64,000 nt of DNA, from assembly GCF_001418015.1 (NCBI RefSeq), contig NZ_LIQG01000026.1, forward strand, positions 496,001 to 560,000. The letters run 5' to 3'. Numbering within the stretch: the stretch's first letter is position 1; each line of letters opens with the position of its first letter. A program made the position numbers and the translations under genes. Shown piece by piece: positions 1 through 64,000 of this stretch. Under the pieces are notes generated by a model. The model did not search any database. It saw nothing but the letters and a program-made list of their open reading frames with translations, and was not told the origin of the DNA. The stretch comes from Lacinutrix mariniflava. GTDB lineage: Bacteria; Bacteroidota; Bacteroidia; Flavobacteriales; Flavobacteriaceae.

Positions 1-756
1 AAAAGCTATAGCTATTGTAAAGTAGAAAATAGCAATAGCTCCTGCCACTAAAACGGAACTAAATGCTGCATATTTTTTTCGTAATTTACTAGCAATTAAC
101 ATGACTAAAGAACCACATAAAACACCTATTCCTACTCTCGCTGGCTCGTTTATCCAATTTTTATCAATTGCAAATTTTACAAAATAACTTATACCTAAAA
201 CAAGAATTAATATACCAAGTTTATTAATAAGATTCTCACCTATAAACTTCTCTAAATCTGGGTTTTTTTCTTTAAAACGTTCCCATAGTGGTTTACTGTC
301 GGGTTTAAAAGTCTCTTCTTCTTTAGTTGTACTGTCTACAATAGATTTCTTTTCTATAGTATACGTTTTAGTAGTATCTGCTGCTTTAGTTTCAATAACC
401 TGTTTAGGTTCCTCCTTTATAGTTTTGTTAATAGTTTCTTTAACCGGTTCTGGAATTGATTCTGGAATTGGCTTAGATACAATTTCTGGAATTATTGGAA
501 CAATAGGCTCTGGTATTGGAATTGGTACAACTTCTTTTGATGGCTCTATTTTAGCCTGAACAATAGGTGCCGTATTTCCAGTAGAAGACACCATTTCTGT
601 GAGCTTAATAATCTTCTTGTTTAATACCTTTATATTTTCATTTAAGGTCTTATTGTTCTCGTTTAGAGTGTTGAAATTAGAATTTGTTTTCTTAATTAAA
701 ACAAATAATAAAATAAGTATTAAAATTACCACTACTACCTCTATAGAATATATCAT
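1..756 (-). CDS. DUF2339-type multi-pass membrane protein, C-terminus outside the window
   Basis: The minus strand is open from the left window edge to an ATG at 756-754, giving 252 codons of an incomplete protein. It starts with a hydrophobic helix, then a stretch rich in Pro, Glu, Ile and Lys that includes repeated PIPEP-like segments. After that comes the motif W-E-R-F-K-E-K-N-P-D-L-E-K-F-I-G-E-N-L-I-N-K-L-G, followed by hydrophobic membrane segments. This N-terminal helix, acidic/proline linker, FIGENxxNKxG motif and start of a membrane array is the layout of DUF2339 proteins, large predicted membrane proteins of unknown function. The missing part should be many further transmembrane helices. 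The family call rests on the motif as remembered and not on a search. Truncation is by the window edge. Confidence 0.7.
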   Translation of the reverse strand, partial: MIYSIEVVVVILILILLFVLIKKTNSNFNTLNENNKTLNENIKVLNKKIIKLTEMVSSTGNTAPIVQAKIEPSKEVVPIPIPEPIVPIIPEIVSKPIPESIPEPVKETINKTIKEEPKQVIETKAADTTKTYTIEKKSIVDSTTKEEETFKPDSKPLWERFKEKNPDLEKFIGENLINKLGILILVLGISYFVKFAIDKNWINEPARVGIGVLCGSLVMLIASKLRKKYAAFSSVLVAGAIAIFYFTIAIAF

Positions 757-879
757 AAATTATGTCGCTATTAATAGTTAACATTATAACAGTTAAGAAA
801 ATCAATATACCCTATATAAAAAGTACTTAACAAAGTAATTTATAAGTGCAGTGTTTGTTTTTAAATCTGCAGGAAAAAG

Positions 880-2886
880 TTATGCAATTGCATTAGCTTC
901 TTCTACTAATAAATCGTTTTTATCTTCTAAAGCCTTAGAAATAAAATCGTTTATAGCATCATTTTTTTCTAATCCGTTATTTAGTAAAACACCCAAACTT
1001 ATTATTGTAATTATACGCGTTCCTGCTTTTTTAACGGCTGTACCAAATAAAGATTCTAAATCTTCGTAAGATACGCTTTTAGCTAATTCTTGAATTTCAG
1101 CTTTCGCTTTTTCACGTTGATCGTCTTTCATACGATCGTACTTCTTACCATAAGATTTAATTTGGTCTATTGCAGAACGTTTGTTTGGTTGTGCTTGCTT
1201 TTGTTGATTATCATTCGCTGTTTTAGGCTTTACCTTTGCCCAAGAATCACGTAAACCAACCGTTTTATTAAACACTAAATTGTCTTTAGTAGCATCGTTA
1301 TCTACATTAAAATAACCTAAACGTTGAAACTGAAACTGTGCTCCTATTTTAGCTTCAGCTAAACTTGGTTCTACAAAAGCTTCAATTGTTTTTAAAGAAT
1401 TCTTATTAATAAATTCCATAAAATCTTTATCTCCATGACTGTCTGGTGCTTCGTCTGTAAATAATCTATCATATTCACGAACTTCTGCCTTAATAGCATG
1501 CTTTATAGAAACCCAATGTAAGGTTCCTTTTACTTTCTTTTCGGTATCCTCAGAATAAGTACAGTGAATTTCGGTTACATTACCTTGAGCATCTTTTACT
1601 ACACTATCTGCTTTAATAATGTAAGCGTTCTTCAATCTAACTTCTCCGCCTAATTTTAATCTAAAAAATTGGCTGCTTGCTTTTTCTTTAAAATCCTCTT
1701 TCTCAATGTATAATTCGCGAGAAAAAGGTACTTTTCTAGAACCTGCAGTCTCATCTTCCTGATTATTTTCGGCTTCAAGCCATTCTTCCTTATCTTCAGG
1801 ATAGTTAGTAATAACAACTTTTATAGGATTTAAAACAGCCATTACTCGGTCTGCTTTTTTATTTAAATCTTCACGAATACAAAATTCTAAAAGCGATACA
1901 TCGATTAGGTTTTCGCGCTTAGCAACACCAACAGTTTCAACAAATTTTCGAATCGATTGTGGTGTATAACCACGTCTACGTAAACCAGAAATGGTTGGCA
2001 TTCTTGGATCATTCCATCCAGAAACTACACCATCTTCTACTAATTTAAGCAACTTACGTTTACTCATAATAGTATAAGTAAGATTTAAACGTGCAAACTC
2101 ACGCTGTTTAGGTTGCATTGGGTACTTGTTTTCTGCAAAGCCATACACTTGCTCCTTAAACCAGTCGTAAAGCTCTCTGTGAGGCTTAAATTCAAGTGAG
2201 CATAATGAATGCGACACTTGTTCTATATAATCACTTTCTCCATGTGTCCAGTCGTACATTGGGTAAATACACCAATCGCTTCCTGTACGATGATGGTCTT
2301 TTTTTAATACACGATACATAATTGGATCTCGCATTAACATATTTACATGTTGCATGTCTATTTTAGCACGTAAAATATGTTCGCCTTCGTTGCATTCTCC
2401 TGCTTTCATTTTAGCAAAAATGGCAAGATTTTCTTCTACTGTTCTATTTCTATACGGTCCATCTACTCCGGGTTGTGTAGGTGTTCCTTTTTGCTCTGCC
2501 ATAGCTTCGCTAGACTGAGAATCTATATAAGCTTTTCCATCTTTTATAAGTAAAATTGCCCAATCGTATAGTTCTTGAAAATAATCTGAAGAATAACGCT
2601 CTTCTGCCCATTTATAACCTAACCAAGACACATCTTCTTTTATAGCATCTACATATTCTTGCTCTTCTTTTGCAGGATTTGTATCATCGAAACGAAGGTT
2701 TACAGGCGCATTATATTTTTCACCTAAACCAAAACTAATTCCAATAGCTTTTGTATGACCAATGTGTAAATAACCATTTGGTTCTGGTGGAAAACGAAAA
2801 CGTAATTTATCTTGAGATAATCCGTTTGCTAAATCTTCTTCTATAATGTGCTCTAAAAAATTGAGCGATTTTGTTTCTGTAGACAT
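880..2886 (-). CDS. glnS: glutamine--tRNA ligase with C-terminal extension
   Basis: Class I aminoacyl-tRNA synthetase charging tRNA-Gln with glutamine in the cytoplasm. The N-terminal segment carries PPEPNGYLHIGH, with the HIGH signature at residues 41-44. The KMSKS-equivalent is MSKRK at 274-278. The R-F-D-D-T-N-P-A-K-E-E and D-W-T-H-G-E-S-D segments of the GlnRS/GluRS core are present, and GlnRS anticodon-binding barrels follow. At 668 residues it is about 110 longer than the 554-residue E. coli enzyme. The excess is a Lys/Gln-rich linker from about residue 560 and a helical tail of about 100 residues. The gene is monocistronic, divergent from folB, with ATG at 2886. A small inverted repeat (2906-2913 with 2923-2930) lies just ahead of the start. 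Confidence 0.97.
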   Translation of the reverse strand: MSTETKSLNFLEHIIEEDLANGLSQDKLRFRFPPEPNGYLHIGHTKAIGISFGLGEKYNAPVNLRFDDTNPAKEEQEYVDAIKEDVSWLGYKWAEERYSSDYFQELYDWAILLIKDGKAYIDSQSSEAMAEQKGTPTQPGVDGPYRNRTVEENLAIFAKMKAGECNEGEHILRAKIDMQHVNMLMRDPIMYRVLKKDHHRTGSDWCIYPMYDWTHGESDYIEQVSHSLCSLEFKPHRELYDWFKEQVYGFAENKYPMQPKQREFARLNLTYTIMSKRKLLKLVEDGVVSGWNDPRMPTISGLRRRGYTPQSIRKFVETVGVAKRENLIDVSLLEFCIREDLNKKADRVMAVLNPIKVVITNYPEDKEEWLEAENNQEDETAGSRKVPFSRELYIEKEDFKEKASSQFFRLKLGGEVRLKNAYIIKADSVVKDAQGNVTEIHCTYSEDTEKKVKGTLHWVSIKHAIKAEVREYDRLFTDEAPDSHGDKDFMEFINKNSLKTIEAFVEPSLAEAKIGAQFQFQRLGYFNVDNDATKDNLVFNKTVGLRDSWAKVKPKTANDNQQKQAQPNKRSAIDQIKSYGKKYDRMKDDQREKAKAEIQELAKSVSYEDLESLFGTAVKKAGTRIITIISLGVLLNNGLEKNDAINDFISKALEDKNDLLVEEANAIA

Positions 2887-3014
2887 AAGTTTATTCTTTA
2901 ATTCTGTTGATTTTATGCTATTAAATCAACTTAAAAATAGATTGTAAAATTAGTTAATTTTATTCTGAAATAAATTGGAAGTCATTTATAATTATTTAAA
3001 GCCTCTTTTTTAAG

Positions 3015-3022
3015 TACATTTG
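3015..3022 (+). promoter_or_regulatory. Bacteroidota -7 element ahead of folB
   Basis: TACATTTG matches the TAnnTTTG consensus of the Bacteroidota primary sigma factor exactly and ends 18 nt before the ATG at 3041. No clear TTG -33 partner is seen at the expected distance. Because this element overlaps the upstream TTG at 3020, it argues against initiation at that TTG. Confidence 0.55.
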
Positions 3023-3040
3023 CCATTCAAAATAAAGAAA

Positions 3041-3403
3041 ATGGGAATAATTAAAGTTGAAAATATCCGTATACATGCTAATCATGGTTGTTTAAAAGAA
3101 GAAACAGCTATTGGTAGTGATTACCGCGTAGATTTAAAAGTAAAAGCCGATTTAGAAAAAAGTGCAAGTACAGATGAACTAAATGATACTGTAGATTACG
3201 TTTTTTTAAATAAAATTGTAGCAGAAGAAATGGCAACTCCAAGTGCACTTTTAGAGCATGTTGCAAAGCGTATTTTAAGACGTATCTTATCTGAATCTAA
3301 ACGAGTTAGTATCGCAACAGTTGCTGTAAGTAAAATTAATCCACCTATTAGTGGAGACGTTGAAATGGTAACTATTGAATTGACTGAAAAAAGAAAAAGT
3401 TAA
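3041..3403 (+). CDS. folB: dihydroneopterin aldolase
   Basis: Small folate-pathway enzyme (120 residues) that cleaves 7,8-dihydroneopterin to 6-hydroxymethyl-dihydropterin and glycolaldehyde. Visible family marks are the start G-I-I-K-V-E-N-I-R-I-H-A-N-H-G-C, the conserved Glu of the K-E-E-T segment, D-Y-V-F (the usual D-Y segment), the S-A-L-L-E-H-V-A helix and the C-terminal S-K-I-N-P-P-I-S-G segment. The ATG at 3041 is chosen over an upstream TTG at 3020, since the TTG lies inside the probable promoter and adds seven residues the family lacks. It diverges from glnS and is followed by tRNA-Cys. Confidence 0.93.
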   Translation: MGIIKVENIRIHANHGCLKEETAIGSDYRVDLKVKADLEKSASTDELNDTVDYVFLNKIVAEEMATPSALLEHVAKRILRRILSESKRVSIATVAVSKINPPISGDVEMVTIELTEKRKS

Positions 3404-3432
3404 TTGATATAGTTTAGAATGGTAAATATTTT

Positions 3433-3440
3433 TATATTTG
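3433..3440 (+). promoter_or_regulatory. -7 element of tRNA-Cys
   Basis: TATATTTG, a perfect TAnnTTTG, lies 13 nt before the first base of the mature tRNA. This is the expected spacing for a short leader. Confidence 0.65.
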
Positions 3441-3453
3441 CTGTCCTAATTAG

Positions 3454-3524
3454 GGTGTCGTGGCCGAGTGGCTAGGCAGTGGTCTGCAACACCATCTACA
3501 GCAGTTCGAATCTGCTCGACACCT
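3454..3524 (+). tRNA. tRNA-Cys (GCA)
   Basis: The acceptor stem GGTGTCG (3454-3460) pairs with CGACACC (3517-3523), with discriminator T at 3524, the base typical of tRNA-Cys. The anticodon arm GTGGT/ACCAT encloses the loop CTGCAAC with anticodon GCA. The T arm contains GTTCGAATC. CCA is not encoded. The gene stands alone and is followed directly by a terminator hairpin. Confidence 0.97.
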
Positions 3525-3530
3525 CAAAAG

Positions 3531-3561
3531 AAGAGTTACTATCTATAGTAGCTCTTTTTTT
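3531..3561 (+). terminator. terminator of tRNA-Cys
   Basis: Stem AAGAGTTACTA (3531-3541) with TAGTAGCTCTT (3546-3556), four-base loop, one G-T pair, and a run of seven T ending at 3561. Confidence 0.85.
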
Positions 3562-3631
3562 ATGTCTTAAATTTTATGAAAATTTATAGTAATGTTATGT
3601 AGCAGTTCGAATCTAATAGAAGCCTCAAAAG

Positions 3632-3662
3632 AAGAGTTACTATCTATAGTAGCTCTTTTTTT
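3632..3662 (+). terminator. duplicate of the tRNA-Cys terminator
   Basis: Identical hairpin and T run exactly 101 bp downstream of the first, carried by the second unit of the tandem repeat. Confidence 0.8.
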
Positions 3663-3824
3663 ATGTCTTAAATTTTATGAAAATTTATAGTAATGTTATG
3701 TAGCAGTTCGAATCTGATAGAAGCGTCAAAGAAACCTTCAACGCCAATTGTAGGTTATTTTATTTCAAATTTTTGAAAAATTAAAAGTAATGTCATTCAC
3801 TAGTTATAATCTACTATAAGTATA

Positions 3825-3858
3825 AAAGAAGAGTTACTTTAAAAAGTAACTCTTCTTT
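3825..3858. terminator. strong bidirectional terminator
   Basis: A 16-bp perfect stem, AAAGAAGAGTTACTTT (3825-3840) with its complement at 3843-3858, has A-rich and T-rich flanks. It can stop rightward readthrough from the tRNA as well as the leftward alginate lyase-like gene that ends at 3890 if that transcript extends. The left half derives from the same word as the tRNA-Cys terminators. Confidence 0.8.
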
Positions 3859-3889
3859 TATTAAATATTACAGCATCCTAAACCTATGT

Positions 3890-4648
3890 TTATTTAGTCA
3901 ACACAAAATCACTAAAACTAATTTTTGGTCTTGTATCATTTCCTTCTGTATAAACTCCAGCTTTTAAATAATACGATGACGAATAGGAGTACCAATTACT
4001 AGATGGCGTAAAAGTATGGCTTTGTGTACCATTTGTTGTTACTACAGAAAACTCAGCAACTCCATTTTGAATTAAAACAGCGACATCGAATATAGAACCT
4101 TCAATATAATCTGGTCCAATAATAGTTGTATAAGTAGAAGTGCCCACTGGGTTATTTGATAATTTAAATTTAATTTTAAGATCGTTGTCTATATAAACAC
4201 GTACTAACGGTCTCTGTACGCCATTACCTCTATTATGAACTTGTGCGATAGTAACACCATTTTCTGGAATTAAATCTACCATTGCAGTATACTCTAGTTT
4301 TTTATAAATACTAAGTGCTTTTTCTTGACCTGGTGCTTCTTTAAGTTCTGTTCTTTTACCATCACTTTCTTTACTTTCAAATACCATATTATTATTTTCC
4401 ATATAGAAAAAAGCGGTTGGGTTAAAAGTAGAAGCTGTTTCAGACACTGTAGATCTGTCTGGTGTGTTCCAACTGGTTTCTATTTGTAGCGTCTCTAAAT
4501 TAAAGTTTTCTCCGGGAAGATTACTTTGAGTTGTTGGTGATGGTGTTGTAGTATTAGAATTTATTGATGCATTACTTTCTGTCTCATTTTGTGAGCAACC
4601 AAAAAATAAAGACAAAACAATTATTGATGTTAAACTTAAAATTTTCAT
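3890..4648 (-). CDS. alginate lyase-type (PL7) lipoprotein
   Basis: A secreted polysaccharide lyase family 7 candidate that would cleave alginate by beta-elimination. Residues 1-18 are a lipoprotein signal ending in F-F-G-C with the lipidated Cys at 18. A Ser/Thr/Asn-rich tether runs to about residue 45, and then the jelly-roll domain follows. PL7 landmarks are visible in order: R-T-E-L at 99-102, Q-V-H at 136-138, and Y-Y-L-K-A-G-V-Y at 226-233 (usual form YFKAGVYxQ). The catalytic His and Tyr therefore appear to be present. The tether suggests cell-surface or periplasmic display. It stands alone and not in a visible polysaccharide utilization locus. Substrate preference cannot be read from the sequence. 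Confidence 0.82.
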   Translation of the reverse strand: MKILSLTSIIVLSLFFGCSQNETESNASINSNTTTPSPTTQSNLPGENFNLETLQIETSWNTPDRSTVSETASTFNPTAFFYMENNNMVFESKESDGKRTELKEAPGQEKALSIYKKLEYTAMVDLIPENGVTIAQVHNRGNGVQRPLVRVYIDNDLKIKFKLSNNPVGTSTYTTIIGPDYIEGSIFDVAVLIQNGVAEFSVVTTNGTQSHTFTPSSNWYSYSSSYYLKAGVYTEGNDTRPKISFSDFVLTK

Positions 4649-4689
4649 TTTTTTTACTAAACTATTGAAAAATAAAATCTTAAAAAAAA

Positions 4690-5607
4690 TTATTTAACCT
4701 TTACGTAATACCTTAAATACTTGTTAGTAATAGTATGATCTGCATTTGAAGCGTCTGATACTAGCTGAAAAAAGTAACGTTCGCTTTTATAATCTACTAT
4801 TCTGGCAGTACCTATTACATTTCTTTTAGAATTGTTTTTTATTTCAAAATTTATTCTATCTAAATCGTTTGTAGCTGTATTGACTGTTAATGGTTTTTTT
4901 ATTATTAATGTACTTCCAGGATAGTTATTAATAAGTTGATTTCTAAGTGTTTTCCATTGTTGCAACTGGTCTTGATTTTTATCTATTTTTAATTTATTAT
5001 AAATAAAATAATAACCTCTAGACGTTGCTTTTATTGGGAGTTCGCTATCCTCATTATAAATCGTTAATTGAAACCGTCTCGGTAGTCTTAATGTAACTTT
5101 TGGATTTAAAACTAAAACCGTATCTGTTTCCATTTTTCTTGAAAACTCTGCTGTACTATTGTTATGGCTTAAGTAATTTATAGTTGGTATCTTATTACGT
5201 CTTTCTTGCGCTTTCTGTAATTCTCTAATATAATCGTGTTCGTATTGAGGAGTACTTGAATTATCATTACCTAAACTAGAAACAGTACGTCCTATTTTAA
5301 AAATAAAAATAATAACCGTTAACACAATAGAACCTCCAATCCAGAATGGACTTTTACTTTTTGTTTTGGCTGTAATTGGTTTAGTGTAAACTTGTTTAGG
5401 TTTCGCTATTGGGCGTTCTTGAGGCTTAGTAGAAGTATTAGTAGTAGTAAAATTTTGTTTAGGTTTCCCTTTAACAAAATCTTTACAAGTGTATTTAAAA
5501 TGTGGTTTTTGATTTGTTAAACCACATAAAATACCAAAACGATCATCTACTTTTTTATTAATGCACTTATTGCAGTATTTAAGTCTAATCTTTTCTTGAG
5601 ATTCCAT
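4690..5607 (-). CDS. uncharacterised single-pass membrane protein with N-terminal Cys cluster
   Basis: 305 residues, not recognised as a characterised family. The first 45 residues hold four cysteines in a zinc-finger-like arrangement (C-N-K-C at 12-15, then Cys at 28 and 41). A Lys/Pro/Thr-rich linker leads to one hydrophobic helix at about residues 86-105. After it comes a coiled, charged segment and a mixed alpha/beta domain of about 170 residues containing T-L-R-L-P-R-R-F. The layout suggests a cytoplasmic metal-binding head, one membrane anchor and an extracytoplasmic domain. It lies 17 bp downstream of the LysE-type exporter gene on the same strand, so the two are probably cotranscribed. 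Confidence 0.7.
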   Translation of the reverse strand: MESQEKIRLKYCNKCINKKVDDRFGILCGLTNQKPHFKYTCKDFVKGKPKQNFTTTNTSTKPQERPIAKPKQVYTKPITAKTKSKSPFWIGGSIVLTVIIFIFKIGRTVSSLGNDNSSTPQYEHDYIRELQKAQERRNKIPTINYLSHNNSTAEFSRKMETDTVLVLNPKVTLRLPRRFQLTIYNEDSELPIKATSRGYYFIYNKLKIDKNQDQLQQWKTLRNQLINNYPGSTLIIKKPLTVNTATNDLDRINFEIKNNSKRNVIGTARIVDYKSERYFFQLVSDASNADHTITNKYLRYYVKVK

Positions 5608-5624
5608 GAATTATATGGTAATTA

Positions 5625-6305
5625 TTAGTGCGTATTCTCTTCTATTTGCTCGAAAATTTCTTGAGGATTAAGTTTATCTTTTGGAAGAAAACCTTTTATT
5701 ATAAGTACCGTTCCACAAACTACAAGAATAAGTCCTAAAAAACGTTTTACCTTAATAATAGCTTGAGGTGTTAACTTATTTTTTAATTGTTTTGCTAATA
5801 GAATTTTAATAATATCTGTTACAAAATAAGCCCCAATCATAGCACCAAAAAAGAGTATAAATCTATTAGGATCGTTATCTAAATTAGGTCCAACAACTAT
5901 AATAATACCTAACCAAAAAACTAAAACTCCAATGTTAATAAAGTTAAGAAAGAAACCTTTTATAAATAATTTGAAATAGTTGGTTTTAGGAATCACTATT
6001 TTCATGGTTTGTATCGCTTCCTTTTTTTGCTTTTTAAAGTAGATAATAAAACCATAAACAGCTAAAATAGTACCACCAAAAACATAAAGTCCTGGTTGGT
6101 TACTTAAATTTTCTAATAATTGAAAACTTGAAAAATACGCGATACCGATAAATAATATATCTGCAACAATAACACCTAAATCGAAAGCTAATGCTGCTCT
6201 AAAACCTTTTATTACACTAGTTTCAATAAGTACAAAAAACACAGGACCAATCATGAAAGCTAAAAAAAAGCCTAATGGTATTGCTGCCTGAATATCTTCT
6301 ATCAT
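5625..6305 (-). CDS. LysE/RhtB-family exporter
   Basis: 226-residue inner-membrane protein with about six hydrophobic segments. It begins with A-A-I-P-L-G-F-F-L-A-F-M-I-G-P-V-F-F, the conserved first helix of LysE-type amino-acid exporters (G-P-G/V-P motif region). A cytoplasmic Lys-rich loop (K-K-Q-K-K-E-A) falls in the middle, as is usual. Substrate cannot be predicted; the family exports amino acids and related small molecules. It lies upstream of and close to the Cys-cluster membrane protein. The C-terminal tail after the last helix is short and charged. Confidence 0.85.
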   Translation of the reverse strand: MIEDIQAAIPLGFFLAFMIGPVFFVLIETSVIKGFRAALAFDLGVIVADILFIGIAYFSSFQLLENLSNQPGLYVFGGTILAVYGFIIYFKKQKKEAIQTMKIVIPKTNYFKLFIKGFFLNFINIGVLVFWLGIIIVVGPNLDNDPNRFILFFGAMIGAYFVTDIIKILLAKQLKNKLTPQAIIKVKRFLGLILVVCGTVLIIKGFLPKDKLNPQEIFEQIEENTH

Positions 6306-6396
6306 AAAAAACTATGTAAGTGTTAATACAAAGTAAAGAAATTATGTGGTTAAAGTAAAGGATTAACTGTTTTTAGTGTGCTAGAGATAAGTTTAT

Positions 6397-6427
6397 ATAA
6401 AAAAAAGCTTCAGATAAATCTGAAGCT
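6397..6427 (-). terminator. terminator of the DUF2807 gene
   Basis: Perfect 9-bp stem AGCTTCAGA/TCTGAAGCT with loop TAAA. On the minus strand it is followed by about ten T residues. Confidence 0.85.
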
Positions 6428-6452
6428 CTTATAATAATATAATTCTTAAACT

Positions 6453-7127
6453 CTAGTCTTTCATCTTAATTCTACCACCAAAAGTTTTTTTCTTCTTTAC
6501 ATTTTTAGGATCTCCGAAAATATAAATATCTCCTCCAGCAGTTATTTTAGCATTTACTGATTCACTTGCATTAACCTCTGCTTCTCCTCCAGCGCTTACT
6601 TTAACTTTAGTATTTTCAGTTATAAACTCGCGACCTTCGTAAATGCCGCCTGTATTAATTGTAATGTCTTGAGATTTGGCTTTTCCTTTGGTTTCAATAA
6701 TACCACCAGAAACAGCTCTTACTTCTAATTTTTTAACGTCTAATCCTATTTTTAAAATAGCACCTTCTTGAGCACGAAGTTCTATTTTATCTTGTACTAT
6801 TAACTCGTTACCAAAAATTTTAGCGCCTTCATTACCATCTATAACTTCTAGTGTTTTATAATGTACTGCAACAAATGTTTTAGTACCATCGAAAGTACGT
6901 TCTAAATTCATGCGTACTTTTAATATACCATCTTTATTTATTATTTCTACGTCGTCTGCATCTTGACCAGACACAATAACTTTATTTTCTTCAGATTTAA
7001 CCAAACTTATATGGATTAAATCGAAAACTTTAACCGTTGTAAAATCGCCTACATTTATCTCTTTTGGATCTTGAGAAAATACAGAAATTGTTATAAAAAG
7101 GAATAATACTGATGCAAATTTTTTCAT
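6453..7127 (-). CDS. DUF2807 (head GIN domain) secreted protein
   Basis: 224 residues with an N-terminal signal peptide (M-K-K-F-A-S...S-V-F-S-Q, cleavage before or after Q19). The body is a repetitive beta-helix-like series: D-F-T-T-V-K-V-F-D, I-S-L-V-K-S-E, K-L-E-V-R-A-V-S-G-G, I-E-T-K-G-K-A, V-K-V-S-A-G-G-E-A-E-V, and I-T-A-G-G-D-I-Y-I-F-G-D-P. The recurring A-G-G/S-G-G turns and the closing G-D-P-K-x-V-x-K-K are typical of DUF2807, also called the putative autotransporter adhesin head domain, which is abundant in Bacteroidota. Function is unknown; location is periplasmic or cell surface. Monocistronic, with its own terminator. Confidence 0.85.
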   Translation of the reverse strand: MKKFASVLFLFITISVFSQDPKEINVGDFTTVKVFDLIHISLVKSEENKVIVSGQDADDVEIINKDGILKVRMNLERTFDGTKTFVAVHYKTLEVIDGNEGAKIFGNELIVQDKIELRAQEGAILKIGLDVKKLEVRAVSGGIIETKGKAKSQDITINTGGIYEGREFITENTKVKVSAGGEAEVNASESVNAKITAGGDIYIFGDPKNVKKKKTFGGRIKMKD

Positions 7128-7185
7128 TGTAAATAGTGTTTCTTTAAAGAGTACAAAAAACTAGAAGTGTTACAGTTTGTAAAAA

Positions 7186-7494
7186 TTATTTTTCGGAAAC
7201 TACGTGTACAGCTGTTCCTGTAACAGATACCATAGTCATTCCTGAATTAGAATTTGTTTCTAAATCTAGCCTAATACCCACAACAGCATTTGCATTTAAT
7301 TTTGCTGCATTATCACTTAATTTTTGAAATGCTTGCTCTTGAGCTTCATTCATTGTTACTTCTACAGATTCGTAATATTTCTCCATTTTAAAGCTAAACG
7401 ATGCTTTTCTAACATTTACACTTACACCTGTAACAATGCCTTTGTATTCAATTATTCTAAATCCTTCTATAGAGTTTGTTGTTGTTAAAATCAT
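7186..7494 (-). CDS. YbjQ (UPF0145) family protein
   Basis: 102-residue cytoplasmic protein starting M-I-L-T-T-T-N-S-I-E-G-F-R-I-I-E-Y-K-G-I-V-T-G. A helix with A-A-K-L-N-A-N-A-V-V-G-I-R follows, and the final strand is V-S-V-T-G-T-A-V. This is the UPF0145/YbjQ pattern (threonine-rich start, then A-N-A-V-V-G-I/V). The family forms small oligomeric rings of unknown function. Length matches the family. Single gene. Confidence 0.9.
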   Translation of the reverse strand: MILTTTNSIEGFRIIEYKGIVTGVSVNVRKASFSFKMEKYYESVEVTMNEAQEQAFQKLSDNAAKLNANAVVGIRLDLETNSNSGMTMVSVTGTAVHVVSEK

Positions 7495-7573
7495 GGTTGT
7501 TTGTTTTTTTATTAGTTGACTGTTTTATAAAAATGTTACAGTATTTATTTTTTAACTACGTAAGAATTTAAAT

Positions 7574-7615
7574 AAAAAAATATCGAGACACTTATATATA
7601 AAAAGCGTCTCGATA
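7574..7615 (-). terminator. terminator of rnr
   Basis: Stem TATCGAGAC (7581-7589) with GTCTCGATA (7607-7615). The A run at 7573-7580 becomes a T run on the minus strand, 36 nt past the rnr stop codon. Confidence 0.7.
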
Positions 7616-7651
7616 CAATTTTCCTTTGTTAAATAACTCGAAGTAAAAATA

Positions 7652-9850
7652 TTAAGCTTTTGGCTTACCAATTAATTCGAAATCTAAGTGACGCTTTACT
7701 AAATCAGCATTTTTCACTTTTACAATAACCTCGTCTCCAAGTTGGTACATGGTTTTTGTTTTCTTTCCAATTAATGCAAACTGCTCTTTATCGAACTCGT
7801 AATAATCGCCTTTTATATCTCTAGTTCTTACCATACCTTCGCATTTATTAGATATAATTTCTATATAAATTCCCCAATCGGTAGCACCCGAAATAACACC
7901 TAAAAACTCTTCGTCTTGATGATCTTGCATAAAACGAATTTGCATGTATTTAGTAGAATCTCTTTCGGCTTTTGTTGCTAAATATTCCATGTTACTAGAA
8001 TGTTTACAACGCTCTTGGTAAATGTCTGCATTTGCAGATTTTTCGCCATCTAAATAACGCTGTAATAAACGATGTGCCATAACATCTGGATAACGACGTA
8101 TTGGTGATGTAAAATGACTATAATATTCGAAAGCTAAACCGTAATGACCAATGTTTTTGGTTGTATACTCTGCTTTAGACATGGTTCTAATAGCTAAAGT
8201 ATCAACTAAATTTTGTTCTTTTTTACCTTGTACATCGCTTAATAACTTATTTAAAGAAGATGCTACACCGTTTTTACCACTAAAGTTAAGCTTATGTCCA
8301 AATCTTGAAACAACGCCTTGTAAAGCCATTAATTTCTCTTCATTTGGCTCATCATGCACTCTGTAAACAAATGTTTTCTCTGGTTTTTGCTTTCCTACAA
8401 ATTCTGAAACCTTTCGGTTTGCCAATAACATAAACTCTTCAATTAGCTTATTAGCATCTTTACTCGTTTTAAAGAACACGCCAACTGGGTTAGATTCTTC
8501 ATCTAAATCGAATTTTACTTCAACCTTATCAAAAGATATTGCGCCAGACTGCATACGTTTTCCACGCATAATTTTTGCCAGTTCATCCATTTTTAAAACA
8601 GCATCTGCAATGGCTTGATCTGTTTTGTATTCTTTTCCTGTAAGCGACACTTCGGCAGGAATGGTATTATTTTTATTTTCTATAATAGCCTGAGCTTCTT
8701 CGTATGCAAAACGTGCATCAGAATAGGTTACTGTTCTACCAAACCATTCGTTTTTAATTTCCGCTTTAGCGTTTAATTCAAAAACAGCCGAGAATGTATA
8801 CTTTTCTTCATGTGGTCTTAAAGAACATGCGCCATTACTTAAAACTTCAGGAAGCATTGGTACTACACGATCTACTAAATATACAGAGGTTGCACGTTCG
8901 TAAGCTTCATCATCTAAAATGGTGCCTTCTTGTAAATAATGCGACACATCTGCAATATGGATTCCTATTTCGTAATTACCATTTTCTAAAACGGTAAACG
9001 ATAAGGCATCATCAAAATCTTTAGCATCTTTTGGATCGATAGTGAAAGTTAAATCCTTTCGCATATCGCGACGCTTTTTAATTTCTTCTGGTTTTATGTT
9101 TAAATCTATGTTATTGGCATAGTCTTCTACTTCTTTTGGGAATTCATAAGGCAAACCATAATCTGCTAAAATAGCGTGGATTTCAGTATTATGTTCTCCA
9201 GCTTTTCCTAGAACTTTAATTACTTTTCCGTTTGGAGAATCGGCTTTTTCTGGCCATTCTTCCATAGAAACTAGTACTTTATCACCATCTTCGGCATTCA
9301 TCGTTTTATTGATTGGTACAAAAATGTCTGTTTTCATTTTGTTTCCATCCACTACTACAAAGGCAAAATTCTTTTTAGTATGTATTTGTATAATACCTAC
9401 ATATTCAGTTTTTGCACGCTTAATAATTCTGGTAATTTCGCCTTCTTGTTTACCACTTTTACTGCGTTTGTAAACATAAAGTTCTACTTCGTCACCATTT
9501 AAAGCTTTGTTTACATTGTTTGAAGCAATATAAATATCTTTTTCAAAATCGTCGCTAATAACGTAACCATTGCCACGTTGTGCTGCATCAAAAATTCCTG
9601 TGTGATACACTGTATTATTATTTATTTGAAACTTGCCACGATCGACTTCTTTAATTTCGTCTTTTGCTTTAAGTAACTGTAATTTTTTTATAATCTGGTT
9701 GCGACTACTAGCATCGTTAACATCTAGTATTGCTCCAATTTGTTTATAGTTAAATGATTTGGTTCTATCTTTTTTTAAAATACTTAGAATTGTATTTGTA
9801 AGGTTGGAAATCTTGTTATGACTTGGTTTCCTGTGTTTCTTTTTACTCAT
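7652..9850 (-). CDS. rnr: ribonuclease R
   Basis: 732-residue 3'-5' exoribonuclease of the RNase II/R family that degrades structured RNA. Domains in order: a Lys-rich start and winged-helix region (about 1-70), two cold-shock OB folds (about 70-230), the RNB catalytic domain (about 255-590), and a C-terminal S1 domain (about 640-725). The catalytic acidic cluster is seen as F-T-I-D-P-K-D-A-K-D-F-D-D-A-L. Later conserved parts are H-F-T-S-P-I-R-R-Y-P-D and A-T-K-A-E-R-D. The basic tail typical of E. coli RNase R is absent. It is the leftward gene bordering the long AT-rich gap. Confidence 0.97.
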   Translation of the reverse strand: MSKKKHRKPSHNKISNLTNTILSILKKDRTKSFNYKQIGAILDVNDASSRNQIIKKLQLLKAKDEIKEVDRGKFQINNNTVYHTGIFDAAQRGNGYVISDDFEKDIYIASNNVNKALNGDEVELYVYKRSKSGKQEGEITRIIKRAKTEYVGIIQIHTKKNFAFVVVDGNKMKTDIFVPINKTMNAEDGDKVLVSMEEWPEKADSPNGKVIKVLGKAGEHNTEIHAILADYGLPYEFPKEVEDYANNIDLNIKPEEIKKRRDMRKDLTFTIDPKDAKDFDDALSFTVLENGNYEIGIHIADVSHYLQEGTILDDEAYERATSVYLVDRVVPMLPEVLSNGACSLRPHEEKYTFSAVFELNAKAEIKNEWFGRTVTYSDARFAYEEAQAIIENKNNTIPAEVSLTGKEYKTDQAIADAVLKMDELAKIMRGKRMQSGAISFDKVEVKFDLDEESNPVGVFFKTSKDANKLIEEFMLLANRKVSEFVGKQKPEKTFVYRVHDEPNEEKLMALQGVVSRFGHKLNFSGKNGVASSLNKLLSDVQGKKEQNLVDTLAIRTMSKAEYTTKNIGHYGLAFEYYSHFTSPIRRYPDVMAHRLLQRYLDGEKSANADIYQERCKHSSNMEYLATKAERDSTKYMQIRFMQDHQDEEFLGVISGATDWGIYIEIISNKCEGMVRTRDIKGDYYEFDKEQFALIGKKTKTMYQLGDEVIVKVKNADLVKRHLDFELIGKPKA

Positions 9851-10718
9851 GTAATGTTTTAATGTAATGAATTCCTAAAGTTATTGGAATTTCTTGATTT
9901 TAACATCAATTATTATATTAAATAATTGATAATAAATAGCAATTAGAAGAAGATATTTTGCTATTTGGTTTATGCAAAGCTACGTTTTTAATATTAAATC
10001 GATGTTTCTTTAATATTAAGTTAACTTAATAGGTTTAGTTATTATATGTTTAAAAGTAAGTCTCCACACTAAATTTTACTTTACACATCTTTAATTTTAA
10101 ATAAACACTTTTAATAAATTTAGTCTTCACGTTTAAAAAAGAATTGAAACAAACTTAATTTTAGACTTATCCACATTTACATTATATATTATTATTCTTT
10201 CTTTAAAATTTTAAAAAAAAATAGTGATTATGATAGCTTGTGAATAGCGGTATAACTTTATTGAGTTTTAGTTTTGTATGTTACTTTTCTGTTTGTATTA
10301 ACACTTTATAAACATATTAAAGTATTGATTTTTATTGTATTTAACTAGGTTATTAACAACTGTTAGTAACCTATGTTCACAACCTATTTTTAATAAGTAA
10401 TTTATTTTTTTGTGTTTGTATGTGTATTTTTTTTAATGATAAGTCTCCAAAAAATAAGTGCTAACTTTTTAGGTTGTTAATAACCAATTTTGGTTTGGAA
10501 AATTAATTGGATAATCCTAAGAAAAGTTTTAAAAAACAATGATAAGATATTAACAAGTAGTCACTATAAAATCATACAGTTGTTAACAACCATATAAAAC
10601 ACTATTTTTAAGTTGAATTTTCAAACCTATAAATTTTGAATAAGTTCATTAGTATTACTTATTAATAGTTGCAAGCAATTATTAACTTTACCTTTTTAAA
10701 ACACACACAACTAATATT
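9851..10718. other. 868-bp AT-rich gene-free region, candidate chromosomal origin
   Basis: No credible coding sequence on either strand. Base composition is much more AT-rich than the flanks. It holds a perfect DnaA box (10167-10175), a weaker one reading CTATTCACA on the minus strand (10239-10247), and repeated words around GTTATTAACAA. These are GGTTATTAACAAC at about 10349-10361, its exact reverse complement at about 10473-10485, the palindrome GTTGTTAACAAC at about 10580-10591, and partial copies near 10548 and 10680. Genes on the two sides diverge (rnr left, rpiB right). The features fit an oriC, but a large regulatory region is also possible. Confidence 0.45.
10167..10175 (+). promoter_or_regulatory. 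perfect DnaA box
   Basis: TTATCCACA, the consensus DnaA-binding 9-mer, in the middle of the AT-rich gap between rnr and rpiB. One perfect copy alone is not proof of an origin. Confidence 0.55.
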
Positions 10719-11147
10719 ATGACAATCTCAATAGGAAACGATCACGCAGGAACAGATTACAAATTTGCTATTATTAAGCATTTAGAATCAAAAGGAATTA
10801 CAGTAACAAACCATGGAACAGATGCTAACGATAGTGTAGATTATCCAGATTTTGTTCATCCTGTTGCAAACGATGTAGAAAATAAAAAAGCAGATTTTGG
10901 TATCCTTATATGTGGAAGCGCAAATGGAGTAGCCATGACGGCTAATAAACACCAAGGCATTCGTGCTGGTATTTGCTGGACTAAAGAAATTACAGAATTA
11001 ACAAGACAGCATAATAACGCAAACATTGTTTGTATTCCTGCGCGTTATACAGCAGTACAACAAGCTATTGCTATTGTTGATACCTTTTTAGAAACTGAAT
11101 TTGAAGGCGGAAGACACCAAAACCGTGTAGATAAAATACCTTGCTAA
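10719..11147 (+). CDS. rpiB: ribose 5-phosphate isomerase B
   Basis: 142-residue RpiB/LacA/LacB-fold enzyme interconverting ribulose 5-phosphate and ribose 5-phosphate in the pentose phosphate pathway. Signature segments are G-N-D-H-A-G-T-D-Y-K at the start, D-Y-P-D-F-V-H-P-V-A, the phosphate-loop I-C-G-S-A-N-G-V-A-M-T-A-N-K-H-Q-G-I-R-A, and R-Q-H-N-N-A-N-I-V-C-I-P-A-R. Some flavobacterial relatives, like this one, have Ser in place of the usual active-site Thr/Gly in C-G-[ST]-G. It is the first gene right of the candidate origin, and its stop codon directly abuts the start of the next gene. Confidence 0.96.
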   Translation: MTISIGNDHAGTDYKFAIIKHLESKGITVTNHGTDANDSVDYPDFVHPVANDVENKKADFGILICGSANGVAMTANKHQGIRAGICWTKEITELTRQHNNANIVCIPARYTAVQQAIAIVDTFLETEFEGGRHQNRVDKIPC

Positions 11148-12065
11148 TTGGCACACAATAAATCACATAACCATACACACGATCATAACGATTTAAAAGG
11201 TAGAAATTTATTAATTTCTATCCTTTTAAATATAGTTATTACTGTTGCGCAAGTTATTGGTGGATTGTTATCTGGAAGTTTAGCCTTATTAAGTGATGCG
11301 TTACATAATTTTAGCGATGTTGTATCCCTTGTTATTAGCTATATAGCCGAAAAATTATCTAAACGAAAAGCCTCTATACATAAAACATTCGGTTATAAAA
11401 GAGCCGAAATTTTGGCTGCTTTTATTAATGCATCAACCTTAATAATAGTAGCTATTTTATTAATTATTGAAGCTATTAAGCGTTTTCAAAATCCACAAGA
11501 AATTGAAAGTAACTTGGTTATCTGGCTAGCATTTATTGCTATTTTAGGTAATGGATTTAGTGTTTTACTACTTAAAAAAGATAGTAAATCTAATATGAAT
11601 ATGAGAAGTGCCTATTTACATCTTATCACAGATATGATGGCTAGTGTTGCTGTTTTAATAGGTGGACTTTTAATGAAATTTTACCAATTGTTTTGGGTAG
11701 ATAGCGTACTTACATTTGCTATTGCTGTTTATTTAATATGGATGGGTTTCGATTTGTTAAAAGAATCTACAAAAGTATTAATGTTATTTACTCCGGATAC
11801 CATTCCTATAGATGAAATTGTTAAAGAGATTAACGCTTTCGCGGAAATAAAAAACGTGCACCACATACATGTTTGGCAATTAAATGAAGATGAAACACAT
11901 TTTGAGGCGCACATAGATTTTGAAAAAGACATTACCTTAACAGCGTTTGATGTTATTCTTTCTAAAATTGAAAGACTTTTGTTTACTAAATTTCAAATTA
12001 ATCATATTAATATTCAACCCGAATTTGGTAAAGATGATACTAAGGATGTTATTGTACAGGATTAA
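11148..12065 (+). CDS. cation diffusion facilitator (Zn/Cd efflux type)
   Basis: 305-residue inner-membrane divalent metal/proton antiporter. The start is a TTG directly after the rpiB stop; no ATG is available near. A His-rich N-terminus (N-K-S-H-N-H-T-H-D-H-N-D) is followed by six membrane segments. Metal-site motifs are visible: S-L-A-L-L-S-D-A-L-H-N-F-S-D in helix 2 and H-L-I-T-D-M-M-A-S in helix 5. The cytoplasmic C-terminal domain contains I-H-V-W-Q-L-N-E-D-E-T-H-F-E-A-H. These features place it with ZitB/CzcD-like proteins that export zinc and related ions. Translational coupling with rpiB is likely from the zero-base spacing. Confidence 0.92.
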   Translation: MAHNKSHNHTHDHNDLKGRNLLISILLNIVITVAQVIGGLLSGSLALLSDALHNFSDVVSLVISYIAEKLSKRKASIHKTFGYKRAEILAAFINASTLIIVAILLIIEAIKRFQNPQEIESNLVIWLAFIAILGNGFSVLLLKKDSKSNMNMRSAYLHLITDMMASVAVLIGGLLMKFYQLFWVDSVLTFAIAVYLIWMGFDLLKESTKVLMLFTPDTIPIDEIVKEINAFAEIKNVHHIHVWQLNEDETHFEAHIDFEKDITLTAFDVILSKIERLLFTKFQINHINIQPEFGKDDTKDVIVQD

Positions 12066-12185
12066 TAATAAGTGTTTTTGCCAGGCGTTTTTTAATGACG
12101 TGTCAATCTCATAAAACAAATATATTAAACAGATTATCGCGCTTTTTTCTATCGAAAAAATATGAAATAAAACACATAATATAAA

Positions 12186-12635
12186 ATGCTAGAAATTAAA
12201 ATTAAAACGTTTCAAGAACTAACAACTATAGAGCTTTACAACCTACTTCAATTAAGAAGTGAAGTTTTTGTGGTAGAACAAGAATGTGTCTATCAAGACG
12301 TTGATAATAAAGACCAAAAGGCATTACATATATTAGGTATTAAAAATAAAAAAATAGTAGCTTATACACGCTTATTTAAACCTGGAGATTATTTTAATTT
12401 ATCAAGTATAGGTAGAGTAGTGGTTGCAGAAAATGAAAGACAACATAAATATGGTTACGATATTATGGAAGCTTCAATTAAAGCAATCGAAGAAAATTAC
12501 AATACAAACGAAATAAAAATTTCGGCACAATGTTACTTAAAACGTTTTTATAATAACTTAAATTTTAAAGAAATAGGCGAGGAGTATCTAGAAGATGGAA
12601 TCCCACATATTGGAATGCTTTATAGTAAAAAATAA
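12186..12635 (+). CDS. ElaA-like GNAT acetyltransferase
   Basis: 149-residue GCN5-related N-acetyltransferase. The start K-T-F-Q-E-L-T-T-I-E-L-Y-N-L-L-Q-L-R-S-E-V-F-V-V-E-Q and the following Y-Q-D-V-D-N-K-D are the ElaA signature (L-R-x-x-V-F-V-V-E-Q-x-C-x-Y-x-D). Next come I-G-R-V-V-V and R-x-x-x-Y-G at the acetyl-CoA site, and an F-Y-x-x-L-x-F segment near the end. Acceptor unknown. ATG at 12186 is 120 bp after the metal transporter. Confidence 0.9.
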   Translation: MLEIKIKTFQELTTIELYNLLQLRSEVFVVEQECVYQDVDNKDQKALHILGIKNKKIVAYTRLFKPGDYFNLSSIGRVVVAENERQHKYGYDIMEASIKAIEENYNTNEIKISAQCYLKRFYNNLNFKEIGEEYLEDGIPHIGMLYSKK

Positions 12636-12659
12636 AAGTCAGCGCATTGCGCTGACTTT
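12635..12659 (+). terminator. hairpin after the acetyltransferase gene
   Basis: Perfect 11-bp stem AAAGTCAGCGC/GCGCTGACTTT with a three-base loop, starting at the last base of the stop codon. Only three T residues follow on the plus strand, so it is a probable but not classical terminator. Confidence 0.65.
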
Positions 12660-12897
12660 GTAAGTAAAAAACCCTACTAAAAATTATTTACTTAGAAATA
12701 TATTATAATTTTGTAAAACTTTAAATTATTGTACAAATATAGGTATATCAATTAGTTATAAGAAATATTTTAGACCTGTGTCATTAAATATTTGTTTAAA
12801 AACATAAACGTAAACAAAAAGCAAAAGCGTTCGATAAGCAGTAATGTAAATTGACCGCTATTATTGACGTTTCAAGGATTTGTAAAATATGAGCCAT
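12660..12897. other. gene-free spacer between convergent genes
   Basis: AT-rich spacer between the two terminator hairpins at 12635-12659 and 12898-12928. No coding sequence, tRNA or repeat is seen in it. Confidence 0.6.
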
Positions 12898-12928
12898 AAA
12901 AAAAACCATCTATTTTAGATGGTTTTTT
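12898..12928. terminator. bidirectional terminator between the acetyltransferase and OmpA genes
   Basis: Stem AAAAAAACCATCTA (12898-12911) with TAGATGGTTTTTTT (12915-12928) and loop TTT, symmetric for both strands. It serves the leftward OmpA-like gene ending at 12951. Confidence 0.9.
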
Positions 12929-12950
12929 TACTTATAATTTTAGCATTTTA

Positions 12951-13826
12951 TTATTCAGTTTTTCCAACATATGTAACTAAAATTTCTACACGTCTATCTA
13001 ATTTTGGTTCGCCACCAAGAGGAAATTTTCTTCGTAAACCAACAAATTTCATTCGTCTTTTATCCACGCCTTTTCGTTCTAAATAATCATAGATATATTT
13101 TGCTCTAGCAACAGATAAATTACGTTTTCTAGTTTTTTTATCAACGGCATCACGACTGTTTTGAGTACAACAAACATGACCTTGAATGGTAAAATAGATA
13201 TTCTTATTTTTAGCCATAATTTTAGCGAGCTCTTCTAATGTTTTTTTAGAATCTGATGTTACATAGCTATAACTAGTTTTAAAATATATTTTATCTAATC
13301 GTATTTTATCACCTTTTTTTATGGTGCCATTACTAATGTCTTCTGTTGTTTTCTCTTTAGGGCCTTCATCTAATACAATATCTTGTTCAGTACTACTTAC
13401 AGAACCTTCAATTGGCTCTTTCGTTTTCTTTAGAGTAACTATTATTTCTACTTTACGATTTAATCCACGAATTTGGTGTATTTCTTCTTCATTTAAAATC
13501 TTTAATAATATTTCACCTTTACCATTAACATTTGTTATTAAATATGGATCAATACCATAACCTGCAAACATTTCTTTTATAGCATCTGCACGATTTTGAG
13601 AGAGTTCTAAATTATATTTATTAGAACCTCTATCGTCTGTAAAACCATAAATAGAGACTTTTCCTATGGGAATAGTGTCTAATTGAGAGATAAATAGCAA
13701 AAGCCTATTCTCTTCGGTTAATGGTACAATATATTTATCTGTATCAAAATAAACATCATGAGTAAATTCGTTTTGAGAAAACCCAAATTGAGTTACAAAT
13801 AGAAGTATGGTAATTAAGTATTTCAT
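12951..13826 (-). CDS. secreted protein with two OmpA-type peptidoglycan-binding domains
   Basis: 291 residues: signal peptide (to about residue 17, ...F-G-F-S-Q), first OmpA C-like domain at about 20-135, a Ser/Glu/Lys linker, and a second OmpA C-like domain at about 172-290. Domain 1 has V-Y-F-D-T-D-K, G-F-T-D-D-R-G-S-N-K-Y-N-L-E-L-S-Q-N-R-A-D-A and L-N-R-K-V-E-I. Domain 2 has I-Y-F-K-T-S, I-Q-G-H-V-C-C, L-S-V-A-R-A-K and L-D-R-R-V-E-I. Both keep the Asp/Arg-type peptide-binding layout, though domain 2 carries an unusual C-C pair where G-H-T-D is normal. Likely periplasmic, bridging or sensing the cell wall. It sits 18 bp downstream of the S41 peptidase gene and is probably in the same operon. 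Confidence 0.88.
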   Translation of the reverse strand: MKYLITILLFVTQFGFSQNEFTHDVYFDTDKYIVPLTEENRLLLFISQLDTIPIGKVSIYGFTDDRGSNKYNLELSQNRADAIKEMFAGYGIDPYLITNVNGKGEILLKILNEEEIHQIRGLNRKVEIIVTLKKTKEPIEGSVSSTEQDIVLDEGPKEKTTEDISNGTIKKGDKIRLDKIYFKTSYSYVTSDSKKTLEELAKIMAKNKNIYFTIQGHVCCTQNSRDAVDKKTRKRNLSVARAKYIYDYLERKGVDKRRMKFVGLRRKFPLGGEPKLDRRVEILVTYVGKTE

Positions 13827-13844
13827 TTTTTGATAACTTATAAT

Positions 13845-15491
13845 TTAGTTTAAATAGCCATTGTATTTATTGGGGTTTGCTAATATACCTGTGGCTTTTT
13901 TAATCTCTTTATTATGTAATTTATAGTAGTCGTATAACCCTTCTCTATAAACGTAGCGTTTTATAATTTCGTCGCTTAATAAACCCATAAGTTGAGACTT
14001 ATTGTCGTCGATAGCTTTTAATTTTGAATGATTTAAATTTTTAATTAAATTATTATAATCACGCTGAATATCATGATCTAAATTCTCTGTTTTTGCAACT
14101 TCTAAAGCTTTATTAAGTGATTTTTCTGTATCAGTTTCAAAAGAAAAATCTGAAGACTTTAAGAAGTTTTTAAAATCTTGAAAATCTGAGTCTGATAGTT
14201 CCCAGCTGTTAATATCACTAATGTTTTGGTTATTGTAATAGTATTTAGTAGCATAATCGAAAATACTTTGATTATTTAAAATAGCTTTGGTAATTGCAGA
14301 GGTTTTAGAATTCTCTAAAGCTTCATCTGGAAAAACACCACCACCATCAAATACCTTTCTACCATTTTTAGTTTTAAAGACATTATAATCTTTTTGTTTT
14401 ACACGCACTGCATTTCCTTTTTCATCTTTGTTCCAATAATCTAAAGCTTGAATACAACGACCAGAAGGTGTGTAATAACGAGAAATTGTAACTTTTAACT
14501 GTGTACCATAGGTTAATTTTTTAGGACGCTGTACAAGGCCTTTACCAAAGCTTCTTGAGCCAACAACAACACCTCTATCTAAATCTTGTAAGGTACCAGA
14601 AACAATTTCACTTGCCGAAGCGCTACTTCCATTAATAAGTACAACTACAGGAATTTCTATGTCTATTGGATCTTTTTTAGTGTAATATGTTCTATTGTAT
14701 TTTTTTACTTTGGATTTGGTTGTTACTACTAATTGATTTTTAGGTACAAATAAATTAACAACATTAACAGCTTCTCTTAATAGGCCACCAGGGTTTCCAC
14801 GTAAGTCTAAAATAATACTTTTGGCTCCTTGTGCTTTTAAATCTTTTAAAGCGTAACCTGTTTGTTGCGATGCTTTTGCGTTAAATTTCTTTAATACAAT
14901 ATAACCTGTTGTTTCATCAATCATTGAGAAATGAGGTACAGCATCAATTTCAATTTCACTTCGTTTTACAGTTGTATTTGCAGTTTTACCTTGTCTTACA
15001 TAAGTCACTTGAGCAATAGAGTTAGCGACACCTTTAAGTAGATTACTAGCATCATCCTTATAGTCTGCAACTATTTGGTTATCCATTTTTATAATTTGGT
15101 CTCCAGCTTTTAATCCTGCCTTATCTGCTGGGTAACCTTTATAAGGTTCTATAATTACTAATTTATCTTTTAATATGCGTACTTGAGCGCCAATACCAGT
15201 ATAATCTCCTGTTCTTTGAATTCTTGCTGCCTCAACATCTTGCTCGTTATAAAACTTAGTATAAGGATCGAGTTCGTTTAACATGTTTTTAATGGCATTA
15301 TCCATTAGATCGCCAGGATTTGTTTCATCTACATAATTCATATTCAACTCCTTAAAAAGAGTGGTGAATATTTCAATTTGCTTAGCGATTTCAAAAAAAT
15401 CGTTGTTATAAGTTTTAAAAGCAGAACCTGTAAGTAATAATGTAAGCGCTAATACCGGAATGAGCACTTTTCGTTTTAATAATTTTTTCAT
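13845..15491 (-). CDS. S41 C-terminal processing peptidase
   Basis: 548-residue Ctp/Tsp-type serine protease, anchored or exported by an N-terminal hydrophobic helix (about 8-22). A PDZ domain spans about residues 90-165 (T-G-I-G-A-Q-V, then G-L-K-A-G-D-Q-I-I-K-M). The S41 core follows: L-D-L-R-G-N-P-G-G-L-L at 228-238, then S-S-A-S-A-S-E with predicted catalytic Ser292, and F-G-K-G with Lys317. That is the same 25-residue Ser-Lys spacing as in E. coli Tsp. A C-terminal helical extension of about 150 residues follows. The start lies four bases after the rnpA stop, so the two are cotranscribed. Likely trims envelope proteins. Confidence 0.95.
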   Translation of the reverse strand: MKKLLKRKVLIPVLALTLLLTGSAFKTYNNDFFEIAKQIEIFTTLFKELNMNYVDETNPGDLMDNAIKNMLNELDPYTKFYNEQDVEAARIQRTGDYTGIGAQVRILKDKLVIIEPYKGYPADKAGLKAGDQIIKMDNQIVADYKDDASNLLKGVANSIAQVTYVRQGKTANTTVKRSEIEIDAVPHFSMIDETTGYIVLKKFNAKASQQTGYALKDLKAQGAKSIILDLRGNPGGLLREAVNVVNLFVPKNQLVVTTKSKVKKYNRTYYTKKDPIDIEIPVVVLINGSSASASEIVSGTLQDLDRGVVVGSRSFGKGLVQRPKKLTYGTQLKVTISRYYTPSGRCIQALDYWNKDEKGNAVRVKQKDYNVFKTKNGRKVFDGGGVFPDEALENSKTSAITKAILNNQSIFDYATKYYYNNQNISDINSWELSDSDFQDFKNFLKSSDFSFETDTEKSLNKALEVAKTENLDHDIQRDYNNLIKNLNHSKLKAIDDNKSQLMGLLSDEIIKRYVYREGLYDYYKLHNKEIKKATGILANPNKYNGYLN

Positions 15492-15495
15492 TGTT

Positions 15496-15861
15496 CTAAC
15501 TTTTAGAAATTGTGTCTGTAAATTTTTCTAATGCTTTCTTCATTTTGGTATTTACTAACTCAAAATCTGGCATATCTTTACTAATATATAAAATCATTAA
15601 CGCATAATCGTTAACTTCTTTATTAATTAACATGGTTTTGTTTAATCTATAAGCTTCACGAAGTAAGCGTTTTATACGAATACGATCTACAGCGCGTTTA
15701 AAATTTCGTTTACTAACCGAAACGGCTACCTTTCTAGATTCTCCATGTTTTAAATAGACTAACCTCAAAGGATATGCCGAAACCGATTCTCCATCAAGAA
15801 ATAATTTCTCGATGGTTTTCTGGCTTTTTAGTTTTTCGTGTTTATTATAAGTCAGTTTCAT
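15496..15861 (-). CDS. rnpA: ribonuclease P protein component
   Basis: 121-residue basic protein that joins the RNase P RNA to mature tRNA 5' ends. The family signature is complete: S-V-S-K-R-N-F-K-R-A-V-D-R-I-R-I-K-R-L-L. The N-terminal K-H-E-K-L-K-S-Q-K-T-I-E-K-L-F matches the usual start. Unlike in many bacteria it is not next to rpmH or dnaA here but heads an operon with the S41 peptidase. Confidence 0.95.
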   Translation of the reverse strand: MKLTYNKHEKLKSQKTIEKLFLDGESVSAYPLRLVYLKHGESRKVAVSVSKRNFKRAVDRIRIKRLLREAYRLNKTMLINKEVNDYALMILYISKDMPDFELVNTKMKKALEKFTDTISKS

Positions 15862-15868
15862 AGTTTTT

Positions 15869-15876
15869 CAAAGGTA
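15869..15876 (-). promoter_or_regulatory. -7 element of the rnpA-S41 operon
   Basis: CAAAGGTA on the plus strand is TACCTTTG on the minus strand, a perfect TAnnTTTG ending 7 nt before the rnpA ATG. This implies an essentially leaderless or very short leader transcript. The position is closer than usual, so this is tentative. Confidence 0.4.
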
Positions 15877-15990
15877 GTAATGCTATTGAAATAAAAAAAT
15901 CTAAAAAGACACCTTTTACATACTATTTAAAAGATGTTTAAATTGTAATGTTTTGTTCTTATTTGAGACTGAGAATAAAAAAGAAAAACA

Positions 15991-16626
15991 ATGTCATTAA
16001 CACAATTATTAAAAGATCATGCAGAAGAATCTGCAGCAAAATTTCCAGCAGAGGTTAAAGCTATAATGCAAAATGCTATTGAAGATTTAGAACAGTCTCA
16101 ACTAACTACTAATGCGTTAAAAACAGGTGATATTTTCCCGAGTTTTAATTTACCAAATGCAAAAGGAGAAGTTATTAGTTCTTTAACTTTATTAGATAAA
16201 GGGCCATTGGTTATTGCGTTTTATCGAGGAGGTTGGTGCCCATATTGTAATATTGAATTGAAGGCTTTACAAAATGTATTACCTCAACTTCAAGAGAAAG
16301 GAGCGCAACTTATCGCTATAAGCCCAGAAAGTCCTGATAACTCTTTAACTACTAAAGAAAAAAATGATTTAAGTTTTGAAGTCCTTACAGATAAAGACAA
16401 CAGCTTTGCAAGAGGCTTAAGTTTAGTTTATAAATTACCAGACGATTTAATAGCATTATATAGTAAATTTGGACTTAGTTTGGATGATAGTCAAGGGAAC
16501 TCAAATTCCGAATTACCAATTGCAGCAACATATGTTATAGATACAAACGGAAAAATTATTTATCATTTTCTACAAGAAGATTATAAATTACGTGCAGATC
16601 CATCAGCAATATTAGAAGTGCTTTAA
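15991..16626 (+). CDS. AhpC/TSA-type peroxiredoxin-like protein
   Basis: 211-residue thioredoxin-fold protein. An N-terminal helical part (about 1-45) precedes the peroxiredoxin domain, which begins G-D-I-F-P-S-F-N-L-P-N-A. The active site is F-Y-R-G-G-W-C-P-Y-C, with Cys83 (peroxidatic position) and Cys86. This CxxC form is the peroxiredoxin-like branch that reduces peroxides using the neighbouring Cys, unlike classical 2-Cys AhpC. No second resolving Cys near the end is seen. No signal peptide, so cytoplasmic. Monocistronic, ending in a bidirectional terminator shared with the convergent lipoprotein gene. Confidence 0.9.
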   Translation: MSLTQLLKDHAEESAAKFPAEVKAIMQNAIEDLEQSQLTTNALKTGDIFPSFNLPNAKGEVISSLTLLDKGPLVIAFYRGGWCPYCNIELKALQNVLPQLQEKGAQLIAISPESPDNSLTTKEKNDLSFEVLTDKDNSFARGLSLVYKLPDDLIALYSKFGLSLDDSQGNSNSELPIAATYVIDTNGKIIYHFLQEDYKLRADPSAILEVL

Positions 16627-16642
16627 AGTGATATATATTTAC

Positions 16643-16674
16643 AAAAAAACCTCATCGAAAGATGAGGTTTTTTT
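16643..16674. terminator. bidirectional terminator
   Basis: Stem AAAAAAACCTCATC (16643-16656) with its perfect complement (16661-16674) closing a GAAA tetraloop, between convergent genes. Confidence 0.93.
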
Positions 16675-16677
16675 GTT

Positions 16678-17178
16678 TTAAAACAAATACAATAAACGCT
16701 CTTTGCTATCTGGTAACCCAATAATATTATTTATGTAATCGTTTTTATATTCTAAATCACCTTTTTTAATATAACCCTCTCCATTTGGCATACAAGCACT
16801 CCAAGCACCCGATGGTTTACAATTATTTAAATCTGTAATTTTAATAATTGTATGGTCTTCTACAATAATAATGGCATATTTATAATCTTTCGCTTTTATT
16901 AAAGACTCCTTTATATTGTCTTTATTTATTTTAATAACTTCTTTAGCTATACTGTTAGCGTCTTTTTTAAAAGCTTCAATAGGATTTTTAGAAGTCTCTT
17001 TCTCTATACTTCTTACGTCTTCAAGAAAAGGAATAGATGCTGTATTAGTAACAACTTTCTCAATTGGCTTTGGTATAGAGGTTTCAGTTGTAACTGTTTT
17101 TTCTATTGCTACAGGTTTAGTCTCATTTTTACAATTTAAGGCCATAATTATAATTAATAATATCGAAATTTGTTTCAT
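16678..17178 (-). CDS. small lipoprotein of unknown function
   Basis: 166 residues. The signal peptide ends in M-A-L-N-C with the lipidated Cys at 16. A Lys/Glu/Thr/Pro-rich spacer leads to a domain with K-Y-A-I-I-I-V-E-D-H-T-I-I-K-I-T-D, then N-N-C-K-P-S-G-A-W-S-A-C-M-P-N-G-E-G-Y. The two cysteines in the last segment could form a disulfide. The Y-I-K-K-G-x-L-E-Y-K-N-D-Y-I-N-N-I-I-G-L-P-D segment near the end looks family-conserved, but I do not recognise the family. Only 3 bp separate its stop from the bidirectional terminator. Confidence 0.75.
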   Translation of the reverse strand: MKQISILLIIIMALNCKNETKPVAIEKTVTTETSIPKPIEKVVTNTASIPFLEDVRSIEKETSKNPIEAFKKDANSIAKEVIKINKDNIKESLIKAKDYKYAIIIVEDHTIIKITDLNNCKPSGAWSACMPNGEGYIKKGDLEYKNDYINNIIGLPDSKERLLYLF

Positions 17179-17203
17179 CTCTAAGCGTTTTAAATTTTTT
17201 TAT

Positions 17204-17235
17204 AAAAAAAGCTACAACCTAAGGTGTAGCTTTTT
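17204..17235 (-). terminator. terminator of the M1 peptidase gene
   Basis: Stem AAAAAGCTACA (17206-17216) with TGTAGCTTTTT (17225-17235), and T run on the minus strand, 27 nt after the stop codon. Confidence 0.85.
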
Positions 17236-17261
17236 GTGTGATTTTTAATCTAATATTTAGA

Positions 17262-19103
17262 TTACTTTTTATTATTCTCTTTATTTATATCTGCCATTAA
17301 ATTCTTAGCATCAATTTCTACGCTCTTTACAGCCTTTTTAGCTTCAAAAGTATAGGTTGGGTGAGCCCAAGCCCAATCTGCAATTGTAGTTGCTGTTGTA
17401 GGCTTTTCTCCACGCATCATTTGTAATGGAATGTAAAGACTTTCTGTAGAACCATCTGTATAAGTAACTTCAAGGTCAATAGGCATTGGCATTTCGCCAA
17501 TACGCTCTAAAGTAACCATATTACCATTTATACTTTTTACACCATAATCTATAGTGTTAGTAGTCATAGTCCAGTCTGTTAAATACCATTCTAATTCTAA
17601 GCCAGATACTTTTTCGGCAACGCGAATAAAATCGTTTGGTGTTGGGTGTTTAAAAGACCAATCTATAAAATACTGTTTTAAGGTTTTCTTTAAATTGTCT
17701 TCACCAATAACGTAACCTAATTGAGACAAAAACACTTCACCTTTATTATAAGCAGCAATACCGTAAGCCATATTAGTTTCATAACGATCTGCATGCGTAG
17801 ATTGTGGTTTCTCTTTACCAGATTTAGCAAGGTAATCGTAACCTCTATAAGCTCCAGCCGAAGGATTATCGGCATTTTTGTTAGCAATAACATCCATTGC
17901 TTGGTCACTAATATAACTAGTAAAACCTTCATCCATCCACTCGTGTTTCGCTTCGTTTGTTGCTAATAAGAACTGAAACCATGTATGTGCTAATTCATGC
18001 GCTGTAACACCCATTAAACTACCAAATTTACGCTTACCAGTAATTAAAGTAGACATGGCATATTCCATTCCACCATCTCCACCTTGAATAACAGAGTATT
18101 GCTCGTAAGGATATTTACCTATATTCTCACTAAAATATTGCATCATTTCAACTGTTTTAGGCTGAAGTTTCTTCCAACCTTCTAAGTTTTCTGCAGGCAA
18201 ATCTTTTTTATAATAGAAATTAAGCATTGGACCATTAGGGACTTGCATAGTGTCGTGAATATAATCTGGATCTGCAGCCCAAGTAAAATCGTGAACGTTT
18301 GGTGCTTTAAAATGAAGCGTTTTCTTGTTACCGTTTACAACTGGATTTGGTTGAAGATATCCTGTTCCACCAACAACGTAGTCTTTATCGATAGTTAGTT
18401 TTAAATCAAAATCTCCCCAAACACCATGAAATTCTCTTCCAATGTATGGGTAAGCATGCCATCCTTCAAAATCGTATTCAGATAGTTTTGGATACCACTG
18501 TGTCATCGATAACGCAACACCTTCTGCATTATTTCTACCCGAACGTCTTATTTGTACAGGAACTTGAGCATCGAAAACCATATCGAAAGTAACACTTTCT
18601 CCTGGTTGAATTGCTTTGTTTAAAGTTACTTCTAAAACAGTTCCAGCAGTTGTATGTTTTACAATACCTCCATTTTGCTTAAGAGATGTTACATTAATAT
18701 AACCTATTTCATTAGGTTTTAATGTGCTAATTCTACTTTGTTTTTTACCATTAACTTCTGTTACCATTCTACCATCTGGATCGGCAATAGATTGTAATCT
18801 TGCATCCATTTGACTTCCTGGTTGGAACGCGTTAAAAAATAAATGATAGAATACTTTATTTAATACATCTGGCGAATTATTAGTATAAACTAACGTTTGT
18901 TTTCCTTGATATTGGTAGTTATTAACATCCATATCAATCTCCATTTTATAATCTACATGTTGTTGCCAATAAGTAGATTTTGAAGCTGATGAGTTAGTAG
19001 TTGTGTTACTTTGTGTCGTAGAAGTTGCAGATACACTTTTAGATGAACCACAACCCATAAAAAGCAATGAAGCTGAAAGGCTAAAAAGAAGAACTTTTTT
19101 CAT
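17262..19103 (-). CDS. M1-family metallopeptidase lipoprotein
   Basis: 613 residues. The signal peptide ends in L-F-M-G-C with lipidated Cys18, and a Ser/Thr-rich spacer follows. The N-terminal beta-saddle domain occupies about 50-285. The gluzincin catalytic domain has G-G-M-E-Y at about 344-348 in the place of the G-x-M-E-N exopeptidase motif, H-E-L-A-H at 369-373 and the third zinc ligand Glu392 in W-M-D-E-G-F. A shortened C-terminal region follows (no large HEAT-type domain), as in Bacteroidota relatives. Predicted to be a zinc aminopeptidase held in the envelope, releasing N-terminal residues from peptides. Next gene upstream is an S8 protease; each has its own terminator. Confidence 0.93.
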   Translation of the reverse strand: MKKVLLFSLSASLLFMGCGSSKSVSATSTTQSNTTTNSSASKSTYWQQHVDYKMEIDMDVNNYQYQGKQTLVYTNNSPDVLNKVFYHLFFNAFQPGSQMDARLQSIADPDGRMVTEVNGKKQSRISTLKPNEIGYINVTSLKQNGGIVKHTTAGTVLEVTLNKAIQPGESVTFDMVFDAQVPVQIRRSGRNNAEGVALSMTQWYPKLSEYDFEGWHAYPYIGREFHGVWGDFDLKLTIDKDYVVGGTGYLQPNPVVNGNKKTLHFKAPNVHDFTWAADPDYIHDTMQVPNGPMLNFYYKKDLPAENLEGWKKLQPKTVEMMQYFSENIGKYPYEQYSVIQGGDGGMEYAMSTLITGKRKFGSLMGVTAHELAHTWFQFLLATNEAKHEWMDEGFTSYISDQAMDVIANKNADNPSAGAYRGYDYLAKSGKEKPQSTHADRYETNMAYGIAAYNKGEVFLSQLGYVIGEDNLKKTLKQYFIDWSFKHPTPNDFIRVAEKVSGLELEWYLTDWTMTTNTIDYGVKSINGNMVTLERIGEMPMPIDLEVTYTDGSTESLYIPLQMMRGEKPTTATTIADWAWAHPTYTFEAKKAVKSVEIDAKNLMADINKENNKK

Positions 19104-19121
19104 TTTAATATTTTTTAAATA

Positions 19122-19158
19122 AAAAAGCCTCAGTAATTAATAACTACTGAGGCTTTTT
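19122..19158 (-). terminator. terminator of the S8 protease gene
   Basis: 14-bp perfect stem AAAAAGCCTCAGTA/TACTGAGGCTTTTT with a nine-base loop, just past the stop codon. It also lies immediately upstream of the M1 gene start. Confidence 0.9.
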
Positions 19159-19170
19159 AAGATTATTATT

Positions 19171-20784
19171 TTACTTGGCTACTTGTGAAGCCATAATTAA
19201 TGCATTGTAAGCATTAACCATTTTACCAGATTTAGTTAAAGTACTAAAATCTCTTACATCATCTCCATTACCACCAACAGTAACTTTAGCATTTATAGCT
19301 AAACCAGAGTCCATAATAACTTGCTTAACCTGTGCAGCAGTTAACTTTGGGTACTGAGACCAAACTAATGCAGCTACACCGGCAACAGCAGGAGACGCCA
19401 TAGAAGTTCCTCCCATAGTTTTGTATTCGTTTTCTGGTGTTGTAGAATATATTGCTGCTCCTGGAGCAAAAACATCTACGTTTTGTTTTCCGTAATTAGA
19501 AAAACCAGCAACCATTGCAGTTCCATATTTAGGAGCTAATGCACCAACACGAATGTAAGTATTACTAATTTCTACATAATTTACATTATCATCTGGGAAG
19601 TTAGGTTCTGTATCTACATCTTCACTAGAGTTTCCTGCAGCGTGTACAAAAATTACATTGTTATCACTTGCGTATTTTATAGCATCTCTAACCCAATCAG
19701 CATGAGGAGAAAAACTTTTACCAAAACTTCCATTTATTACTTGTGCACCATTATCTACTGCATAACGTATTGCTTTAGCAATATCTTTATCATACTCATC
19801 TCCATTTGGTACTGTACGAAGACTCATAATTTCTACATTATTCGCAACTCCATTTGCTCCTAAACCATTGTTACGTTCTGCACCAATAATTCCAGCAACA
19901 TGTGATCCATGGCTTTCAGATTTTTTTACAGGCATAACGTTTCCATTTCCATAACCTGGCTTGTCGTTAAAATCGTCTGGATTATCTCCTGTTGTTCTTC
20001 CCTTAAAATCTTTATTTAAGTTAAAAGCAACTTGATCACCATAATAGTCTACACCACCTTTAACTTGCTCTATAACTTCTGGTAAAGATTTAGCACCTCT
20101 TCCATACATATCAGTAGCAGTTTCTGCGGCGGCTTTTAATGTTGCATCTTCGGTTGTAATAGCTGCTACTTCTTTAGAGGTATAATCTTCTTTTTTAAAG
20201 TGAGCTGCTAATGCTTTATGTGCACCTTCAACAGAGTTGTAAATACCTTCGTATTGTTGCTTTCCAGCTAAAGCTGCATTATATTCTGTATCATATTTAG
20301 CTTTTGCTTCAGCATATCTGGGTGCACTTGTGTCTCCACTTGCTACTAAACGAATGTATTCTAACTGTTCATCATAGCCATCACCAAGAAAATTCCAACC
20401 GTGGATATCATCTACATAACCGTTTTTATCATCGTCTATCCCATTACCAGCAATTTCTTTTTTGTTAGTCCAGATTACACCATCTAAATCTTCATGATTA
20501 AAATCAATACCAGTATCTATAACTGCTACAATAACCTTTTTTCCTTTTTTTCCTTTTATTATTTCAGCGTAAGCTTTATCAACACTCATACCAGGAATAG
20601 TGTCTTTTGCAAGGTCTAAGTGTCCCCAATTATGTGCTTCAGATTCTGTTAAAGCAGCTTCTTTAAGTGGTGAAGTGTCGATGTTTTCAACAGGTGTTGT
20701 TAAAATTGGTGAACCACCACCACAGCTAGATAATATTGCAGCTGAAAATACAGAAAACAAAAGTGTTTTATTAATTAATTTCAT
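19171..20784 (-). CDS. subtilisin-like (S8) lipoprotein protease with large insertion
   Basis: 537 residues. Lipoprotein signal with lipidated Cys21 (S-S-C-G-G-G). The catalytic triad is complete: Asp90 in A-V-I-D-T-G-I-D, His292 in S-H-G-S-H-V-A-G, and Ser461 in G-G-T-S-M-A-S-P-A-V-A-G. The oxyanion Asn lies in H-A-A-G-N-S-S. The Asp-His distance is about 200 residues compared with roughly 30-60 in typical subtilisins. The extra stretch is a helical insertion rich in Ala, Lys and Glu (about 145-265), probably a lid or internal chaperone. Extracytoplasmic. Transcribed alone, ending with its own hairpin. Confidence 0.95.
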   Translation of the reverse strand: MKLINKTLLFSVFSAAILSSCGGGSPILTTPVENIDTSPLKEAALTESEAHNWGHLDLAKDTIPGMSVDKAYAEIIKGKKGKKVIVAVIDTGIDFNHEDLDGVIWTNKKEIAGNGIDDDKNGYVDDIHGWNFLGDGYDEQLEYIRLVASGDTSAPRYAEAKAKYDTEYNAALAGKQQYEGIYNSVEGAHKALAAHFKKEDYTSKEVAAITTEDATLKAAAETATDMYGRGAKSLPEVIEQVKGGVDYYGDQVAFNLNKDFKGRTTGDNPDDFNDKPGYGNGNVMPVKKSESHGSHVAGIIGAERNNGLGANGVANNVEIMSLRTVPNGDEYDKDIAKAIRYAVDNGAQVINGSFGKSFSPHADWVRDAIKYASDNNVIFVHAAGNSSEDVDTEPNFPDDNVNYVEISNTYIRVGALAPKYGTAMVAGFSNYGKQNVDVFAPGAAIYSTTPENEYKTMGGTSMASPAVAGVAALVWSQYPKLTAAQVKQVIMDSGLAINAKVTVGGNGDDVRDFSTLTKSGKMVNAYNALIMASQVAK

Positions 20785-20808
20785 GTTATAAAATGTTTAG
20801 TTGTTAAT

Positions 20809-21681
20809 TTAAAGATTAAAAATGTCGTTGCTTGAAAAAGAGTCTTTTAAGCGCACACCTTTTTCGGTATGTTGCACAGTAATTATTTCGTTATGCGCAT
20901 CGTGTTCCAAAAATAAGTAATAATTATGAGTTGCTGCGAGATTCAAGAATTTTTCCTTCTCGTCTAGGGTTAATAGTGGCCTTGTGTCGTAGCCCATTAC
21001 AAAAGGTAAAGGCAAGTGACCAACTGTTGGTAATAAGTCTGCCATAAAACAAATGGTTTTACCCTTATAATTGATCATTGGTATCATTTGTTTTTCGGTA
21101 TGGCCATTAGCAAAAAAGATATCGAAGCCTAAAGCAGAATTTTTTAGAATGTCTTCTGAAGGACTCTGTGGAAGCTTAGTAAACTTTAAGTGTCCACTAT
21201 CTTCCATTGGCATAATATTTTCTTTTAAAAATGAAGCAACCTCACGACGGTTAGGCTTTGTTGCCCAATCCCAATGTTTTTGATTACTCCAAAAATGAGC
21301 ATTCTTAAAAGCAGGTTCTAAAAGTGTTCTGTCCTTGTTATATTGTATAGATCCACCACAATGATCGAAGTGGAGATGCGTCATGAAAACGTCGGTAATA
21401 TCATCGCGATGAAAACCATATTTAGCAAGAGATTTATCTATACTATCGTCTCCCCAAAGATGATAATAGCCATAGAATTTCTCGCTTTGCTTGTTTCCCA
21501 TTCCTGTATCTATTAAAATAAGACGATTTCCATCTTCAATTAATAAACAGCGTGCAGCAATATCAATCATGTTATTACTATCTGCAGGATTGGTTCTTGT
21601 CCATAGTGATTTTGGCACAACACCAAACATAGCACCACCATCGAGCTTAAAATTCCCTGCATTTATTGGATATAAATTCAT
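20809..21681 (-). CDS. MBL-fold metallo-hydrolase
   Basis: 290-residue cytoplasmic metallo-beta-lactamase-fold enzyme. Metal motif T-H-L-H-F-D-H-C-G-G is intact (H-x-H-x-D-H), with later ligands in F-A-N-G-H-T-E, F-M-A-D-L-L-P-T and L-E-H-D-A-H-N. The start N-A-G-N-F-K-L-D-G-G-A-M-F-G-V-V-P-K resembles the MBL branch that includes lactonase-like enzymes, but this resemblance does not identify a substrate. It lies between the S8 protease and SulP genes, 24 bp upstream of the former. Confidence 0.88.
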   Translation of the reverse strand: MNLYPINAGNFKLDGGAMFGVVPKSLWTRTNPADSNNMIDIAARCLLIEDGNRLILIDTGMGNKQSEKFYGYYHLWGDDSIDKSLAKYGFHRDDITDVFMTHLHFDHCGGSIQYNKDRTLLEPAFKNAHFWSNQKHWDWATKPNRREVASFLKENIMPMEDSGHLKFTKLPQSPSEDILKNSALGFDIFFANGHTEKQMIPMINYKGKTICFMADLLPTVGHLPLPFVMGYDTRPLLTLDEKEKFLNLAATHNYYLFLEHDAHNEIITVQHTEKGVRLKDSFSSNDIFNL

Positions 21682-21732
21682 AACTGCAAATTATGAAAAA
21701 CTAAGGGATTGAGAGTAGACGTTAAGTTTTTA

Positions 21733-23919
21733 TTAAGAAACTACTTGTTGTAAACGTTTACCAAAATCGTATAGTGCCTTGATTTCTTTTATACTAGCTA
21801 ATCTTTCGCGACCAAAAATAAGTAAATCGTGACCATTAGATTCTACGTGATAGTAAGGGTTACTCTCGAAAAAATGGGTAATTTCATCTGTAAAAAAAGC
21901 TTGGATAGCCTTGGTGTCTTCACCAAGTAAATAAAACCTTTTAGAAAAATCGGTATGGTTTGCAATAGGAATATCTTTAAAACCAGCAAATGCATATACC
22001 TTTTCTAGGAAACCCTCGCGGTCTAACGTAAATTCGGGAATACTTTTGTCTAATTTTATATGTAGCATTGTTGATCTAACGACTTCTTTAGCAATAAATT
22101 CACCTTCAGAAAACTCGATATCGAAAGTGTTTATTGCTTCATTTTTATTAGATAATTGATTATAAATGTAGTTTATACTCTTTACTCTAAAGAATAAGAA
22201 ACTATCTAAGAAATGTGTCTCTCTTTCCTTTTTAGATACGTAGCTTAATTGGTAGTCTTTTGCTAACTCTTCTATGGTTGTTTGGCGACGCGTTAAACTC
22301 TTTTTAATAACATTTGGTACGGGTAATAGACGACGTAAAGCAAATGGGTGTTTAGAATCTGTATCGTGTAAATCAAGACCAAGCACCTCAAAATGGCCAC
22401 CTCTTTTTGTAAATAATTCTTGATAATTGTTGAGGTTTTCCATAACAGTATGATCCACAAATTTACAAAGTGAAAAATCTACGATTACATCTTCGGTTTC
22501 TGGAACTGCATCTAATTTTGCTTTTAGTTTATAAAAATTTAGGAAACTGCAAAAGTGTTTTACACTTACATAATAATTACGGTCTTCCTGAAACATTAAA
22601 ACATTAGGTTTTAAAAGGTTTCTTCCAAAAAGACTAAAACTTTTATTAATTATAAGGTGTAAAATAAAGGTGACTACAACTCCAGAAGCAATACCAGAAA
22701 TTAAACCTATTTTTAAGGTTACAAGTAATGTAACAAAGAAAATTATTAACTGTTCTCGACCAATTTTAAAAATTTTTCTAATATTTTCTGGTGATGCTAG
22801 TTTATAACCTGTATAAACCAAAATAGCCATTAATGCAGGTAGTGGAATACGTTGTAATTGCGAACTAAATAGCACTATAAAAACAACTAAAAAAGTAGCA
22901 TGAAAAAAGTTTGAAGACCTGTTACTTCCACCATTATTAACGTTTACAGAACTTCTAGCAATTACAGTGACTACGTTTAGTCCTCCAAGAAAACCACTTC
23001 CAATGGTCGCTAAACCTAGTGCTTTTAAATCTCGATTTACATTACTTCTTCGTTTTTCTGGATCGAGTTTATCTACAGCTTTTATACTTAATAGGGATTC
23101 TATACTAGCAATTAAGGTTAACGCCAAAACGCTTGTCCAAAATGGTAAAGAGTCAATTTTACTAAAGTCTATGGTTGGAATTTGTTCAATAATTTCTGAG
23201 AATTCAGGAATACCAGAAATCATATATTCAAGCGCAATTGGGTTGTTTTGGTGAGCAACTAATTCGAAATAATAACTAAATGCAATTGATAAAATAACAA
23301 TCCACATTGGAGCAGGAATAAGCTGTAAATATTTATTTCTAATTTTAGAATAGAAAATCATGATTACAAAGCTTATTACTCCAGCTGCCGCTGCGTAAAG
23401 AAGGCCTGTATTATTATAATGTATGGCGTCGTTTATGGTAAAAGGAATTTCTAATAAATAATCAATAGTGTCTTCTCGTTTAATACGGTGCGCTAGCATA
23501 ATATGAAACTGTTTTCCTAAAATAATAAGTCCAATTGCTGCTAACATTCCTTGTATTGCCGAAGAAGGGAAGAAGTCTGCTAATTTTCCTAAGCGTAAAA
23601 AGCCAAGAATTAAAAGTAAAGCACCAGAACAAATTATGGCTGCATACGCGCTTTCTATTCCTAAAGTAGAAATTGCGACTAAAAGCACTCCAACAAGACC
23701 GTTACCTGGTCCTGAAATAGTAACATTACTACCGCCTAAAATAGAGACTAAAACACCTCCAACAACAGCAGCAATAACACCAGATATTGGAGGTGCCTCA
23801 CTAGCCATTGCAAGTCCTAAACCTAAAGGTAATGCAATGAGGCTTACTACAAAACCAGAAAAAATATTTTTTGGTAATGCTTGAAAAAACGTTTTTATGT
23901 TATTCTTTTTTTGGCTCAT
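21733..23919 (-). CDS. SulP-family inorganic anion transporter
   Basis: 728-residue inner-membrane protein. N-terminal transmembrane core (about 1-430) with the SulP motifs A-L-P-L-G-L-G-L-A-M-A-S-E-A-P-P, S-G-P-G-N-G-L, and a later E-S-L-L-S-I-K-A-V-D-K-L-D segment. A STAS-like cytoplasmic domain at about 450-560 has V-I-V-D-F-S-L-C-K-F-V-D-H-T-V. A further soluble domain of about 160 residues lies at the C-terminus. SulP proteins carry sulfate, bicarbonate or other anions; bacterial members of this form often take up bicarbonate. Its start overlaps the stop of the UspA gene by four bases (ATGA), so both are translated from one message. Confidence 0.9.
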   Translation of the reverse strand: MSQKKNNIKTFFQALPKNIFSGFVVSLIALPLGLGLAMASEAPPISGVIAAVVGGVLVSILGGSNVTISGPGNGLVGVLLVAISTLGIESAYAAIICSGALLLILGFLRLGKLADFFPSSAIQGMLAAIGLIILGKQFHIMLAHRIKREDTIDYLLEIPFTINDAIHYNNTGLLYAAAAGVISFVIMIFYSKIRNKYLQLIPAPMWIVILSIAFSYYFELVAHQNNPIALEYMISGIPEFSEIIEQIPTIDFSKIDSLPFWTSVLALTLIASIESLLSIKAVDKLDPEKRRSNVNRDLKALGLATIGSGFLGGLNVVTVIARSSVNVNNGGSNRSSNFFHATFLVVFIVLFSSQLQRIPLPALMAILVYTGYKLASPENIRKIFKIGREQLIIFFVTLLVTLKIGLISGIASGVVVTFILHLIINKSFSLFGRNLLKPNVLMFQEDRNYYVSVKHFCSFLNFYKLKAKLDAVPETEDVIVDFSLCKFVDHTVMENLNNYQELFTKRGGHFEVLGLDLHDTDSKHPFALRRLLPVPNVIKKSLTRRQTTIEELAKDYQLSYVSKKERETHFLDSFLFFRVKSINYIYNQLSNKNEAINTFDIEFSEGEFIAKEVVRSTMLHIKLDKSIPEFTLDREGFLEKVYAFAGFKDIPIANHTDFSKRFYLLGEDTKAIQAFFTDEITHFFESNPYYHVESNGHDLLIFGRERLASIKEIKALYDFGKRLQQVVS

Positions 23920-24821
23920 TGAATAATTAAAACATCGGTTGGTAATTCGGTTAAAATATGTTCAATATCGTGTGGGAACAAACGATCCCAAAAAGTCATT
24001 TTTGTAGGCGCATTCATAATTAATAAATCGGCTCTTGCAATTTGAGCATAATGACCAATCGAGTAGCCTTGTGTACCAAAAATTGGTTGAGATTTTATAA
24101 CAATATCTTTTGTAAATTCTTCAGGTATATCTTCAATAATATGATTAATTCTTGAGCGTTCGCGGTTTCTAAGTCTTTCTTTTAGAATTGTTGTTTTTCT
24201 AAGCGATTTATCGTCATTTAACTTAACTGCAATTTCGTTTTGTTTTATTTCTTCAACAATTGTTAATTTTTCGGCCTTTAATTTAGAGCCAACATAAAAA
24301 GCTGTAGCTATTGTTTGTTCGGTTTTTGGATCTATTAAACCATTTACAACAATATGTTGGCAAGGTAAACGCTCAATAGATGGGTTTATTAACAATAAAA
24401 GAGAACACTTGGCTTTTCTAGTAATTTGGCGGGCAATAGAACCTACGTAATAAGTAAATATTTTTTCTCTTTTTGCAGCACCAATTACTAATAAATCTAC
24501 TTTTTTCTCTTCGGAAGCACCCAAAATAACTTCAACAGGATCTCCTGGTTTAAAAATTACTTCGTAATCTAAATTGTCTTTTTTAAAGGTATTTAGAATA
24601 TTTTTTAAACTTTCTAGCTTGTCTTCAGACGCATTACCAACGTGAATTAAAACCAATTTACTTTCAAAAAACAGCGCCAAACGTGCAGCCTCATAAAGGT
24701 TTGCTTTTAAATTTGGAGAGAAGGCAATACCTAAGCCTATGGTTTTGAATGGTTTTTGAATCACGGTTAAATAGTTTCGAAAAAAGTGAAGATAGTTTTT
24801 TTCATAATACCTGACAAACAT
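23916..24821 (-). CDS. tandem universal stress (UspA) domain protein
   Basis: 301 residues made of two USP halves (about 25-145 and 150-301). Half 1 has A-A-R-L-A-L-F-F-E-S-K-L-V-L-I-H-V, V-D-L-L-V-I-G-A-A-K-R-E, and G-S-I-A-R-Q-I-T-R-K-A-K-C-S-L-L-L-L. This last resembles the nucleotide-binding G-S-x(n)-S-V-P-V-L-V pattern, partly degenerate. Half 2 ends in L-P-T-D-V-L-I-I-Q. An internal GTG at 24764 would remove 19 residues outside the fold and may be the real start. Coupled to the SulP gene, it may regulate that transporter. Divergent from the antiporter gene with a 78-bp gap. Confidence 0.85.
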   Translation of the reverse strand: MFVRYYEKNYLHFFRNYLTVIQKPFKTIGLGIAFSPNLKANLYEAARLALFFESKLVLIHVGNASEDKLESLKNILNTFKKDNLDYEVIFKPGDPVEVILGASEEKKVDLLVIGAAKREKIFTYYVGSIARQITRKAKCSLLLLINPSIERLPCQHIVVNGLIDPKTEQTIATAFYVGSKLKAEKLTIVEEIKQNEIAVKLNDDKSLRKTTILKERLRNRERSRINHIIEDIPEEFTKDIVIKSQPIFGTQGYSIGHYAQIARADLLIMNAPTKMTFWDRLFPHDIEHILTELPTDVLIIQ

Positions 24822-24899
24822 TGAAGTATTGTTGATAGAGTTAAAGAAATGATTTAAATATTTATAACTTTAGCCTTTTAAATATATAAGCGATATTAT

Positions 24900-26750
24900 A
24901 TGGTAGAATTAGGAGGTATTATTATTCTTGGAATATTAGCACAATGGGTGGCCTGGAAATTTAAGATTCCTGCTATTTTACCCTTAATTTTAATAGGACT
25001 TTTAGTAGGACCAATTGCCGCCGAATTTTTAAGTGAAGATGGTACCAAATGGATAGAACCAATTTGGAATGGAGAAGAAGGTTTATTTCCTGGACAAAGC
25101 TTATTTTATTTTGTCTCATTAGCTATTAGTATCATTCTTTTTGAAGGAGGACTAACGCTTAAAATGAGCGAAATAAAAAATGTTGGACCAGTAATAACAA
25201 AGCTTATTTCTTTAGGTTCTATGGTTACATTTTTTGGAGCGGCAGTAGCTGCACATTACTCCTTTAATTTAAGTTGGGAGATTTCGTTTTTATTCTCAGG
25301 TCTTATTATAGTTACTGGACCAACAGTAATAACACCTATTTTAAGAAACATACCGTTAAAGAAAGATATTTCTACAGTATTAAAGTGGGAAGGTATTTTA
25401 ATCGATCCCATTGGAGCATTGGTCGCTGTTTTGGTTTTCGAGTTTATAAGTGTAGATGGCGGTGGAGAGTTTACAAAAACAGCATTAATAGAGTTTGGTA
25501 AAATTGTATTATTTGGTAGTACTTTTGGTTTCACTTTTGCACACGCTATGAACTTTATAGTTAATAAAAAGCTAGTACCACATTATTTATTAAATGTGTT
25601 TGCTTTGGCAGCAGTACTTGGTGTTTTTGTATTGTCTGATACTTTTGCACATGAATCTGGTTTACTTGCTGTTGTAGTAATGGGAATGGTTTTAGGAAAC
25701 TCTAATGCTCCTTATTTAAAAGAGCTTCTTTACTTTAAAGAGTCGTTAAGTATCTTGTTAATTTCTATTTTATTCATTCTTTTAGCAGCGAATATTAACA
25801 TGGAAGAATTGTATCTAATTTACAGCTGGAAAACAGCAGTATTATTTGCAGCAGTTGTATTTATTATTCGACCTATTGGTGTGTTTTTAAGTACTCATGG
25901 CTCTTCTTTAAAGCTTAACGAAAAAATATTTATTAGTTGGGTAGGACCAAGAGGAATAGTTGCAGCAGGTATTGCTTCATTATTTGGCTTAAAATTAGCA
26001 AAAGAAGGCGTTCCAGGAGCAGAGTATATAACACCTTTGGTGTTTATGATTGTTTTAGGAACCGTATTATTAAACGCTACAACTGCACGATTATTTGCTA
26101 AATTAGTTGGAGTGTTTTTAACTAAATCTGATGGTATTTTAATTGTTGGAGCCAGCAAAGTATCACGATTAATTGGTCATTATTTAGAATCTAATGGAAG
26201 GCACGTTGTATTAATAGATAGTAATCAAAGCAATATTGTAAAAGCTAAAGAATTAGGCTTAGAAGCTTTTAATACCAATATTTATTCTGATACTTTAATG
26301 GATAATATAGAGCTAAACGATGTAGGTTATTTAATGGCATTAACAGGAAGTAATGATATTAATAAGTATGCTATTAACAAGTTTAGTAAGCAGTTTGGTG
26401 AAAATGGATCGTTTAGATTAGTTTCTGTAGATGAAATGCAAGATGAAAAAAGCAACCCAAAAGAAGGCTTGTTTTCTCAGACAGACGATTATACCACACT
26501 TAGTAATGTCACTAGAAAATACCCAAGTATTCAAGAAATTGAATTAAGAGATAAAGCACATTACGATAGTTTAATTGAAATGGCTAATAACGATAAAGAT
26601 ATTATCCCTCTATTTATTAAGAATGAAGCATCCGAGATAGAAATTATTTCTTCCCATAACAAAGATGTTGAAGAAATAGGTGAAAATTGCCATTTAGTGT
26701 ATTTAGGTAAACCTTTTGATGTTGAAGAGGTTGCTAATGAAGAAGCCTAA
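24900..26750 (+). CDS. cation:proton antiporter with TrkA-N domain
   Basis: 616 residues: twelve or thirteen membrane segments (about 1-405), then a cytoplasmic Rossmann domain. CPA-type landmarks are A-I-L-P-L-I-L-I-G-L-L-V-G-P, L-F-E-G-G-L-T-L, V-T-G-P-T-V-I-T-P-I-L-R, the G-I-L-I-D-P-I-G-A-L ion-site segment, and G-P-R-G-I-V-A-A-G-I-A. The TrkA-N-like domain starts at about 413 with I-L-I-V-G-A-S-K-V-S-R-L-I-G-H. Exchanges sodium or potassium for protons at the inner membrane. Divergently placed from the USP-SulP pair, suggesting shared pH or salt control. Confidence 0.92.
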   Translation: MVELGGIIILGILAQWVAWKFKIPAILPLILIGLLVGPIAAEFLSEDGTKWIEPIWNGEEGLFPGQSLFYFVSLAISIILFEGGLTLKMSEIKNVGPVITKLISLGSMVTFFGAAVAAHYSFNLSWEISFLFSGLIIVTGPTVITPILRNIPLKKDISTVLKWEGILIDPIGALVAVLVFEFISVDGGGEFTKTALIEFGKIVLFGSTFGFTFAHAMNFIVNKKLVPHYLLNVFALAAVLGVFVLSDTFAHESGLLAVVVMGMVLGNSNAPYLKELLYFKESLSILLISILFILLAANINMEELYLIYSWKTAVLFAAVVFIIRPIGVFLSTHGSSLKLNEKIFISWVGPRGIVAAGIASLFGLKLAKEGVPGAEYITPLVFMIVLGTVLLNATTARLFAKLVGVFLTKSDGILIVGASKVSRLIGHYLESNGRHVVLIDSNQSNIVKAKELGLEAFNTNIYSDTLMDNIELNDVGYLMALTGSNDINKYAINKFSKQFGENGSFRLVSVDEMQDEKSNPKEGLFSQTDDYTTLSNVTRKYPSIQEIELRDKAHYDSLIEMANNDKDIIPLFIKNEASEIEIISSHNKDVEEIGENCHLVYLGKPFDVEEVANEEA

Positions 26751-26825
26751 TTAATTTAATTAATTTTAAAAAAACCAGTTCATCTTGTTTTTAACCCATT
26801 TCGGCATATTGTATTTCTATTAAAG

Positions 26826-26856
26826 GATTGATGATTTTATATTTACGTCATCAATC
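26826..26856. promoter_or_regulatory. inverted repeat straddling a promoter-like element before the receptor-LytS-LytTR genes
   Basis: GATTGATGA (26826-26834) and its exact complement TCATCAATC (26848-26856) flank TATATTTA (26838-26845), a one-mismatch -7 element, 16 bp before the ATG. The arrangement is that of an operator around the promoter. The binding protein is unknown; the LytTR regulator in the same operon is one candidate. Confidence 0.45.
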
Positions 26857-26871
26857 TTTAACGAATCAATT

Positions 26872-29229
26872 ATGAAATTAAATCTATTATTTATTCTGTC
26901 TTTCCTTTTCGGAATTACGTTGAGTTTCGCGCAAAACATAACCGGAACTATTTTAGACAATACCAATCAACCACAGCCTTTTGCTAATGTTCTTATTTAT
27001 AAAGAAGGAAGCACTAGTCCTTTAACAGGAACCGTTAGTGATGATAACGGAAAGTACGAGTTTAAAAATCTAGAGCAAGGTAGTTACAGTTTAGAAATCT
27101 CTTTATTAGGTTTTAAAACCGAAAAGTGTGACGTTTTTCAACTCGTACAAGAATCAAAAACAGTAAACTTCACCTTAAAGGAAGAAGCCCAAACGCTAGG
27201 AGAAGTTGTTATAAAAAGCAAACGACCAGTTATTAGGCAAACGGCAGAAAAACTAATAGTAGATTTAGAAAATTCTGAAATGATAAATTCTAATTTACAA
27301 GATGTTATGAAACGTGTTCCAGGTGTTATTGTAACCAATAATGGAATAAGCTACGCAGGAAAAAGCAATATTAGAATTTTAATAGATGGCAAGACTACCG
27401 AGTACATGGATATGGACACTTTGCTTCGCGATATGCCAGCCGATAATATAGCAAGAGTAGAACTAGTAGAACAACCAGGAGCAGAGTTCGATGCAGAAGG
27501 CTCTGGACCAATAATAAACATTATTTTAAAGAAAAATGTAAAATTAGGTACACATGGTAATGTTGTAGGTTGGGTTGGTGAGGACGAAGGTATCGAGTAT
27601 GGAACAAGTGCTTCGATAGCGAGCTATAAAAACAAACTAAATTGGCAAACAAGTATTGGGTATTCAAGTCCTACTTGGCGGGAAGATTTGTTTATTAAAA
27701 GAACTGTTGGTAATAACACATACGATCAAGCTACAATAGAAGCTTATAATCCACAAAGTATTAGATTAGGAGGTAGCGTAGATTATTACATAAACGATAA
27801 TAATACTATAGGAATTGGTGTAAGAAGAAACACAACAAAGTCCGATAGGACCTCTCAAAGTTCAAACATAATTACTAGTGAAACTGCAACAGACTTTTTA
27901 CTATCTCAAAACACTTACGATAGAGACCAAATTGTTTTTAATGTAAATCCATATTATGAGTATAAAACAGGTGCTCATAAATTTAACATGGATTTTAATT
28001 TTGTAGATTATTCTAACACTAATAAAAACACTATTTCTTCAGTTTTAGGAAGTACTATTCCATACACAAATCAACGTTATTTACAAGATGGAGAGTATCA
28101 AATTAAAACCTATAAAGCAGATTATTCAAGACTGTTTTCTGAAGATTTTAAAGTCAGTTTTGGTAGTAAATTTTCAAATGTAAATACAGATAGCGATTTA
28201 ATGTCTTTTACCGAAAACGATAACGGAAATTTTGATTTTAATGCAAATGCAAGTAATCGATTTTTAGTAGATGAAACTGTTTTTGCACTCTACTCTAAAT
28301 TAAATTTAACCAAAGGAAAATGGTCTTTTTCTGGAGGATTACGTTTTGAAGATAGTAATACTAAAGGCACATCAAGCAGTAATAACGAAACACGAGAGCG
28401 TAAAATTTCTAAACTATTTCCAAGTGCTTCCTTGAGTAGAAAAATAAACGAAAACTTAAGCGGAAGTATTGCGTATAGTTATAGAATTCGCCGTCCAAAT
28501 TATAATACTTTAAATTCATTTGTAACCTATTACGATCCGTTATCGTCCGATGTTGGAAACCAAAATTTAAGGCCAGCTTTTACTAATAATTATCAGTTTA
28601 ATTTAACCTACGATGGGCAACCTTTTTTTACGGTTGGTTATAGCGAAACCGAAGATGCTATGTTTCAGTTTATATCGCAAAATAATGATACAGCCGAAAT
28701 AAGTAGAACAACCATTAATTTATCGGACAGTAAAAACTGGAATTTTAGATTATTTGGACCTTTAAGTTTTATTAAAGGTGTAGAAGGTTATACCGGTTTT
28801 ATTGTAAATTATAATAAGTTTGAGTCTAACCCAAACAATTTAAACCTAGACAAATGGAGTTTAATGTGGTTTTCTCAAGCGAGTTATGAGCTGCCATGGG
28901 AAATTAGTGCAGAACTTAGTGCAAACTATGGAACGGGAGCTTTAGAAGGTGGTATAGATACAGACTGGTTTGCAGGACTAGATTTTTCTTTTGGAAAAAA
29001 ATTTTTAGACGAAAGCCTTAAACTAAACTTAGGCTTCAATAAAATGCTAAATAGAGGTTTTATAGGTGAAATAAACTATAATAACTTGCAAGCAGATGTG
29101 GAAAGCAACCAATCAAGACAAAATATTCAGTTAAGAGCAACGTATAGTTTTGGTTCTAAATACGGAAAAAAGAAGAACAGAAGTAATGCTTCTAAAGACG
29201 AAGAAAATAGAATTGATGATAATAATTAA
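26872..29229 (+). CDS. outer-membrane beta-barrel receptor (TonB-receptor-like, OMP_b-brl_3 type)
   Basis: 785 residues: signal peptide ending S-F-A-Q (about 21), a carboxypeptidase-regulatory-like domain (about 22-105, I-T-G-T-I-L-D...G-K-Y-E-F-K-N-L), a plug-like domain (about 115-225) with V-M-K-R-V-P-G-V-I-V and G-A-E-F-D-A-E-G-S-G-P-I-I-N-I, then a long beta-barrel to the end with a Lys/Arg/Asn-rich periplasmic tail. Such proteins are common in Flavobacteriaceae; substrate unknown. It is 15 bp ahead of a LytS-like kinase gene and is likely the first gene of an operon with the two-component pair. It is paralogous to the gene at 33054-35447. Confidence 0.9.
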   Translation: MKLNLLFILSFLFGITLSFAQNITGTILDNTNQPQPFANVLIYKEGSTSPLTGTVSDDNGKYEFKNLEQGSYSLEISLLGFKTEKCDVFQLVQESKTVNFTLKEEAQTLGEVVIKSKRPVIRQTAEKLIVDLENSEMINSNLQDVMKRVPGVIVTNNGISYAGKSNIRILIDGKTTEYMDMDTLLRDMPADNIARVELVEQPGAEFDAEGSGPIINIILKKNVKLGTHGNVVGWVGEDEGIEYGTSASIASYKNKLNWQTSIGYSSPTWREDLFIKRTVGNNTYDQATIEAYNPQSIRLGGSVDYYINDNNTIGIGVRRNTTKSDRTSQSSNIITSETATDFLLSQNTYDRDQIVFNVNPYYEYKTGAHKFNMDFNFVDYSNTNKNTISSVLGSTIPYTNQRYLQDGEYQIKTYKADYSRLFSEDFKVSFGSKFSNVNTDSDLMSFTENDNGNFDFNANASNRFLVDETVFALYSKLNLTKGKWSFSGGLRFEDSNTKGTSSSNNETRERKISKLFPSASLSRKINENLSGSIAYSYRIRRPNYNTLNSFVTYYDPLSSDVGNQNLRPAFTNNYQFNLTYDGQPFFTVGYSETEDAMFQFISQNNDTAEISRTTINLSDSKNWNFRLFGPLSFIKGVEGYTGFIVNYNKFESNPNNLNLDKWSLMWFSQASYELPWEISAELSANYGTGALEGGIDTDWFAGLDFSFGKKFLDESLKLNLGFNKMLNRGFIGEINYNNLQADVESNQSRQNIQLRATYSFGSKYGKKKNRSNASKDEENRIDDNN

Positions 29230-29244
29230 TACATTCGTTTTAGA

Positions 29245-30258
29245 ATGAATACAAAACTAAACAAATCGGATTATATATTACTGACTATCTATTTTGTAAT
29301 ATCCATTGCAATGCAGGCGTTAGATTATTACGATCGTCAGGCATTAACAAGGGAATATTGGGTCGATTTCCCTGTAGACATAATAATGATTCTTACATTA
29401 ATTGCAATATTTATGTATTGGCTAATACCTAAATATATTATAGAGCAAAAAAAGTATTTCAATTTTATATTTTTTAGTCTTATAGCCATGATTGTTATTG
29501 GAGGTATAGATAAAGTTGTTGGTTACTGGTCTGGAGATAATGATTGGAGTCGATTCCCTTCAACCTTTTGGTTTATTATTGAATCTATATCCATAAGCGC
29601 AAACCAAATGGGATTGCCTTTTGGGTTGCTTTTAACCAAGAAATTTTACGAAAGCCAAACACAGCTTCTTACTATAGAAAAACAACAAAAAGAAAACGAA
29701 CTCAAATTATTACGTTCACAAATAGATCCTCATTTTTTATTTAATAATTTAAATACATTAGACTCTTTAATAGATAGCGATCCAGATAAAGCGAAAGAAT
29801 ATATTAATAGGCTATCGTTAATTTATCGCTATTTAATAAAGACTAAAGATGCTGAGGTCATGGAGTTGTCTGAAGAAATTGAATTGGCAGAAAATTACAT
29901 GTTTTTAATTAAAACGAGATTTGGAAACGATTACGATTTTAAAATTGAAAGAGACACAGACATTACAGATAGGTTTATTCCAACAGGAGCAATTCAAGCC
30001 TTATTAGAGAACGTTGTAAAACACAATAAGCCACAAAACAACAAAGCAATAGCAACAACTATTTTAGTTGAAGAAAACACGCTTAAAGTAACAAATACAA
30101 AATCTGGAATCTTATCTAAAGACGAATCGTTTGGAACAGGTTTAGAAAACTTAAAAGCACGATATAAATTATTATCAGATAAGGAAGTAATAATTATAAA
30201 TACAGATAAAGAATTTGTTATTTCAATTCCAATTATTAAATTAATTGACGAAAATTAG
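29245..30258 (+). CDS. LytS-type sensor histidine kinase
   Basis: 337 residues. Four hydrophobic helices (about 10-135) form a small membrane sensor. A short coiled coil is followed by the His_kinase signature L-R-S-Q-I-D-P-H-F-L-F-N-N-L-N-T-L-D, with the phosphorylated His in P-H-F. A GHKL ATPase domain follows: L-L-E-N-V-V-K-H-N as the N box, and F-G-T-G-L-E-N-L-K-A-R as the G box. Autophosphorylates and passes phosphate to the LytTR regulator encoded five bases downstream. Confidence 0.95.
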   Translation: MNTKLNKSDYILLTIYFVISIAMQALDYYDRQALTREYWVDFPVDIIMILTLIAIFMYWLIPKYIIEQKKYFNFIFFSLIAMIVIGGIDKVVGYWSGDNDWSRFPSTFWFIIESISISANQMGLPFGLLLTKKFYESQTQLLTIEKQQKENELKLLRSQIDPHFLFNNLNTLDSLIDSDPDKAKEYINRLSLIYRYLIKTKDAEVMELSEEIELAENYMFLIKTRFGNDYDFKIERDTDITDRFIPTGAIQALLENVVKHNKPQNNKAIATTILVEENTLKVTNTKSGILSKDESFGTGLENLKARYKLLSDKEVIIINTDKEFVISIPIIKLIDEN

Positions 30259-30262
30259 AACA

Positions 30263-31027
30263 ATGAAAATTTTAATTCTAGAAGACGAAATACCAGCATA
30301 TCAAAAATTAGTTTCTTTTGTAAACGACTATTTTAATGAGCATATTCCTCACGATTGGGCAAGATCTAATACAGAAGGAAAAGTGTTTCTGGTAAACAAT
30401 AAGTACGACTTTATTTTGTCGGATATCCAATTGTTAGATGGCGTCTCGTTCGATTTGTTTAATGAAATAGATATCGATTCTCCAATTATTTTCTGTTCTG
30501 CTCACGACGACTATTTGTTTCAAGCCTTCAACACAAATGGTATTGCATATATTTTAAAGCCGTATACGCAAACAGATTTTAAAAAGGCTATAGAAAAATA
30601 TCAGTCTTTATTTAAACAAGGCGATTATAATTCACTTTCTAGCGAAACAATTACAGAACTTAAAGTTGCTTTAAAAGAAGAATCTAATAGCTACAAAAAA
30701 CGTTTCGTAATTAAAAAAGCAAAAGGAATTCAACTCTTAAATGTTTCAGAAATTAGTGTAATTGAAGCTTCAGGAGATTTTTGTATTGCCACAGATTTTA
30801 AGGGAAAACGGCACATTATTTCTCAAAATTTAGGATCAATTCTTCAACAATTAAATCCAACTAAATTTTTTAAAATAAACCGAAGCGAGATTCTAAGCAT
30901 AGATTACATAGAAAATTTAGAAAGTCATTTTAAAAACCGATTACTAATTAAAGTAAAAGGCTTAAAAGATAAAGTAATGACCAGTTCTTCTACAACAGCA
31001 GAGTTTAGAAAATGGTTAGAGCAATAA
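30263..31027 (+). CDS. LytTR-family response regulator
   Basis: 254 residues from the ATG at 30263 (an upstream TTG at 30245 lies within the kinase gene and is less likely). Receiver domain M-K-I-L-I-L-E-D-E-I with phosphoacceptor Asp54 in I-L-S-D-I-Q-L-L-D-G and the conserved Lys in I-L-K-P-Y. A LytTR DNA-binding domain lies at about 145-254, with F-V-I-K-K-A-K-G-I-Q, V-I-E-A-S-G-D-F-C, F-F-K-I-N-R-S-E-I-L and the final E-F-R-K-W-L. Partner of the LytS kinase just upstream; probable targets include its own operon promoter and the receptor genes. Confidence 0.95.
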   Translation: MKILILEDEIPAYQKLVSFVNDYFNEHIPHDWARSNTEGKVFLVNNKYDFILSDIQLLDGVSFDLFNEIDIDSPIIFCSAHDDYLFQAFNTNGIAYILKPYTQTDFKKAIEKYQSLFKQGDYNSLSSETITELKVALKEESNSYKKRFVIKKAKGIQLLNVSEISVIEASGDFCIATDFKGKRHIISQNLGSILQQLNPTKFFKINRSEILSIDYIENLESHFKNRLLIKVKGLKDKVMTSSSTTAEFRKWLEQ

Positions 31028-31030
31028 AGC

Positions 31031-31064
31031 AAAAAACCTTCAGCGTAAACTGAAGGTTTTTTTT
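31031..31064. terminator. bidirectional terminator between the LytTR gene and lepA
   Basis: 13-bp stem AAAAAACCTTCAG/CTGAAGGTTTTTT with a six-base loop and T runs in both directions. It serves the LytTR operon and convergent lepA. Confidence 0.92.
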
Positions 31065-31095
31065 ATATCTAAAATTCGAATTGTTAATAATCGAA

Positions 31096-32892
31096 TTAAT
31101 CATTCAACTTTAAAACAGCCATAAATGCTTGTTGAGGTATTTCTACATTACCAACTTGGCGCATACGTTTTTTACCTTTTTTCTGCTTTTCTAGTAACTT
31201 ACGTTTACGCGAAATATCTCCACCATAACATTTTGCCGTTACATCTTTACGTACAGCTTTTACTGTCTCTCTAGCAATAATTTTTGCTCCAATTGCTGCT
31301 TGAATAGGAATATCGAATTGTTGACGTGGAATTAATTCCTTCAACTTAGCACACATTTTTTTACCAATATTATTAGCGTTGTCTGCATGTATAAGCGCAG
31401 AAAGCGCATCAACAGGACTACCGTTTAATAATACATCTAAACGTACTAATTTTGACGTTTTCATACCAATTGGATGGTAATCGAAAGAAGCATAACCTTT
31501 AGATACTGTTTTTAAACGATCATAAAAATCGAAAACAATTTCTGCTAAAGGCATTTCGAACGTTAATTCAACACGCACAGCTGTTAAATACGTTTGGTTA
31601 GTAATCATACCACGTTTTTCAATACATAAACTCATAACATTACCAACAAAGTCGGCTTTAGTAATTATGGTTGCTTTAATAAACGGCTCTTCAACACGAT
31701 TTACTGTAGAAGGATCTGGTAAATCACTTGGGTTATTTACTATAAAAGGTGTGTCTGGATGTTTGTTTGTAAATGCATTGTACGATACATTGGGAACCGT
31801 TGTAATAACAGTCATGTCAAACTCACGTTCTAAACGCTCTTGAATAATTTCCATGTGTAACATTCCTAAGAATCCACAACGAAAACCAAAGCCTAATGCC
31901 GCAGAACTTTCTGGAGCAAACACTAAAGACGCATCATTTAACTGAAGCTTTTCCATAGAGTTTCTAAGCTCTTCGTAATCCTCTGTATCTACAGGGTAAA
32001 TACCTGCAAAAACCATAGGTTTTACATCTTCAAAACCTTCAACAATGTTAGTCGTTGGGTTTACTGCATCTGTAATAGTATCTCCAACCTTAACTTCTTT
32101 TGCTGTTTTAATACCAGTAATTAAATACCCAACATCTCCTGTTTTAACACTCTTTTTTGCAACTTGAGTTAGTTTTAAAGTACCAACTTCATCTGCGTTA
32201 TATTCGTTACCTGTAGCAACAAATTTAATTTTTTGTCCTTTTTTAATTTCTCCGTTAAAAACTCTAAAATACGTTTCAATACCTCTAAATGTATTGTAAA
32301 CCGAATCGAAAATTAAGGCTTGTAAAGGCGCATCTGGATCTCCTTTTGGAGCCGGAATACGTTCAATAACTGCTTTTAAAATATTCTCGACACCAAAACC
32401 CGTTTTTCCACTGGCATGAATAACTTCACTTGGATCACAACCTAAAAGGTCTACAATATCATCTGTTACTTCTTCTGGGTTTGCACTTGGTAAATCTACT
32501 TTATTTAAAACAGGAATAATTTCTAAATCATTGCCAAGGGCTAAATATAAATTAGAAATCGTTTGTGCTTGAATACTTTGTGCAGCATCTACAATTAACA
32601 ATGCACCTTCACAGGCAGCGATAGATCGCGATACTTCGTAAGAGAAATCTACGTGACCAGGTGTATCAATTAAGTTTAAAATGTATTCTTGACCTTCGTA
32701 AGTATATTCCATTTGGATGGCGTGCGACTTAATGGTAATACCACGTTCACGTTCCAAATCCATTGTATCTAAAAGTTGCGCTTGTTGTTCACGTGCGGTA
32801 ACAGAGCCTGTTGCATCGAGTAAACGATCGGCAAGTGTACTTTTTCCGTGATCAATATGTGCAATTATGCAAAAATTTCTAATGTGCTTCAT
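31096..32892 (-). CDS. lepA: elongation factor 4
   Basis: 598-residue ribosome-associated GTPase that back-translocates or helps the biogenesis of ribosomes. The GTPase domain has [10 protein letters not shown] (P loop), R-G-I-T-I-K (switch I Thr), D-T-P-G-H-V-D-F and N-K-V-D-L-P. EF-G-like domains II, III and V follow, and the LepA-specific C-terminal domain with [21 protein letters not shown]. Length equals the family standard. Monocistronic. Confidence 0.98.
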
Positions 32893-32925
32893 AATCTATA
32901 GGCTCTCAAAAAAATGGAGAGACTG

Positions 32926-32933
32926 CAAATATA
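32926..32933 (-). promoter_or_regulatory. -7 element of lepA
   Basis: TATATTTG on the minus strand, a perfect TAnnTTTG 33 nt before the lepA ATG. No clear -33 TTG. Confidence 0.5.
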
Positions 32934-32987
32934 AGGCATTTATTGGCGATTTTTTTAGTTTTCTTCGGCTTAGTAAACAGTTAAAAT

Positions 32988-33005
32988 TTACGGTTTTTAC
33001 CGTAA
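32988..33005. promoter_or_regulatory. palindrome between lepA and the second receptor gene
   Basis: TTACGGT, four T, ACCGTAA: a perfect 7+7 inverted repeat 48 bp ahead of the receptor ATG. Its core CGGT(T)TTTACCG closely matches the one at 39753-39769. Candidate regulator binding site. Confidence 0.35.
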
Positions 33006-33053
33006 CAAAAAATGAAAAACTATTAGTAACTTGCTTTTTCGTTAAAAAATCAA

Positions 33054-35447
33054 ATGAAATATATATTATACTTAATTATTTTTCTTTTTTCTTCGGAAAT
33101 TATAGCACAAGAATTCACCATTTTTGGTACTGTTACAGAAGAATCTGGAAAACCTATCGCTTACGTTAATGCTGTTATTTTTTCTTCGGATGAATCGAAT
33201 ATTATTACAGGCTCAAGTACCAATGAAGCAGGTGAATTTAATATTGAAGATCTAATTGCTGGAGATTATATTTTAAAAATATCGTCTCTTGGTTTTGTTG
33301 AAACAAGTCAAGCAATAACACTTTCTAAAAACACCAATATTGGAAAGGTGACCTTAAAAGCCTCAACCCAAACCTTAGGCGAGGTTACTCTGGTAGCTAA
33401 AAAGCCAACCATTAAAAAAATGGCAGATCGTTTAGTTTTTAATGTTGAAGGTACGGCGTTAACCGAAGGTAATGTTTTAGACGTTTTACGTAACACACCA
33501 TCTGTTTTTGTTTCCGACGGAACCATTAAAATTAAAAGAGACTACCCAACAGTGTATATAAATGATAAAAAAGTAAATTTATCTGGAGAGGATATTATTC
33601 AATTTTTAGATAACACACCTGCAAATAGTATAAAATCTATAGAAGCTATTACAACTCCGGGTGCAAAGTATGATGCTTCAGGTGGAGCTGTTTTAAATAT
33701 TGTAATGGGTAAAAATTTTACTATAGGTTATAATGGTCGTGTTTTTGGTAGTTATAAACAAGGTGTTTTTCCTAGTTACACTAGTGGTATTTCTAATTTT
33801 TATAAAACTAAAAAAATAAGCCTTTCTGCAAATTACAGTTATTCTAAAAATAAGATTAATCGTGATAATGACGATAGTATTAGTTATTTAGATTCAGATA
33901 ATTCGCTAAATGAATTATGGGATTCTAATTTAAATAGAAATACAACGCTAGAAACGCATAATATAAATACGAGTTTAGATTATTTTATTGATGATAACAA
34001 TACTGTTACCCTATCTTCAAAGATAAGCTTAACACCATACTTTAAATATAGTACAAGAAACAAGACGTCGATATTTAATAATCAAGCAGATTTGCAATCC
34101 AGTTTTAATGCTAATACATTATCAAGAGATGATAAGAGCAATTTAGCTTTTGATGTAGATTATGTTAGTAAGTTTAAAAATAACGATAAATTATCTGTAA
34201 ACGGAAATTATACAAGCTATGATTACTCTAGAGTACAAGGCGTAAATAGTCAATATTTTTTAGCAGATAATAGTTTTGATTTTGATACCGCTTTTAAAAC
34301 TAATTCTAATCAAAAAATTAATTTAACGTCGTCTCAGGTGGATTATTACAAACCACTTGGTGAAGAGTCTTCTTTATCTTTTGGTATTAAAAATGCTGTT
34401 GTATATACAAATAGCGATTTAACGCAGTTTGATATTATTGATAGTCAAGAAGTTTTAAATACGTCTAATATTTTTGATTATAAAGAAAACGTGTTAGCTG
34501 GTTATGTAAGCTATGATGATAAATTTGGAGATTTTAGTTTTACTACAGGTTTAAGAGTGGAACAAACTAATCTTGAAGGAGAATCGTTTAACACCTTAAA
34601 TAAGCAGGATTACTTAGAGTGGTTTCCAACAGTTATTTTAAACCACAAAACATTTAAAAAGGCCAAACTATATGCAACTTATAAAAGATCTATTTCAAGA
34701 CCTGTTTATGAATCGCTAAACCCTTTCAAATATTTTTTAAATGATAATGTTATTGTTTCTGGGAATCCTAACTTACAACCATCATTTAGTAATAAATGGA
34801 ATTTTGGTACTGTTATAAATAATAAACATCAAGTTTATATGACCTTAACAACTACAAACGGAAATATTAACGAGTTGCCTATACAAGATAATACAACTAA
34901 TATTATAACATTTACACCCGAAAACATTGGTAAAACAACAACTTTAGGTTTTAGTTACGAGACTGATTTTACACTATTAGATAAGTGTTATTTTTATTTT
35001 GGAACAGAGATTTATAATGCAACAGAAAAAACAAAAATAGAAAACCAAAATATAAAACTAAGTCAATGGTCTAACTATACTTACTTGGCAGGAAGTGCGG
35101 ATTTTTTAAAAGATCAAAGTTTATCTGCATATATATCTTTAACATATGTGGGTAAAAATTTATTAGGACTTCAAGTGCATCAAGGGAGTTTTTATTCAGA
35201 TTTAACTATTTCTAAAACCATTTGGAATAAAAAAGGAGCAATATCTTTAGTTGCTTCAGATTTGTTTAATACACAAGATTTTAAGACTACTTCTAATTTT
35301 TTAAACCAAAGTAATACGCGATTTGCAGACCAAGATAATCGCTACATTAAACTAGGTTTTAGTTACAAGTTTGGTAATAGAACACTTGAAACTAACGAGA
35401 AAGATAAATCTAATAAAGAACGTAATAGAATACAGGCGCGAGATTAG
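33054..35447 (+). CDS. outer-membrane beta-barrel receptor, paralogue of the one at 26872
   Basis: 797 residues: signal peptide (to about residue 18, S-E-I-I-A-Q), a carboxypeptidase-regulatory-like domain (about 20-105, I-F-G-T-V-T-E-E-S-G-K-P-I-A-Y-V-N-A-V), plug domain with V-L-R-N-T-P-S-V-F-V and G-A-K-Y-D-A-S-G-G-A-V-L-N-I-V, and a barrel of the OMP_b-brl_3 type to a charged end (K-D-K-S-N-K-E-R-N-R). The shared segments T-L-G-E-V, K-x-P-x-I and V-I/V-F-V show common descent with the 26.9-kb receptor. No TonB-box or ligand clue is seen. A palindrome lies in its promoter region. Confidence 0.9.
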   Translation: MKYILYLIIFLFSSEIIAQEFTIFGTVTEESGKPIAYVNAVIFSSDESNIITGSSTNEAGEFNIEDLIAGDYILKISSLGFVETSQAITLSKNTNIGKVTLKASTQTLGEVTLVAKKPTIKKMADRLVFNVEGTALTEGNVLDVLRNTPSVFVSDGTIKIKRDYPTVYINDKKVNLSGEDIIQFLDNTPANSIKSIEAITTPGAKYDASGGAVLNIVMGKNFTIGYNGRVFGSYKQGVFPSYTSGISNFYKTKKISLSANYSYSKNKINRDNDDSISYLDSDNSLNELWDSNLNRNTTLETHNINTSLDYFIDDNNTVTLSSKISLTPYFKYSTRNKTSIFNNQADLQSSFNANTLSRDDKSNLAFDVDYVSKFKNNDKLSVNGNYTSYDYSRVQGVNSQYFLADNSFDFDTAFKTNSNQKINLTSSQVDYYKPLGEESSLSFGIKNAVVYTNSDLTQFDIIDSQEVLNTSNIFDYKENVLAGYVSYDDKFGDFSFTTGLRVEQTNLEGESFNTLNKQDYLEWFPTVILNHKTFKKAKLYATYKRSISRPVYESLNPFKYFLNDNVIVSGNPNLQPSFSNKWNFGTVINNKHQVYMTLTTTNGNINELPIQDNTTNIITFTPENIGKTTTLGFSYETDFTLLDKCYFYFGTEIYNATEKTKIENQNIKLSQWSNYTYLAGSADFLKDQSLSAYISLTYVGKNLLGLQVHQGSFYSDLTISKTIWNKKGAISLVASDLFNTQDFKTTSNFLNQSNTRFADQDNRYIKLGFSYKFGNRTLETNEKDKSNKERNRIQARD

Positions 35448-35584
35448 TAAAAGTGCTTTTTTTATATAAACACGAATGCTATCTTTCAGTAATAAATAAC
35501 TTATTATTACATCCAGAACTAGTGTTTCTATTAAAATAAAGGAGTACAATTTGTCATCGAATTTATTTTAAAATAGATTAAAAA

Positions 35585-35983
35585 ATGATTAAATCTAAAA
35601 CCGATTTCATAAACAAAATTCACCTTATAATTTCGGTAAGCATTGTCGTACCAACAGCAATAATATATGGTTTTAAACCAGAATTAAGCTTCGATATGTT
35701 TTTAGAAACTACAGACGAGCATAATTTTTATAAAGCGGTCATGGGACTGTATTTGGGGTTTTCGATGTTATGGATATGTGGTGTTTTAAAAGCTAGTTAT
35801 CTTAAAGTAGCTATTGTAACCAATATTATTTTTATGCTTGGTTTAGGTTTTGGAAGAGTAGTTAGTATTATGGTAGATGGAATACCAACTTTTGGTTATG
35901 TTTTTGGGGTAATTGCAGAACTCTTTTTAGGTTTTTATGGACTTTGGGTTTTAAACCGAATTAATAGAGATATAAAGGTTTAA
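35585..35983 (+). CDS. DUF4345-type small membrane protein
   Basis: 132 residues with four hydrophobic helices. The pattern Y-K-A-V-M-G-L-Y-L-G-F-S-M-L-W, then G-L-G-F-G-R-V-V-S-I-M-V-D-G-I-P, then E-L-F-L-G-F-Y-G-L-W is that of DUF4345 integral membrane proteins of unknown function. ATG at 35585. The next gene, dusB, has its own promoter-like element. Confidence 0.8.
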   Translation: MIKSKTDFINKIHLIISVSIVVPTAIIYGFKPELSFDMFLETTDEHNFYKAVMGLYLGFSMLWICGVLKASYLKVAIVTNIIFMLGLGFGRVVSIMVDGIPTFGYVFGVIAELFLGFYGLWVLNRINRDIKV

Positions 35984-35993
35984 GAAAAAACCG

Positions 35994-36001
35994 TAATTTT
36001 G
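35994..36001 (+). promoter_or_regulatory. -7 element of dusB
   Basis: TAATTTTG, a perfect TAnnTTTG, 19 nt before the TTG start of dusB. Confidence 0.5.
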
Positions 36002-36020
36002 CCAAAAAAAAACAAACACA

Positions 36021-37016
36021 TTGGTAAAAATAGATACAATTGAACTTCCGGATTTCCCATTACTTTTAGCACCAATGGAAGATGTTAGCGATCCACCTTT
36101 TCGCGCTTTATGTAAAGAACAAGGTGCAGATGTTGTGTATACTGAGTTTGTAAGTAGTGAAGGCTTGATTCGTAATGCTGCAAAAAGCGTTATGAAATTA
36201 GATATTTACGAAAAAGAAAGACCTGTTGGTATTCAAATTTTTGGAGCTAATATGGAGAGTATGTTAGAAACTATTGATATTGTTACGGCTTCTAAGCCAG
36301 ATATTATTGATATTAATTTTGGTTGTCCCGTAAAAAAGGTAGTAAGTAAAGGTGCTGGAGCAGGTATTTTAAAAGACATCTGTTTAATGGAGCAACTAAC
36401 TGCCGAAATGGTAAAACGTACCAATATTCCAATAACAGTAAAAACCCGTTTAGGTTGGGATGACGATTCTATTAGAATTGTTGAGGTTGCCGAAAGACTT
36501 CAGGATGTAGGCTGTAAAGCCATTGCTATTCATGGTAGAACTAGAGCGCAAATGTATAAAGGTAACGCCAATTGGAAACCAATTGCAGACGTAAAAAACA
36601 ATCCTAGAATGCATATTCCTGTATTTGGAAATGGAGATGTTACAACGCCTGAGCTTGCTATGAAAATGCGAGACGAATATGGTTTAGATGGTTGCATGAT
36701 TGGTCGTGCTACTATTGGAAATCCTTGGTTTTTTAAGCAAGTAAAACACTTTTTTGAAACAGGTGAGCATTACAGGCCAATTACTATGCAAGAACGAGTA
36801 GAAGCTGCGCGTAGACACTTACAGATGTCTATAGATTGGAAAGGAGAAATATTAGGTGTTTTTGAAACTAGAAGACATTACACAAATTATTTTAAAGGGA
36901 TTCCACACTTTAAGGAACACCGAATGAAAATGGTTACAAGTGACGCATCTGTAGATGTTTTTGCTGCTTTCGATGAGGTTTTAGAAAAGTTTGGAGATTT
37001 TCAGTTTACGGAATAG
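36021..37016 (+). CDS. dusB: tRNA-dihydrouridine synthase (DusB family)
   Basis: 331-residue FMN enzyme reducing uridines in the tRNA D loop with NADPH. Motifs are L-L-L-A-P-M-E-D-V-S-D at the TIM-barrel start, E-F-V-S-S-E-G, D-I-N-F-G-C-P-V-K-K-V with the catalytic Cys, T-V-K-T-R-L-G-W-D, I-A-I-H-G-R-T-R-A-Q, and G-C-M-I-G-R-A-T-I-G-N-P-W. A C-terminal helical RNA-binding domain follows. No ATG fits; the TTG at 36021 is the likely start as it falls just after the promoter-like element and gives the normal N-terminus. Confidence 0.95.
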   Translation: MVKIDTIELPDFPLLLAPMEDVSDPPFRALCKEQGADVVYTEFVSSEGLIRNAAKSVMKLDIYEKERPVGIQIFGANMESMLETIDIVTASKPDIIDINFGCPVKKVVSKGAGAGILKDICLMEQLTAEMVKRTNIPITVKTRLGWDDDSIRIVEVAERLQDVGCKAIAIHGRTRAQMYKGNANWKPIADVKNNPRMHIPVFGNGDVTTPELAMKMRDEYGLDGCMIGRATIGNPWFFKQVKHFFETGEHYRPITMQERVEAARRHLQMSIDWKGEILGVFETRRHYTNYFKGIPHFKEHRMKMVTSDASVDVFAAFDEVLEKFGDFQFTE

Positions 37017-37252
37017 TGGAAAGTCAAATTTCAAAACCTAACCACAAATTTCAAAAACTTACTCAGTTCTAAATAGAGTTTAATAACCTCTTCTTTTATA
37101 TTTTAAGATAAATTTAATGGTTCCTCTCTTTAGTTAAAGAGGCGGTTTTAATCTTAGATTAAAAGTGGAGAGTTTGCGAGTTGCGGGAAGCTGCAAAGAA
37201 CAACAAAGTTTTAAGTAAATAGACAATTTTTAGGCAACTCGCCAAAAAATTT

Positions 37253-38467
37253 CTAACCTGTTTTTACCATCTCTTTAGTAATTCTTGCAGAAGCAATTTT
37301 TGAGGCTATTACACCCAAAACGGTAATAGTTATAAAAACAAGAAGGATGTTTTCAAACTTAATAGCAAGTGGATAAGGTAATCTACTAGTAATGTATACT
37401 TTTAGAAATTCGGGACCGTATATTTGGTTTAGGGAAACCAGATAACCAATAAATAAGCCTAAAAGAGAACCAATAATGGTCATTGCGGCACCTTGAATAA
37501 AGAAAATACGTCGTATATCTTTTAGTGTTGCTCCAATACTATAAAGCGTGGTTAGAGTCCTTTTTTTGTCTAAAATCATCATGATTATAGAACCAATAAC
37601 ATTAAAAATTAAAATAATAGAAACTAATGTAAGCAGCAGATAAACCATTAGGTTTTCGGTGTTTAACATTTTGTTTAAAGCATCGTTTAACTGTGCTGTA
37701 TTTTTTAATGTGATATTATCTCCTAAAATGGCTTGAATTTGAGATTTTACTTCGTCTTCGTTTGCGCCTTCTTTTAACCTAAATTCAATATTTGTAATTT
37801 GGCTGTCTTTAAAACTTAGTAATTCTTGTGCAACCTCTATTGACGAGAATATATAACTATCGTCTAATTTTTCGTTTACAGTAAATACACCAACGTTTGT
37901 AGTTTGTACTTGATTAAAGGCTTGCTCTATAGAAGTAATTTGTCCTTTTCCAGGTTTAGGTACAAATAGCGTAATTCGCTTTCCATAATCTAAAAGACCT
38001 ATGTTTAAACTATTAGAAACGCCATATCCAACTACAACCTGGTTGGTTTTATCGGTTAACCAACTGCCTTCCCATAAAATAGAATCTACTACGTTTAGCT
38101 TTGTGTAATTAGCATCTACACCTTTAATAAATAAAGGTTGTTTTTTACCATCGAAAGAAGCAATAACACGCTCTTCTACTATTTTAGAATAACTTGCAAT
38201 ACCTGAAATTGCATTTAATTTCTCTTGGGTATTTGGTTCTAAAATAAAAGATTTACCAATAGTAGCTTCAGCTTTTAAATCGGGATCTATTATGGTTGTG
38301 TACTGAAGCGTAAATTCGCGAAGACCAGCAAAACCAGAGAGTACAACAAATAAAGAAGCAGAGCCTAAAACAATACCTATAATAGCAATGTAAGTGATAA
38401 AATTAATCGCATTATTAGAGCTTTTAGACCGTAAATAGCGTTTTGCGATGTAAAGTGGAAAGCTCAA
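37253..38467 (-). CDS. FtsX-like ABC permease (LolC/LolE type)
   Basis: 404-residue inner-membrane permease. One N-terminal helix is followed by a large periplasmic domain (about 45-265), and then three C-terminal helices with the FtsX core (M-I-L-D-K-K-R-T-L-T-T-L-Y-S-I-G-A-T, F-F-I-Q-G-A, G-S-L-L-G-L-F-I-G). The start S-F-P-L-Y-I-A-K-R-Y-L-R-S-K-S matches LolC/E-like proteins of lipoprotein release (LolCDE). The ATPase partner is not adjacent. Starts five bases after the rbfA stop, so cotranscribed. Confidence 0.88.
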   Translation of the reverse strand: MSFPLYIAKRYLRSKSSNNAINFITYIAIIGIVLGSASLFVVLSGFAGLREFTLQYTTIIDPDLKAEATIGKSFILEPNTQEKLNAISGIASYSKIVEERVIASFDGKKQPLFIKGVDANYTKLNVVDSILWEGSWLTDKTNQVVVGYGVSNSLNIGLLDYGKRITLFVPKPGKGQITSIEQAFNQVQTTNVGVFTVNEKLDDSYIFSSIEVAQELLSFKDSQITNIEFRLKEGANEDEVKSQIQAILGDNITLKNTAQLNDALNKMLNTENLMVYLLLTLVSIILIFNVIGSIIMMILDKKRTLTTLYSIGATLKDIRRIFFIQGAAMTIIGSLLGLFIGYLVSLNQIYGPEFLKVYITSRLPYPLAIKFENILLVFITITVLGVIASKIASARITKEMVKTG

Positions 38468-38472
38468 ACAGT

Positions 38473-38874
38473 TTAGGATTTTTTGCGTTTCTTAAAAAGG
38501 TCTGGATCTTTTAATGGGTTGTCTTCTCCCTTTAAAGATTGTTCAATTTTGTCAATATGTTCTAAAGAATCGTCCACAAAAAAGTAAAGTTGTGGCATTC
38601 TACGTAATTGATTTCTTGTACGTTGGGCTAATTCATGACGAATAAAAGGTTGGTTAGATTTTATGCCTTCTACCAATTCCTTCGCTTTATTATTTGGGAA
38701 AATGCTTAAATACACTTTCGCTACCGATAAATCTACGGTTACACTAACCTTAGATACCGAAATAATAACACCACGCATACCACCTTGAGTAGCTGCTGTT
38801 TGTAGTATATCTACTAGATCGCGTTGTAAAACCGATCCTATTTTTTTTTGTCTTTGACTTTCTTCTGTTTTCAT
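38473..38874 (-). CDS. rbfA: ribosome-binding factor A
   Basis: 133-residue KH-fold protein aiding 16S rRNA 5' end and 30S maturation. Family segments are Q-R-Q-K-K-I-G-S-V-L-Q-R-D-L, V-S-V-T-V-D-L-S-V-A-K-V-Y-L-S-I-F-P, R-H-E-L-A-Q-R-T-R-N-Q-L-R-R-M-P-Q-L-Y-F and D-D-S-L-E-H. Length and layout match. A basic tail replaces the usual acidic end. First gene of an operon with the permease. Confidence 0.96.
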   Translation of the reverse strand: MKTEESQRQKKIGSVLQRDLVDILQTAATQGGMRGVIISVSKVSVTVDLSVAKVYLSIFPNNKAKELVEGIKSNQPFIRHELAQRTRNQLRRMPQLYFFVDDSLEHIDKIEQSLKGEDNPLKDPDLFKKRKKS

Positions 38875-38917
38875 CTATTGTATTACTCCCAACACTTTAG
38901 TATTAAAGATTGGACTG

Positions 38918-38925
38918 CAAAAATA
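38918..38925 (-). promoter_or_regulatory. -7 element of rbfA operon
   Basis: CAAAAATA on the plus strand reads TATTTTTG on the minus strand, a perfect TAnnTTTG 43 nt before the rbfA ATG. Confidence 0.45.
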
Positions 38926-39047
38926 CGCTTTTTAAATATTATAGTATTTTTGAATGCAAGTTTTGTACCTTAATTAACGATTAGAACTTAAATAAATTTA
39001 AAAAAGAGGTTTCCGTCTACGCGGAAATAAAAAAAACAAAGTATTAA

Positions 39048-39464
39048 ATGAATAAAATAGAACACATAGGTATTGCTGTTAAAAGCTTAAAAGATTCAAA
39101 TAGTTTGTTTGCTAAATTATTTGGAGAACCACATTATAAATTGGAAGAAGTAGAGTCCGAAGGTGTAAATACGTCCTTTTTTCAAGTAGGTGAAAATAAA
39201 ATTGAATTGTTAGAAGCGACTAAGGAAGATAGCCCAATAGCGAAGTTTATTGAAAAGAAAGGTGAGGGTATCCACCATATAGCCTTCGATGTTGATGATA
39301 TTGTAACCGAAATTAAACGATTAAAATCTGAGGGTTTTATAGTTTTAAACGAAATTCCAAAAAAAGGTGCGGATAATAAATTAGTAGCTTTTTTACACCC
39401 AAAGTCCTGTAATGGAGTACTTATAGAGCTGTGTCAAGAAATAAAGGAAGAAATAAAGAAATAA
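39048..39464 (+). CDS. mce: methylmalonyl-CoA epimerase
   Basis: 138-residue vicinal-oxygen-chelate enzyme interconverting (R)- and (S)-methylmalonyl-CoA. Metal and catalytic segments are I-E-H-I-G-I-A-V at the start, E-L-L-E-A-T-K-E-D-S-P-I-A-K-F-I-E-K, G-E-G-I-H-H-I-A-F-D-V, and the C-terminal F-L-H-P-K-S-C-N-G-V-L-I-E-L. The enzyme links propionyl-CoA metabolism with the mutase. Monocistronic; tRNA-Met follows. Confidence 0.93.
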   Translation: MNKIEHIGIAVKSLKDSNSLFAKLFGEPHYKLEEVESEGVNTSFFQVGENKIELLEATKEDSPIAKFIEKKGEGIHHIAFDVDDIVTEIKRLKSEGFIVLNEIPKKGADNKLVAFLHPKSCNGVLIELCQEIKEEIKK

Positions 39465-39468
39465 AATG

Positions 39469-39499
39469 TTGCGACCTTTTAAAATTAATATTAGATTTG
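39469..39499 (+). promoter_or_regulatory. full Bacteroidota promoter of tRNA-Met(CAT)
   Basis: TTG at 39469-39471 as the -33 element, 20 bp spacer, and TAGATTTG (39492-39499) as the -7 element. The tRNA starts 12 nt further. It is the most complete promoter in the window. Confidence 0.75.
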
Positions 39500-39511
39500 C
39501 AAACCAATTTT

Positions 39512-39585
39512 GGTCCCATAGCTCAGTTGGTTAGAGCACCTGACTCATAATCAGGTGGTCCTTGGTTCGAGCCCAAGTGGGACCA
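39512..39585 (+). tRNA. tRNA with CAT anticodon, elongator Met (or Ile2)
   Basis: Acceptor GGTCCCA pairs with TGGGACC, discriminator A at 39585. D arm AGCTCAGTTGGTTAGAGC. Anticodon stem CCTGA/TCAGG with loop CTCATAA, anticodon CAT at 39546-39548. T arm contains GTTCGAGC. Not the initiator: the 1-72 pair is intact and the three GC anticodon-stem pairs are missing. An Ile2 identity (lysidine) cannot be excluded from sequence alone. CCA not encoded. Confidence 0.92.
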
Positions 39586-39596
39586 CTTAAAATTGT

Positions 39597-39627
39597 AAAG
39601 CCTTTCATTTAGTTGAAAGGCTTTTTT
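39597..39627 (+). terminator. terminator of the CAT tRNA
   Basis: Stem AAAGCCTTTCA/TGAAAGGCTTT with a six-base loop and T run, 12 nt after the tRNA. Confidence 0.88.
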
Positions 39628-39752
39628 GTTTTTTATAGGTAAACATCCCGTATTGCGCCTTGTTCTTCTTTAAAAATGAGTTGTATAAAGCAATTTATAT
39701 TTCTCTTTTTCATAAATTTATAAAATAAAAAGAGTGACTAATTTTTCTAGAA

Positions 39753-39769
39753 TTCGGTATTTTACCGAA
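39753..39769. promoter_or_regulatory. palindrome ahead of the PID-CTERM-like gene, with a downstream half-site
   Basis: TTCGGTA, TTT, TACCGAA: perfect 7+7 inverted repeat 90 bp before the ATG. A further TACCGAA half-site lies at 39797-39803, 34 bp on. Similar in core to the palindrome at 32988. Candidate operator. Confidence 0.4.
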
Positions 39770-39859
39770 AAAAAAGAACAGTTCGTAGATTTTTTTTACC
39801 GAATAAGTACTTAAAAGTTTTGTTAAGACAGTTTTTTTTATAAATTTACAAACTGAATT

Positions 39860-40063
39860 ATGATACAAGATAAAAACACATTAGCCTCAATCTTATTTGT
39901 ATTAATAAGTTTTGTGTGCTCTGCTCAAATGCCTCCTCCACCTCCAGCGGGACCTCCAGGACCTCCTGGTCTACCTATAGATAGTGGCTTAGTACTATTA
40001 TTTGCAGTAGGTATTCTTTACGGTATTTATAAAATGTATACGCTTAGAAAAAAGAGGCTTTAA
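39860..40063 (+). CDS. tiny secreted PID-CTERM-like protein
   Basis: 67 residues. Signal peptide at about 1-22 (L-A-S-I-L-F-V-L-I-S-F-V-C-S-A-Q), a Pro/Gly-only stretch M-P-P-P-P-P-A-G-P-P-G-P-P-G, and then L-P-I-D-S-G, one hydrophobic helix (43-56) and a basic tail K-M-Y-T-L-R-K-K-R-L. The P-I-D + helix + basic tail layout matches the PID-CTERM sorting-signal pattern described for Bacteroidota, analogous to PEP-CTERM/exosortase signals. The mature part is little more than the proline hinge. No sortase is in the window. Its end overlaps that of the convergent ribE by four bases. Confidence 0.75.
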   Translation: MIQDKNTLASILFVLISFVCSAQMPPPPPAGPPGPPGLPIDSGLVLLFAVGILYGIYKMYTLRKKRL

Positions 40064-40650
40064 CTCTTTAGGGCGTTTAGTCTCGAAACATATTTTCCAA
40101 TAACATCAAATTCTAAATTTATTATAGAACCAATTTTGAAGGTTTTAAAATTGGTATGCTCATAAGTGTAAGGAATTATGGCCACGCTAAACGTATCGCG
40201 TTTAGAATTAACTACAGTTAAACTTACTCCATTTACAGTAATAGACCCTTTTTCTATTGTAATATTATTAAGAGTAGAATCATATTTAAAAGTAAATAGC
40301 CAACTGCCTTGGGTTTCTTTAATGCTTATGCATTCTGCTGTTTGGTCCACATGACCTTGTACAATATGTCCGTCAAGCCTGTCTCCAAGTTTCATTGCAC
40401 GTTCTAAGTTAACGGTATCAAAAAGCTCTAAATTTCCAATGTTGGTTTTGTCCAAAGTCTCCTTAATAGCAGTAACGGTATAGCAATTAGTATCAATATT
40501 CACAATAGTCAAGCAAACGCCATTATGTGCAACACTTTGATCTATTTTTAATTCGCTAGTAATTGTACTTTCAACTGTAATATGTAGGTTCTCTAGCTCC
40601 TGTTTAAGATTTGTAACATGACCTAAGGTTTCAATAATTCCTGTAAACAT
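40060..40650 (-). CDS. ribE: riboflavin synthase alpha chain
   Basis: 196-residue enzyme converting two 6,7-dimethyl-8-ribityllumazine to riboflavin. Starts M-F-T-G-I-I-E-T-L-G-H-V and has the two lumazine-binding repeats: S-V-A-H-N-G-V-C-L-T-I-V and K-G-S-I-T-V-N-G-V-S-L-T-V-V, with G-D-R-L-D-G-H-I-V-Q-G-H-V-D between. The normal family length is about 200. No FMN riboswitch is visible upstream. Monocistronic, divergent from pdxA with a 66-bp gap. Confidence 0.96.
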   Translation of the reverse strand: MFTGIIETLGHVTNLKQELENLHITVESTITSELKIDQSVAHNGVCLTIVNIDTNCYTVTAIKETLDKTNIGNLELFDTVNLERAMKLGDRLDGHIVQGHVDQTAECISIKETQGSWLFTFKYDSTLNNITIEKGSITVNGVSLTVVNSKRDTFSVAIIPYTYEHTNFKTFKIGSIINLEFDVIGKYVSRLNALKS

Positions 40651-40672
40651 ACTTTTAACTATATTATTTGGT

Positions 40673-40680
40673 TAAATTTG
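40673..40680 (+). promoter_or_regulatory. -7 element of pdxA
   Basis: TAAATTTG, a perfect TAnnTTTG, 36 nt before the pdxA ATG in the ribE-pdxA gap. Confidence 0.45.
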
Positions 40681-40716
40681 CGTGTATAAAATTACGAACA
40701 ATAGTTAGCATTATTA

Positions 40717-41796
40717 ATGAAGAGAGAAGAAAAAATAATTTTAGGCATCTCTATAGGAGATTTAAACGGTATAGGTTCAGAAATTGTTTTAAAGATTTTT
40801 GAAGATAATAGAATGTTGGATTTTTATACTCCAGTAATTTTTGCATCTATTAAAACAATGACTTTTGTTAAAAACCATTTTAAGCTAAACATTAATTTGA
40901 ATAGCATAAATAATACAAACGAAATTATTCATGGTAAAGTAAACGTACTTAATTGTTGGAAAGAAAATGTAACCATTAAATTTGGTCAAGAAGACACTAA
41001 AATTGGTGAGTACGCTATAAAATCTTTAGAAGCTGCAACAAAAGCTTTAAAGGAAGAAACTATAGATGTGTTAGTAACGGCACCTATAAATAAAAGTAAT
41101 ATTCAATCTGAAACTTTTAAATTCCCAGGACATACAGATTACCTGGCTCAAGAATTAGAAGGAGATAGCCTAATGTTTATGGTTACAGATACCTTAAGAG
41201 TTGGGTTGTTAACGGATCATGTTCCAGTAAAAGATGTTTCAAGTCATATTTCTCCGGAATTAATAATAAAAAAGATAGATACCGTTTATAATTCTTTAAA
41301 AAAGGATTTTAGAATTAGTAAGCCTAAAATAGCAGTTTTAGGTATAAACCCTCATACGGGAGATAATGGTGTTATTGGAACGGAAGATGATACCGTAATG
41401 AGGCCAACACTTAAAAAAATTAAAGAAAGTGGTAAATTAGTTTTTGGACCATATGCAGCAGATAGTTTTTTTGGAAGCGATAATTATAAAAGCTTCGATG
41501 CTATAATTGCCTCATATCATGATCAAGGTTTAATACCATTTAAGACACTGTCTTTTGGTCAAGGAGTTAACTTTACAGCAGGATTAAATAGGGTGAGAAC
41601 TTCGCCAGATCACGGTACGGCTTACGAAATTGCAGGTAAAGGTATAGCCGATACTAGTTCTTTTAAAGAAGCGCTCTTTACCGCAGTTAGTATTTTTAAT
41701 AATAGAAAAGAATATGAAGAGCTCACTAAAAACCCTTTAGCTGTTAGTAAAAGGAAGCGTTTTGATGAGAGAAAATACGAATCAAAAAAGAAGTAA
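40717..41796 (+). CDS. pdxA: 4-hydroxythreonine-4-phosphate dehydrogenase
   Basis: 359-residue NAD-dependent enzyme of pyridoxal phosphate synthesis (DXP-dependent route). Characteristic segments are I-L-G-I-S-I-G-D-L-N-G-I-G-S-E-I-V, T-A-P-I-N-K, F-P-G-H-T-D-Y-L-A, T-D-H-V-P-V-K-D-V, G-I-N-P-H-T-G-D-N-G, D-A-I-I-A-S-Y-H-D-Q-G-L-I-P-F-K, and R-T-S-P-D-H-G-T-A-Y-E-I-A-G-K-G. Metal-binding His and Asp are present. Leads into the DUF177 gene, which has its own promoter element. Confidence 0.96.
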   Translation: MKREEKIILGISIGDLNGIGSEIVLKIFEDNRMLDFYTPVIFASIKTMTFVKNHFKLNINLNSINNTNEIIHGKVNVLNCWKENVTIKFGQEDTKIGEYAIKSLEAATKALKEETIDVLVTAPINKSNIQSETFKFPGHTDYLAQELEGDSLMFMVTDTLRVGLLTDHVPVKDVSSHISPELIIKKIDTVYNSLKKDFRISKPKIAVLGINPHTGDNGVIGTEDDTVMRPTLKKIKESGKLVFGPYAADSFFGSDNYKSFDAIIASYHDQGLIPFKTLSFGQGVNFTAGLNRVRTSPDHGTAYEIAGKGIADTSSFKEALFTAVSIFNNRKEYEELTKNPLAVSKRKRFDERKYESKKK

Positions 41797-41838
41797 ACAA
41801 AAAATTGTTAATAAGTCTGCTCAATAAATAAATAATTG

Positions 41839-41846
41839 TATATTTG
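41839..41846 (+). promoter_or_regulatory. -7 element of the DUF177-rpmF operon
   Basis: TATATTTG, a perfect TAnnTTTG, 22 nt before the ATG at 41869. It overlaps an in-frame upstream ATG at 41836, so that upstream ATG cannot be the start from this promoter. Confidence 0.6.
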
Positions 41847-41868
41847 CAGGCTCAAAATAGATGTGATA

Positions 41869-42408
41869 ATGAAGCCATTGAAAGAGTTTACAATTCCATT
41901 TGTAGGTTTAAAAGTAGGAAAGCATCATTTTGATTTTGATATTGACAATAAGTTCTTTGAATATTTTGGATATGAAGACTTTAATAGTAGTAATTTAAAA
42001 GTTGATGTTGAATTTGTAAAAAAGTCAACACTTTTAGAATTACATTTTGAAGTTTCAGGAACAGTAAACGTTAATTGCGACGTTACTAACGAACCTTACG
42101 ATCAAGCGCTTGAAAATGCTTTTGATTTGGTTGTTAAATTTGGAGAGGAATACAATGATGAGAATATAGATATTCTTATTATTTCTCATGGCGAATACGA
42201 AATTAGTATACAACAATATGTATACGAACTTATAGTGTTAGCTATGCCAACAAAACGAATTCATCCTGGAATTGAAGATGGTACATTAGATTCGGATATA
42301 CTCGAAAAATTAGAAGAATTAAGTCCTAAAGAAAAGGATATAAAAGAAGACCAAGAGGAAACAGATCCTCGTTGGAATACATTAAAGAAACTATTAACGG
42401 ATAAATAA
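41869..42408 (+). CDS. DUF177 (YceD-type) protein
   Basis: 179 residues from the ATG at 41869, chosen because the alternative ATG at 41836 lies in the promoter element. The sequence has K-E-F-T-I-P-F-V-G-L-K-V-G-K-H-H-F, a mid V-S-G-T-V-N-V-N-C-D-V-T segment (the Cys-containing core of DUF177) and a C-terminal D-P-R-W-N-T-L-K-K-L. YceD proteins are encoded just before rpmF in many bacteria and take part in 23S rRNA or L32 biogenesis. Ten bases separate it from rpmF. Confidence 0.9.
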   Translation: MKPLKEFTIPFVGLKVGKHHFDFDIDNKFFEYFGYEDFNSSNLKVDVEFVKKSTLLELHFEVSGTVNVNCDVTNEPYDQALENAFDLVVKFGEEYNDENIDILIISHGEYEISIQQYVYELIVLAMPTKRIHPGIEDGTLDSDILEKLEELSPKEKDIKEDQEETDPRWNTLKKLLTDK

Positions 42409-42417
42409 AATAATAAA

Positions 42418-42621
42418 ATGGCACATCCTAAAAGAAAAATCTCGAAAACAAGAAGAGATAAAAGAAGAACACATTACAAAGCAACTGCGCCACAGGTTGC
42501 AACTTGCCCAACAACTGGTGAGCCGCACTTATACCATAGAGCACATTGGTTCGAAGGTAAATTATATTACAGAGGTCAAGTTTTAATTGACAATGCTGTT
42601 GCAGAAGAGAATATTGCATAA
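42418..42621 (+). CDS. rpmF: 50S ribosomal protein L32
   Basis: 67-residue ribosomal protein: [20 protein letters not shown] start, then C-P[12 protein letters not shown]. Only one Cys of the usual zinc-ribbon set is kept (C at 29), a zinc-free (C-minus) L32. Cotranscribed with the DUF177 gene. Confidence 0.96.
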
Positions 42622-42641
42622 TTTACTATGCATGCATATAG

Positions 42642-42670
42642 AAAAACGCTCACTTGTGAGCGTTTTTTTT
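42642..42670 (+). terminator. terminator of rpmF
   Basis: Stem AAAAACGCTCA/TGAGCGTTTTT closed by CTTG, with a further T run. It separates rpmF from fabH, which lies 178 bp further. Confidence 0.9.
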
Positions 42671-42799
42671 GTGATATATTTTTCTTTCAGTTAAAAACAA
42701 CTTAATTTGCACGTTATTAACCAGAATTAGCTATTTTTAATAAAAATCTGCCTTGTTTTGGCGATTCCGAGCAGTTTTTGGTCAAATTAACTTAAAAGT

Positions 42800-43795
42800 A
42801 TGAGTAAAATCTCTGCGGCAATTACAGCTGTAGGCGCTTATGTGCCAGAATATGTATTAACCAATAAGATTTTAGAATCTATGGTTGATACCAACGACGA
42901 ATGGATAACCTCGAGAACAGGTATCAAAGAACGTCGCATCTTAAAAGGAGAAGGCAAAGGAACTTCCTATATGGCTATTAAAGCCGCACAAGACCTTCTT
43001 AAAAAATCTAACACAAACCCTGAAGACATAGAGCTTGTAATAGTAGCTACTGCAACACCAGATATGCAAGCAGCATCAACAGCTGCATATACTGCTACAG
43101 AAATAGGAGCAGTAAATGCTTTCTCTTTCGATTTAGAAGCAGCATGCTCAGGTTTTCTATTTGGCATGTCTACCGCAGCTAGATATATTGAGTCAGGACG
43201 TTACAAGAACGTCTTACTTATTGGAGCAGATAAAAACTCTTCAATGATTAATTATGAAGACAGAGCAACATGCATCATCTTTGGAGATGGAGCAGGAGCT
43301 GTTTTGTTTCAACCAAATGAAGAAGGTTTAGGTTTACAAGATGAGTATCTAAGAAGTGATGGGTCTGGTAGAGAATTTCTACAAGTTAAATCAAGTGGTT
43401 CTTCTTATCCTGTAACTGCCGAAACTATAGCTAAAAAAGAAAACTTTGTTTTTCAAGATGGAAAAACAGTGTTTAAAAACGCTGTATTTAATATGGCAGA
43501 TGTAGCTGAAAAAATTCTTAAAAGAAATAATTTATCAAATGATGATGTTACTTGGTTAGCAGCGCATCAAGCTAATAAAAGAATAATTGATGCCACTGCA
43601 AGACGTATTGAATTAGATAGCGAAAAAGTAATGATGAATATAGAAAAGTATGGAAATACAACTTCTGCAACATTACCATTATTGATAAACGATTATGAAT
43701 CGCAATTAAAAAAGGGCGATAATATTATTTTTGCTGCCTTTGGAGGTGGCTTTACTTGGGGCTCAATATATTTAAAATGGGCTTACAATTCTTAA
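42800..43795 (+). CDS. fabH: beta-ketoacyl-ACP synthase III
   Basis: 331-residue initiator of fatty-acid synthesis, condensing acyl-CoA with malonyl-ACP. Catalytic triad visible: Cys116 in L-E-A-A-C-S-G-F, His256 in A-A-H-Q-A-N, and Asn286 in Y-G-N-T-T-S-A-T. Other family parts: D-E-W-I-T-S-R-T-G-I, and F-G-D-G-A-G-A-V. The usual plsX gene between rpmF and fabH is absent here. Next are accB and accC. Confidence 0.96.
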   Translation: MSKISAAITAVGAYVPEYVLTNKILESMVDTNDEWITSRTGIKERRILKGEGKGTSYMAIKAAQDLLKKSNTNPEDIELVIVATATPDMQAASTAAYTATEIGAVNAFSFDLEAACSGFLFGMSTAARYIESGRYKNVLLIGADKNSSMINYEDRATCIIFGDGAGAVLFQPNEEGLGLQDEYLRSDGSGREFLQVKSSGSSYPVTAETIAKKENFVFQDGKTVFKNAVFNMADVAEKILKRNNLSNDDVTWLAAHQANKRIIDATARRIELDSEKVMMNIEKYGNTTSATLPLLINDYESQLKKGDNIIFAAFGGGFTWGSIYLKWAYNS

Positions 43796-43835
43796 AATAA
43801 ACTAACTAAAAAAAACACTTAATAACTCTAATATT

Positions 43836-44306
43836 ATGGATTTAAAAGACATTCAAAACTTAATCAAGTTTGTAGCAAAATCTGGTGCAAGTGAGGTTAA
43901 ATTAGAAACAGATGACGTTAAGATTACAATAAAAACGGGATCAGAAGAAACAACAATTGTACAACAAATGCCAATGGGTCAAATGCCGCAAATGCAAATG
44001 CCAATGGCACAAGCTCCAGCAGCAGCAGTAACTCCAGCAGCACCAGTAGAAAGTGAAGATTCTAAATATATAACTGTAAAATCTCCTATTATTGGAACTT
44101 TTTATAGAAAACCATCGCCAGATAAGCCATTATTTGTAGAGGTAGGACAAACAATTGCAGAAGGAGATGTACTTTGTATAATTGAAGCTATGAAATTATT
44201 TAACGAAATAGAATCTGAAGTTTCAGGTAAAGTAGTTAAAATATTAGTAGACGATTCTTCTCCAGTAGAATTTGATCAACCATTATTTTTAGTAGACCCA
44301 TCATAA
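43836..44306 (+). CDS. accB: biotin carboxyl carrier protein of acetyl-CoA carboxylase
   Basis: 156 residues. N-terminal helical part with I-K-F-V-A-K-S-G-A-S-E-V-K-L, a Met/Gln/Pro/Ala-rich hinge (about 50-75), and a biotinyl domain ending E-A-M-K-L-F-N-E-I-E, where the Lys carries biotin. Works with AccC just downstream to carboxylate acetyl-CoA to malonyl-CoA. 40 bp after fabH. Confidence 0.97.
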   Translation: MDLKDIQNLIKFVAKSGASEVKLETDDVKITIKTGSEETTIVQQMPMGQMPQMQMPMAQAPAAAVTPAAPVESEDSKYITVKSPIIGTFYRKPSPDKPLFVEVGQTIAEGDVLCIIEAMKLFNEIESEVSGKVVKILVDDSSPVEFDQPLFLVDPS

Positions 44307-44384
44307 CAATTAAAAATCCCAATTACTCCCAATAATTATGCGTTTCGGCGCAAAATATGGGAGCATTTTAAAAATTTAAAAGTT

Positions 44385-45737
44385 ATGTTTAAAAAAATAT
44401 TAATTGCAAATAGAGGAGAAATAGCACTACGTGTTATTAGAACCTGTAAAGAAATGGGCATTAAAACAGTAGCTGTTTATTCTACTGCAGATGCAGAAAG
44501 TCTTCATGTAAAATTTGCAGACGAAGCGGTTTGTATTGGTCCAGCACCAAGTAGCGAATCGTATTTAAAAATGTCAAATATTATAGCAGCTGCAGAAATA
44601 ACAAATGCAGATGCAATACACCCAGGTTACGGGTTTTTATCAGAAAATGCTAAGTTTTCAAAAATTTGTGCCGAACACGATATTAAGTTTATTGGCGCCT
44701 CTCCAGAGATGATCGACCGTATGGGAGATAAGGCAAATGCTAAATCAACAATGATTGAAGCAGGTGTACCATGTGTTCCTGGAAGTGAAGGTGTTATAGA
44801 AACATTTGAAGATTGCAAAAAAATAGCAAAAGAAACTGGTTATCCGGTAATGCTTAAAGCATCTGCTGGTGGTGGTGGAAAAGGAATGCGTGCTGTATGG
44901 AAGCCAGAAGATCTTCAAAACGCTTGGGAATCTGCTCGAGCAGAATCTAAAGCTGCTTTTGGAAATGATGATATGTATATGGAAAAGCTTATTGAAGAGC
45001 CTCGCCATATTGAAATTCAAATTGTTGGAGATTCAAGAGGTACAGCTTGTCATTTATCAGAAAGAGATTGTTCTATACAAAGACGTCATCAAAAATTAAC
45101 AGAAGAAGTACCTTCTCCATTTATGACGACAGCTTTGCGTAAAAAAATGGGAGATGCAGCGGTAAAAGCAGCAGAGTACATTAAGTATGAAGGCGCAGGA
45201 ACTGTTGAGTTTTTAGTAGATAAGCACAGAAATTTCTTCTTTATGGAAATGAATACACGTATTCAAGTAGAGCATCCAATAACCGAACAGGTAATTGATT
45301 TCGACTTAATTCGTGAACAAATTCTTGTGGCTGCAGGTGTGCCAATTTCAGGTAAAAATTATTTACCACAATTGCACTCTATAGAATGTAGAATTAATGC
45401 TGAAGATCCTTTTAACGACTTCAGACCTTCACCAGGTAAAATAACAACATTACATGCGCCAGGTGGTCATGGAGTGCGTTTAGATACTCATGTGTATGCA
45501 GGGTATTCTATACCGCCAAATTACGATTCTATGATTGCAAAGTTGATTACAACAGCGCAAACAAGAGAAGAAGCTATCAATAAAATGAAGCGCGCTTTAG
45601 ACGAATTTGTAATAGAAGGAATTAAAACAACAATACCGTTCCATAGACAATTAATGGATCATCCAGATTATTTAGCTGGAAACTATACAACAAAATTTAT
45701 GGAAGATTTTGTAATGCAAAAACCAATTGAAGATTAA
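44385..45737 (+). CDS. accC: biotin carboxylase subunit of acetyl-CoA carboxylase
   Basis: 450-residue ATP-grasp enzyme carboxylating biotin on AccB. N-terminal [18 protein letters not shown] loop [34 protein letters not shown], and [11 protein letters not shown] all match. The length is normal. Last gene of the fabH-accB-accC unit before the bidirectional terminator. Confidence 0.98.
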
Positions 45738-45740
45738 AAT

Positions 45741-45777
45741 AAAAAAGCGACTTGAAATTTTCAAGTCGCTTTTTTTT
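45741..45777. terminator. bidirectional terminator after accC
   Basis: Stem AAAAAAGCGACTTGA with TCAAGTCGCTTTTTT, with AATT in the loop, flanked by A and T runs between convergent genes. Confidence 0.92.
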
Positions 45778-46297
45778 ATAGTTTAAAATTTTCGTTAATC
45801 GAAGTTATAACCTGTGGTACTTTATCGGTTTTAAAGTCTAGAGTTATATTAAATTCGTTGTCTTGAATTTTAGTTATCAATAAGTGGCCTTGTGTCAAAA
45901 CATAAGAGCCTGTTTGACCTCTACAAAAGCAGAGTCTTTCGAAACCAATATTTGCTTTTTGTAAATTTTCATTTGTTAAATTTAGTTCTAAGTTCTCCGG
46001 ATCAATTTCAACATATATAAGTTCTCTATAGCTAGAATCTTGTACACCTTTCAATTCGTTTCGTTTATATTCAAATTTTAAAACCGTTTTTTTTCCATTT
46101 AAAATTTCAGAATAACTATTTCCAAACTCATCTTTTTTTATTGTATAAGTTTTATTCTTTAAAACTTGAAATGTACAAACTCCATCCTCAGGACAAGATA
46201 TAGGTTTTGTAATATTTAGTTGTTCAGGTTTTAAATTCTTATTCGCATTACAGGAAAAAGAGATAAAAAAAAGCAATAAAATTTGGTGAATTTTCAT
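45776..46297 (-). CDS. lipoprotein of unknown function
   Basis: 173 residues from the ATG at 46297, which places the lipoprotein signal M-K-I-H-Q-I-L-L-L-F-F-I-S-F-S-C-N at the start (lipidated Cys at 16); a longer start at 46318 is less likely. The body has four cysteines (C-P-E-D-G-V-C near residue 35-41 and C-F-C-R-G near 123-125), suggesting disulfides in the periplasm. I do not recognise the family. Stop overlaps the accC terminator. Confidence 0.72.
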   Translation of the reverse strand: MKIHQILLLFFISFSCNANKNLKPEQLNITKPISCPEDGVCTFQVLKNKTYTIKKDEFGNSYSEILNGKKTVLKFEYKRNELKGVQDSSYRELIYVEIDPENLELNLTNENLQKANIGFERLCFCRGQTGSYVLTQGHLLITKIQDNEFNITLDFKTDKVPQVITSINENFKL

Positions 46298-46395
46298 AAT
46301 CAAATATAGTAAAACCATAATTTAACACCAAAGATTTTTTATTTTGTTCATATCTGAATATATTTAGAGCTCAAAAAATATTAAACAAGGAATAT

Positions 46396-49137
46396 ATGAA
46401 AAAGAATTACTTTAGGTGGGTTTTTACATTAGCACTATCTATGCTGCTAACATTACCTGCTTTTTCTCAAAGTGGAAAAAAATTATGGGTTAAAACAGAC
46501 GAGAATAAAGCGTCAAAAAAAGATTTAGTTTTTAGAAAAACAGAACCTATTAAAGCCGATTTCTATCAATTAAATATTAATGCCCTAAAAACAGAGCTTG
46601 AATTAGTGCCAAATAGAAACACTTTTTTTGGAGTCTCAAATGTTATTATAGATTTTCCTACAGCAGAAGGAGTTTTAGAATCTTATAGAGTAAAAGAGGC
46701 GCCAATAATGGAAGAAGCACTTCAAAATAAGTATCCAAATATCCGCACTTATATAGGAGAGAGTGTAAGCACTCCTGGAGCAGCCATTCGTTTTAGTGTT
46801 ACTCCTCAAGGTTTGCATACAATGTCTATGTCTAGTAAGGGAACACAGTTTATAGATCCTTATACACAAAATGGTAATGAATATATTGTATACGCAAAAA
46901 AAGATTTACCGCTTTTAGATCAAAGTTGGGAATGTGGTGTTGTAGATGGTGAGGCTACTAAAGTAACTGAAGGTTTAAGCGTTAATGCACAAAGAAATGC
47001 CGACGATGGTTTATTAAGAAACTTTAGATTAGCCGTAGCAACGACTATAGAGTACTCTTCATTTCATTGGATGGCAGCAGGGCTTACTGCAGCAGATTCA
47101 GAAGCGGCTAAAAGAACTGCTGTTATGGCTGCTATTGTTGTAACAATAAATAGAAACAATCAAGTTTACGAAAGAGACTTATCTATTACAATGACACTGG
47201 TTGGAAATAACGATTCTATAGTTTTTATAGATTCTGATAATTTTTCTAATGATACCGCAAATTTATTAATTGATGAAAGTCAAACGGTAATAGATGGTGC
47301 GATTGGATTTTCTAATTATGATATCGGACACACTTTTAGCACAGGTGGTGGAGGTCTAGCTCAATTAAATTCTCCATGTACAGGAAATAAAGCAAAAGGT
47401 ATTACAGGTTTACCATCTCCAGTAGGTGATGCTTATGATATAGATTTTGTTGCACATGAATTAGGACATCAATTTGGTGGACCTCATACATTTAATGGTA
47501 ATGAAGGTAACTGTGCAGGCAATAACAGAACAGCATCTAATGCTTATGAACCAGGAAGTGGATCTACCATCATGGCTTATGCTGGTATTTGTGCACCTCA
47601 AAATGTACAAAATAATAGTGATGCCTATTTTCACCAAAAGAGTTTACAAATGATTTGGGACAACGTTACAATTGGTAATAGTCAATGTGCTACAACAACT
47701 AATACAGGTAACAGTGCACCTACATCTAATGCTGGAGCAGATTATACTATTCCAAGCTCTACTCCTTATATGTTAACAGGTACTTCTACAGATGCTGATG
47801 GAATAGCAACACATACATATACATGGGAACAATACGATTTAGGAGCAGCAGGATTACCTTTAGATACTAATACTTCTGGACCAATGGTAAGATCTTATAC
47901 AGGAACATCAAGCCAAACAAGATTTGTTCCTAGAATGGAAGATATCCTTATTTCTGGAGGTGTTTCTACAACTTGGGAAAAATTAGCTTCGGTTGCAAGA
48001 ACGCAAAAATTTAGACTTACAGTGAGAGATAATGATGTTTCGGGAGGTCAAACGGCTGTAGATGAAATGACAATTACTGTTAACGATGCGAATACAATAC
48101 CTTTTGCTGTTACTTCTCAAAGTTCATTAACATCTTGGGTTGGAGGTGATACAGAAATTATTACATGGGATGTAGCAGGTACAAATGCAGGAGTAGTAAA
48201 CTCACCTAATGTAGATGTTTTATTATCTACTGATGGAGGCTTAACTTATAATACTACTATAGCAACAGCTGTTCCTAATAACGGAACATATAGTATGACA
48301 GTTCCTAATATTGTAGAAGGGAATTGTAGAATAATGGTAAAAGGAAGTGGTAATATCTTTTTTAATATTAACTCAGCTAGAATTGCTATAGGGTTTGGTT
48401 TTACAGAAGTTTGTACAACTTATTCTTATGCTATTAATCAAACTATTACACCTAATGCAACAGCATTTGAGTTTTTTGATGAAGATGTAACAGATTCTGG
48501 AATTATTTCAGATGTTAACGTAAAATATGATATAACAACATCTAATCTTTCAGATTTGCATATGGCTATAATTAGTCCAACAGCTATTCGTTCATACCTA
48601 TATGCAGCTGGACCTTGTACAGGAGCAGATGGTAGTGCTAATATGCAAGTAACTTTCGATGATGAAGCAACAGCAGCAATAGTTTGTGGTACAAATCCTT
48701 TAACCGGAATTGCAACACCTGCTAATATTGCAGCACCAGAGCCATTAAGTGGTTTTGATGGTCAAGAAATGAATGGAACATGGAGATTTATGACAGCAAA
48801 CTTAGGTTCAAGTAATATGGTTTTTAATACTGTAGATTTAGAAATTTGTACATTAGAGCTTGCTCCTTTAAGCGTTGAAGATTTTGATTTAGATAATTCA
48901 TTATCTATTTTTCCAAATCCAAACAATGGAGAGTTTACTATAAAACTAGCAAATGCTATAAATAACGTTAACCTTGAGGTATTCGATATTAGAGGAAGAC
49001 GTGTATTATCAAATACTTATAAAGCAAACGGAGATTTTAATCAAAACATTAATCTTGGTAATGTAGAATCTGGAATGTATCTATTAAATATAGAAACGAA
49101 CGGACAAACAACAACTAAAAAGATTATTGTAGAGTAA
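46396..49137 (+). CDS. secreted reprolysin-like metallopeptidase with P-domain and T9SS sorting domain
   Basis: 913 residues. Signal peptide to about residue 24 (P-A-F-S-Q). A pro-region runs to about 205, then the zinc peptidase domain with the metzincin motif H-E-L-G-H-Q-F-G-G-P-H at 354-364. A PKD/fibronectin-like region (about 440-570) and a further beta-domain lead to a proprotein-convertase P-domain-like segment (about 675-820, C-T-T-Y-S-Y-A-I-N...G-T-W-R-F). The T9SS type A C-terminal domain is L-S-I-F-P-N-P-N-N-G-E-F, ending K-K-I-I-V-E. Exported through the outer membrane by T9SS. The metzincin Met-turn is not pinpointed here. Confidence 0.93.
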   Translation: MKKNYFRWVFTLALSMLLTLPAFSQSGKKLWVKTDENKASKKDLVFRKTEPIKADFYQLNINALKTELELVPNRNTFFGVSNVIIDFPTAEGVLESYRVKEAPIMEEALQNKYPNIRTYIGESVSTPGAAIRFSVTPQGLHTMSMSSKGTQFIDPYTQNGNEYIVYAKKDLPLLDQSWECGVVDGEATKVTEGLSVNAQRNADDGLLRNFRLAVATTIEYSSFHWMAAGLTAADSEAAKRTAVMAAIVVTINRNNQVYERDLSITMTLVGNNDSIVFIDSDNFSNDTANLLIDESQTVIDGAIGFSNYDIGHTFSTGGGGLAQLNSPCTGNKAKGITGLPSPVGDAYDIDFVAHELGHQFGGPHTFNGNEGNCAGNNRTASNAYEPGSGSTIMAYAGICAPQNVQNNSDAYFHQKSLQMIWDNVTIGNSQCATTTNTGNSAPTSNAGADYTIPSSTPYMLTGTSTDADGIATHTYTWEQYDLGAAGLPLDTNTSGPMVRSYTGTSSQTRFVPRMEDILISGGVSTTWEKLASVARTQKFRLTVRDNDVSGGQTAVDEMTITVNDANTIPFAVTSQSSLTSWVGGDTEIITWDVAGTNAGVVNSPNVDVLLSTDGGLTYNTTIATAVPNNGTYSMTVPNIVEGNCRIMVKGSGNIFFNINSARIAIGFGFTEVCTTYSYAINQTITPNATAFEFFDEDVTDSGIISDVNVKYDITTSNLSDLHMAIISPTAIRSYLYAAGPCTGADGSANMQVTFDDEATAAIVCGTNPLTGIATPANIAAPEPLSGFDGQEMNGTWRFMTANLGSSNMVFNTVDLEICTLELAPLSVEDFDLDNSLSIFPNPNNGEFTIKLANAINNVNLEVFDIRGRRVLSNTYKANGDFNQNINLGNVESGMYLLNIETNGQTTTKKIIVE

Positions 49138-49160
49138 AACTTCTTTTCTTCAATATTTTA

Positions 49161-49191
49161 AAAACTCCGAAAGCAATTTCGGAGTTTTTTT
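49161..49191 (+). terminator. terminator of the first T9SS protease
   Basis: 12-bp stem AAAACTCCGAAA/TTTCGGAGTTTT closed by GCAA, T run. Identical in stem and loop to the one at 52247. Confidence 0.93.
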
Positions 49192-49379
49192 ATGGATTAA
49201 AAACATCAGAATATAATGTAGGTTATTCTGTAGTTTATTTTTTTTAAATCAAGTTTCTTAAACCTAATAATCTATAGGTTTTGTAGGGCTATAGAATGAA
49301 TATTAAATAGAATTTTAACACAAAACCTTCAGTTTTATTTTTAACTTTCAGCCTTTAAATAATATTATCATAAACAATC

Positions 49380-52223
49380 ATGAAAAAAACTACATTTACT
49401 TTATGTTTAATGTTTTTTTATTGTCTTACTTCTTTAGCACAACAAAAAAATAGTAATCAAAAAACATCTAAAAATTCGCATCAAGAATTTGAATTAACAG
49501 CAGAAACTATTAACTCAATTAACACAACAGGTTATGCACGTTGTTTAACAGATGAGAATGAAATAGCTTTAAGGAAGCAATTTCCTAACCGTTCAACAAC
49601 TCAAGAATTTGAAGAGTGGTTAGCGCCTAAAGTAGCTAAAATACAAGCAGATAGGTTAGCAGGAAGAACTTCTATGGCAGTTTTTAACATTCCAGTTGTT
49701 ATTCATGTTATTCACAATGGAGATGCTATTGGAACTGGAGAAAACATTACAGATGCTCAAGCCTTATCACAAATTCAAGTAATGAATGAAGATTTTAGAA
49801 GGTTAGCAGGAACAAGAGGAGGATCCAATACTACTGGTGTAGCTGTGGATGTAGAATTAAATTTTTGTATTGCACAAGTAGATGCAAGTGGAGCAGCTAC
49901 AACAGGTGTTGTAAGGCATAATATAACACCATATAGTAACGATGTTGCAGATGGAGCTGGTGGAGCAGATTGGGAGAATCGTGCAGACACAGAGCAAATG
50001 AAAGTTGCAACGCAGTGGGATCCAACAAAATATTTAAACATGTGGACTATTAGAGCAGGAGGATTACCGGTAAATAGTGGAGGTCAATCAGGTCTTTTAG
50101 GTTATGCGCAATTTCCAGACAATACTCCAGGAATAGGCGGTATAAATGCTTCGGGAGGATCTGCAAACACAGATGGTGTAGTAGCGTCATTCGACGCCAT
50201 GGGAACTAACGATTCTAACGATGGTACTTTTCTTTTAAATCCAACATACAACTTAGGTCGTACAATGACGCATGAGGTTGGACACTGGCTTGGTTTAAGA
50301 CATATTTGGGGAGATGGGCCACAAACAGGTAGTTGTGGTGTAGACGATTTTTGTGCAGATACGCCAAATACAGCAGATCCTAATTATACTTGTGATTTAA
50401 CGGCAGATTCATGTACAAGTTCTACAGGAATTGATCAAGTACAAAACTATATGGATTATACAAATGATGCATGTATGGATACGTTTACTCAAAATCAAAA
50501 AGATAGAATCCAAGCTATTATGGGAGCTTCTCCTAGAAGAGTAGAATTAAACACATCTACAGCTTGTACAGTAGAACCGACTATTTATATATCTTCTACA
50601 TTATTAGAAAATATTAATGAAGGTAGTGATTGTGACTTTACAGATGTTGTAATAGATTTAAGTATTGCTACTGCAGCTTCTGCAACAGCAACAGTTAACT
50701 TAATAAATTCTGGAACAGCTACAGAAAATGAAGATTTCGAATTCATTAATAACTCTGTAACAATAGCGGCAGGAGCAACAACTACTAGTAATAGTATAAC
50801 ACTAAGAGTTTTTAACGATAGTTTTGTTGAAGCAGACGAAACTATTAATATAGCAATAAACGTAACTACTACAGGAGATGCTGTTGCAAGTACAAATAAT
50901 TATATTACTACTATTCTTAATGATGATTTTGCAGTAGGAGACACAGCAGAAATTACTCACTTTAGTGACAATTTTGATGATGAAGATGTTTCAGATTGGA
51001 CATTAACAGATAGTGATGGAGATGGTAACAATTGGGGCGATATATTTGCTATTAATAATACAGCTGGTACTCCAGTTACTCCAGTATCATTAATTTCAAG
51101 ATCATGGCAAACTAACCCATTAACACCAGATAACTGGGCTGTTTCACCAGTAATAGATTTATCGTCAGCTAGTGGTGCTATAACATTAAATTGGATAACA
51201 CAAGTTGCTGCGGCATCATTTGATTTAGAAAAATATAGTATACACGTTGGTACAGTTAACGATATCAGTGTTTTAATTAACTCTGCAACTTCTTTAACAG
51301 AAACTTTAGGAGATGCAGGCGATACTGGAGCACCAACACCACATACTTTAGACCTTTCTGCAATGGCTGGACAGGCACAAGTTTATATTGCCTTTAGACA
51401 TTGGGACACTACAGATCAAGATTTTATTTCTATAGATGATGTAACAGTAACTTCAACTGTTGGAATAGACGTGCAAACGACTGTAAATAATGGAACTTTA
51501 GCTAGTAATAATCTTAATGCAGCAGGAAATGCTTTTTACACAGATACTGCATCAGGAAACATTATGCTTGATATAGACAACACGGGAGGTTTCGATTACG
51601 CTTGTACAACAGCTGAAGTTTCAAGAGACGCTGCAACTGCTGGTGCAGATGCTGTAATGTATGTTGGAGGAACAGATCCTTCATCATTTGTAACCGCTAA
51701 AACATTTGATATCACATCTGTAAATTCAAATACTACAGATCAAACAACTGTAACTTTTTATTTTACAGAAAGTGAAATTTCTGGTTGGGAAACGGTTACA
51801 GGAAATAGTAGAAATGATTTATATGCTAAAAATGAAGATACTGCTGATGTAACGTCATTAAGTATTACTCCATTTGGAACAGGTAGTAAATTAACAGGAA
51901 CATTTAATACAGGAGTTGCCGGAACATATTACTTTGGTACTCAATTTTCATTATTATCTACAAACGACGTTAGTTTTGATAATTCTTTCGAGATTTATCC
52001 TAACCCAAACAACGGAAGTTTTAATGTTAAGCTTACGTCTACATCAAATAACATTAGTGTTAAAGTATATGATGTTAGAGGACGTTCTGTTTTTAATAAA
52101 GCATATTCTAATTCAGGAGCATTCAACGAAAACATTAACATAGGAAATGTTCAATCTGGACTATACTTACTTAATGTAAACGATGGAGGAAGAACAGTAA
52201 CAAAAAAGATTATTGTAGAGTAA
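49380..52223 (+). CDS. secreted M43-family metalloprotease with Calx-beta, adhesin-like and T9SS sorting domains
   Basis: 947 residues. Signal peptide to about 20 (T-S-L-A-Q). The pappalysin-like (M43) catalytic domain has N-I-P-V-V-I-H-V-I-H at about 103-112 and the zinc motif H-E-V-G-H-W-L-G-L-R-H at 298-308. A Calx-beta-like domain follows at about 400-510 (A-T-E-N-E-D-F...F-V-E-A-D-E-T-I-N-I). A choice-of-anchor-J/cleaved-adhesin domain is at about 520-695 (D-N-F-D-D-E-D...W-A-V-S-P-V-I-D-L). The T9SS C-terminal domain F-E-I-Y-P-N-P-N-N-G-S-F ends in the same K-K-I-I-V-E as the gene before it. Confidence 0.94.
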   Translation: MKKTTFTLCLMFFYCLTSLAQQKNSNQKTSKNSHQEFELTAETINSINTTGYARCLTDENEIALRKQFPNRSTTQEFEEWLAPKVAKIQADRLAGRTSMAVFNIPVVIHVIHNGDAIGTGENITDAQALSQIQVMNEDFRRLAGTRGGSNTTGVAVDVELNFCIAQVDASGAATTGVVRHNITPYSNDVADGAGGADWENRADTEQMKVATQWDPTKYLNMWTIRAGGLPVNSGGQSGLLGYAQFPDNTPGIGGINASGGSANTDGVVASFDAMGTNDSNDGTFLLNPTYNLGRTMTHEVGHWLGLRHIWGDGPQTGSCGVDDFCADTPNTADPNYTCDLTADSCTSSTGIDQVQNYMDYTNDACMDTFTQNQKDRIQAIMGASPRRVELNTSTACTVEPTIYISSTLLENINEGSDCDFTDVVIDLSIATAASATATVNLINSGTATENEDFEFINNSVTIAAGATTTSNSITLRVFNDSFVEADETINIAINVTTTGDAVASTNNYITTILNDDFAVGDTAEITHFSDNFDDEDVSDWTLTDSDGDGNNWGDIFAINNTAGTPVTPVSLISRSWQTNPLTPDNWAVSPVIDLSSASGAITLNWITQVAAASFDLEKYSIHVGTVNDISVLINSATSLTETLGDAGDTGAPTPHTLDLSAMAGQAQVYIAFRHWDTTDQDFISIDDVTVTSTVGIDVQTTVNNGTLASNNLNAAGNAFYTDTASGNIMLDIDNTGGFDYACTTAEVSRDAATAGADAVMYVGGTDPSSFVTAKTFDITSVNSNTTDQTTVTFYFTESEISGWETVTGNSRNDLYAKNEDTADVTSLSITPFGTGSKLTGTFNTGVAGTYYFGTQFSLLSTNDVSFDNSFEIYPNPNNGSFNVKLTSTSNNISVKVYDVRGRSVFNKAYSNSGAFNENINIGNVQSGLYLLNVNDGGRTVTKKIIVE

Positions 52224-52246
52224 TCTTCTTTTCTTAAAATAAATTT

Positions 52247-52277
52247 AAAACTCCGAAAGCAATTTCGGAGTTTTTTT
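52247..52277 (+). terminator. terminator of the second T9SS protease
   Basis: Same 12-bp stem and GCAA loop as at 49161, 23 nt after the stop codon. Confidence 0.93.
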
Positions 52278-52285
52278 ATGGTGTT

Positions 52286-52378
52286 ACTTTTGCTTCAAAT
52301 AGCAAAAGTCAGGCTATCCGTTATATCTTTTTGAGAAAAACAAAAAGGATGCCACTACTATCCTTAACACAGCGCCAC
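52286..52378. repeat. structured intergenic element, probable dispersed repeat
   Basis: Two hairpins in tandem: ACTTTTGCT (52286-52294) with AGCAAAAGT (52301-52309), and a stem near 52325-52351 between TATCTTTTTG and CAAAAAGGAT. The intervening words GGCTATCCGTTATATC and GGATGCCACTACTATCC resemble an element I recall as frequent between genes in Flavobacteriaceae genomes. That is memory, not a search result. Confidence 0.45.
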
Positions 52379-52407
52379 ACTTAAAAATAAAATAATAACT
52401 TAGCATC

Positions 52408-53526
52408 ATGAATTTATCTTACTGGGAAATAAAAACATGGCTAACCAACATAGACTATACAATTGTTGGAAGCGGCATAGTAGGCTTAAATTGTGCATTA
52501 CAATTAAAAGAAAAATACCCAAAAGCTAACATTCTTATATTAGAAAAAGGCTTTCTGCCACAAGGCGCAAGTACAAAGAATGCAGGCTTTGCTTGTTTTG
52601 GTAGTTTAAGTGAGATTTTAAGCGATTTAAAACAACATAGTCAAGATGAAGTCTTAGAACTAATAAAGCAAAGACAAGAAGGTTTAAAACGTCTCAGAGA
52701 AACTTTAGGAGATATTAAAATAGATTATAAAGCATTAGGAGGCTACGAATTGTTTTCAGAAAAAGACAATGCATTATTCCAAGACTGTCTTTCTAAAAGA
52801 GAAGAGGTAAATCAATTACTAAAACCATTATTTAAAGCAGATGTTTTCAGTTTAAAACCAAACACTTTTCAATTTAAAAATATAAAAGAAAATTATATAT
52901 TCAATAAGTTCGAAGGACAAATAGATACAGGTAAAATGATGGAAGCCTTACTTGAGAAAGTACAAGCAAAAGGCATTAAAATATTAAATAATATTACCGT
53001 AGATTCGTTTTTAGACAATAAAAGTTCAGTAGATGTTAAAACAAATCAATTCGAATTTACTACATCTAAACTATTAATTGCGACAAATGGTTTCGCCTCA
53101 CAATTAATAAAAGAAACCGTAAAGCCTGCAAGAGCTCAAGTATTAATAACAAAACCAATTAAAAACTTACATATAAAAGGAACGTTCCATTTAGATGAAG
53201 GCTATTACTATTTTAGAAACATAGATAATAGAATATTGTTTGGTGGCGGAAGAAACCTCGATTTTAAAACTGAAGAAACCACCCAATTATCACAAACAGA
53301 TCTCATTCAAAATAAGTTAGAAGAGATACTTAAAACCACAATATTACCTAATACACCTTTTCAAATAGAACATAGATGGAGCGGAATTATGGGCGTTGGA
53401 AGTCAGAAAAAGCCAATAGTAAAACAGTTAAGCAATAATGTGTTTTGTGGAGTAAGATTAGGAGGAATGGGAGTTGCAATAGGTAGCACTATTGGAAAAC
53501 AATTAGCAGATATTACTTGTAACTAA
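52408..53526 (+). CDS. DAO-family FAD-dependent oxidoreductase
   Basis: 372 residues. Rossmann FAD-binding start Y-T-I-V-G-S-G-I-V-G-L-N-C-A-L-Q-L (G-x-G-x-x-G) with E-K-G-F-L-P-Q-G-A-S-T-K-N-A-G-F after it, the D-amino-acid oxidase/GlpO layout. The C-terminal part has R-I-L-F-G-G-G-R-N, H-R-W-S-G-I-M-G-V-G and F-C-G-V-R-L-G-G-M-G-V-A. Substrate unknown. Stop codon directly abuts the mtgA start (53526/53527), so the pair is translationally coupled. Confidence 0.88.
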   Translation: MNLSYWEIKTWLTNIDYTIVGSGIVGLNCALQLKEKYPKANILILEKGFLPQGASTKNAGFACFGSLSEILSDLKQHSQDEVLELIKQRQEGLKRLRETLGDIKIDYKALGGYELFSEKDNALFQDCLSKREEVNQLLKPLFKADVFSLKPNTFQFKNIKENYIFNKFEGQIDTGKMMEALLEKVQAKGIKILNNITVDSFLDNKSSVDVKTNQFEFTTSKLLIATNGFASQLIKETVKPARAQVLITKPIKNLHIKGTFHLDEGYYYFRNIDNRILFGGGRNLDFKTEETTQLSQTDLIQNKLEEILKTTILPNTPFQIEHRWSGIMGVGSQKKPIVKQLSNNVFCGVRLGGMGVAIGSTIGKQLADITCN

Positions 53527-54213
53527 ATGAAAAAATTTTTCGAGTTTATAATTAAAGTTTTCTTTTGGAGCGTAGCATCTTCTATTGCTTTAGTTGTTGT
53601 CTTTAAGTTTGTGCCAGTACCAATAACACCACTAATGGTGATTCGTTATTTTGAAAATCCTTCAGAAAAACAACTATGGAAACACAATTGGGAACCCATA
53701 GAAAATATCTCTATAAACATACAATTAGCTGTAATTTGTACCGAAGATCAAAAGTTTTTAAACCACAATGGTTTCGATATTGAAGCTATAGAAAAGGCTT
53801 ACGAGCACAATAAAAAAGGGAAACGCATAAAAGGAGGAAGCACTATAAGTCAGCAAACAGCAAAAAATGTGTTTCTTTGGCCAAACCGTAGTTGGTTGCG
53901 CAAAGGTTTAGAAACCTATTTTACTTTTTTAATTGAAAAAATTTGGAGTAAAGAACGCATTATTGAAGTCTATTTAAACAGTATAGAAATGGGAAATGGT
54001 ATTTATGGTATTGCAGCAGCATCTCATTATTGGTTTAATAAACCAGCAGCTAAATTAACAGCTTACGAGGCAGCAGCAATAGCATCTATATTGCCAAACC
54101 CAAGAAAGTATCGTGCAAATCCAGCGTCCCAATACATTGAGAAAAGGAAACAATGGATTGTAAATCAAATGAATTTTTACGGTGTTTTAAATTATAAAAC
54201 TAAAGATGAATAA
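53527..54213 (+). CDS. mtgA: monofunctional peptidoglycan transglycosylase
   Basis: 228 residues, one N-terminal membrane helix, glycosyltransferase family 51 domain. Catalytic region I-C-T-E-D-Q-K-F-L-N-H-N-G-F-D with the catalytic Glu, then R-I-K-G-G-S-T-I-S-Q-Q-T-A-K-N-V-F-L-W, and K-E-R-I-I-E-V-Y-L-N-S-I-E-M-G. No transpeptidase domain follows. Polymerises lipid II at the inner membrane. Overlaps the next gene by eight bases. Confidence 0.94.
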   Translation: MKKFFEFIIKVFFWSVASSIALVVVFKFVPVPITPLMVIRYFENPSEKQLWKHNWEPIENISINIQLAVICTEDQKFLNHNGFDIEAIEKAYEHNKKGKRIKGGSTISQQTAKNVFLWPNRSWLRKGLETYFTFLIEKIWSKERIIEVYLNSIEMGNGIYGIAAASHYWFNKPAAKLTAYEAAAIASILPNPRKYRANPASQYIEKRKQWIVNQMNFYGVLNYKTKDE

Positions 54214-54667
54214 ATTAGAAAATATAAAGCAAGTACTCTATAATAAGTGTGTTCAGTTTACAAAAAACAGACTGGATACAATTAATAAAACAATTGAAGA
54301 ATTACAAGAATCTTTAACCTCCGAAACCAAAAGCAGCGCAGGAGATAAGCACGAAACTGGTCGTGCAATGGTTCATTTAGAACGTGAAAAAGCAGGAGAG
54401 CAATTAGCCGAAATTCAGAAAGTAAATCACTTATTAGCTAAAATAAGAACAGAAAAAACGTCTAATGTTATTGGTTTAGGAAGTGTTGTCTTCACTACAA
54501 ACGCTAATTATTATATAGCAATTAGTGCAGGTGAATTAGAATTTAATGATCAAAAATTCTACGCTATTGCAGCCAATACTCCAATTGCACAATTAGTATT
54601 AGGAAAAAAAACGGGAGACCAAATTAAGTTTAGAAATCAAGAATTTACTATAACAAATGTTAACTAA
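54206..54667 (+). CDS. GreA/GreB-like protein (coiled coil plus FKBP-like C domain)
   Basis: 153 residues. An N-terminal coiled coil (about 1-75) contains S-L-T-S-E-T-K-S-S-A-G-D-K-H-E-T-G-R-A-M. The C-terminal V-I-G-L-G-S-V-V-F-T-T and T-P-I-A-Q-L-V-L-G-K-K-T-G-D-Q-I match the GreA C-domain pattern S-P-L-x-x-x-L-x-G-K-x-x-G-D. The acidic tip residues of a true GreA cannot be assigned with confidence, so its action on RNA polymerase is not certain. Such proteins are sometimes mislabelled 3-oxoacyl-ACP synthase. Overlaps mtgA by eight bases. Confidence 0.8.
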   Translation: MNKLENIKQVLYNKCVQFTKNRLDTINKTIEELQESLTSETKSSAGDKHETGRAMVHLEREKAGEQLAEIQKVNHLLAKIRTEKTSNVIGLGSVVFTTNANYYIAISAGELEFNDQKFYAIAANTPIAQLVLGKKTGDQIKFRNQEFTITNVN

Positions 54668-54721
54668 CTTCTAAATAAACAATTTTCGGGTTATCTTTAG
54701 TAAAATTGAATTAGAAAAAAG

Positions 54722-55858
54722 TTGAATACACTTCCCTTAAATTTTGATGTCATTATTATTGGTGGTGGATTAGCAGGTTTAAGTAGTGCTATCCATTTAT
54801 CTAAAAATAATTGTAGCGTTTTGGTTATCGAAAAAAACACGTATCCAAAACATAAAGTTTGTGGCGAATATATATCAAACGAAGTCTTACCTTATCTCTA
54901 TTATTTAGGAATCGATGTTTTTAAATTAGGAGCTAAAAGAATAAATAAATTCGAGCTATCCACACCCAAAAATAAATTAGTAAAAGCAAACTTACCACTT
55001 GGTGGTTTCGGGATCAGTCGGTTTTGTTTAGATAATGATCTTGCTAAAAAAGCGATTGCGAATAAAGCAGTAGTTATTCAAGACACTGTTGAAGACGTCA
55101 CCTTTGCAAACAATGCATTTTTAGTTAAAACAAAAGAAGCAAATTACTCCTCAAAAATAGTGATTGGTGCTTACGGCAAACGCGCGAATTTAGATGTTAA
55201 ACTTAAACGAAGTTTTATAAAGAACAAATCGCCTTTTCTAGCTGTGAAAACACATGTAAAAGGCAATTTTCCTGAAGATTTAGTTGCGCTTCATAATTTT
55301 GAAGGCGGTTATTGCGGAGTTTCAAAAGTGGAAGACAATAGTATTAACGTTTGTTACATTACTAACTTCGAAGCCTTTAAAAAGTATAAAGATATCGACG
55401 AGTTTCAGGAGAAAGTAGTCTTTAAAAATACGGCTCTAAAATCTATTTTTAAAAACTCAGAACCAGTCTTTAAATCACCTTTAAGTATTAGTCAAATTTC
55501 TTTTGAAACTAAAAATCCAATCGAAAACCATATGTTAATGTGTGGTGATACAGCAGGCATGATTCATCCATTATGTGGAAATGGAATGAGCATGGCAATA
55601 CGCAGTGCTCAAATGGCATCGCTACTTATTATTAAGTTTTGTAATGGTGAAATAAAAAACCGAAAAACTTTAGAAAAGCAGTATATTAGAGAGTGGAATG
55701 CAGAGTTTAAATTGCGTCTAACAACAGGTCATATTGTTGCTAATTTATTTAGTAAAAACAAATTAGCCGAAGTGTTAATTAGCATTGTAAAGTGGTTTCC
55801 TTTTATTCTACCACAAATTATTAAGCGAACACATGGTAAATTAATGAACGTTAAATGA
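54722..55858 (+). CDS. FAD-dependent oxidoreductase (geranylgeranyl-reductase/UbiH-like)
   Basis: 378 residues from a TTG start. FAD motif V-I-I-I-G-G-G-L-A-G-L-S-S-A (about 10-23) and P-K-H-K-V-C-G-E-Y-I-S. Second FAD segment M-L-M-C-G-D-T-A-G-M-I-H-P-L-C-G-N-G-M (about 270-288). The C-G-E segment is that of geranylgeranyl-reductase-like flavoproteins, which include hydroxylases of phenolic lipids. The family fits a role of hydroxylating or reducing the polyketide product, which is inferred from context. The stop overlaps the next start (ATGA), so it is coupled to the methyltransferase. Confidence 0.88.
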   Translation: MNTLPLNFDVIIIGGGLAGLSSAIHLSKNNCSVLVIEKNTYPKHKVCGEYISNEVLPYLYYLGIDVFKLGAKRINKFELSTPKNKLVKANLPLGGFGISRFCLDNDLAKKAIANKAVVIQDTVEDVTFANNAFLVKTKEANYSSKIVIGAYGKRANLDVKLKRSFIKNKSPFLAVKTHVKGNFPEDLVALHNFEGGYCGVSKVEDNSINVCYITNFEAFKKYKDIDEFQEKVVFKNTALKSIFKNSEPVFKSPLSISQISFETKNPIENHMLMCGDTAGMIHPLCGNGMSMAIRSAQMASLLIIKFCNGEIKNRKTLEKQYIREWNAEFKLRLTTGHIVANLFSKNKLAEVLISIVKWFPFILPQIIKRTHGKLMNVK

Positions 55859-56571
55859 GTCTATTGATTAACACAAAATATAGAAGTGAAGCGGAAGAGA
55901 TTATGGACGATTTGGACTATAATGGTCCAATATTACATGATGCTCTAAATAAGTTAGCAAAAATAAACCAGTGGTTAGGTGGAAATATAGTCACCATAAA
56001 CGGATTGAAAAAAGCATTAAAACAACATTCAAAAACAGAAACGATTACTATTATCGATTTAGGTTGCGGTGGAGGTGACATTTTAAGAGCGGTCTCGCTA
56101 TTTGGAAAAAAAAACAATTACAAGTTTAAATTAATAGGTATAGATGCCAATCCACACACCGTAAATTACGCTAATAAATTATCGCAAAATTACGATAATG
56201 TAGAGTTTCAAGAGATAGATATTTTTTCGGAAGCTTTTAATAATTTAGAATACGATTTAGTATTAACAACATTGTTCCTTCATCATTTTAAAGAAGGCCA
56301 ATTGGTTTCATTTTTAAAACCAGTGCTAGAAAAAGCCAAATTAGGAATAGTTGTTAATGATTTACACAGACATAAATTAGCTTATTATTTGTTTAAGTTG
56401 TTATGCACAACGATAAAGAATAAGACTATTGTTGAAGACGGATTGACTTCAGTATTAAGAGGGTTTAAAAGAAACGAACTTATAGCTATTTCAGAAAAAA
56501 TAAATGCAGCGTATCAAATACAATGGAAATGGGCATTTCGTTTTCAATGGATTTTAAAAAACAGAAACTAA
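55855..56571 (+). CDS. class I SAM-dependent methyltransferase
   Basis: 238 residues. SAM-binding motif I I-I-D-L-G-C-G-G-G-D-I-L at about 62-73, then L-I-G-I-D-A-N-P-H (motif II), E-Y-D-L-V-L-T-T-L-F-L-H-H-F (motif IV region). The N-terminal Y-R-S-E-A-E-E-I-M-D-D segment is typical of a flavobacterial methyltransferase group next to type III PKS genes. Likely O- or C-methylates the polyketide lipid; inference from the operon. Confidence 0.88.
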   Translation: MSLLINTKYRSEAEEIMDDLDYNGPILHDALNKLAKINQWLGGNIVTINGLKKALKQHSKTETITIIDLGCGGGDILRAVSLFGKKNNYKFKLIGIDANPHTVNYANKLSQNYDNVEFQEIDIFSEAFNNLEYDLVLTTLFLHHFKEGQLVSFLKPVLEKAKLGIVVNDLHRHKLAYYLFKLLCTTIKNKTIVEDGLTSVLRGFKRNELIAISEKINAAYQIQWKWAFRFQWILKNRN

Positions 56572-56675
56572 ATAATTTAAAATAATAAGAATCGGCTTTG
56601 CAATCGCATTGCTTGGCAAGTAAACGTCAGTGAATCTCTGTGATAATTCAGCGAAACGCTGTGTAACAAAAAAGT

Positions 56676-57728
56676 ATGAGCGTAAAAATAACAGCAGTAG
56701 CCAAACAATTACCAAAATACACAAGAGAGACTAAGGATATTATTCCGTATTTAAAACTATGGATGACAGGCCAAGACGAGCGTTTTCAGCGTAAAGTGAT
56801 TAAGCTTTTTGAGAACGCAGGAGTAGATAGACGTTACTCTATAATGGACGCCGAAGAAGTGTTTTTTAAAACCTCTTTTCAAGAGAAAAACGATATCTAC
56901 GCTCGCGAAGTCGTTAAATTAGCAGAGCAATCTTTGGTAAAAGCATTAGATAAAGCTAAGCTTAAACCTACAGATATAGATTATATTATTACGGTTAGTT
57001 GTACAGGAATTATGATTCCTTCTGTGGACGCTTACCTGATTAATAATCTAAAAATGAAACAAGATATCGTAAGACTTCCAGTAACAGAAATGGGTTGTGC
57101 TGCAGGTGTTTCAGGTATTATTTATGCTAAAAACTTTTTAAAAGCAAACCCAAATAAACGCGCAGCAGTTATTGCTGTAGAGTCTCCAACAGCAACATTT
57201 CAGTTAGATGATTTTTCAATGGTTAATATTGTAAGTGCTGCTATTTTTGGTGATGGAGCTTCCAGTGTTATTTTATCGTCTTATAAAGATGAGGAAGGAC
57301 CAAAAATTATTGACGAAGCCATGTATCATTTTTACGATGCCACAACTATGATGGGTTTTAAACTCGTAAATACAGGCTTACAAATGATTTTAGATAAGGC
57401 TGTTCCAGAAACTATTTCAGAACACTTTCCTATGATTGTACATCCGTTTTTAGAACGAAATAATATGGCGATTGAAGATATCGATCATTTAATTTTTCAT
57501 CCAGGTGGAAAAAAAATAGTACAAACCGTCGAAGACTTGTTTGGATCTCTTGGAAAGAATATTGACGACACCAAAGACGTGTTAAAACAATACGGAAACA
57601 TGAGTAGTGCTACAGTTTTGTATGTTTTAGAACGTTTTATGGATAAAAAATTACCAAAAGGAGATAGAGGTTTAATGCTAAGTTTTGGGCCAGGTTTTTC
57701 GGCTCAACGCATTTTATTAGAGTGGTAA
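56676..57728 (+). CDS. type III polyketide synthase
   Basis: 350 residues, chalcone-synthase superfamily. Complete catalytic triad: Cys141 in T-E-M-G-C-A-A-G, His275 in F-H-P-G-G-K, Asn308 in Y-G-N-M-S-S-A-T. Also S-V-D-A-Y-L-I-N, G-D-G-A-S-S-V-I-L, and the C-terminal L-S-F-G-P-G-F-S-A. The G-F-S-A-Q ending and G-P-G-F match bacterial type III PKS. Condenses malonyl-CoA units onto a fatty acyl starter to give pyrones or resorcinols; here the starter may come from the ACP-based enzymes downstream. It is the signature gene of the cluster. Confidence 0.95.
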   Translation: MSVKITAVAKQLPKYTRETKDIIPYLKLWMTGQDERFQRKVIKLFENAGVDRRYSIMDAEEVFFKTSFQEKNDIYAREVVKLAEQSLVKALDKAKLKPTDIDYIITVSCTGIMIPSVDAYLINNLKMKQDIVRLPVTEMGCAAGVSGIIYAKNFLKANPNKRAAVIAVESPTATFQLDDFSMVNIVSAAIFGDGASSVILSSYKDEEGPKIIDEAMYHFYDATTMMGFKLVNTGLQMILDKAVPETISEHFPMIVHPFLERNNMAIEDIDHLIFHPGGKKIVQTVEDLFGSLGKNIDDTKDVLKQYGNMSSATVLYVLERFMDKKLPKGDRGLMLSFGPGFSAQRILLEW

Positions 57729-57740
57729 CAAAAAGAAGTT

Positions 57741-57772
57741 TTGTCATCCTGAATTTGATACAGTATCTCATT
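57741..57772. repeat. fragment resembling a dispersed intergenic repeat
   Basis: TTGTCATCCTGAATTTGATA followed by CAGTATCTCATT, in the gap between the PKS and reductase genes. The word GTCATCCTGA...TCTCAT recurs often between genes of Bacteroidota as I recall. Not confirmed by a search. Confidence 0.35.
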
Positions 57773-57784
57773 AATTAAGAAAAC

Positions 57785-58582
57785 ATGAATAAAGACTTTC
57801 AAGATAAAAACTATTGGGCCTTAATTTTAGGAGGCTCAAGTGGATTAGGTTTGGCAACAGCAAAAAAGCTAGCGAAACATGGTATGAATATTTGTATAAT
57901 TCATAGAAATTCTAGAGCGAAAGAAGAAGAAATAGCTTTAGCATTTAGCAGTATTAAAACGGAAGGTGTGCAGTTTCAATCTTATAACGTAGATGCTTTT
58001 AAGGTTGAAAAACGAGAACAAACCATTTCAGAATTAAAAGCTATTTTAGGAAGTAAAGGTAAAATTAGAACCTTAGTGCATAGCGTTGCTAAAGGAAATT
58101 TAAAACCAATGATTTCTGAAGGCAAGCCAACGTTAAAAAACGATGATTTTAATTTAACAATTAACGCCATGGCAATTAGTCTATACGATTGGACTATAGC
58201 ACTTTTTGAAGCTAAATTATTTGCAAAGGATTCTCGAATTATTAGCTTTACAAGTGAAGGGAATACCAAAGCGTGGCAAAATTACGCAGCAGTATCTGCG
58301 GCAAAAGTAACGTTAGAAGCCATAACAAGAAACATTGCGTTAGAGTTTGCGCCTTTTGGAATTAGAGCCAATTGTATTCAAGCAGGAGTTACCGATACTG
58401 CTTCTTTGCGCATGATTCCTGGAAGCGAACAAATAAAAGAACACAGTTTAAAACGTAATCCATTTAAACGGTTAACACAGCCGGAAGATGTTGCGAATGC
58501 AGTTTATTTACTATGTAAAGATGAAGCCAGTTGGATTAATGGTTGCGTAATTCCGGTGGATGGTGGCGAACATATAAGTTAG
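57785..58582 (+). CDS. FabL-like enoyl-ACP reductase (SDR)
   Basis: 265 residues, Rossmann fold with G-G-S-S-G-L-G at 16-22. The catalytic motif is Tyr167-x6-Lys174 (Y-A-A-V-S-A-A-K), the spacing of enoyl-ACP reductases FabI and FabL and not the Y-x3-K of ketoreductases. C-terminal P-F-G-I-R-A-N-C-I-Q-A-G-V-T-D-T-A-S and G-C-V-I-P-V-D-G-G-E fit FabL-like enzymes. Most likely it saturates the acyl chain in the type II line next to the PKS. Confidence 0.82.
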   Translation: MNKDFQDKNYWALILGGSSGLGLATAKKLAKHGMNICIIHRNSRAKEEEIALAFSSIKTEGVQFQSYNVDAFKVEKREQTISELKAILGSKGKIRTLVHSVAKGNLKPMISEGKPTLKNDDFNLTINAMAISLYDWTIALFEAKLFAKDSRIISFTSEGNTKAWQNYAAVSAAKVTLEAITRNIALEFAPFGIRANCIQAGVTDTASLRMIPGSEQIKEHSLKRNPFKRLTQPEDVANAVYLLCKDEASWINGCVIPVDGGEHIS

Positions 58583-58637
58583 AGTAATTGACTTTATGGG
58601 TTTTAAAAACGTGTGAGGTCTAAATAAAACTAGGACA

Positions 58638-59075
58638 ATGACAGCAAGCCAAATAATAAAATGTTTACCATATCAAGAACCCTTTCTGTTCGTTGATGCA
58701 TTAACGGCGTTTTCTTCGGAAGGCATAACAGGAAGCTACACTTTTAAAAACGATGAGTATTTTTATAAAGGGCACTTTAAAAATAACCCAATAACTCCAG
58801 GTGTTATTTTAACCGAATGTATGGCGCAAATTGGTGTTGTGTGTTTAGGTATTTATATGCTGAAAGATGAAATCAATGAAGAAAATAAGCCGCAAATAGC
58901 CTTAACATCTAGTCAAGTGGACTTCTTTTTACCAGTATTTCCGGGAGAGAAAGTGATTGTGGTTTCAGAAAAAGAAGTCTTCAGATTTAATAAATTAAAA
59001 TGTAAAGTAAAGTTATTAAATGAAAAAGGCGAGTTGGTTTGTCGTGGACAAATTTCGGGAATGTTAAAAGCATGA
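58638..59075 (+). CDS. 3-hydroxyacyl-ACP dehydratase, FabZ-like
   Basis: 145-residue hotdog-fold protein. Predicted catalytic His46 in Y-K-G-H-F-K-N-N-P-I-T-P-G-V and Glu60 in L-T-E-C-M-A-Q, the same 14-residue spacing as in E. coli FabZ. Start C-L-P-Y-Q-E-P-F-L-F-V-D matches L-P-H-R-x-P-F-L-x-V-D. Dehydrates hydroxyacyl-ACP; probably part of the cluster's chain-building line. Confidence 0.88.
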   Translation: MTASQIIKCLPYQEPFLFVDALTAFSSEGITGSYTFKNDEYFYKGHFKNNPITPGVILTECMAQIGVVCLGIYMLKDEINEENKPQIALTSSQVDFFLPVFPGEKVIVVSEKEVFRFNKLKCKVKLLNEKGELVCRGQISGMLKA

Positions 59076-59117
59076 AAATTAGATTTTCGCTTTCGCGGAA
59101 ATGAAAAAAAGAAATAA

Positions 59118-60380
59118 ATGAGAGTAGTAATCACAGGTTTAGGAGTCGTTGCACCAAATGGTGTGGGAATAGACGCGTTTACTAAAGCCATAAAAAATGG
59201 CGAATCGGGCATTACATTTCATCAAAATTTAGCCGATTTAAATTTTTCGTGCTGTATTGGTGGAATACCTCAAATTTCCGAAGAAAAAAAAGGAGCGTAT
59301 TTAACACCTTTACAACTTAGAGGTTTTAATAGTTCTGGTATTTTATACGGTTGCATGGCTGGAATGGATGCATGGAAAGATGCAGGATTTAAAATAGACT
59401 CAGAAAGCGATTTGGACTTCGATAGTGGAACCGTTTTTGGAACAGGAACCTCTGGCGTAGAAAAATTTAGAGAAGCCATTTACAAGCTCGACGACAAACA
59501 AGTAAAACGATTAGGAAGCACAGTCGTTGTGCAAACCATGGCAAGTGGCGTTAGTGCTTTTTTAGGTGGAATATTAGGTTTAGGAAACCAAGTAACTACA
59601 AATTCCTCAGCTTGTACAACAGGAACTGAAGCCATTTTAATGGGTTACGAGCGTATTAAAAACGGACAAGCAAAACGGATGCTTGTTGGTAGTTGTAGTG
59701 ACGATGGTCCATATATTTGGGGTGGATTTGATGCCATGCGAGTCATGACTTATAAACATAACGAATCACCAGAACAAGGCTCAAGACCAATGAGTGCAAG
59801 TGCATCAGGTTTTGTTCCTGGCTCCGGAGCAGGTGCTTTGGTTTTAGAGTCTTTAGAAACTGCATTAGAGCGTAACGCAACAATTTATGCTGAGGTTTTA
59901 GGAGGTAATATTAATTCAGGAGGACAAAGAAATGGTGGAACCATGACCGCGCCAAATGCTAAAGCTGTACAACGTTGTATTAAAGATGCTATAAAAAATG
60001 CAGGGATTACTGCTAAGGAGATTGATGTAATAAATGGTCATTTAACCGCAACTTCTAAAGATGGTTTAGAGATTGAAAACTGGACCAAAGCACTAGACCG
60101 AAAAGGTGGTGACTTTCCATATATTAATTCTTTAAAATCTATGGTTGGACACTGTTTGTCTGCAGCAGGAAGCATTGAAAGTGTTGCAACAGTACTTCAA
60201 ATTAAGGAGCAATTTGTGTTTCCTAATATTAATTGTGACGATTTGCATCCTGATATTTCACAATTAATTTCCGAAGAAAAAATTGTAAAAAAACTTTTAA
60301 AGACAGAGGTGAACATTGCTGCTAAAGCCAGTTTTGGTTTTGGCGATGTAAATGGTTGTGTTATCTTTAAAAAGTATTGA
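59118..60380 (+). CDS. beta-ketoacyl-ACP synthase II-like (FabF-type)
   Basis: 420-residue thiolase-fold condensing enzyme. Catalytic triad Cys166 in S-S-A-C-T-T-G-T, His308 in N-G-H-L-T-A-T, His345 in V-G-H-C-L-S-A-A-G. In the H-G-T-x-T motif the Gly is replaced by Leu (H-L-T-A-T). No acyltransferase domain. Elongates acyl-ACP with malonyl-ACP, giving the lengthened starter or a dedicated lipid chain. 42 bp after the dehydratase. Confidence 0.9.
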   Translation: MRVVITGLGVVAPNGVGIDAFTKAIKNGESGITFHQNLADLNFSCCIGGIPQISEEKKGAYLTPLQLRGFNSSGILYGCMAGMDAWKDAGFKIDSESDLDFDSGTVFGTGTSGVEKFREAIYKLDDKQVKRLGSTVVVQTMASGVSAFLGGILGLGNQVTTNSSACTTGTEAILMGYERIKNGQAKRMLVGSCSDDGPYIWGGFDAMRVMTYKHNESPEQGSRPMSASASGFVPGSGAGALVLESLETALERNATIYAEVLGGNINSGGQRNGGTMTAPNAKAVQRCIKDAIKNAGITAKEIDVINGHLTATSKDGLEIENWTKALDRKGGDFPYINSLKSMVGHCLSAAGSIESVATVLQIKEQFVFPNINCDDLHPDISQLISEEKIVKKLLKTEVNIAAKASFGFGDVNGCVIFKKY

Positions 60381-60402
60381 GTATTGCCAAATTTGAAATA
60401 AA

Positions 60403-60432
60403 CTGTCACACTGAGCTTGTTGAAGTGTTTCG
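60403..60432. repeat. fragment resembling a dispersed intergenic repeat
   Basis: CTGTCACACTGAGCTTGTTG followed by AAGTGTTTCG between the ketosynthase and ACP genes. It resembles the CTGAGCTTGTCGAAGT word I recall as common between genes in this phylum. Not confirmed by a search. Confidence 0.35.
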
Positions 60433-60466
60433 TTTTTTTTACTAAACTACTAATTGATAAATACAC

Positions 60467-60721
60467 ATGACAAAAGAAGAATTAATTGCCAAGCTAAAAA
60501 CGATCGTTCAGCCTTATATTCAAAATGAAGAGGCGTTTAATAATTTATCTGAAAACACAGATTTTATAAACGATCTAAAAATAAATTCTGCAAATTTAGT
60601 AGATGTTATTCTAGATGTCGAAGACGAATTTGATATTAGAATTGAAAATGACGATATGGAAAGAATGGTGTCTGTAAAAGCAGCAATGGATATTGTTAAT
60701 GAGAAATTAGCAGAAAAATGA
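60467..60721 (+). CDS. acyl carrier protein of the type III PKS cluster
   Basis: 84 residues, four-helix ACP. The phosphopantetheine Ser is Ser41 in D-L-K-I-N-S-A-N-L-V-D (the usual D-S-L is N-S-A here), followed by D-V-E-D-E-F-D-I-R-I. It differs enough from housekeeping AcpP to be a dedicated carrier. The stop overlaps the phosphopantetheinyl transferase start (ATGA), so ACP and its activator are coupled. Confidence 0.9.
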   Translation: MTKEELIAKLKTIVQPYIQNEEAFNNLSENTDFINDLKINSANLVDVILDVEDEFDIRIENDDMERMVSVKAAMDIVNEKLAEK

Positions 60722-61311
60722 TAGGCAATGATATTGTCGATTTAAAACAAGCAGCCTTAGATTCTCCCGATAGTTATCCGGATGGCAAAAGGCATCTGCG
60801 GTTTTTAGAGAAAGTTTTTACGGTAAAAGAACAAGACCTTATTATAGCTTCGGAAGATAAACACCAAACGGTTTGGTTGCTTTGGAGCATGAAAGAAGCG
60901 GCTTATAAAGTGAATGTACAGCAGTTTGGGAAACGATTTTTTAACCCAAAACGGTTGGAGTGTGAGCTTGTTTCTAATGAAAAAGGAATGGTAAAAATTG
61001 ATATCGAAACCTATTTTACGAGCTCTAAAATAACCGAAGATTATGTATATACTGTTGCAACCTTAAAAGAAGAAAGTAGTTTTAAAACGCATTGTTTTAA
61101 AGCGAAGAAATTAAACTACAAATTACAATCTGAAGTTTTAAAACAACAGTTTTTAAAATCTGTTGCTAAAAATAAAAATTACAACCTAAAGACTTTAAAG
61201 ATTAAAAAATCTGAAGTTGGAGTTCCTAAAGTTTATCGTGACTTAAAAAGGTTGCCTATTAACTTTTCTTTGACGCATTGTGGTCGGTTTTCTGGGTTTG
61301 TTTATTTGTGA
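60718..61311 (+). CDS. 4'-phosphopantetheinyl transferase
   Basis: 197 residues. Begins M-I-G-N-D-I-V-D-L (AcpS/Sfp G-x-D motif) and has W-S-M-K-E-A-A-Y-K (the W-x-x-K-E-A-x-x-K motif). Transfers phosphopantetheine from CoA to the Ser of the ACP encoded just upstream. Ends the cluster. It is unlike a short AcpS only in being longer, hence a cluster-specific Sfp/AcpS intermediate form. Confidence 0.9.
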   Translation: MIGNDIVDLKQAALDSPDSYPDGKRHLRFLEKVFTVKEQDLIIASEDKHQTVWLLWSMKEAAYKVNVQQFGKRFFNPKRLECELVSNEKGMVKIDIETYFTSSKITEDYVYTVATLKEESSFKTHCFKAKKLNYKLQSEVLKQQFLKSVAKNKNYNLKTLKIKKSEVGVPKVYRDLKRLPINFSLTHCGRFSGFVYL

Positions 61312-61357
61312 AAAATAAAAAAGCAGACCAACTAACGTCAGTCCACTTTTCACCTTT

Positions 61358-62833
<1,476 letters not shown>

Positions 62834-62837
62834 TTAT

Positions 62838-62913
62838 CCTGCAAGGTTTCCAAAACCTTGTAGGTGTGGTTTTTATGTTTATTAAACCTACAAGGTTTTG
62901 GAAACCTTGCAGG
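62838..62913. repeat. REP-like 28-bp perfect inverted repeat
   Basis: A 28-base arm at 62838-62865 starts CCTGCAAGGTTTCC and ends CCTTGTAGGT. It has an exact reverse complement at 62886-62913, with a 20-bp AT-rich loop. Each arm is itself an imperfect palindrome (CCTGCAAGGTTT/AAACCTTGTAGG), so the element can fold as a large hairpin or a pair of small ones. It resembles REP/BIME elements; similar words are, from memory, widespread in Bacteroidota. Confidence 0.85.
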
Positions 62914-63168
62914 AGTAAAAGCTAATATGATTCTGCAATACTGAAATAAATTAAGTATGAGCATGTTAAGAATGACAATTATTTATAGCGAGCATACACC
63001 GCGTAAGCGATTGATGCGGCATCCTTTTTAAAACGATTTAAAACCTAACATTATTAAGAAGTAGAATTTGGCAGATTGCCACGTACTTTGTCCTCGCAAT
63101 GACGTTTTAAAAAGATATAGCGGAAAGCGCGACCCAAACCTTTTTTTGGTTTGGGATACGCCATAAGC
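62914..63168. repeat. repeat-rich spacer between rtcB and the slipin gene
   Basis: No coding sequence. It contains a GATTGCCACGT...CCTCGCAATGACG word (63074-63104) and GCGTAAGCGATTG and GCGGAAAGCGCG words. The hairpin CCCAAACC, seven T, GGTTTGGG lies at 63133-63155, just past the slipin stop. These look like degraded members of dispersed intergenic repeats. Confidence 0.5.
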
Positions 63169-64000
63169 TTACTTATTTACCGAGAAAATATCTTTTAATT
63201 GCTCGATTACATTACCATTTCCAGCCACTGTAATTTCGCCGATTTTATCAGCAATTTTCTCTACATACTCCATTTCTTTTAATTTAAACAACATGTTGTT
63301 GTCTTCCATTAATTTTGCGGTGTTTAATAAGCTACGTGTTGCAGCTGTTTCTTCTCGTCTTGTTACCACATTGGCTTGCGCTTTTTTGTGTGCAATTAAT
63401 ACTTGGTTCATGATTTCTTTCATGTCGCCTGGTAAAATGACGTCTCTAATGCCAGCATGCAATACATGGACACCCAGTTTTGTGGCTTGTGCTTTTACAT
63501 CTTGTAAAACGGCGTTGGCAATGGTTTCTTTTTGCTCTAACAATTCGTCTAAGGTGTAAGCACCAACAAAGGCTCTTAATGCCAATTGCAAGGTGATGTA
63601 CAATTGCTTTTCGTATTCTTTATTTCGCATTAACGCCGTTTCGATATCTGTAACTTTGTATTGTGCGTAAAAGTTAATACGTACGCTTGCTTTGTCTTTA
63701 GTTAACAACTCTTGACCTGCAATTTCTAATTGTAATTGACGTAAATCTGCTTTCGCAATTTTAATGGTTTGATCGTTTCTCCAGAAACGGTATGTACCGT
63801 GTTCTACAATTTTTTCGAACGTATCGTTTACTATTAAAATGGCTTTTTCGTATGCGGCAACTTCGAAAACTCTAATGTATTTACTTAATTGTGGTTTGCT
63901 GAAAATAGCTTTATCAATGTCTTCTGTAATTTCGATTTTGTTTAAATCTGCAGTTACAAATTTGTAATTGATTAAGGTATTCCAGTACGCATAACGACCA
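63169..64000 (-). CDS. slipin (SPFH/Band 7) family protein, N-terminus outside the window
   Basis: The frame is open to the right window edge (about 277 codons present), so the 5' part is missing. SPFH-domain parts are seen in order: R-V-F-E-V-A-A-Y-E-K-A-I, G-T-Y-R-F-W, V-R-I-N-F-Y-A-Q-Y-K-V-T-D, L-Q-L-A-L-R-A-F-V-G-A-Y-T-L-D-E-L, L-G-V-H-V-L-H-A-G-I-R-D-V-I-L-P-G-D-M-K, and A-N-V-V-T-R-R-E-E-T-A-A-T-R-S. Slipins form oligomeric membrane scaffolds. RtcB neighbours of this kind have been described in RNA repair settings. Reading from 63708 alone would begin at a TTG inside the domain. Confidence 0.9.
   Translation of the reverse strand, partial: GRYAYWNTLINYKFVTADLNKIEITEDIDKAIFSKPQLSKYIRVFEVAAYEKAILIVNDTFEKIVEHGTYRFWRNDQTIKIAKADLRQLQLEIAGQELLTKDKASVRINFYAQYKVTDIETALMRNKEYEKQLYITLQLALRAFVGAYTLDELLEQKETIANAVLQDVKAQATKLGVHVLHAGIRDVILPGDMKEIMNQVLIAHKKAQANVVTRREETAATRSLLNTAKLMEDNNMLFKLKEMEYVEKIADKIGEITVAGNGNVIEQLKDIFSVNK

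What the first reader, a model, noticed from the sequence alone, without database searches (positions are those of the whole stretch)
54722..61311. Type III PKS cluster with its own fatty-acid line, carrier and activator
Eight consecutive rightward genes combine a FAD oxidoreductase, methyltransferase, type III PKS (C141-H275-N308), FabL-like enoyl reductase (Y-x6-K), FabZ-like dehydratase, FabF-like ketosynthase, ACP and phosphopantetheinyl transferase, with ATGA overlaps at both ends of the set. Known: type III PKS with methyltransferase and flavoprotein (srsABC of Streptomyces) makes phenolic lipids, and ars of Azotobacter pairs type III PKS with a fatty-acid synthase. Here the fatty-acid part is discrete type II enzymes, which would load a tailored acyl chain onto the PKS. 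The product (alkylresorcinol, alkylpyrone or derived quinone) is inference.
Basis: partly seen in the sequence, partly recalled or inferred. Interest (0 to 1): 0.8.

Follow-up and report, generated by a model that had tools for sequence, protein, structure and literature searches.

The report
Phenolic-lipid operon with own acyl-chain cassette
A conserved group of eight genes in marine flavobacteria probably builds its own fatty chain on a private carrier protein and hands it to a ring-forming enzyme, giving a methylated phenolic or quinone lipid that has yet to be identified.

Summary
In 66 adequately covered relatives, FAD enzyme, methyltransferase and type III PKS are present in 66, dehydratase and ketosynthase in 64, ACP and PPTase in 62, SDR in 52. 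Catalytic residues are invariant in the homologues aligned.

Two units can be told apart. FAD-MT-PKS resembles known alkylresorcinol/polyketide-quinone operons. SDR-HD-KS-ACP-PPTase is a separate cassette: in a 295-genome class sample its ketosynthase lies 0.45-1.4 kb from this PKS in all 16 genomes that have the PKS, and in five further genomes it occurs without it, once beside the N-acyltransferase FeeM and once beside DarB, a dialkylresorcinol enzyme.

Best reading: a dedicated acyl-ACP cassette feeds a type III PKS, whose alkylated ring is methylated and oxidised. The cassette is incomplete (no ketoreductase, no FabH). Resorcinol versus pyrone and the physiological role are unproven. Flavobacterial T3PKS clusters are already counted in surveys; my searches showed no paper describing this gene set. 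New variant of a known kind.

The parts
54722..55858 (+). FAD-dependent oxidoreductase, geranylgeranyl-reductase/UbiH-like superfamily; probable ring hydroxylase/oxidase
   Evidence: AlphaFold model nearest to flavin halogenases, with 3-hydroxybenzoate 6-hydroxylase also listed, identity at most 22% in the 50 rows shown
55855..56571 (+). SAM methyltransferase of the PRK06202 type
   Evidence: 130.7 bits, below that model's cut-off of 243
56676..57728 (+). type III polyketide synthase, catalytic C141/H275/N308
57785..58582 (+). SDR, FabL-like enoyl reductase (Y167-x6-K174)
58638..59075 (+). FabZ-like dehydratase, H46 and E60 conserved in 17 of 17
59118..60380 (+). ketosynthase of a distinct family with GHLT[A/S]T in place of the usual HGT; C166, H308, K340, H345 conserved in 22 of 22
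60467..60721 (+). acyl carrier protein (serine 41 in N-S-A)
60718..61311 (+). phosphopantetheinyl transferase

Best explanation
The operon joins two working units. Unit 1 (SDR, dehydratase, ketosynthase, ACP, PPTase) is an acyl-chain cassette: the PPTase activates the private ACP; the ketosynthase extends a chain on it; the dehydratase and, where present, the FabL-like reductase process each step together with the housekeeping FabG. Unit 2 takes the finished acyl-ACP: the type III PKS extends it with malonyl-CoA and closes a ring carrying the chain (more likely a resorcinol than a pyrone), and the methyltransferase and FAD enzyme methylate and hydroxylate/oxidise the ring to a methoxy-hydroquinone or quinone-type membrane lipid. 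Shown here: gene content, conserved catalytic residues, near-constant association, existence of the cassette without the PKS. Inferred: acyl-ACP hand-over, ring type, quinone end product, membrane role.
For: All 16 genomes of a 295-genome class sample with this PKS clade (over 440 bits) carry the ketosynthase 0.45-1.4 kb from it (coordinates). The cassette's ketosynthase occurs without that PKS in 6 copies in 5 of those 295 genomes: one with a FabH-like protein and FeeM (L140), one beside DarB, 634.8 bits against a cut-off of 550 (L142). At the thresholds used the genome has one other FabF-type KS, one other FabA/Z domain, one other ACPS-superfamily gene and one other match to the ACP, so these look like dedicated second copies. 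Nearest solved folds are CylI (resorcinol-forming) and PKS11 (alkylpyrone), both enzymes of long chains. MT-FAD-T3PKS operons are tied to alkylresorcinols in Planctomycetota and hierridins in cyanobacteria (PMC10896814, sections 12 part 1, 13 and 15 read) and PKS-MT-oxidoreductase operons to polyketide quinones in actinobacteria (PMC9927152, passages). Direct acyl-ACP loading of ArsB/ArsC is on record (PMC6274091, section 22 read). A YceI gene lies near the operon in 33 and an MMPL exporter gene in 14 of 66 relatives.
Against: No reference in my tree falls in this PKS clade and its deep place is unresolved. The best NCBIfam hit of the PKS is DpgA, which builds a non-lipid product (172.5 bits, far below its cut-off of 425). 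The residue equivalent to PKS18 Cys205, at its long-chain tunnel, is an invariant proline (18 of 18). The operon lacks a ketoreductase. PKS11 has a bulky Trp at the proposed ring-type position and makes pyrones. Relatives of the FAD enzyme occur with no annotated T3PKS nearby on two Bacteroidota plasmids. L024 and L053 have FAD-MT-PKS-SDR but no HD, KS, ACP or PPTase was found; L040 and L080 lack ACP and PPTase. YceI and MMPL are not beside the operon in this window. Three of the six ketosynthase copies without the PKS lie on short contigs or in incomplete genomes (L140 5.9 kb contig; G310 83% and G407 85% complete; in L143 the contig starts at the KS), so an absent PKS is less certain there.
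Confidence: 0.66

Rival explanations
1. The PKS is primed by malonyl-CoA or a short acyl group and makes a small aromatic compound; the cassette makes a separate acyl chain that is joined to it later or serves another product.
For: Best NCBIfam match is DpgA; the second-best distinct solved enzyme by sequence is THNS; C109 is shared with THNS (and with all seven type B enzymes); no enzyme of the clade is known to me to be characterised (one search has none).
Against: Nearest folds are the long-chain enzymes CylI and PKS11; the KS is 0.45-1.4 kb from the PKS in 16 of 16 genomes; I saw no ligase or acyltransferase among the recurring neighbours, though these were not systematically profiled.
Confidence: 0.14
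2. Same machinery, but the ring is an alkylpyrone; the MT and FAD enzyme decorate the pyrone.
For: PKS11, the best sequence match among solved structures, is deposited as a methyl-branched alkylpyrone enzyme (title).
Against: MT and oxidoreductase partners go with resorcinols and quinones in the operons described (PMC10896814, PMC9927152). An invariant aromatic F228 sits where I place ArsB Trp281 (mapping inferred from spacing), a position where an aromatic residue favours aldol ring closure.
Confidence: 0.15
3. A CylH/CylI-like hand-over: the KS makes a beta-ketoacyl-ACP and the PKS takes that diketide directly, adding fewer malonyl units. This is a variant of the best reading and overlaps with it.
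For: CylI is the nearest fold and was solved with a beta-ketoacyl substrate; the operon has a KS but no ketoreductase.
Against: A dehydratase is kept in 64 of 66 relatives, so reductive cycles probably occur.
Confidence: 0.12
4. The cassette is a spare or stress-regulated fatty-acid system that happens to share the operon.
For: The cassette occurs next to what look like housekeeping genes in two genomes (L139, L141).
Against: KS present beside the PKS in 64 of 66 and 26 of 26 well-covered relatives and in 16 of 16 class genomes with this PKS.
Confidence: 0.06

Closest known systems
hidABC (hierridin, cyanobacteria) and the planctomycete MT-oxidoreductase-T3PKS operon
   Same: A type III PKS with one methyltransferase and one oxidoreductase in one operon; planctomycete PKSs of this operon gave alkylresorcinols in Corynebacterium (PMC10896814, sections 12 part 1, 13, 15 read)
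   Different: No KS, dehydratase, reductase, ACP or PPTase is mentioned in the sections read; order is MT-oxidoreductase-PKS there, FAD-MT-PKS here
pkqABC of mycobacteria/Streptomyces (polyketide quinones) and srsABC
   Same: PKS plus methyltransferase plus oxidoreductase giving alkyl benzoquinones (PMC9927152, passages)
   Different: Three genes, no type II acyl cassette in the passages read; the PKS clades could not be compared without pkqA and srsA sequences
ars operon of Azotobacter
   Same: Fatty-acid synthase in the operon with type III PKSs; fatty acids on the ArsA ACP domain pass directly to ArsB/ArsC (PMC6274091, section 22 read)
   Different: The fatty-acid part is a type I multidomain enzyme (recalled); here discrete proteins, plus MT and FAD enzymes
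CylI in cylindrocyclophane synthesis
   Same: Nearest fold; type III PKS loaded from an ACP-bound chain, resorcinol product (PMC8086630, passages)
   Different: The chain is made by two type I PKSs on a decanoyl-ACP with a halogenase, not by a type II cassette
DarB dialkylresorcinol/flexirubin systems
   Same: One relative of the cassette (L142) stands beside a DarB; acyl chains feed a resorcinol-forming enzyme (recalled)
   Different: The window's PKS scores 30.3 bits against DarB's cut-off of 550

Membership tests
type III polyketide synthase (chalcone/stilbene synthase superfamily) | Fold and Cys-His-Asn triad | tested here: met
   PF00195 and PF02797 over cut-off; triad invariant in 23 of 23; Foldseek matches to type III PKSs, TM about 0.9
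alkylresorcinol / polyketide-quinone operon (hid, pkq, srs type) | PKS with methyltransferase and flavin oxidoreductase in one operon | tested here: met
   66 of 66 and 26 of 26 relatives
alkylresorcinol / polyketide-quinone operon (hid, pkq, srs type) | PKS groups with a characterised alkylresorcinol synthase | tested here: inconclusive
alkylresorcinol / polyketide-quinone operon (hid, pkq, srs type) | Product is an alkylresorcinol or derived quinone | not testable with these tools
   Needs lipid mass spectrometry or an in vitro assay
ars-type FAS/type III PKS operon | Type I multidomain fatty-acid synthase proteins | tested here: not met
   No protein of that size or make-up among the ORFs overlapping 48000-64000; discrete enzymes instead
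DarB/flexirubin dialkylresorcinol system | DarB-family ketosynthase | tested here: not met
   Window PKS 30.3 bits against cut-off 550; the rest of the genome was not searched for DarB
DpgA | Score over the family cut-off | tested here: not met
   172.5 bits against 425
complete type II fatty-acid synthase | KS, KR, DH, ER, ACP all present in the operon | tested here: not met
   No KR in the operon; the genome's only FabG over cut-off is on contig C17

The most novel reading that the evidence does not exclude
The ketosynthase with GHLT[A/S]T is the hallmark of a portable acyl-ACP cassette in Bacteroidota that is plugged into different chain users (type III PKS, DarB, FeeM N-acyltransferase, perhaps sugar/lipid loci). 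In its commonest form seen here it feeds a type III PKS to make a polyketide quinone that serves many flavobacteria as a second, non-menaquinone electron carrier or antioxidant membrane lipid.
Probability: 0.2. Interest if true: 0.78.

Novelty: new variant of a known kind. Interest (0 to 1): 0.56.

Why it matters
Type III PKS clusters are 10.74% of the gene clusters counted in 2,680 Flavobacteriaceae genomes (PMC10734526, passages), and in the passages I read no product was tied to them. The PKS profile matches in 30 of the 40 own-family genomes that one search lists (its list of misses is cut, but appears sorted by kinship), which suggests a basic membrane or redox lipid rather than an occasional antibiotic. 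The gene content tells chemists what to look for and gives clean deletion tests. It would also add a discrete type II acyl supply to the known ways of loading type III PKSs, useful for engineering chain length.

Tried and rejected
VIA-align second look at folds: library not available, left out. Plasmid searches for PKS, FAD and MT relatives: of the three neighbourhoods opened for FAD/MT, only Psychrobacter holds a T3PKS with MT and FAD; Bernardetia and Hymenobacter do not. The Paracoccus record NZ_CP040763.1 has PKS, MT and FAD matches in a row by the coordinates (not opened). The gathering-threshold Rfam scan found nothing inside the operon. Promoter-like sites were no richer than shuffles (31 against a mean of 27.9, sd 4.9). 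Halogenase reading of the FAD enzyme: the nearest folds are halogenases, but by eye I see no W-x-W-x-I-P motif (motif recalled), so I do not adopt it. Papers: PMC3098273 appeared in several listings but was not opened; PMC9860996, PMC7477175 and others were seen only in listings; PMC12565237 and PMC12224551 only as passages.

The statement that I found no description of this gene set rests on paper searches in one open-licence library; subscription journals, antiSMASH and MIBiG were not searched.

Full report
Observation. ATGA overlaps join FAD/MT and ACP/PPTase; the other gaps are 42 to 104 bases by the coordinates. The operon is followed by a convergent RtcB-family gene (61358-62761) and preceded by a GreA-like gene ending at 54667. 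The NCBIfam scores are below the curated cut-offs, so these are relatives of the named families, not clear members of the curated models: FabL 151 of 328, FabZ 71 of 113, FabF 266 of 494, ACP 49 of 70, PPTase domain 26 of 45, PKS against DpgA 172.5 of 425.

Conservation. One search confirmed 210 relatives of the PKS and kept the best 80 (81-94% identity), whose titles are mostly Flavobacteriaceae genera; two of them (L014, L020) come from one MAG. Of these 80, 66 have at least 2.6 kb upstream and 6 kb downstream of the PKS. FAD and MT are present in 66 of 66, HD and KS in 64, ACP in 62, PPTase in 62, SDR in 52. The genes present are colinear in 66 of 66, but the script accepted FAD and MT only before and the others only after the PKS, so this tests order only within those two blocks; KS and SDR hits under 36% identity were not counted. 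The 14 loci without SDR are eight Polaribacter, three Winogradskyella and three others. L024 and L053 lack HD, KS, ACP and PPTase while keeping FAD-MT-PKS-SDR; L040 and L080 lack ACP and PPTase.

Wider sampling. In 246 genomes of the order, 41 matched the PKS profile at 1e-25 and 39 of these score over 550 bits. In 295 genomes of the class, 55 have a match at 1e-30, of which 16 score over 440 bits. I fetched the neighbourhoods of 28 high-scoring relatives out of these two samples (19, 9), not all of them. Of the 28, 26 have enough flank: FAD, MT, HD and KS are in 26 of 26, ACP in 24, SDR in 20, a recognisable PPTase in 13. A 395-genome phylum sample gave 33 matches at 1e-75, all listed as within the class; how many sampled genomes lay outside the class is not stated.

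Association test. A profile of the ketosynthase (A2) searched in a 295-genome class sample gave 22 copies in 21 genomes at 1e-90. The 16 genomes with the high-scoring PKS all have it, with 0.45-1.4 kb between the genes (coordinates). Six copies in five genomes (G250 twice, G310, G332, G356, G407) are not next to such a PKS. Their neighbourhoods: ACP-SDR-HD-KS-PPTase beside what look like housekeeping genes (L139, L141); FeeM-SDR-KS-FabH-HD-ACP-PPTase on a 5.9 kb contig (L140; Pfam FeeM 104.8 bits); SDR-HD-KS and a weak PPTase match, no ACP detected, next to a divergent block with DarB (634.8 bits, cut-off 550), a BtrH-like protein and, by eye, ABC-transporter genes (L142); KS-ACP-PPTase with a PhyH dioxygenase on a contig that begins at the KS (L143); and HD-KS-ACP-PPTase with a similar, unscanned gene (L144). 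G310 and G407 are 83% and 85% complete. FeeM and DarB are users of acyl chains (recalled knowledge of these families). This is the main evidence that the cassette makes acyl-ACP and that the operon in the window couples it to a type III PKS.

The ketosynthase family. The 25 ketosynthases of the cassette in the tree (19 beside the PKS, window included, and 6 elsewhere) all read GHLT[A/S]T where FabF-type enzymes usually have HGT (recalled; the genome's own FabF contains HGT). None of five background enzymes has it, and the family is separated from them with 100/100 support on a branch of 6.18 changes per column. C166, H308, K340 and H345 are invariant in 22 of 22. The ketosynthases beside the PKS form one group except that L142 falls among them on a long branch.

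Dedicated copies. The genome (3.97 Mb, 99.97% complete) has, at the thresholds used, one other FabF-type KS with the other ACP match directly before it, one other FabA/Z domain in a 472-residue frame, probably the LpxC-FabZ fusion, and one other ACPS-superfamily gene. Its one FabG over the cut-off is on another contig, and a FabH-like KASIII is elsewhere. The operon therefore duplicates KS, DH, ACP and PPTase, but must rely on other genes for ketoreduction and initiation.

The PKS. The tree holds 40 rows: the window and 17 of the 28 fetched type A enzymes, all 7 type B and all 5 type C, eight solved type III PKSs, a Sphingobium ChsA and a KASIII outgroup. The clade with KS (type A, 92/100), the clade of PKS-MT-FAD operons without the cassette (type B, 96/95; in six of seven in that order, in L131 the FAD gene lies before the PKS) and the PKS-ICMT clade (type C, 100/100) are separate; no reference falls in type A, and its deep position is open. 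By sequence the best solved relative is PKS11, then THNS, then CylI; by fold CylI and PKS11 share the top places (model mean pLDDT 88.2). At the position I equate with ArsB Trp281/ArsC Gly284, type A has Phe in 18 of 18, types B and C Trp in 12 of 12. The mapping rests on spacing: ArsC Gly284 and Met293 are nine apart, as are F228 and M237 (Met in 16 of 18, Ile in 2); it is an inference. An aromatic residue there favours aldol closure to resorcinols in ArsB, but PKS11 also has Trp and is an alkylpyrone enzyme, so the point is weak. Type A has an invariant proline at the PKS18 Cys205 position (identified through the C205F entry), where the other non-KASIII rows have Cys, Ser or Thr.

Tailoring. 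FAD and MT relatives accompany the PKS in type A (92 of 92 well-covered loci) and type B (7 of 7 by tblastn). The FAD model is confident (pLDDT 90.2); its nearest folds are flavin halogenases, with 3-hydroxybenzoate 6-hydroxylase also among the 50 rows, compatible with ring oxidation; identity is at most 22%. In the literature read, planctomycete PKSs from MT-oxidoreductase-PKS operons (or variants) gave alkylresorcinols in Corynebacterium, while two PKSs without that operon gave no product (PMC10896814), and PKS-MT-oxidoreductase operons make polyketide quinones in Streptomyces and mycobacteria (PMC9927152, passages).

Possible transport. A YceI gene (Pfam 110.9 bits in L017) lies within about 8 kb of the PKS in 33, often directly before FAD, and an MMPL exporter gene (111.3 bits in L054) in 14 of 66 relatives. 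Neither is beside the operon in the window; three YceI genes are elsewhere in the genome.

Known or not. T3PKS clusters are 9% of flavobacterial clusters in a 66-genome comparison (PMC7440613, passages) and 10.74% in 2,680 Flavobacteriaceae genomes (PMC10734526, passages). In my searches no listing or passage that I saw describes the cassette or a product of these operons; the library covers open-licence papers only and most hits were seen as listings. Verdict: a widespread new variant of the alkylresorcinol/polyketide-quinone operon, with a plausible, testable, unproven acyl-supply cassette.

Noticed in passing
L113, L128, L133 (also L129, L130, L132): A second kind of Bacteroidota T3PKS operon: UbiA-like prenyltransferase, PKS, MT, FAD, without the cassette. 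UbiA is confirmed by Pfam in L133 only, by eye in L113 and L128, and only by ORF length and place in the other three. It might make prenylated resorcinols.
   Followed up: partly
L140:1-5588: The acyl cassette beside a FabH-like protein and a FeeM N-acyl amino acid synthase, suggesting a made-to-order acyl-ACP for an N-acyl amino acid.
   Followed up: partly
L142:8775-18565: The acyl cassette divergent from a block with DarB, a BtrH-like protein and apparent ABC-transporter genes, possibly a dialkylresorcinol or flexirubin locus.
   Followed up: partly
L003, L043, L051, L072, L080; L005, L013, L024 and seven more: Small genes that look like REP-type transposases and GIY-YIG proteins sit in gaps of the operon in relatives (named by eye, not scanned).
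   Followed up: no
L031, L035, L044, L052 and L114: A second methyltransferase and a small membrane protein (c49, no Pfam hit) join the operon, hinting at a doubly methylated product.
   Followed up: no
window 52408-54667: The three genes upstream (a DAO-like oxidoreductase by eye, a transglycosylase-like protein by eye, a GreA-like protein) keep company with the operon in many Flavobacteriaceae (DAO-like in 62 and GreA-like in 60 of 80 loci) but hardly in the more distant loci (GreA-like in 1 of 26), so I do not count them as parts.
   Followed up: partly
window 52303-52372 (-) and 62983-63138 (+): Two Flavo-1 RNA matches flank the region.
   Followed up: no
L146:5068-10077: A relative of the FAD enzyme on a Hymenobacter plasmid follows an isonitrile synthase and a TauD dioxygenase, so this flavoprotein family is not confined to T3PKS operons.
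   Followed up: no
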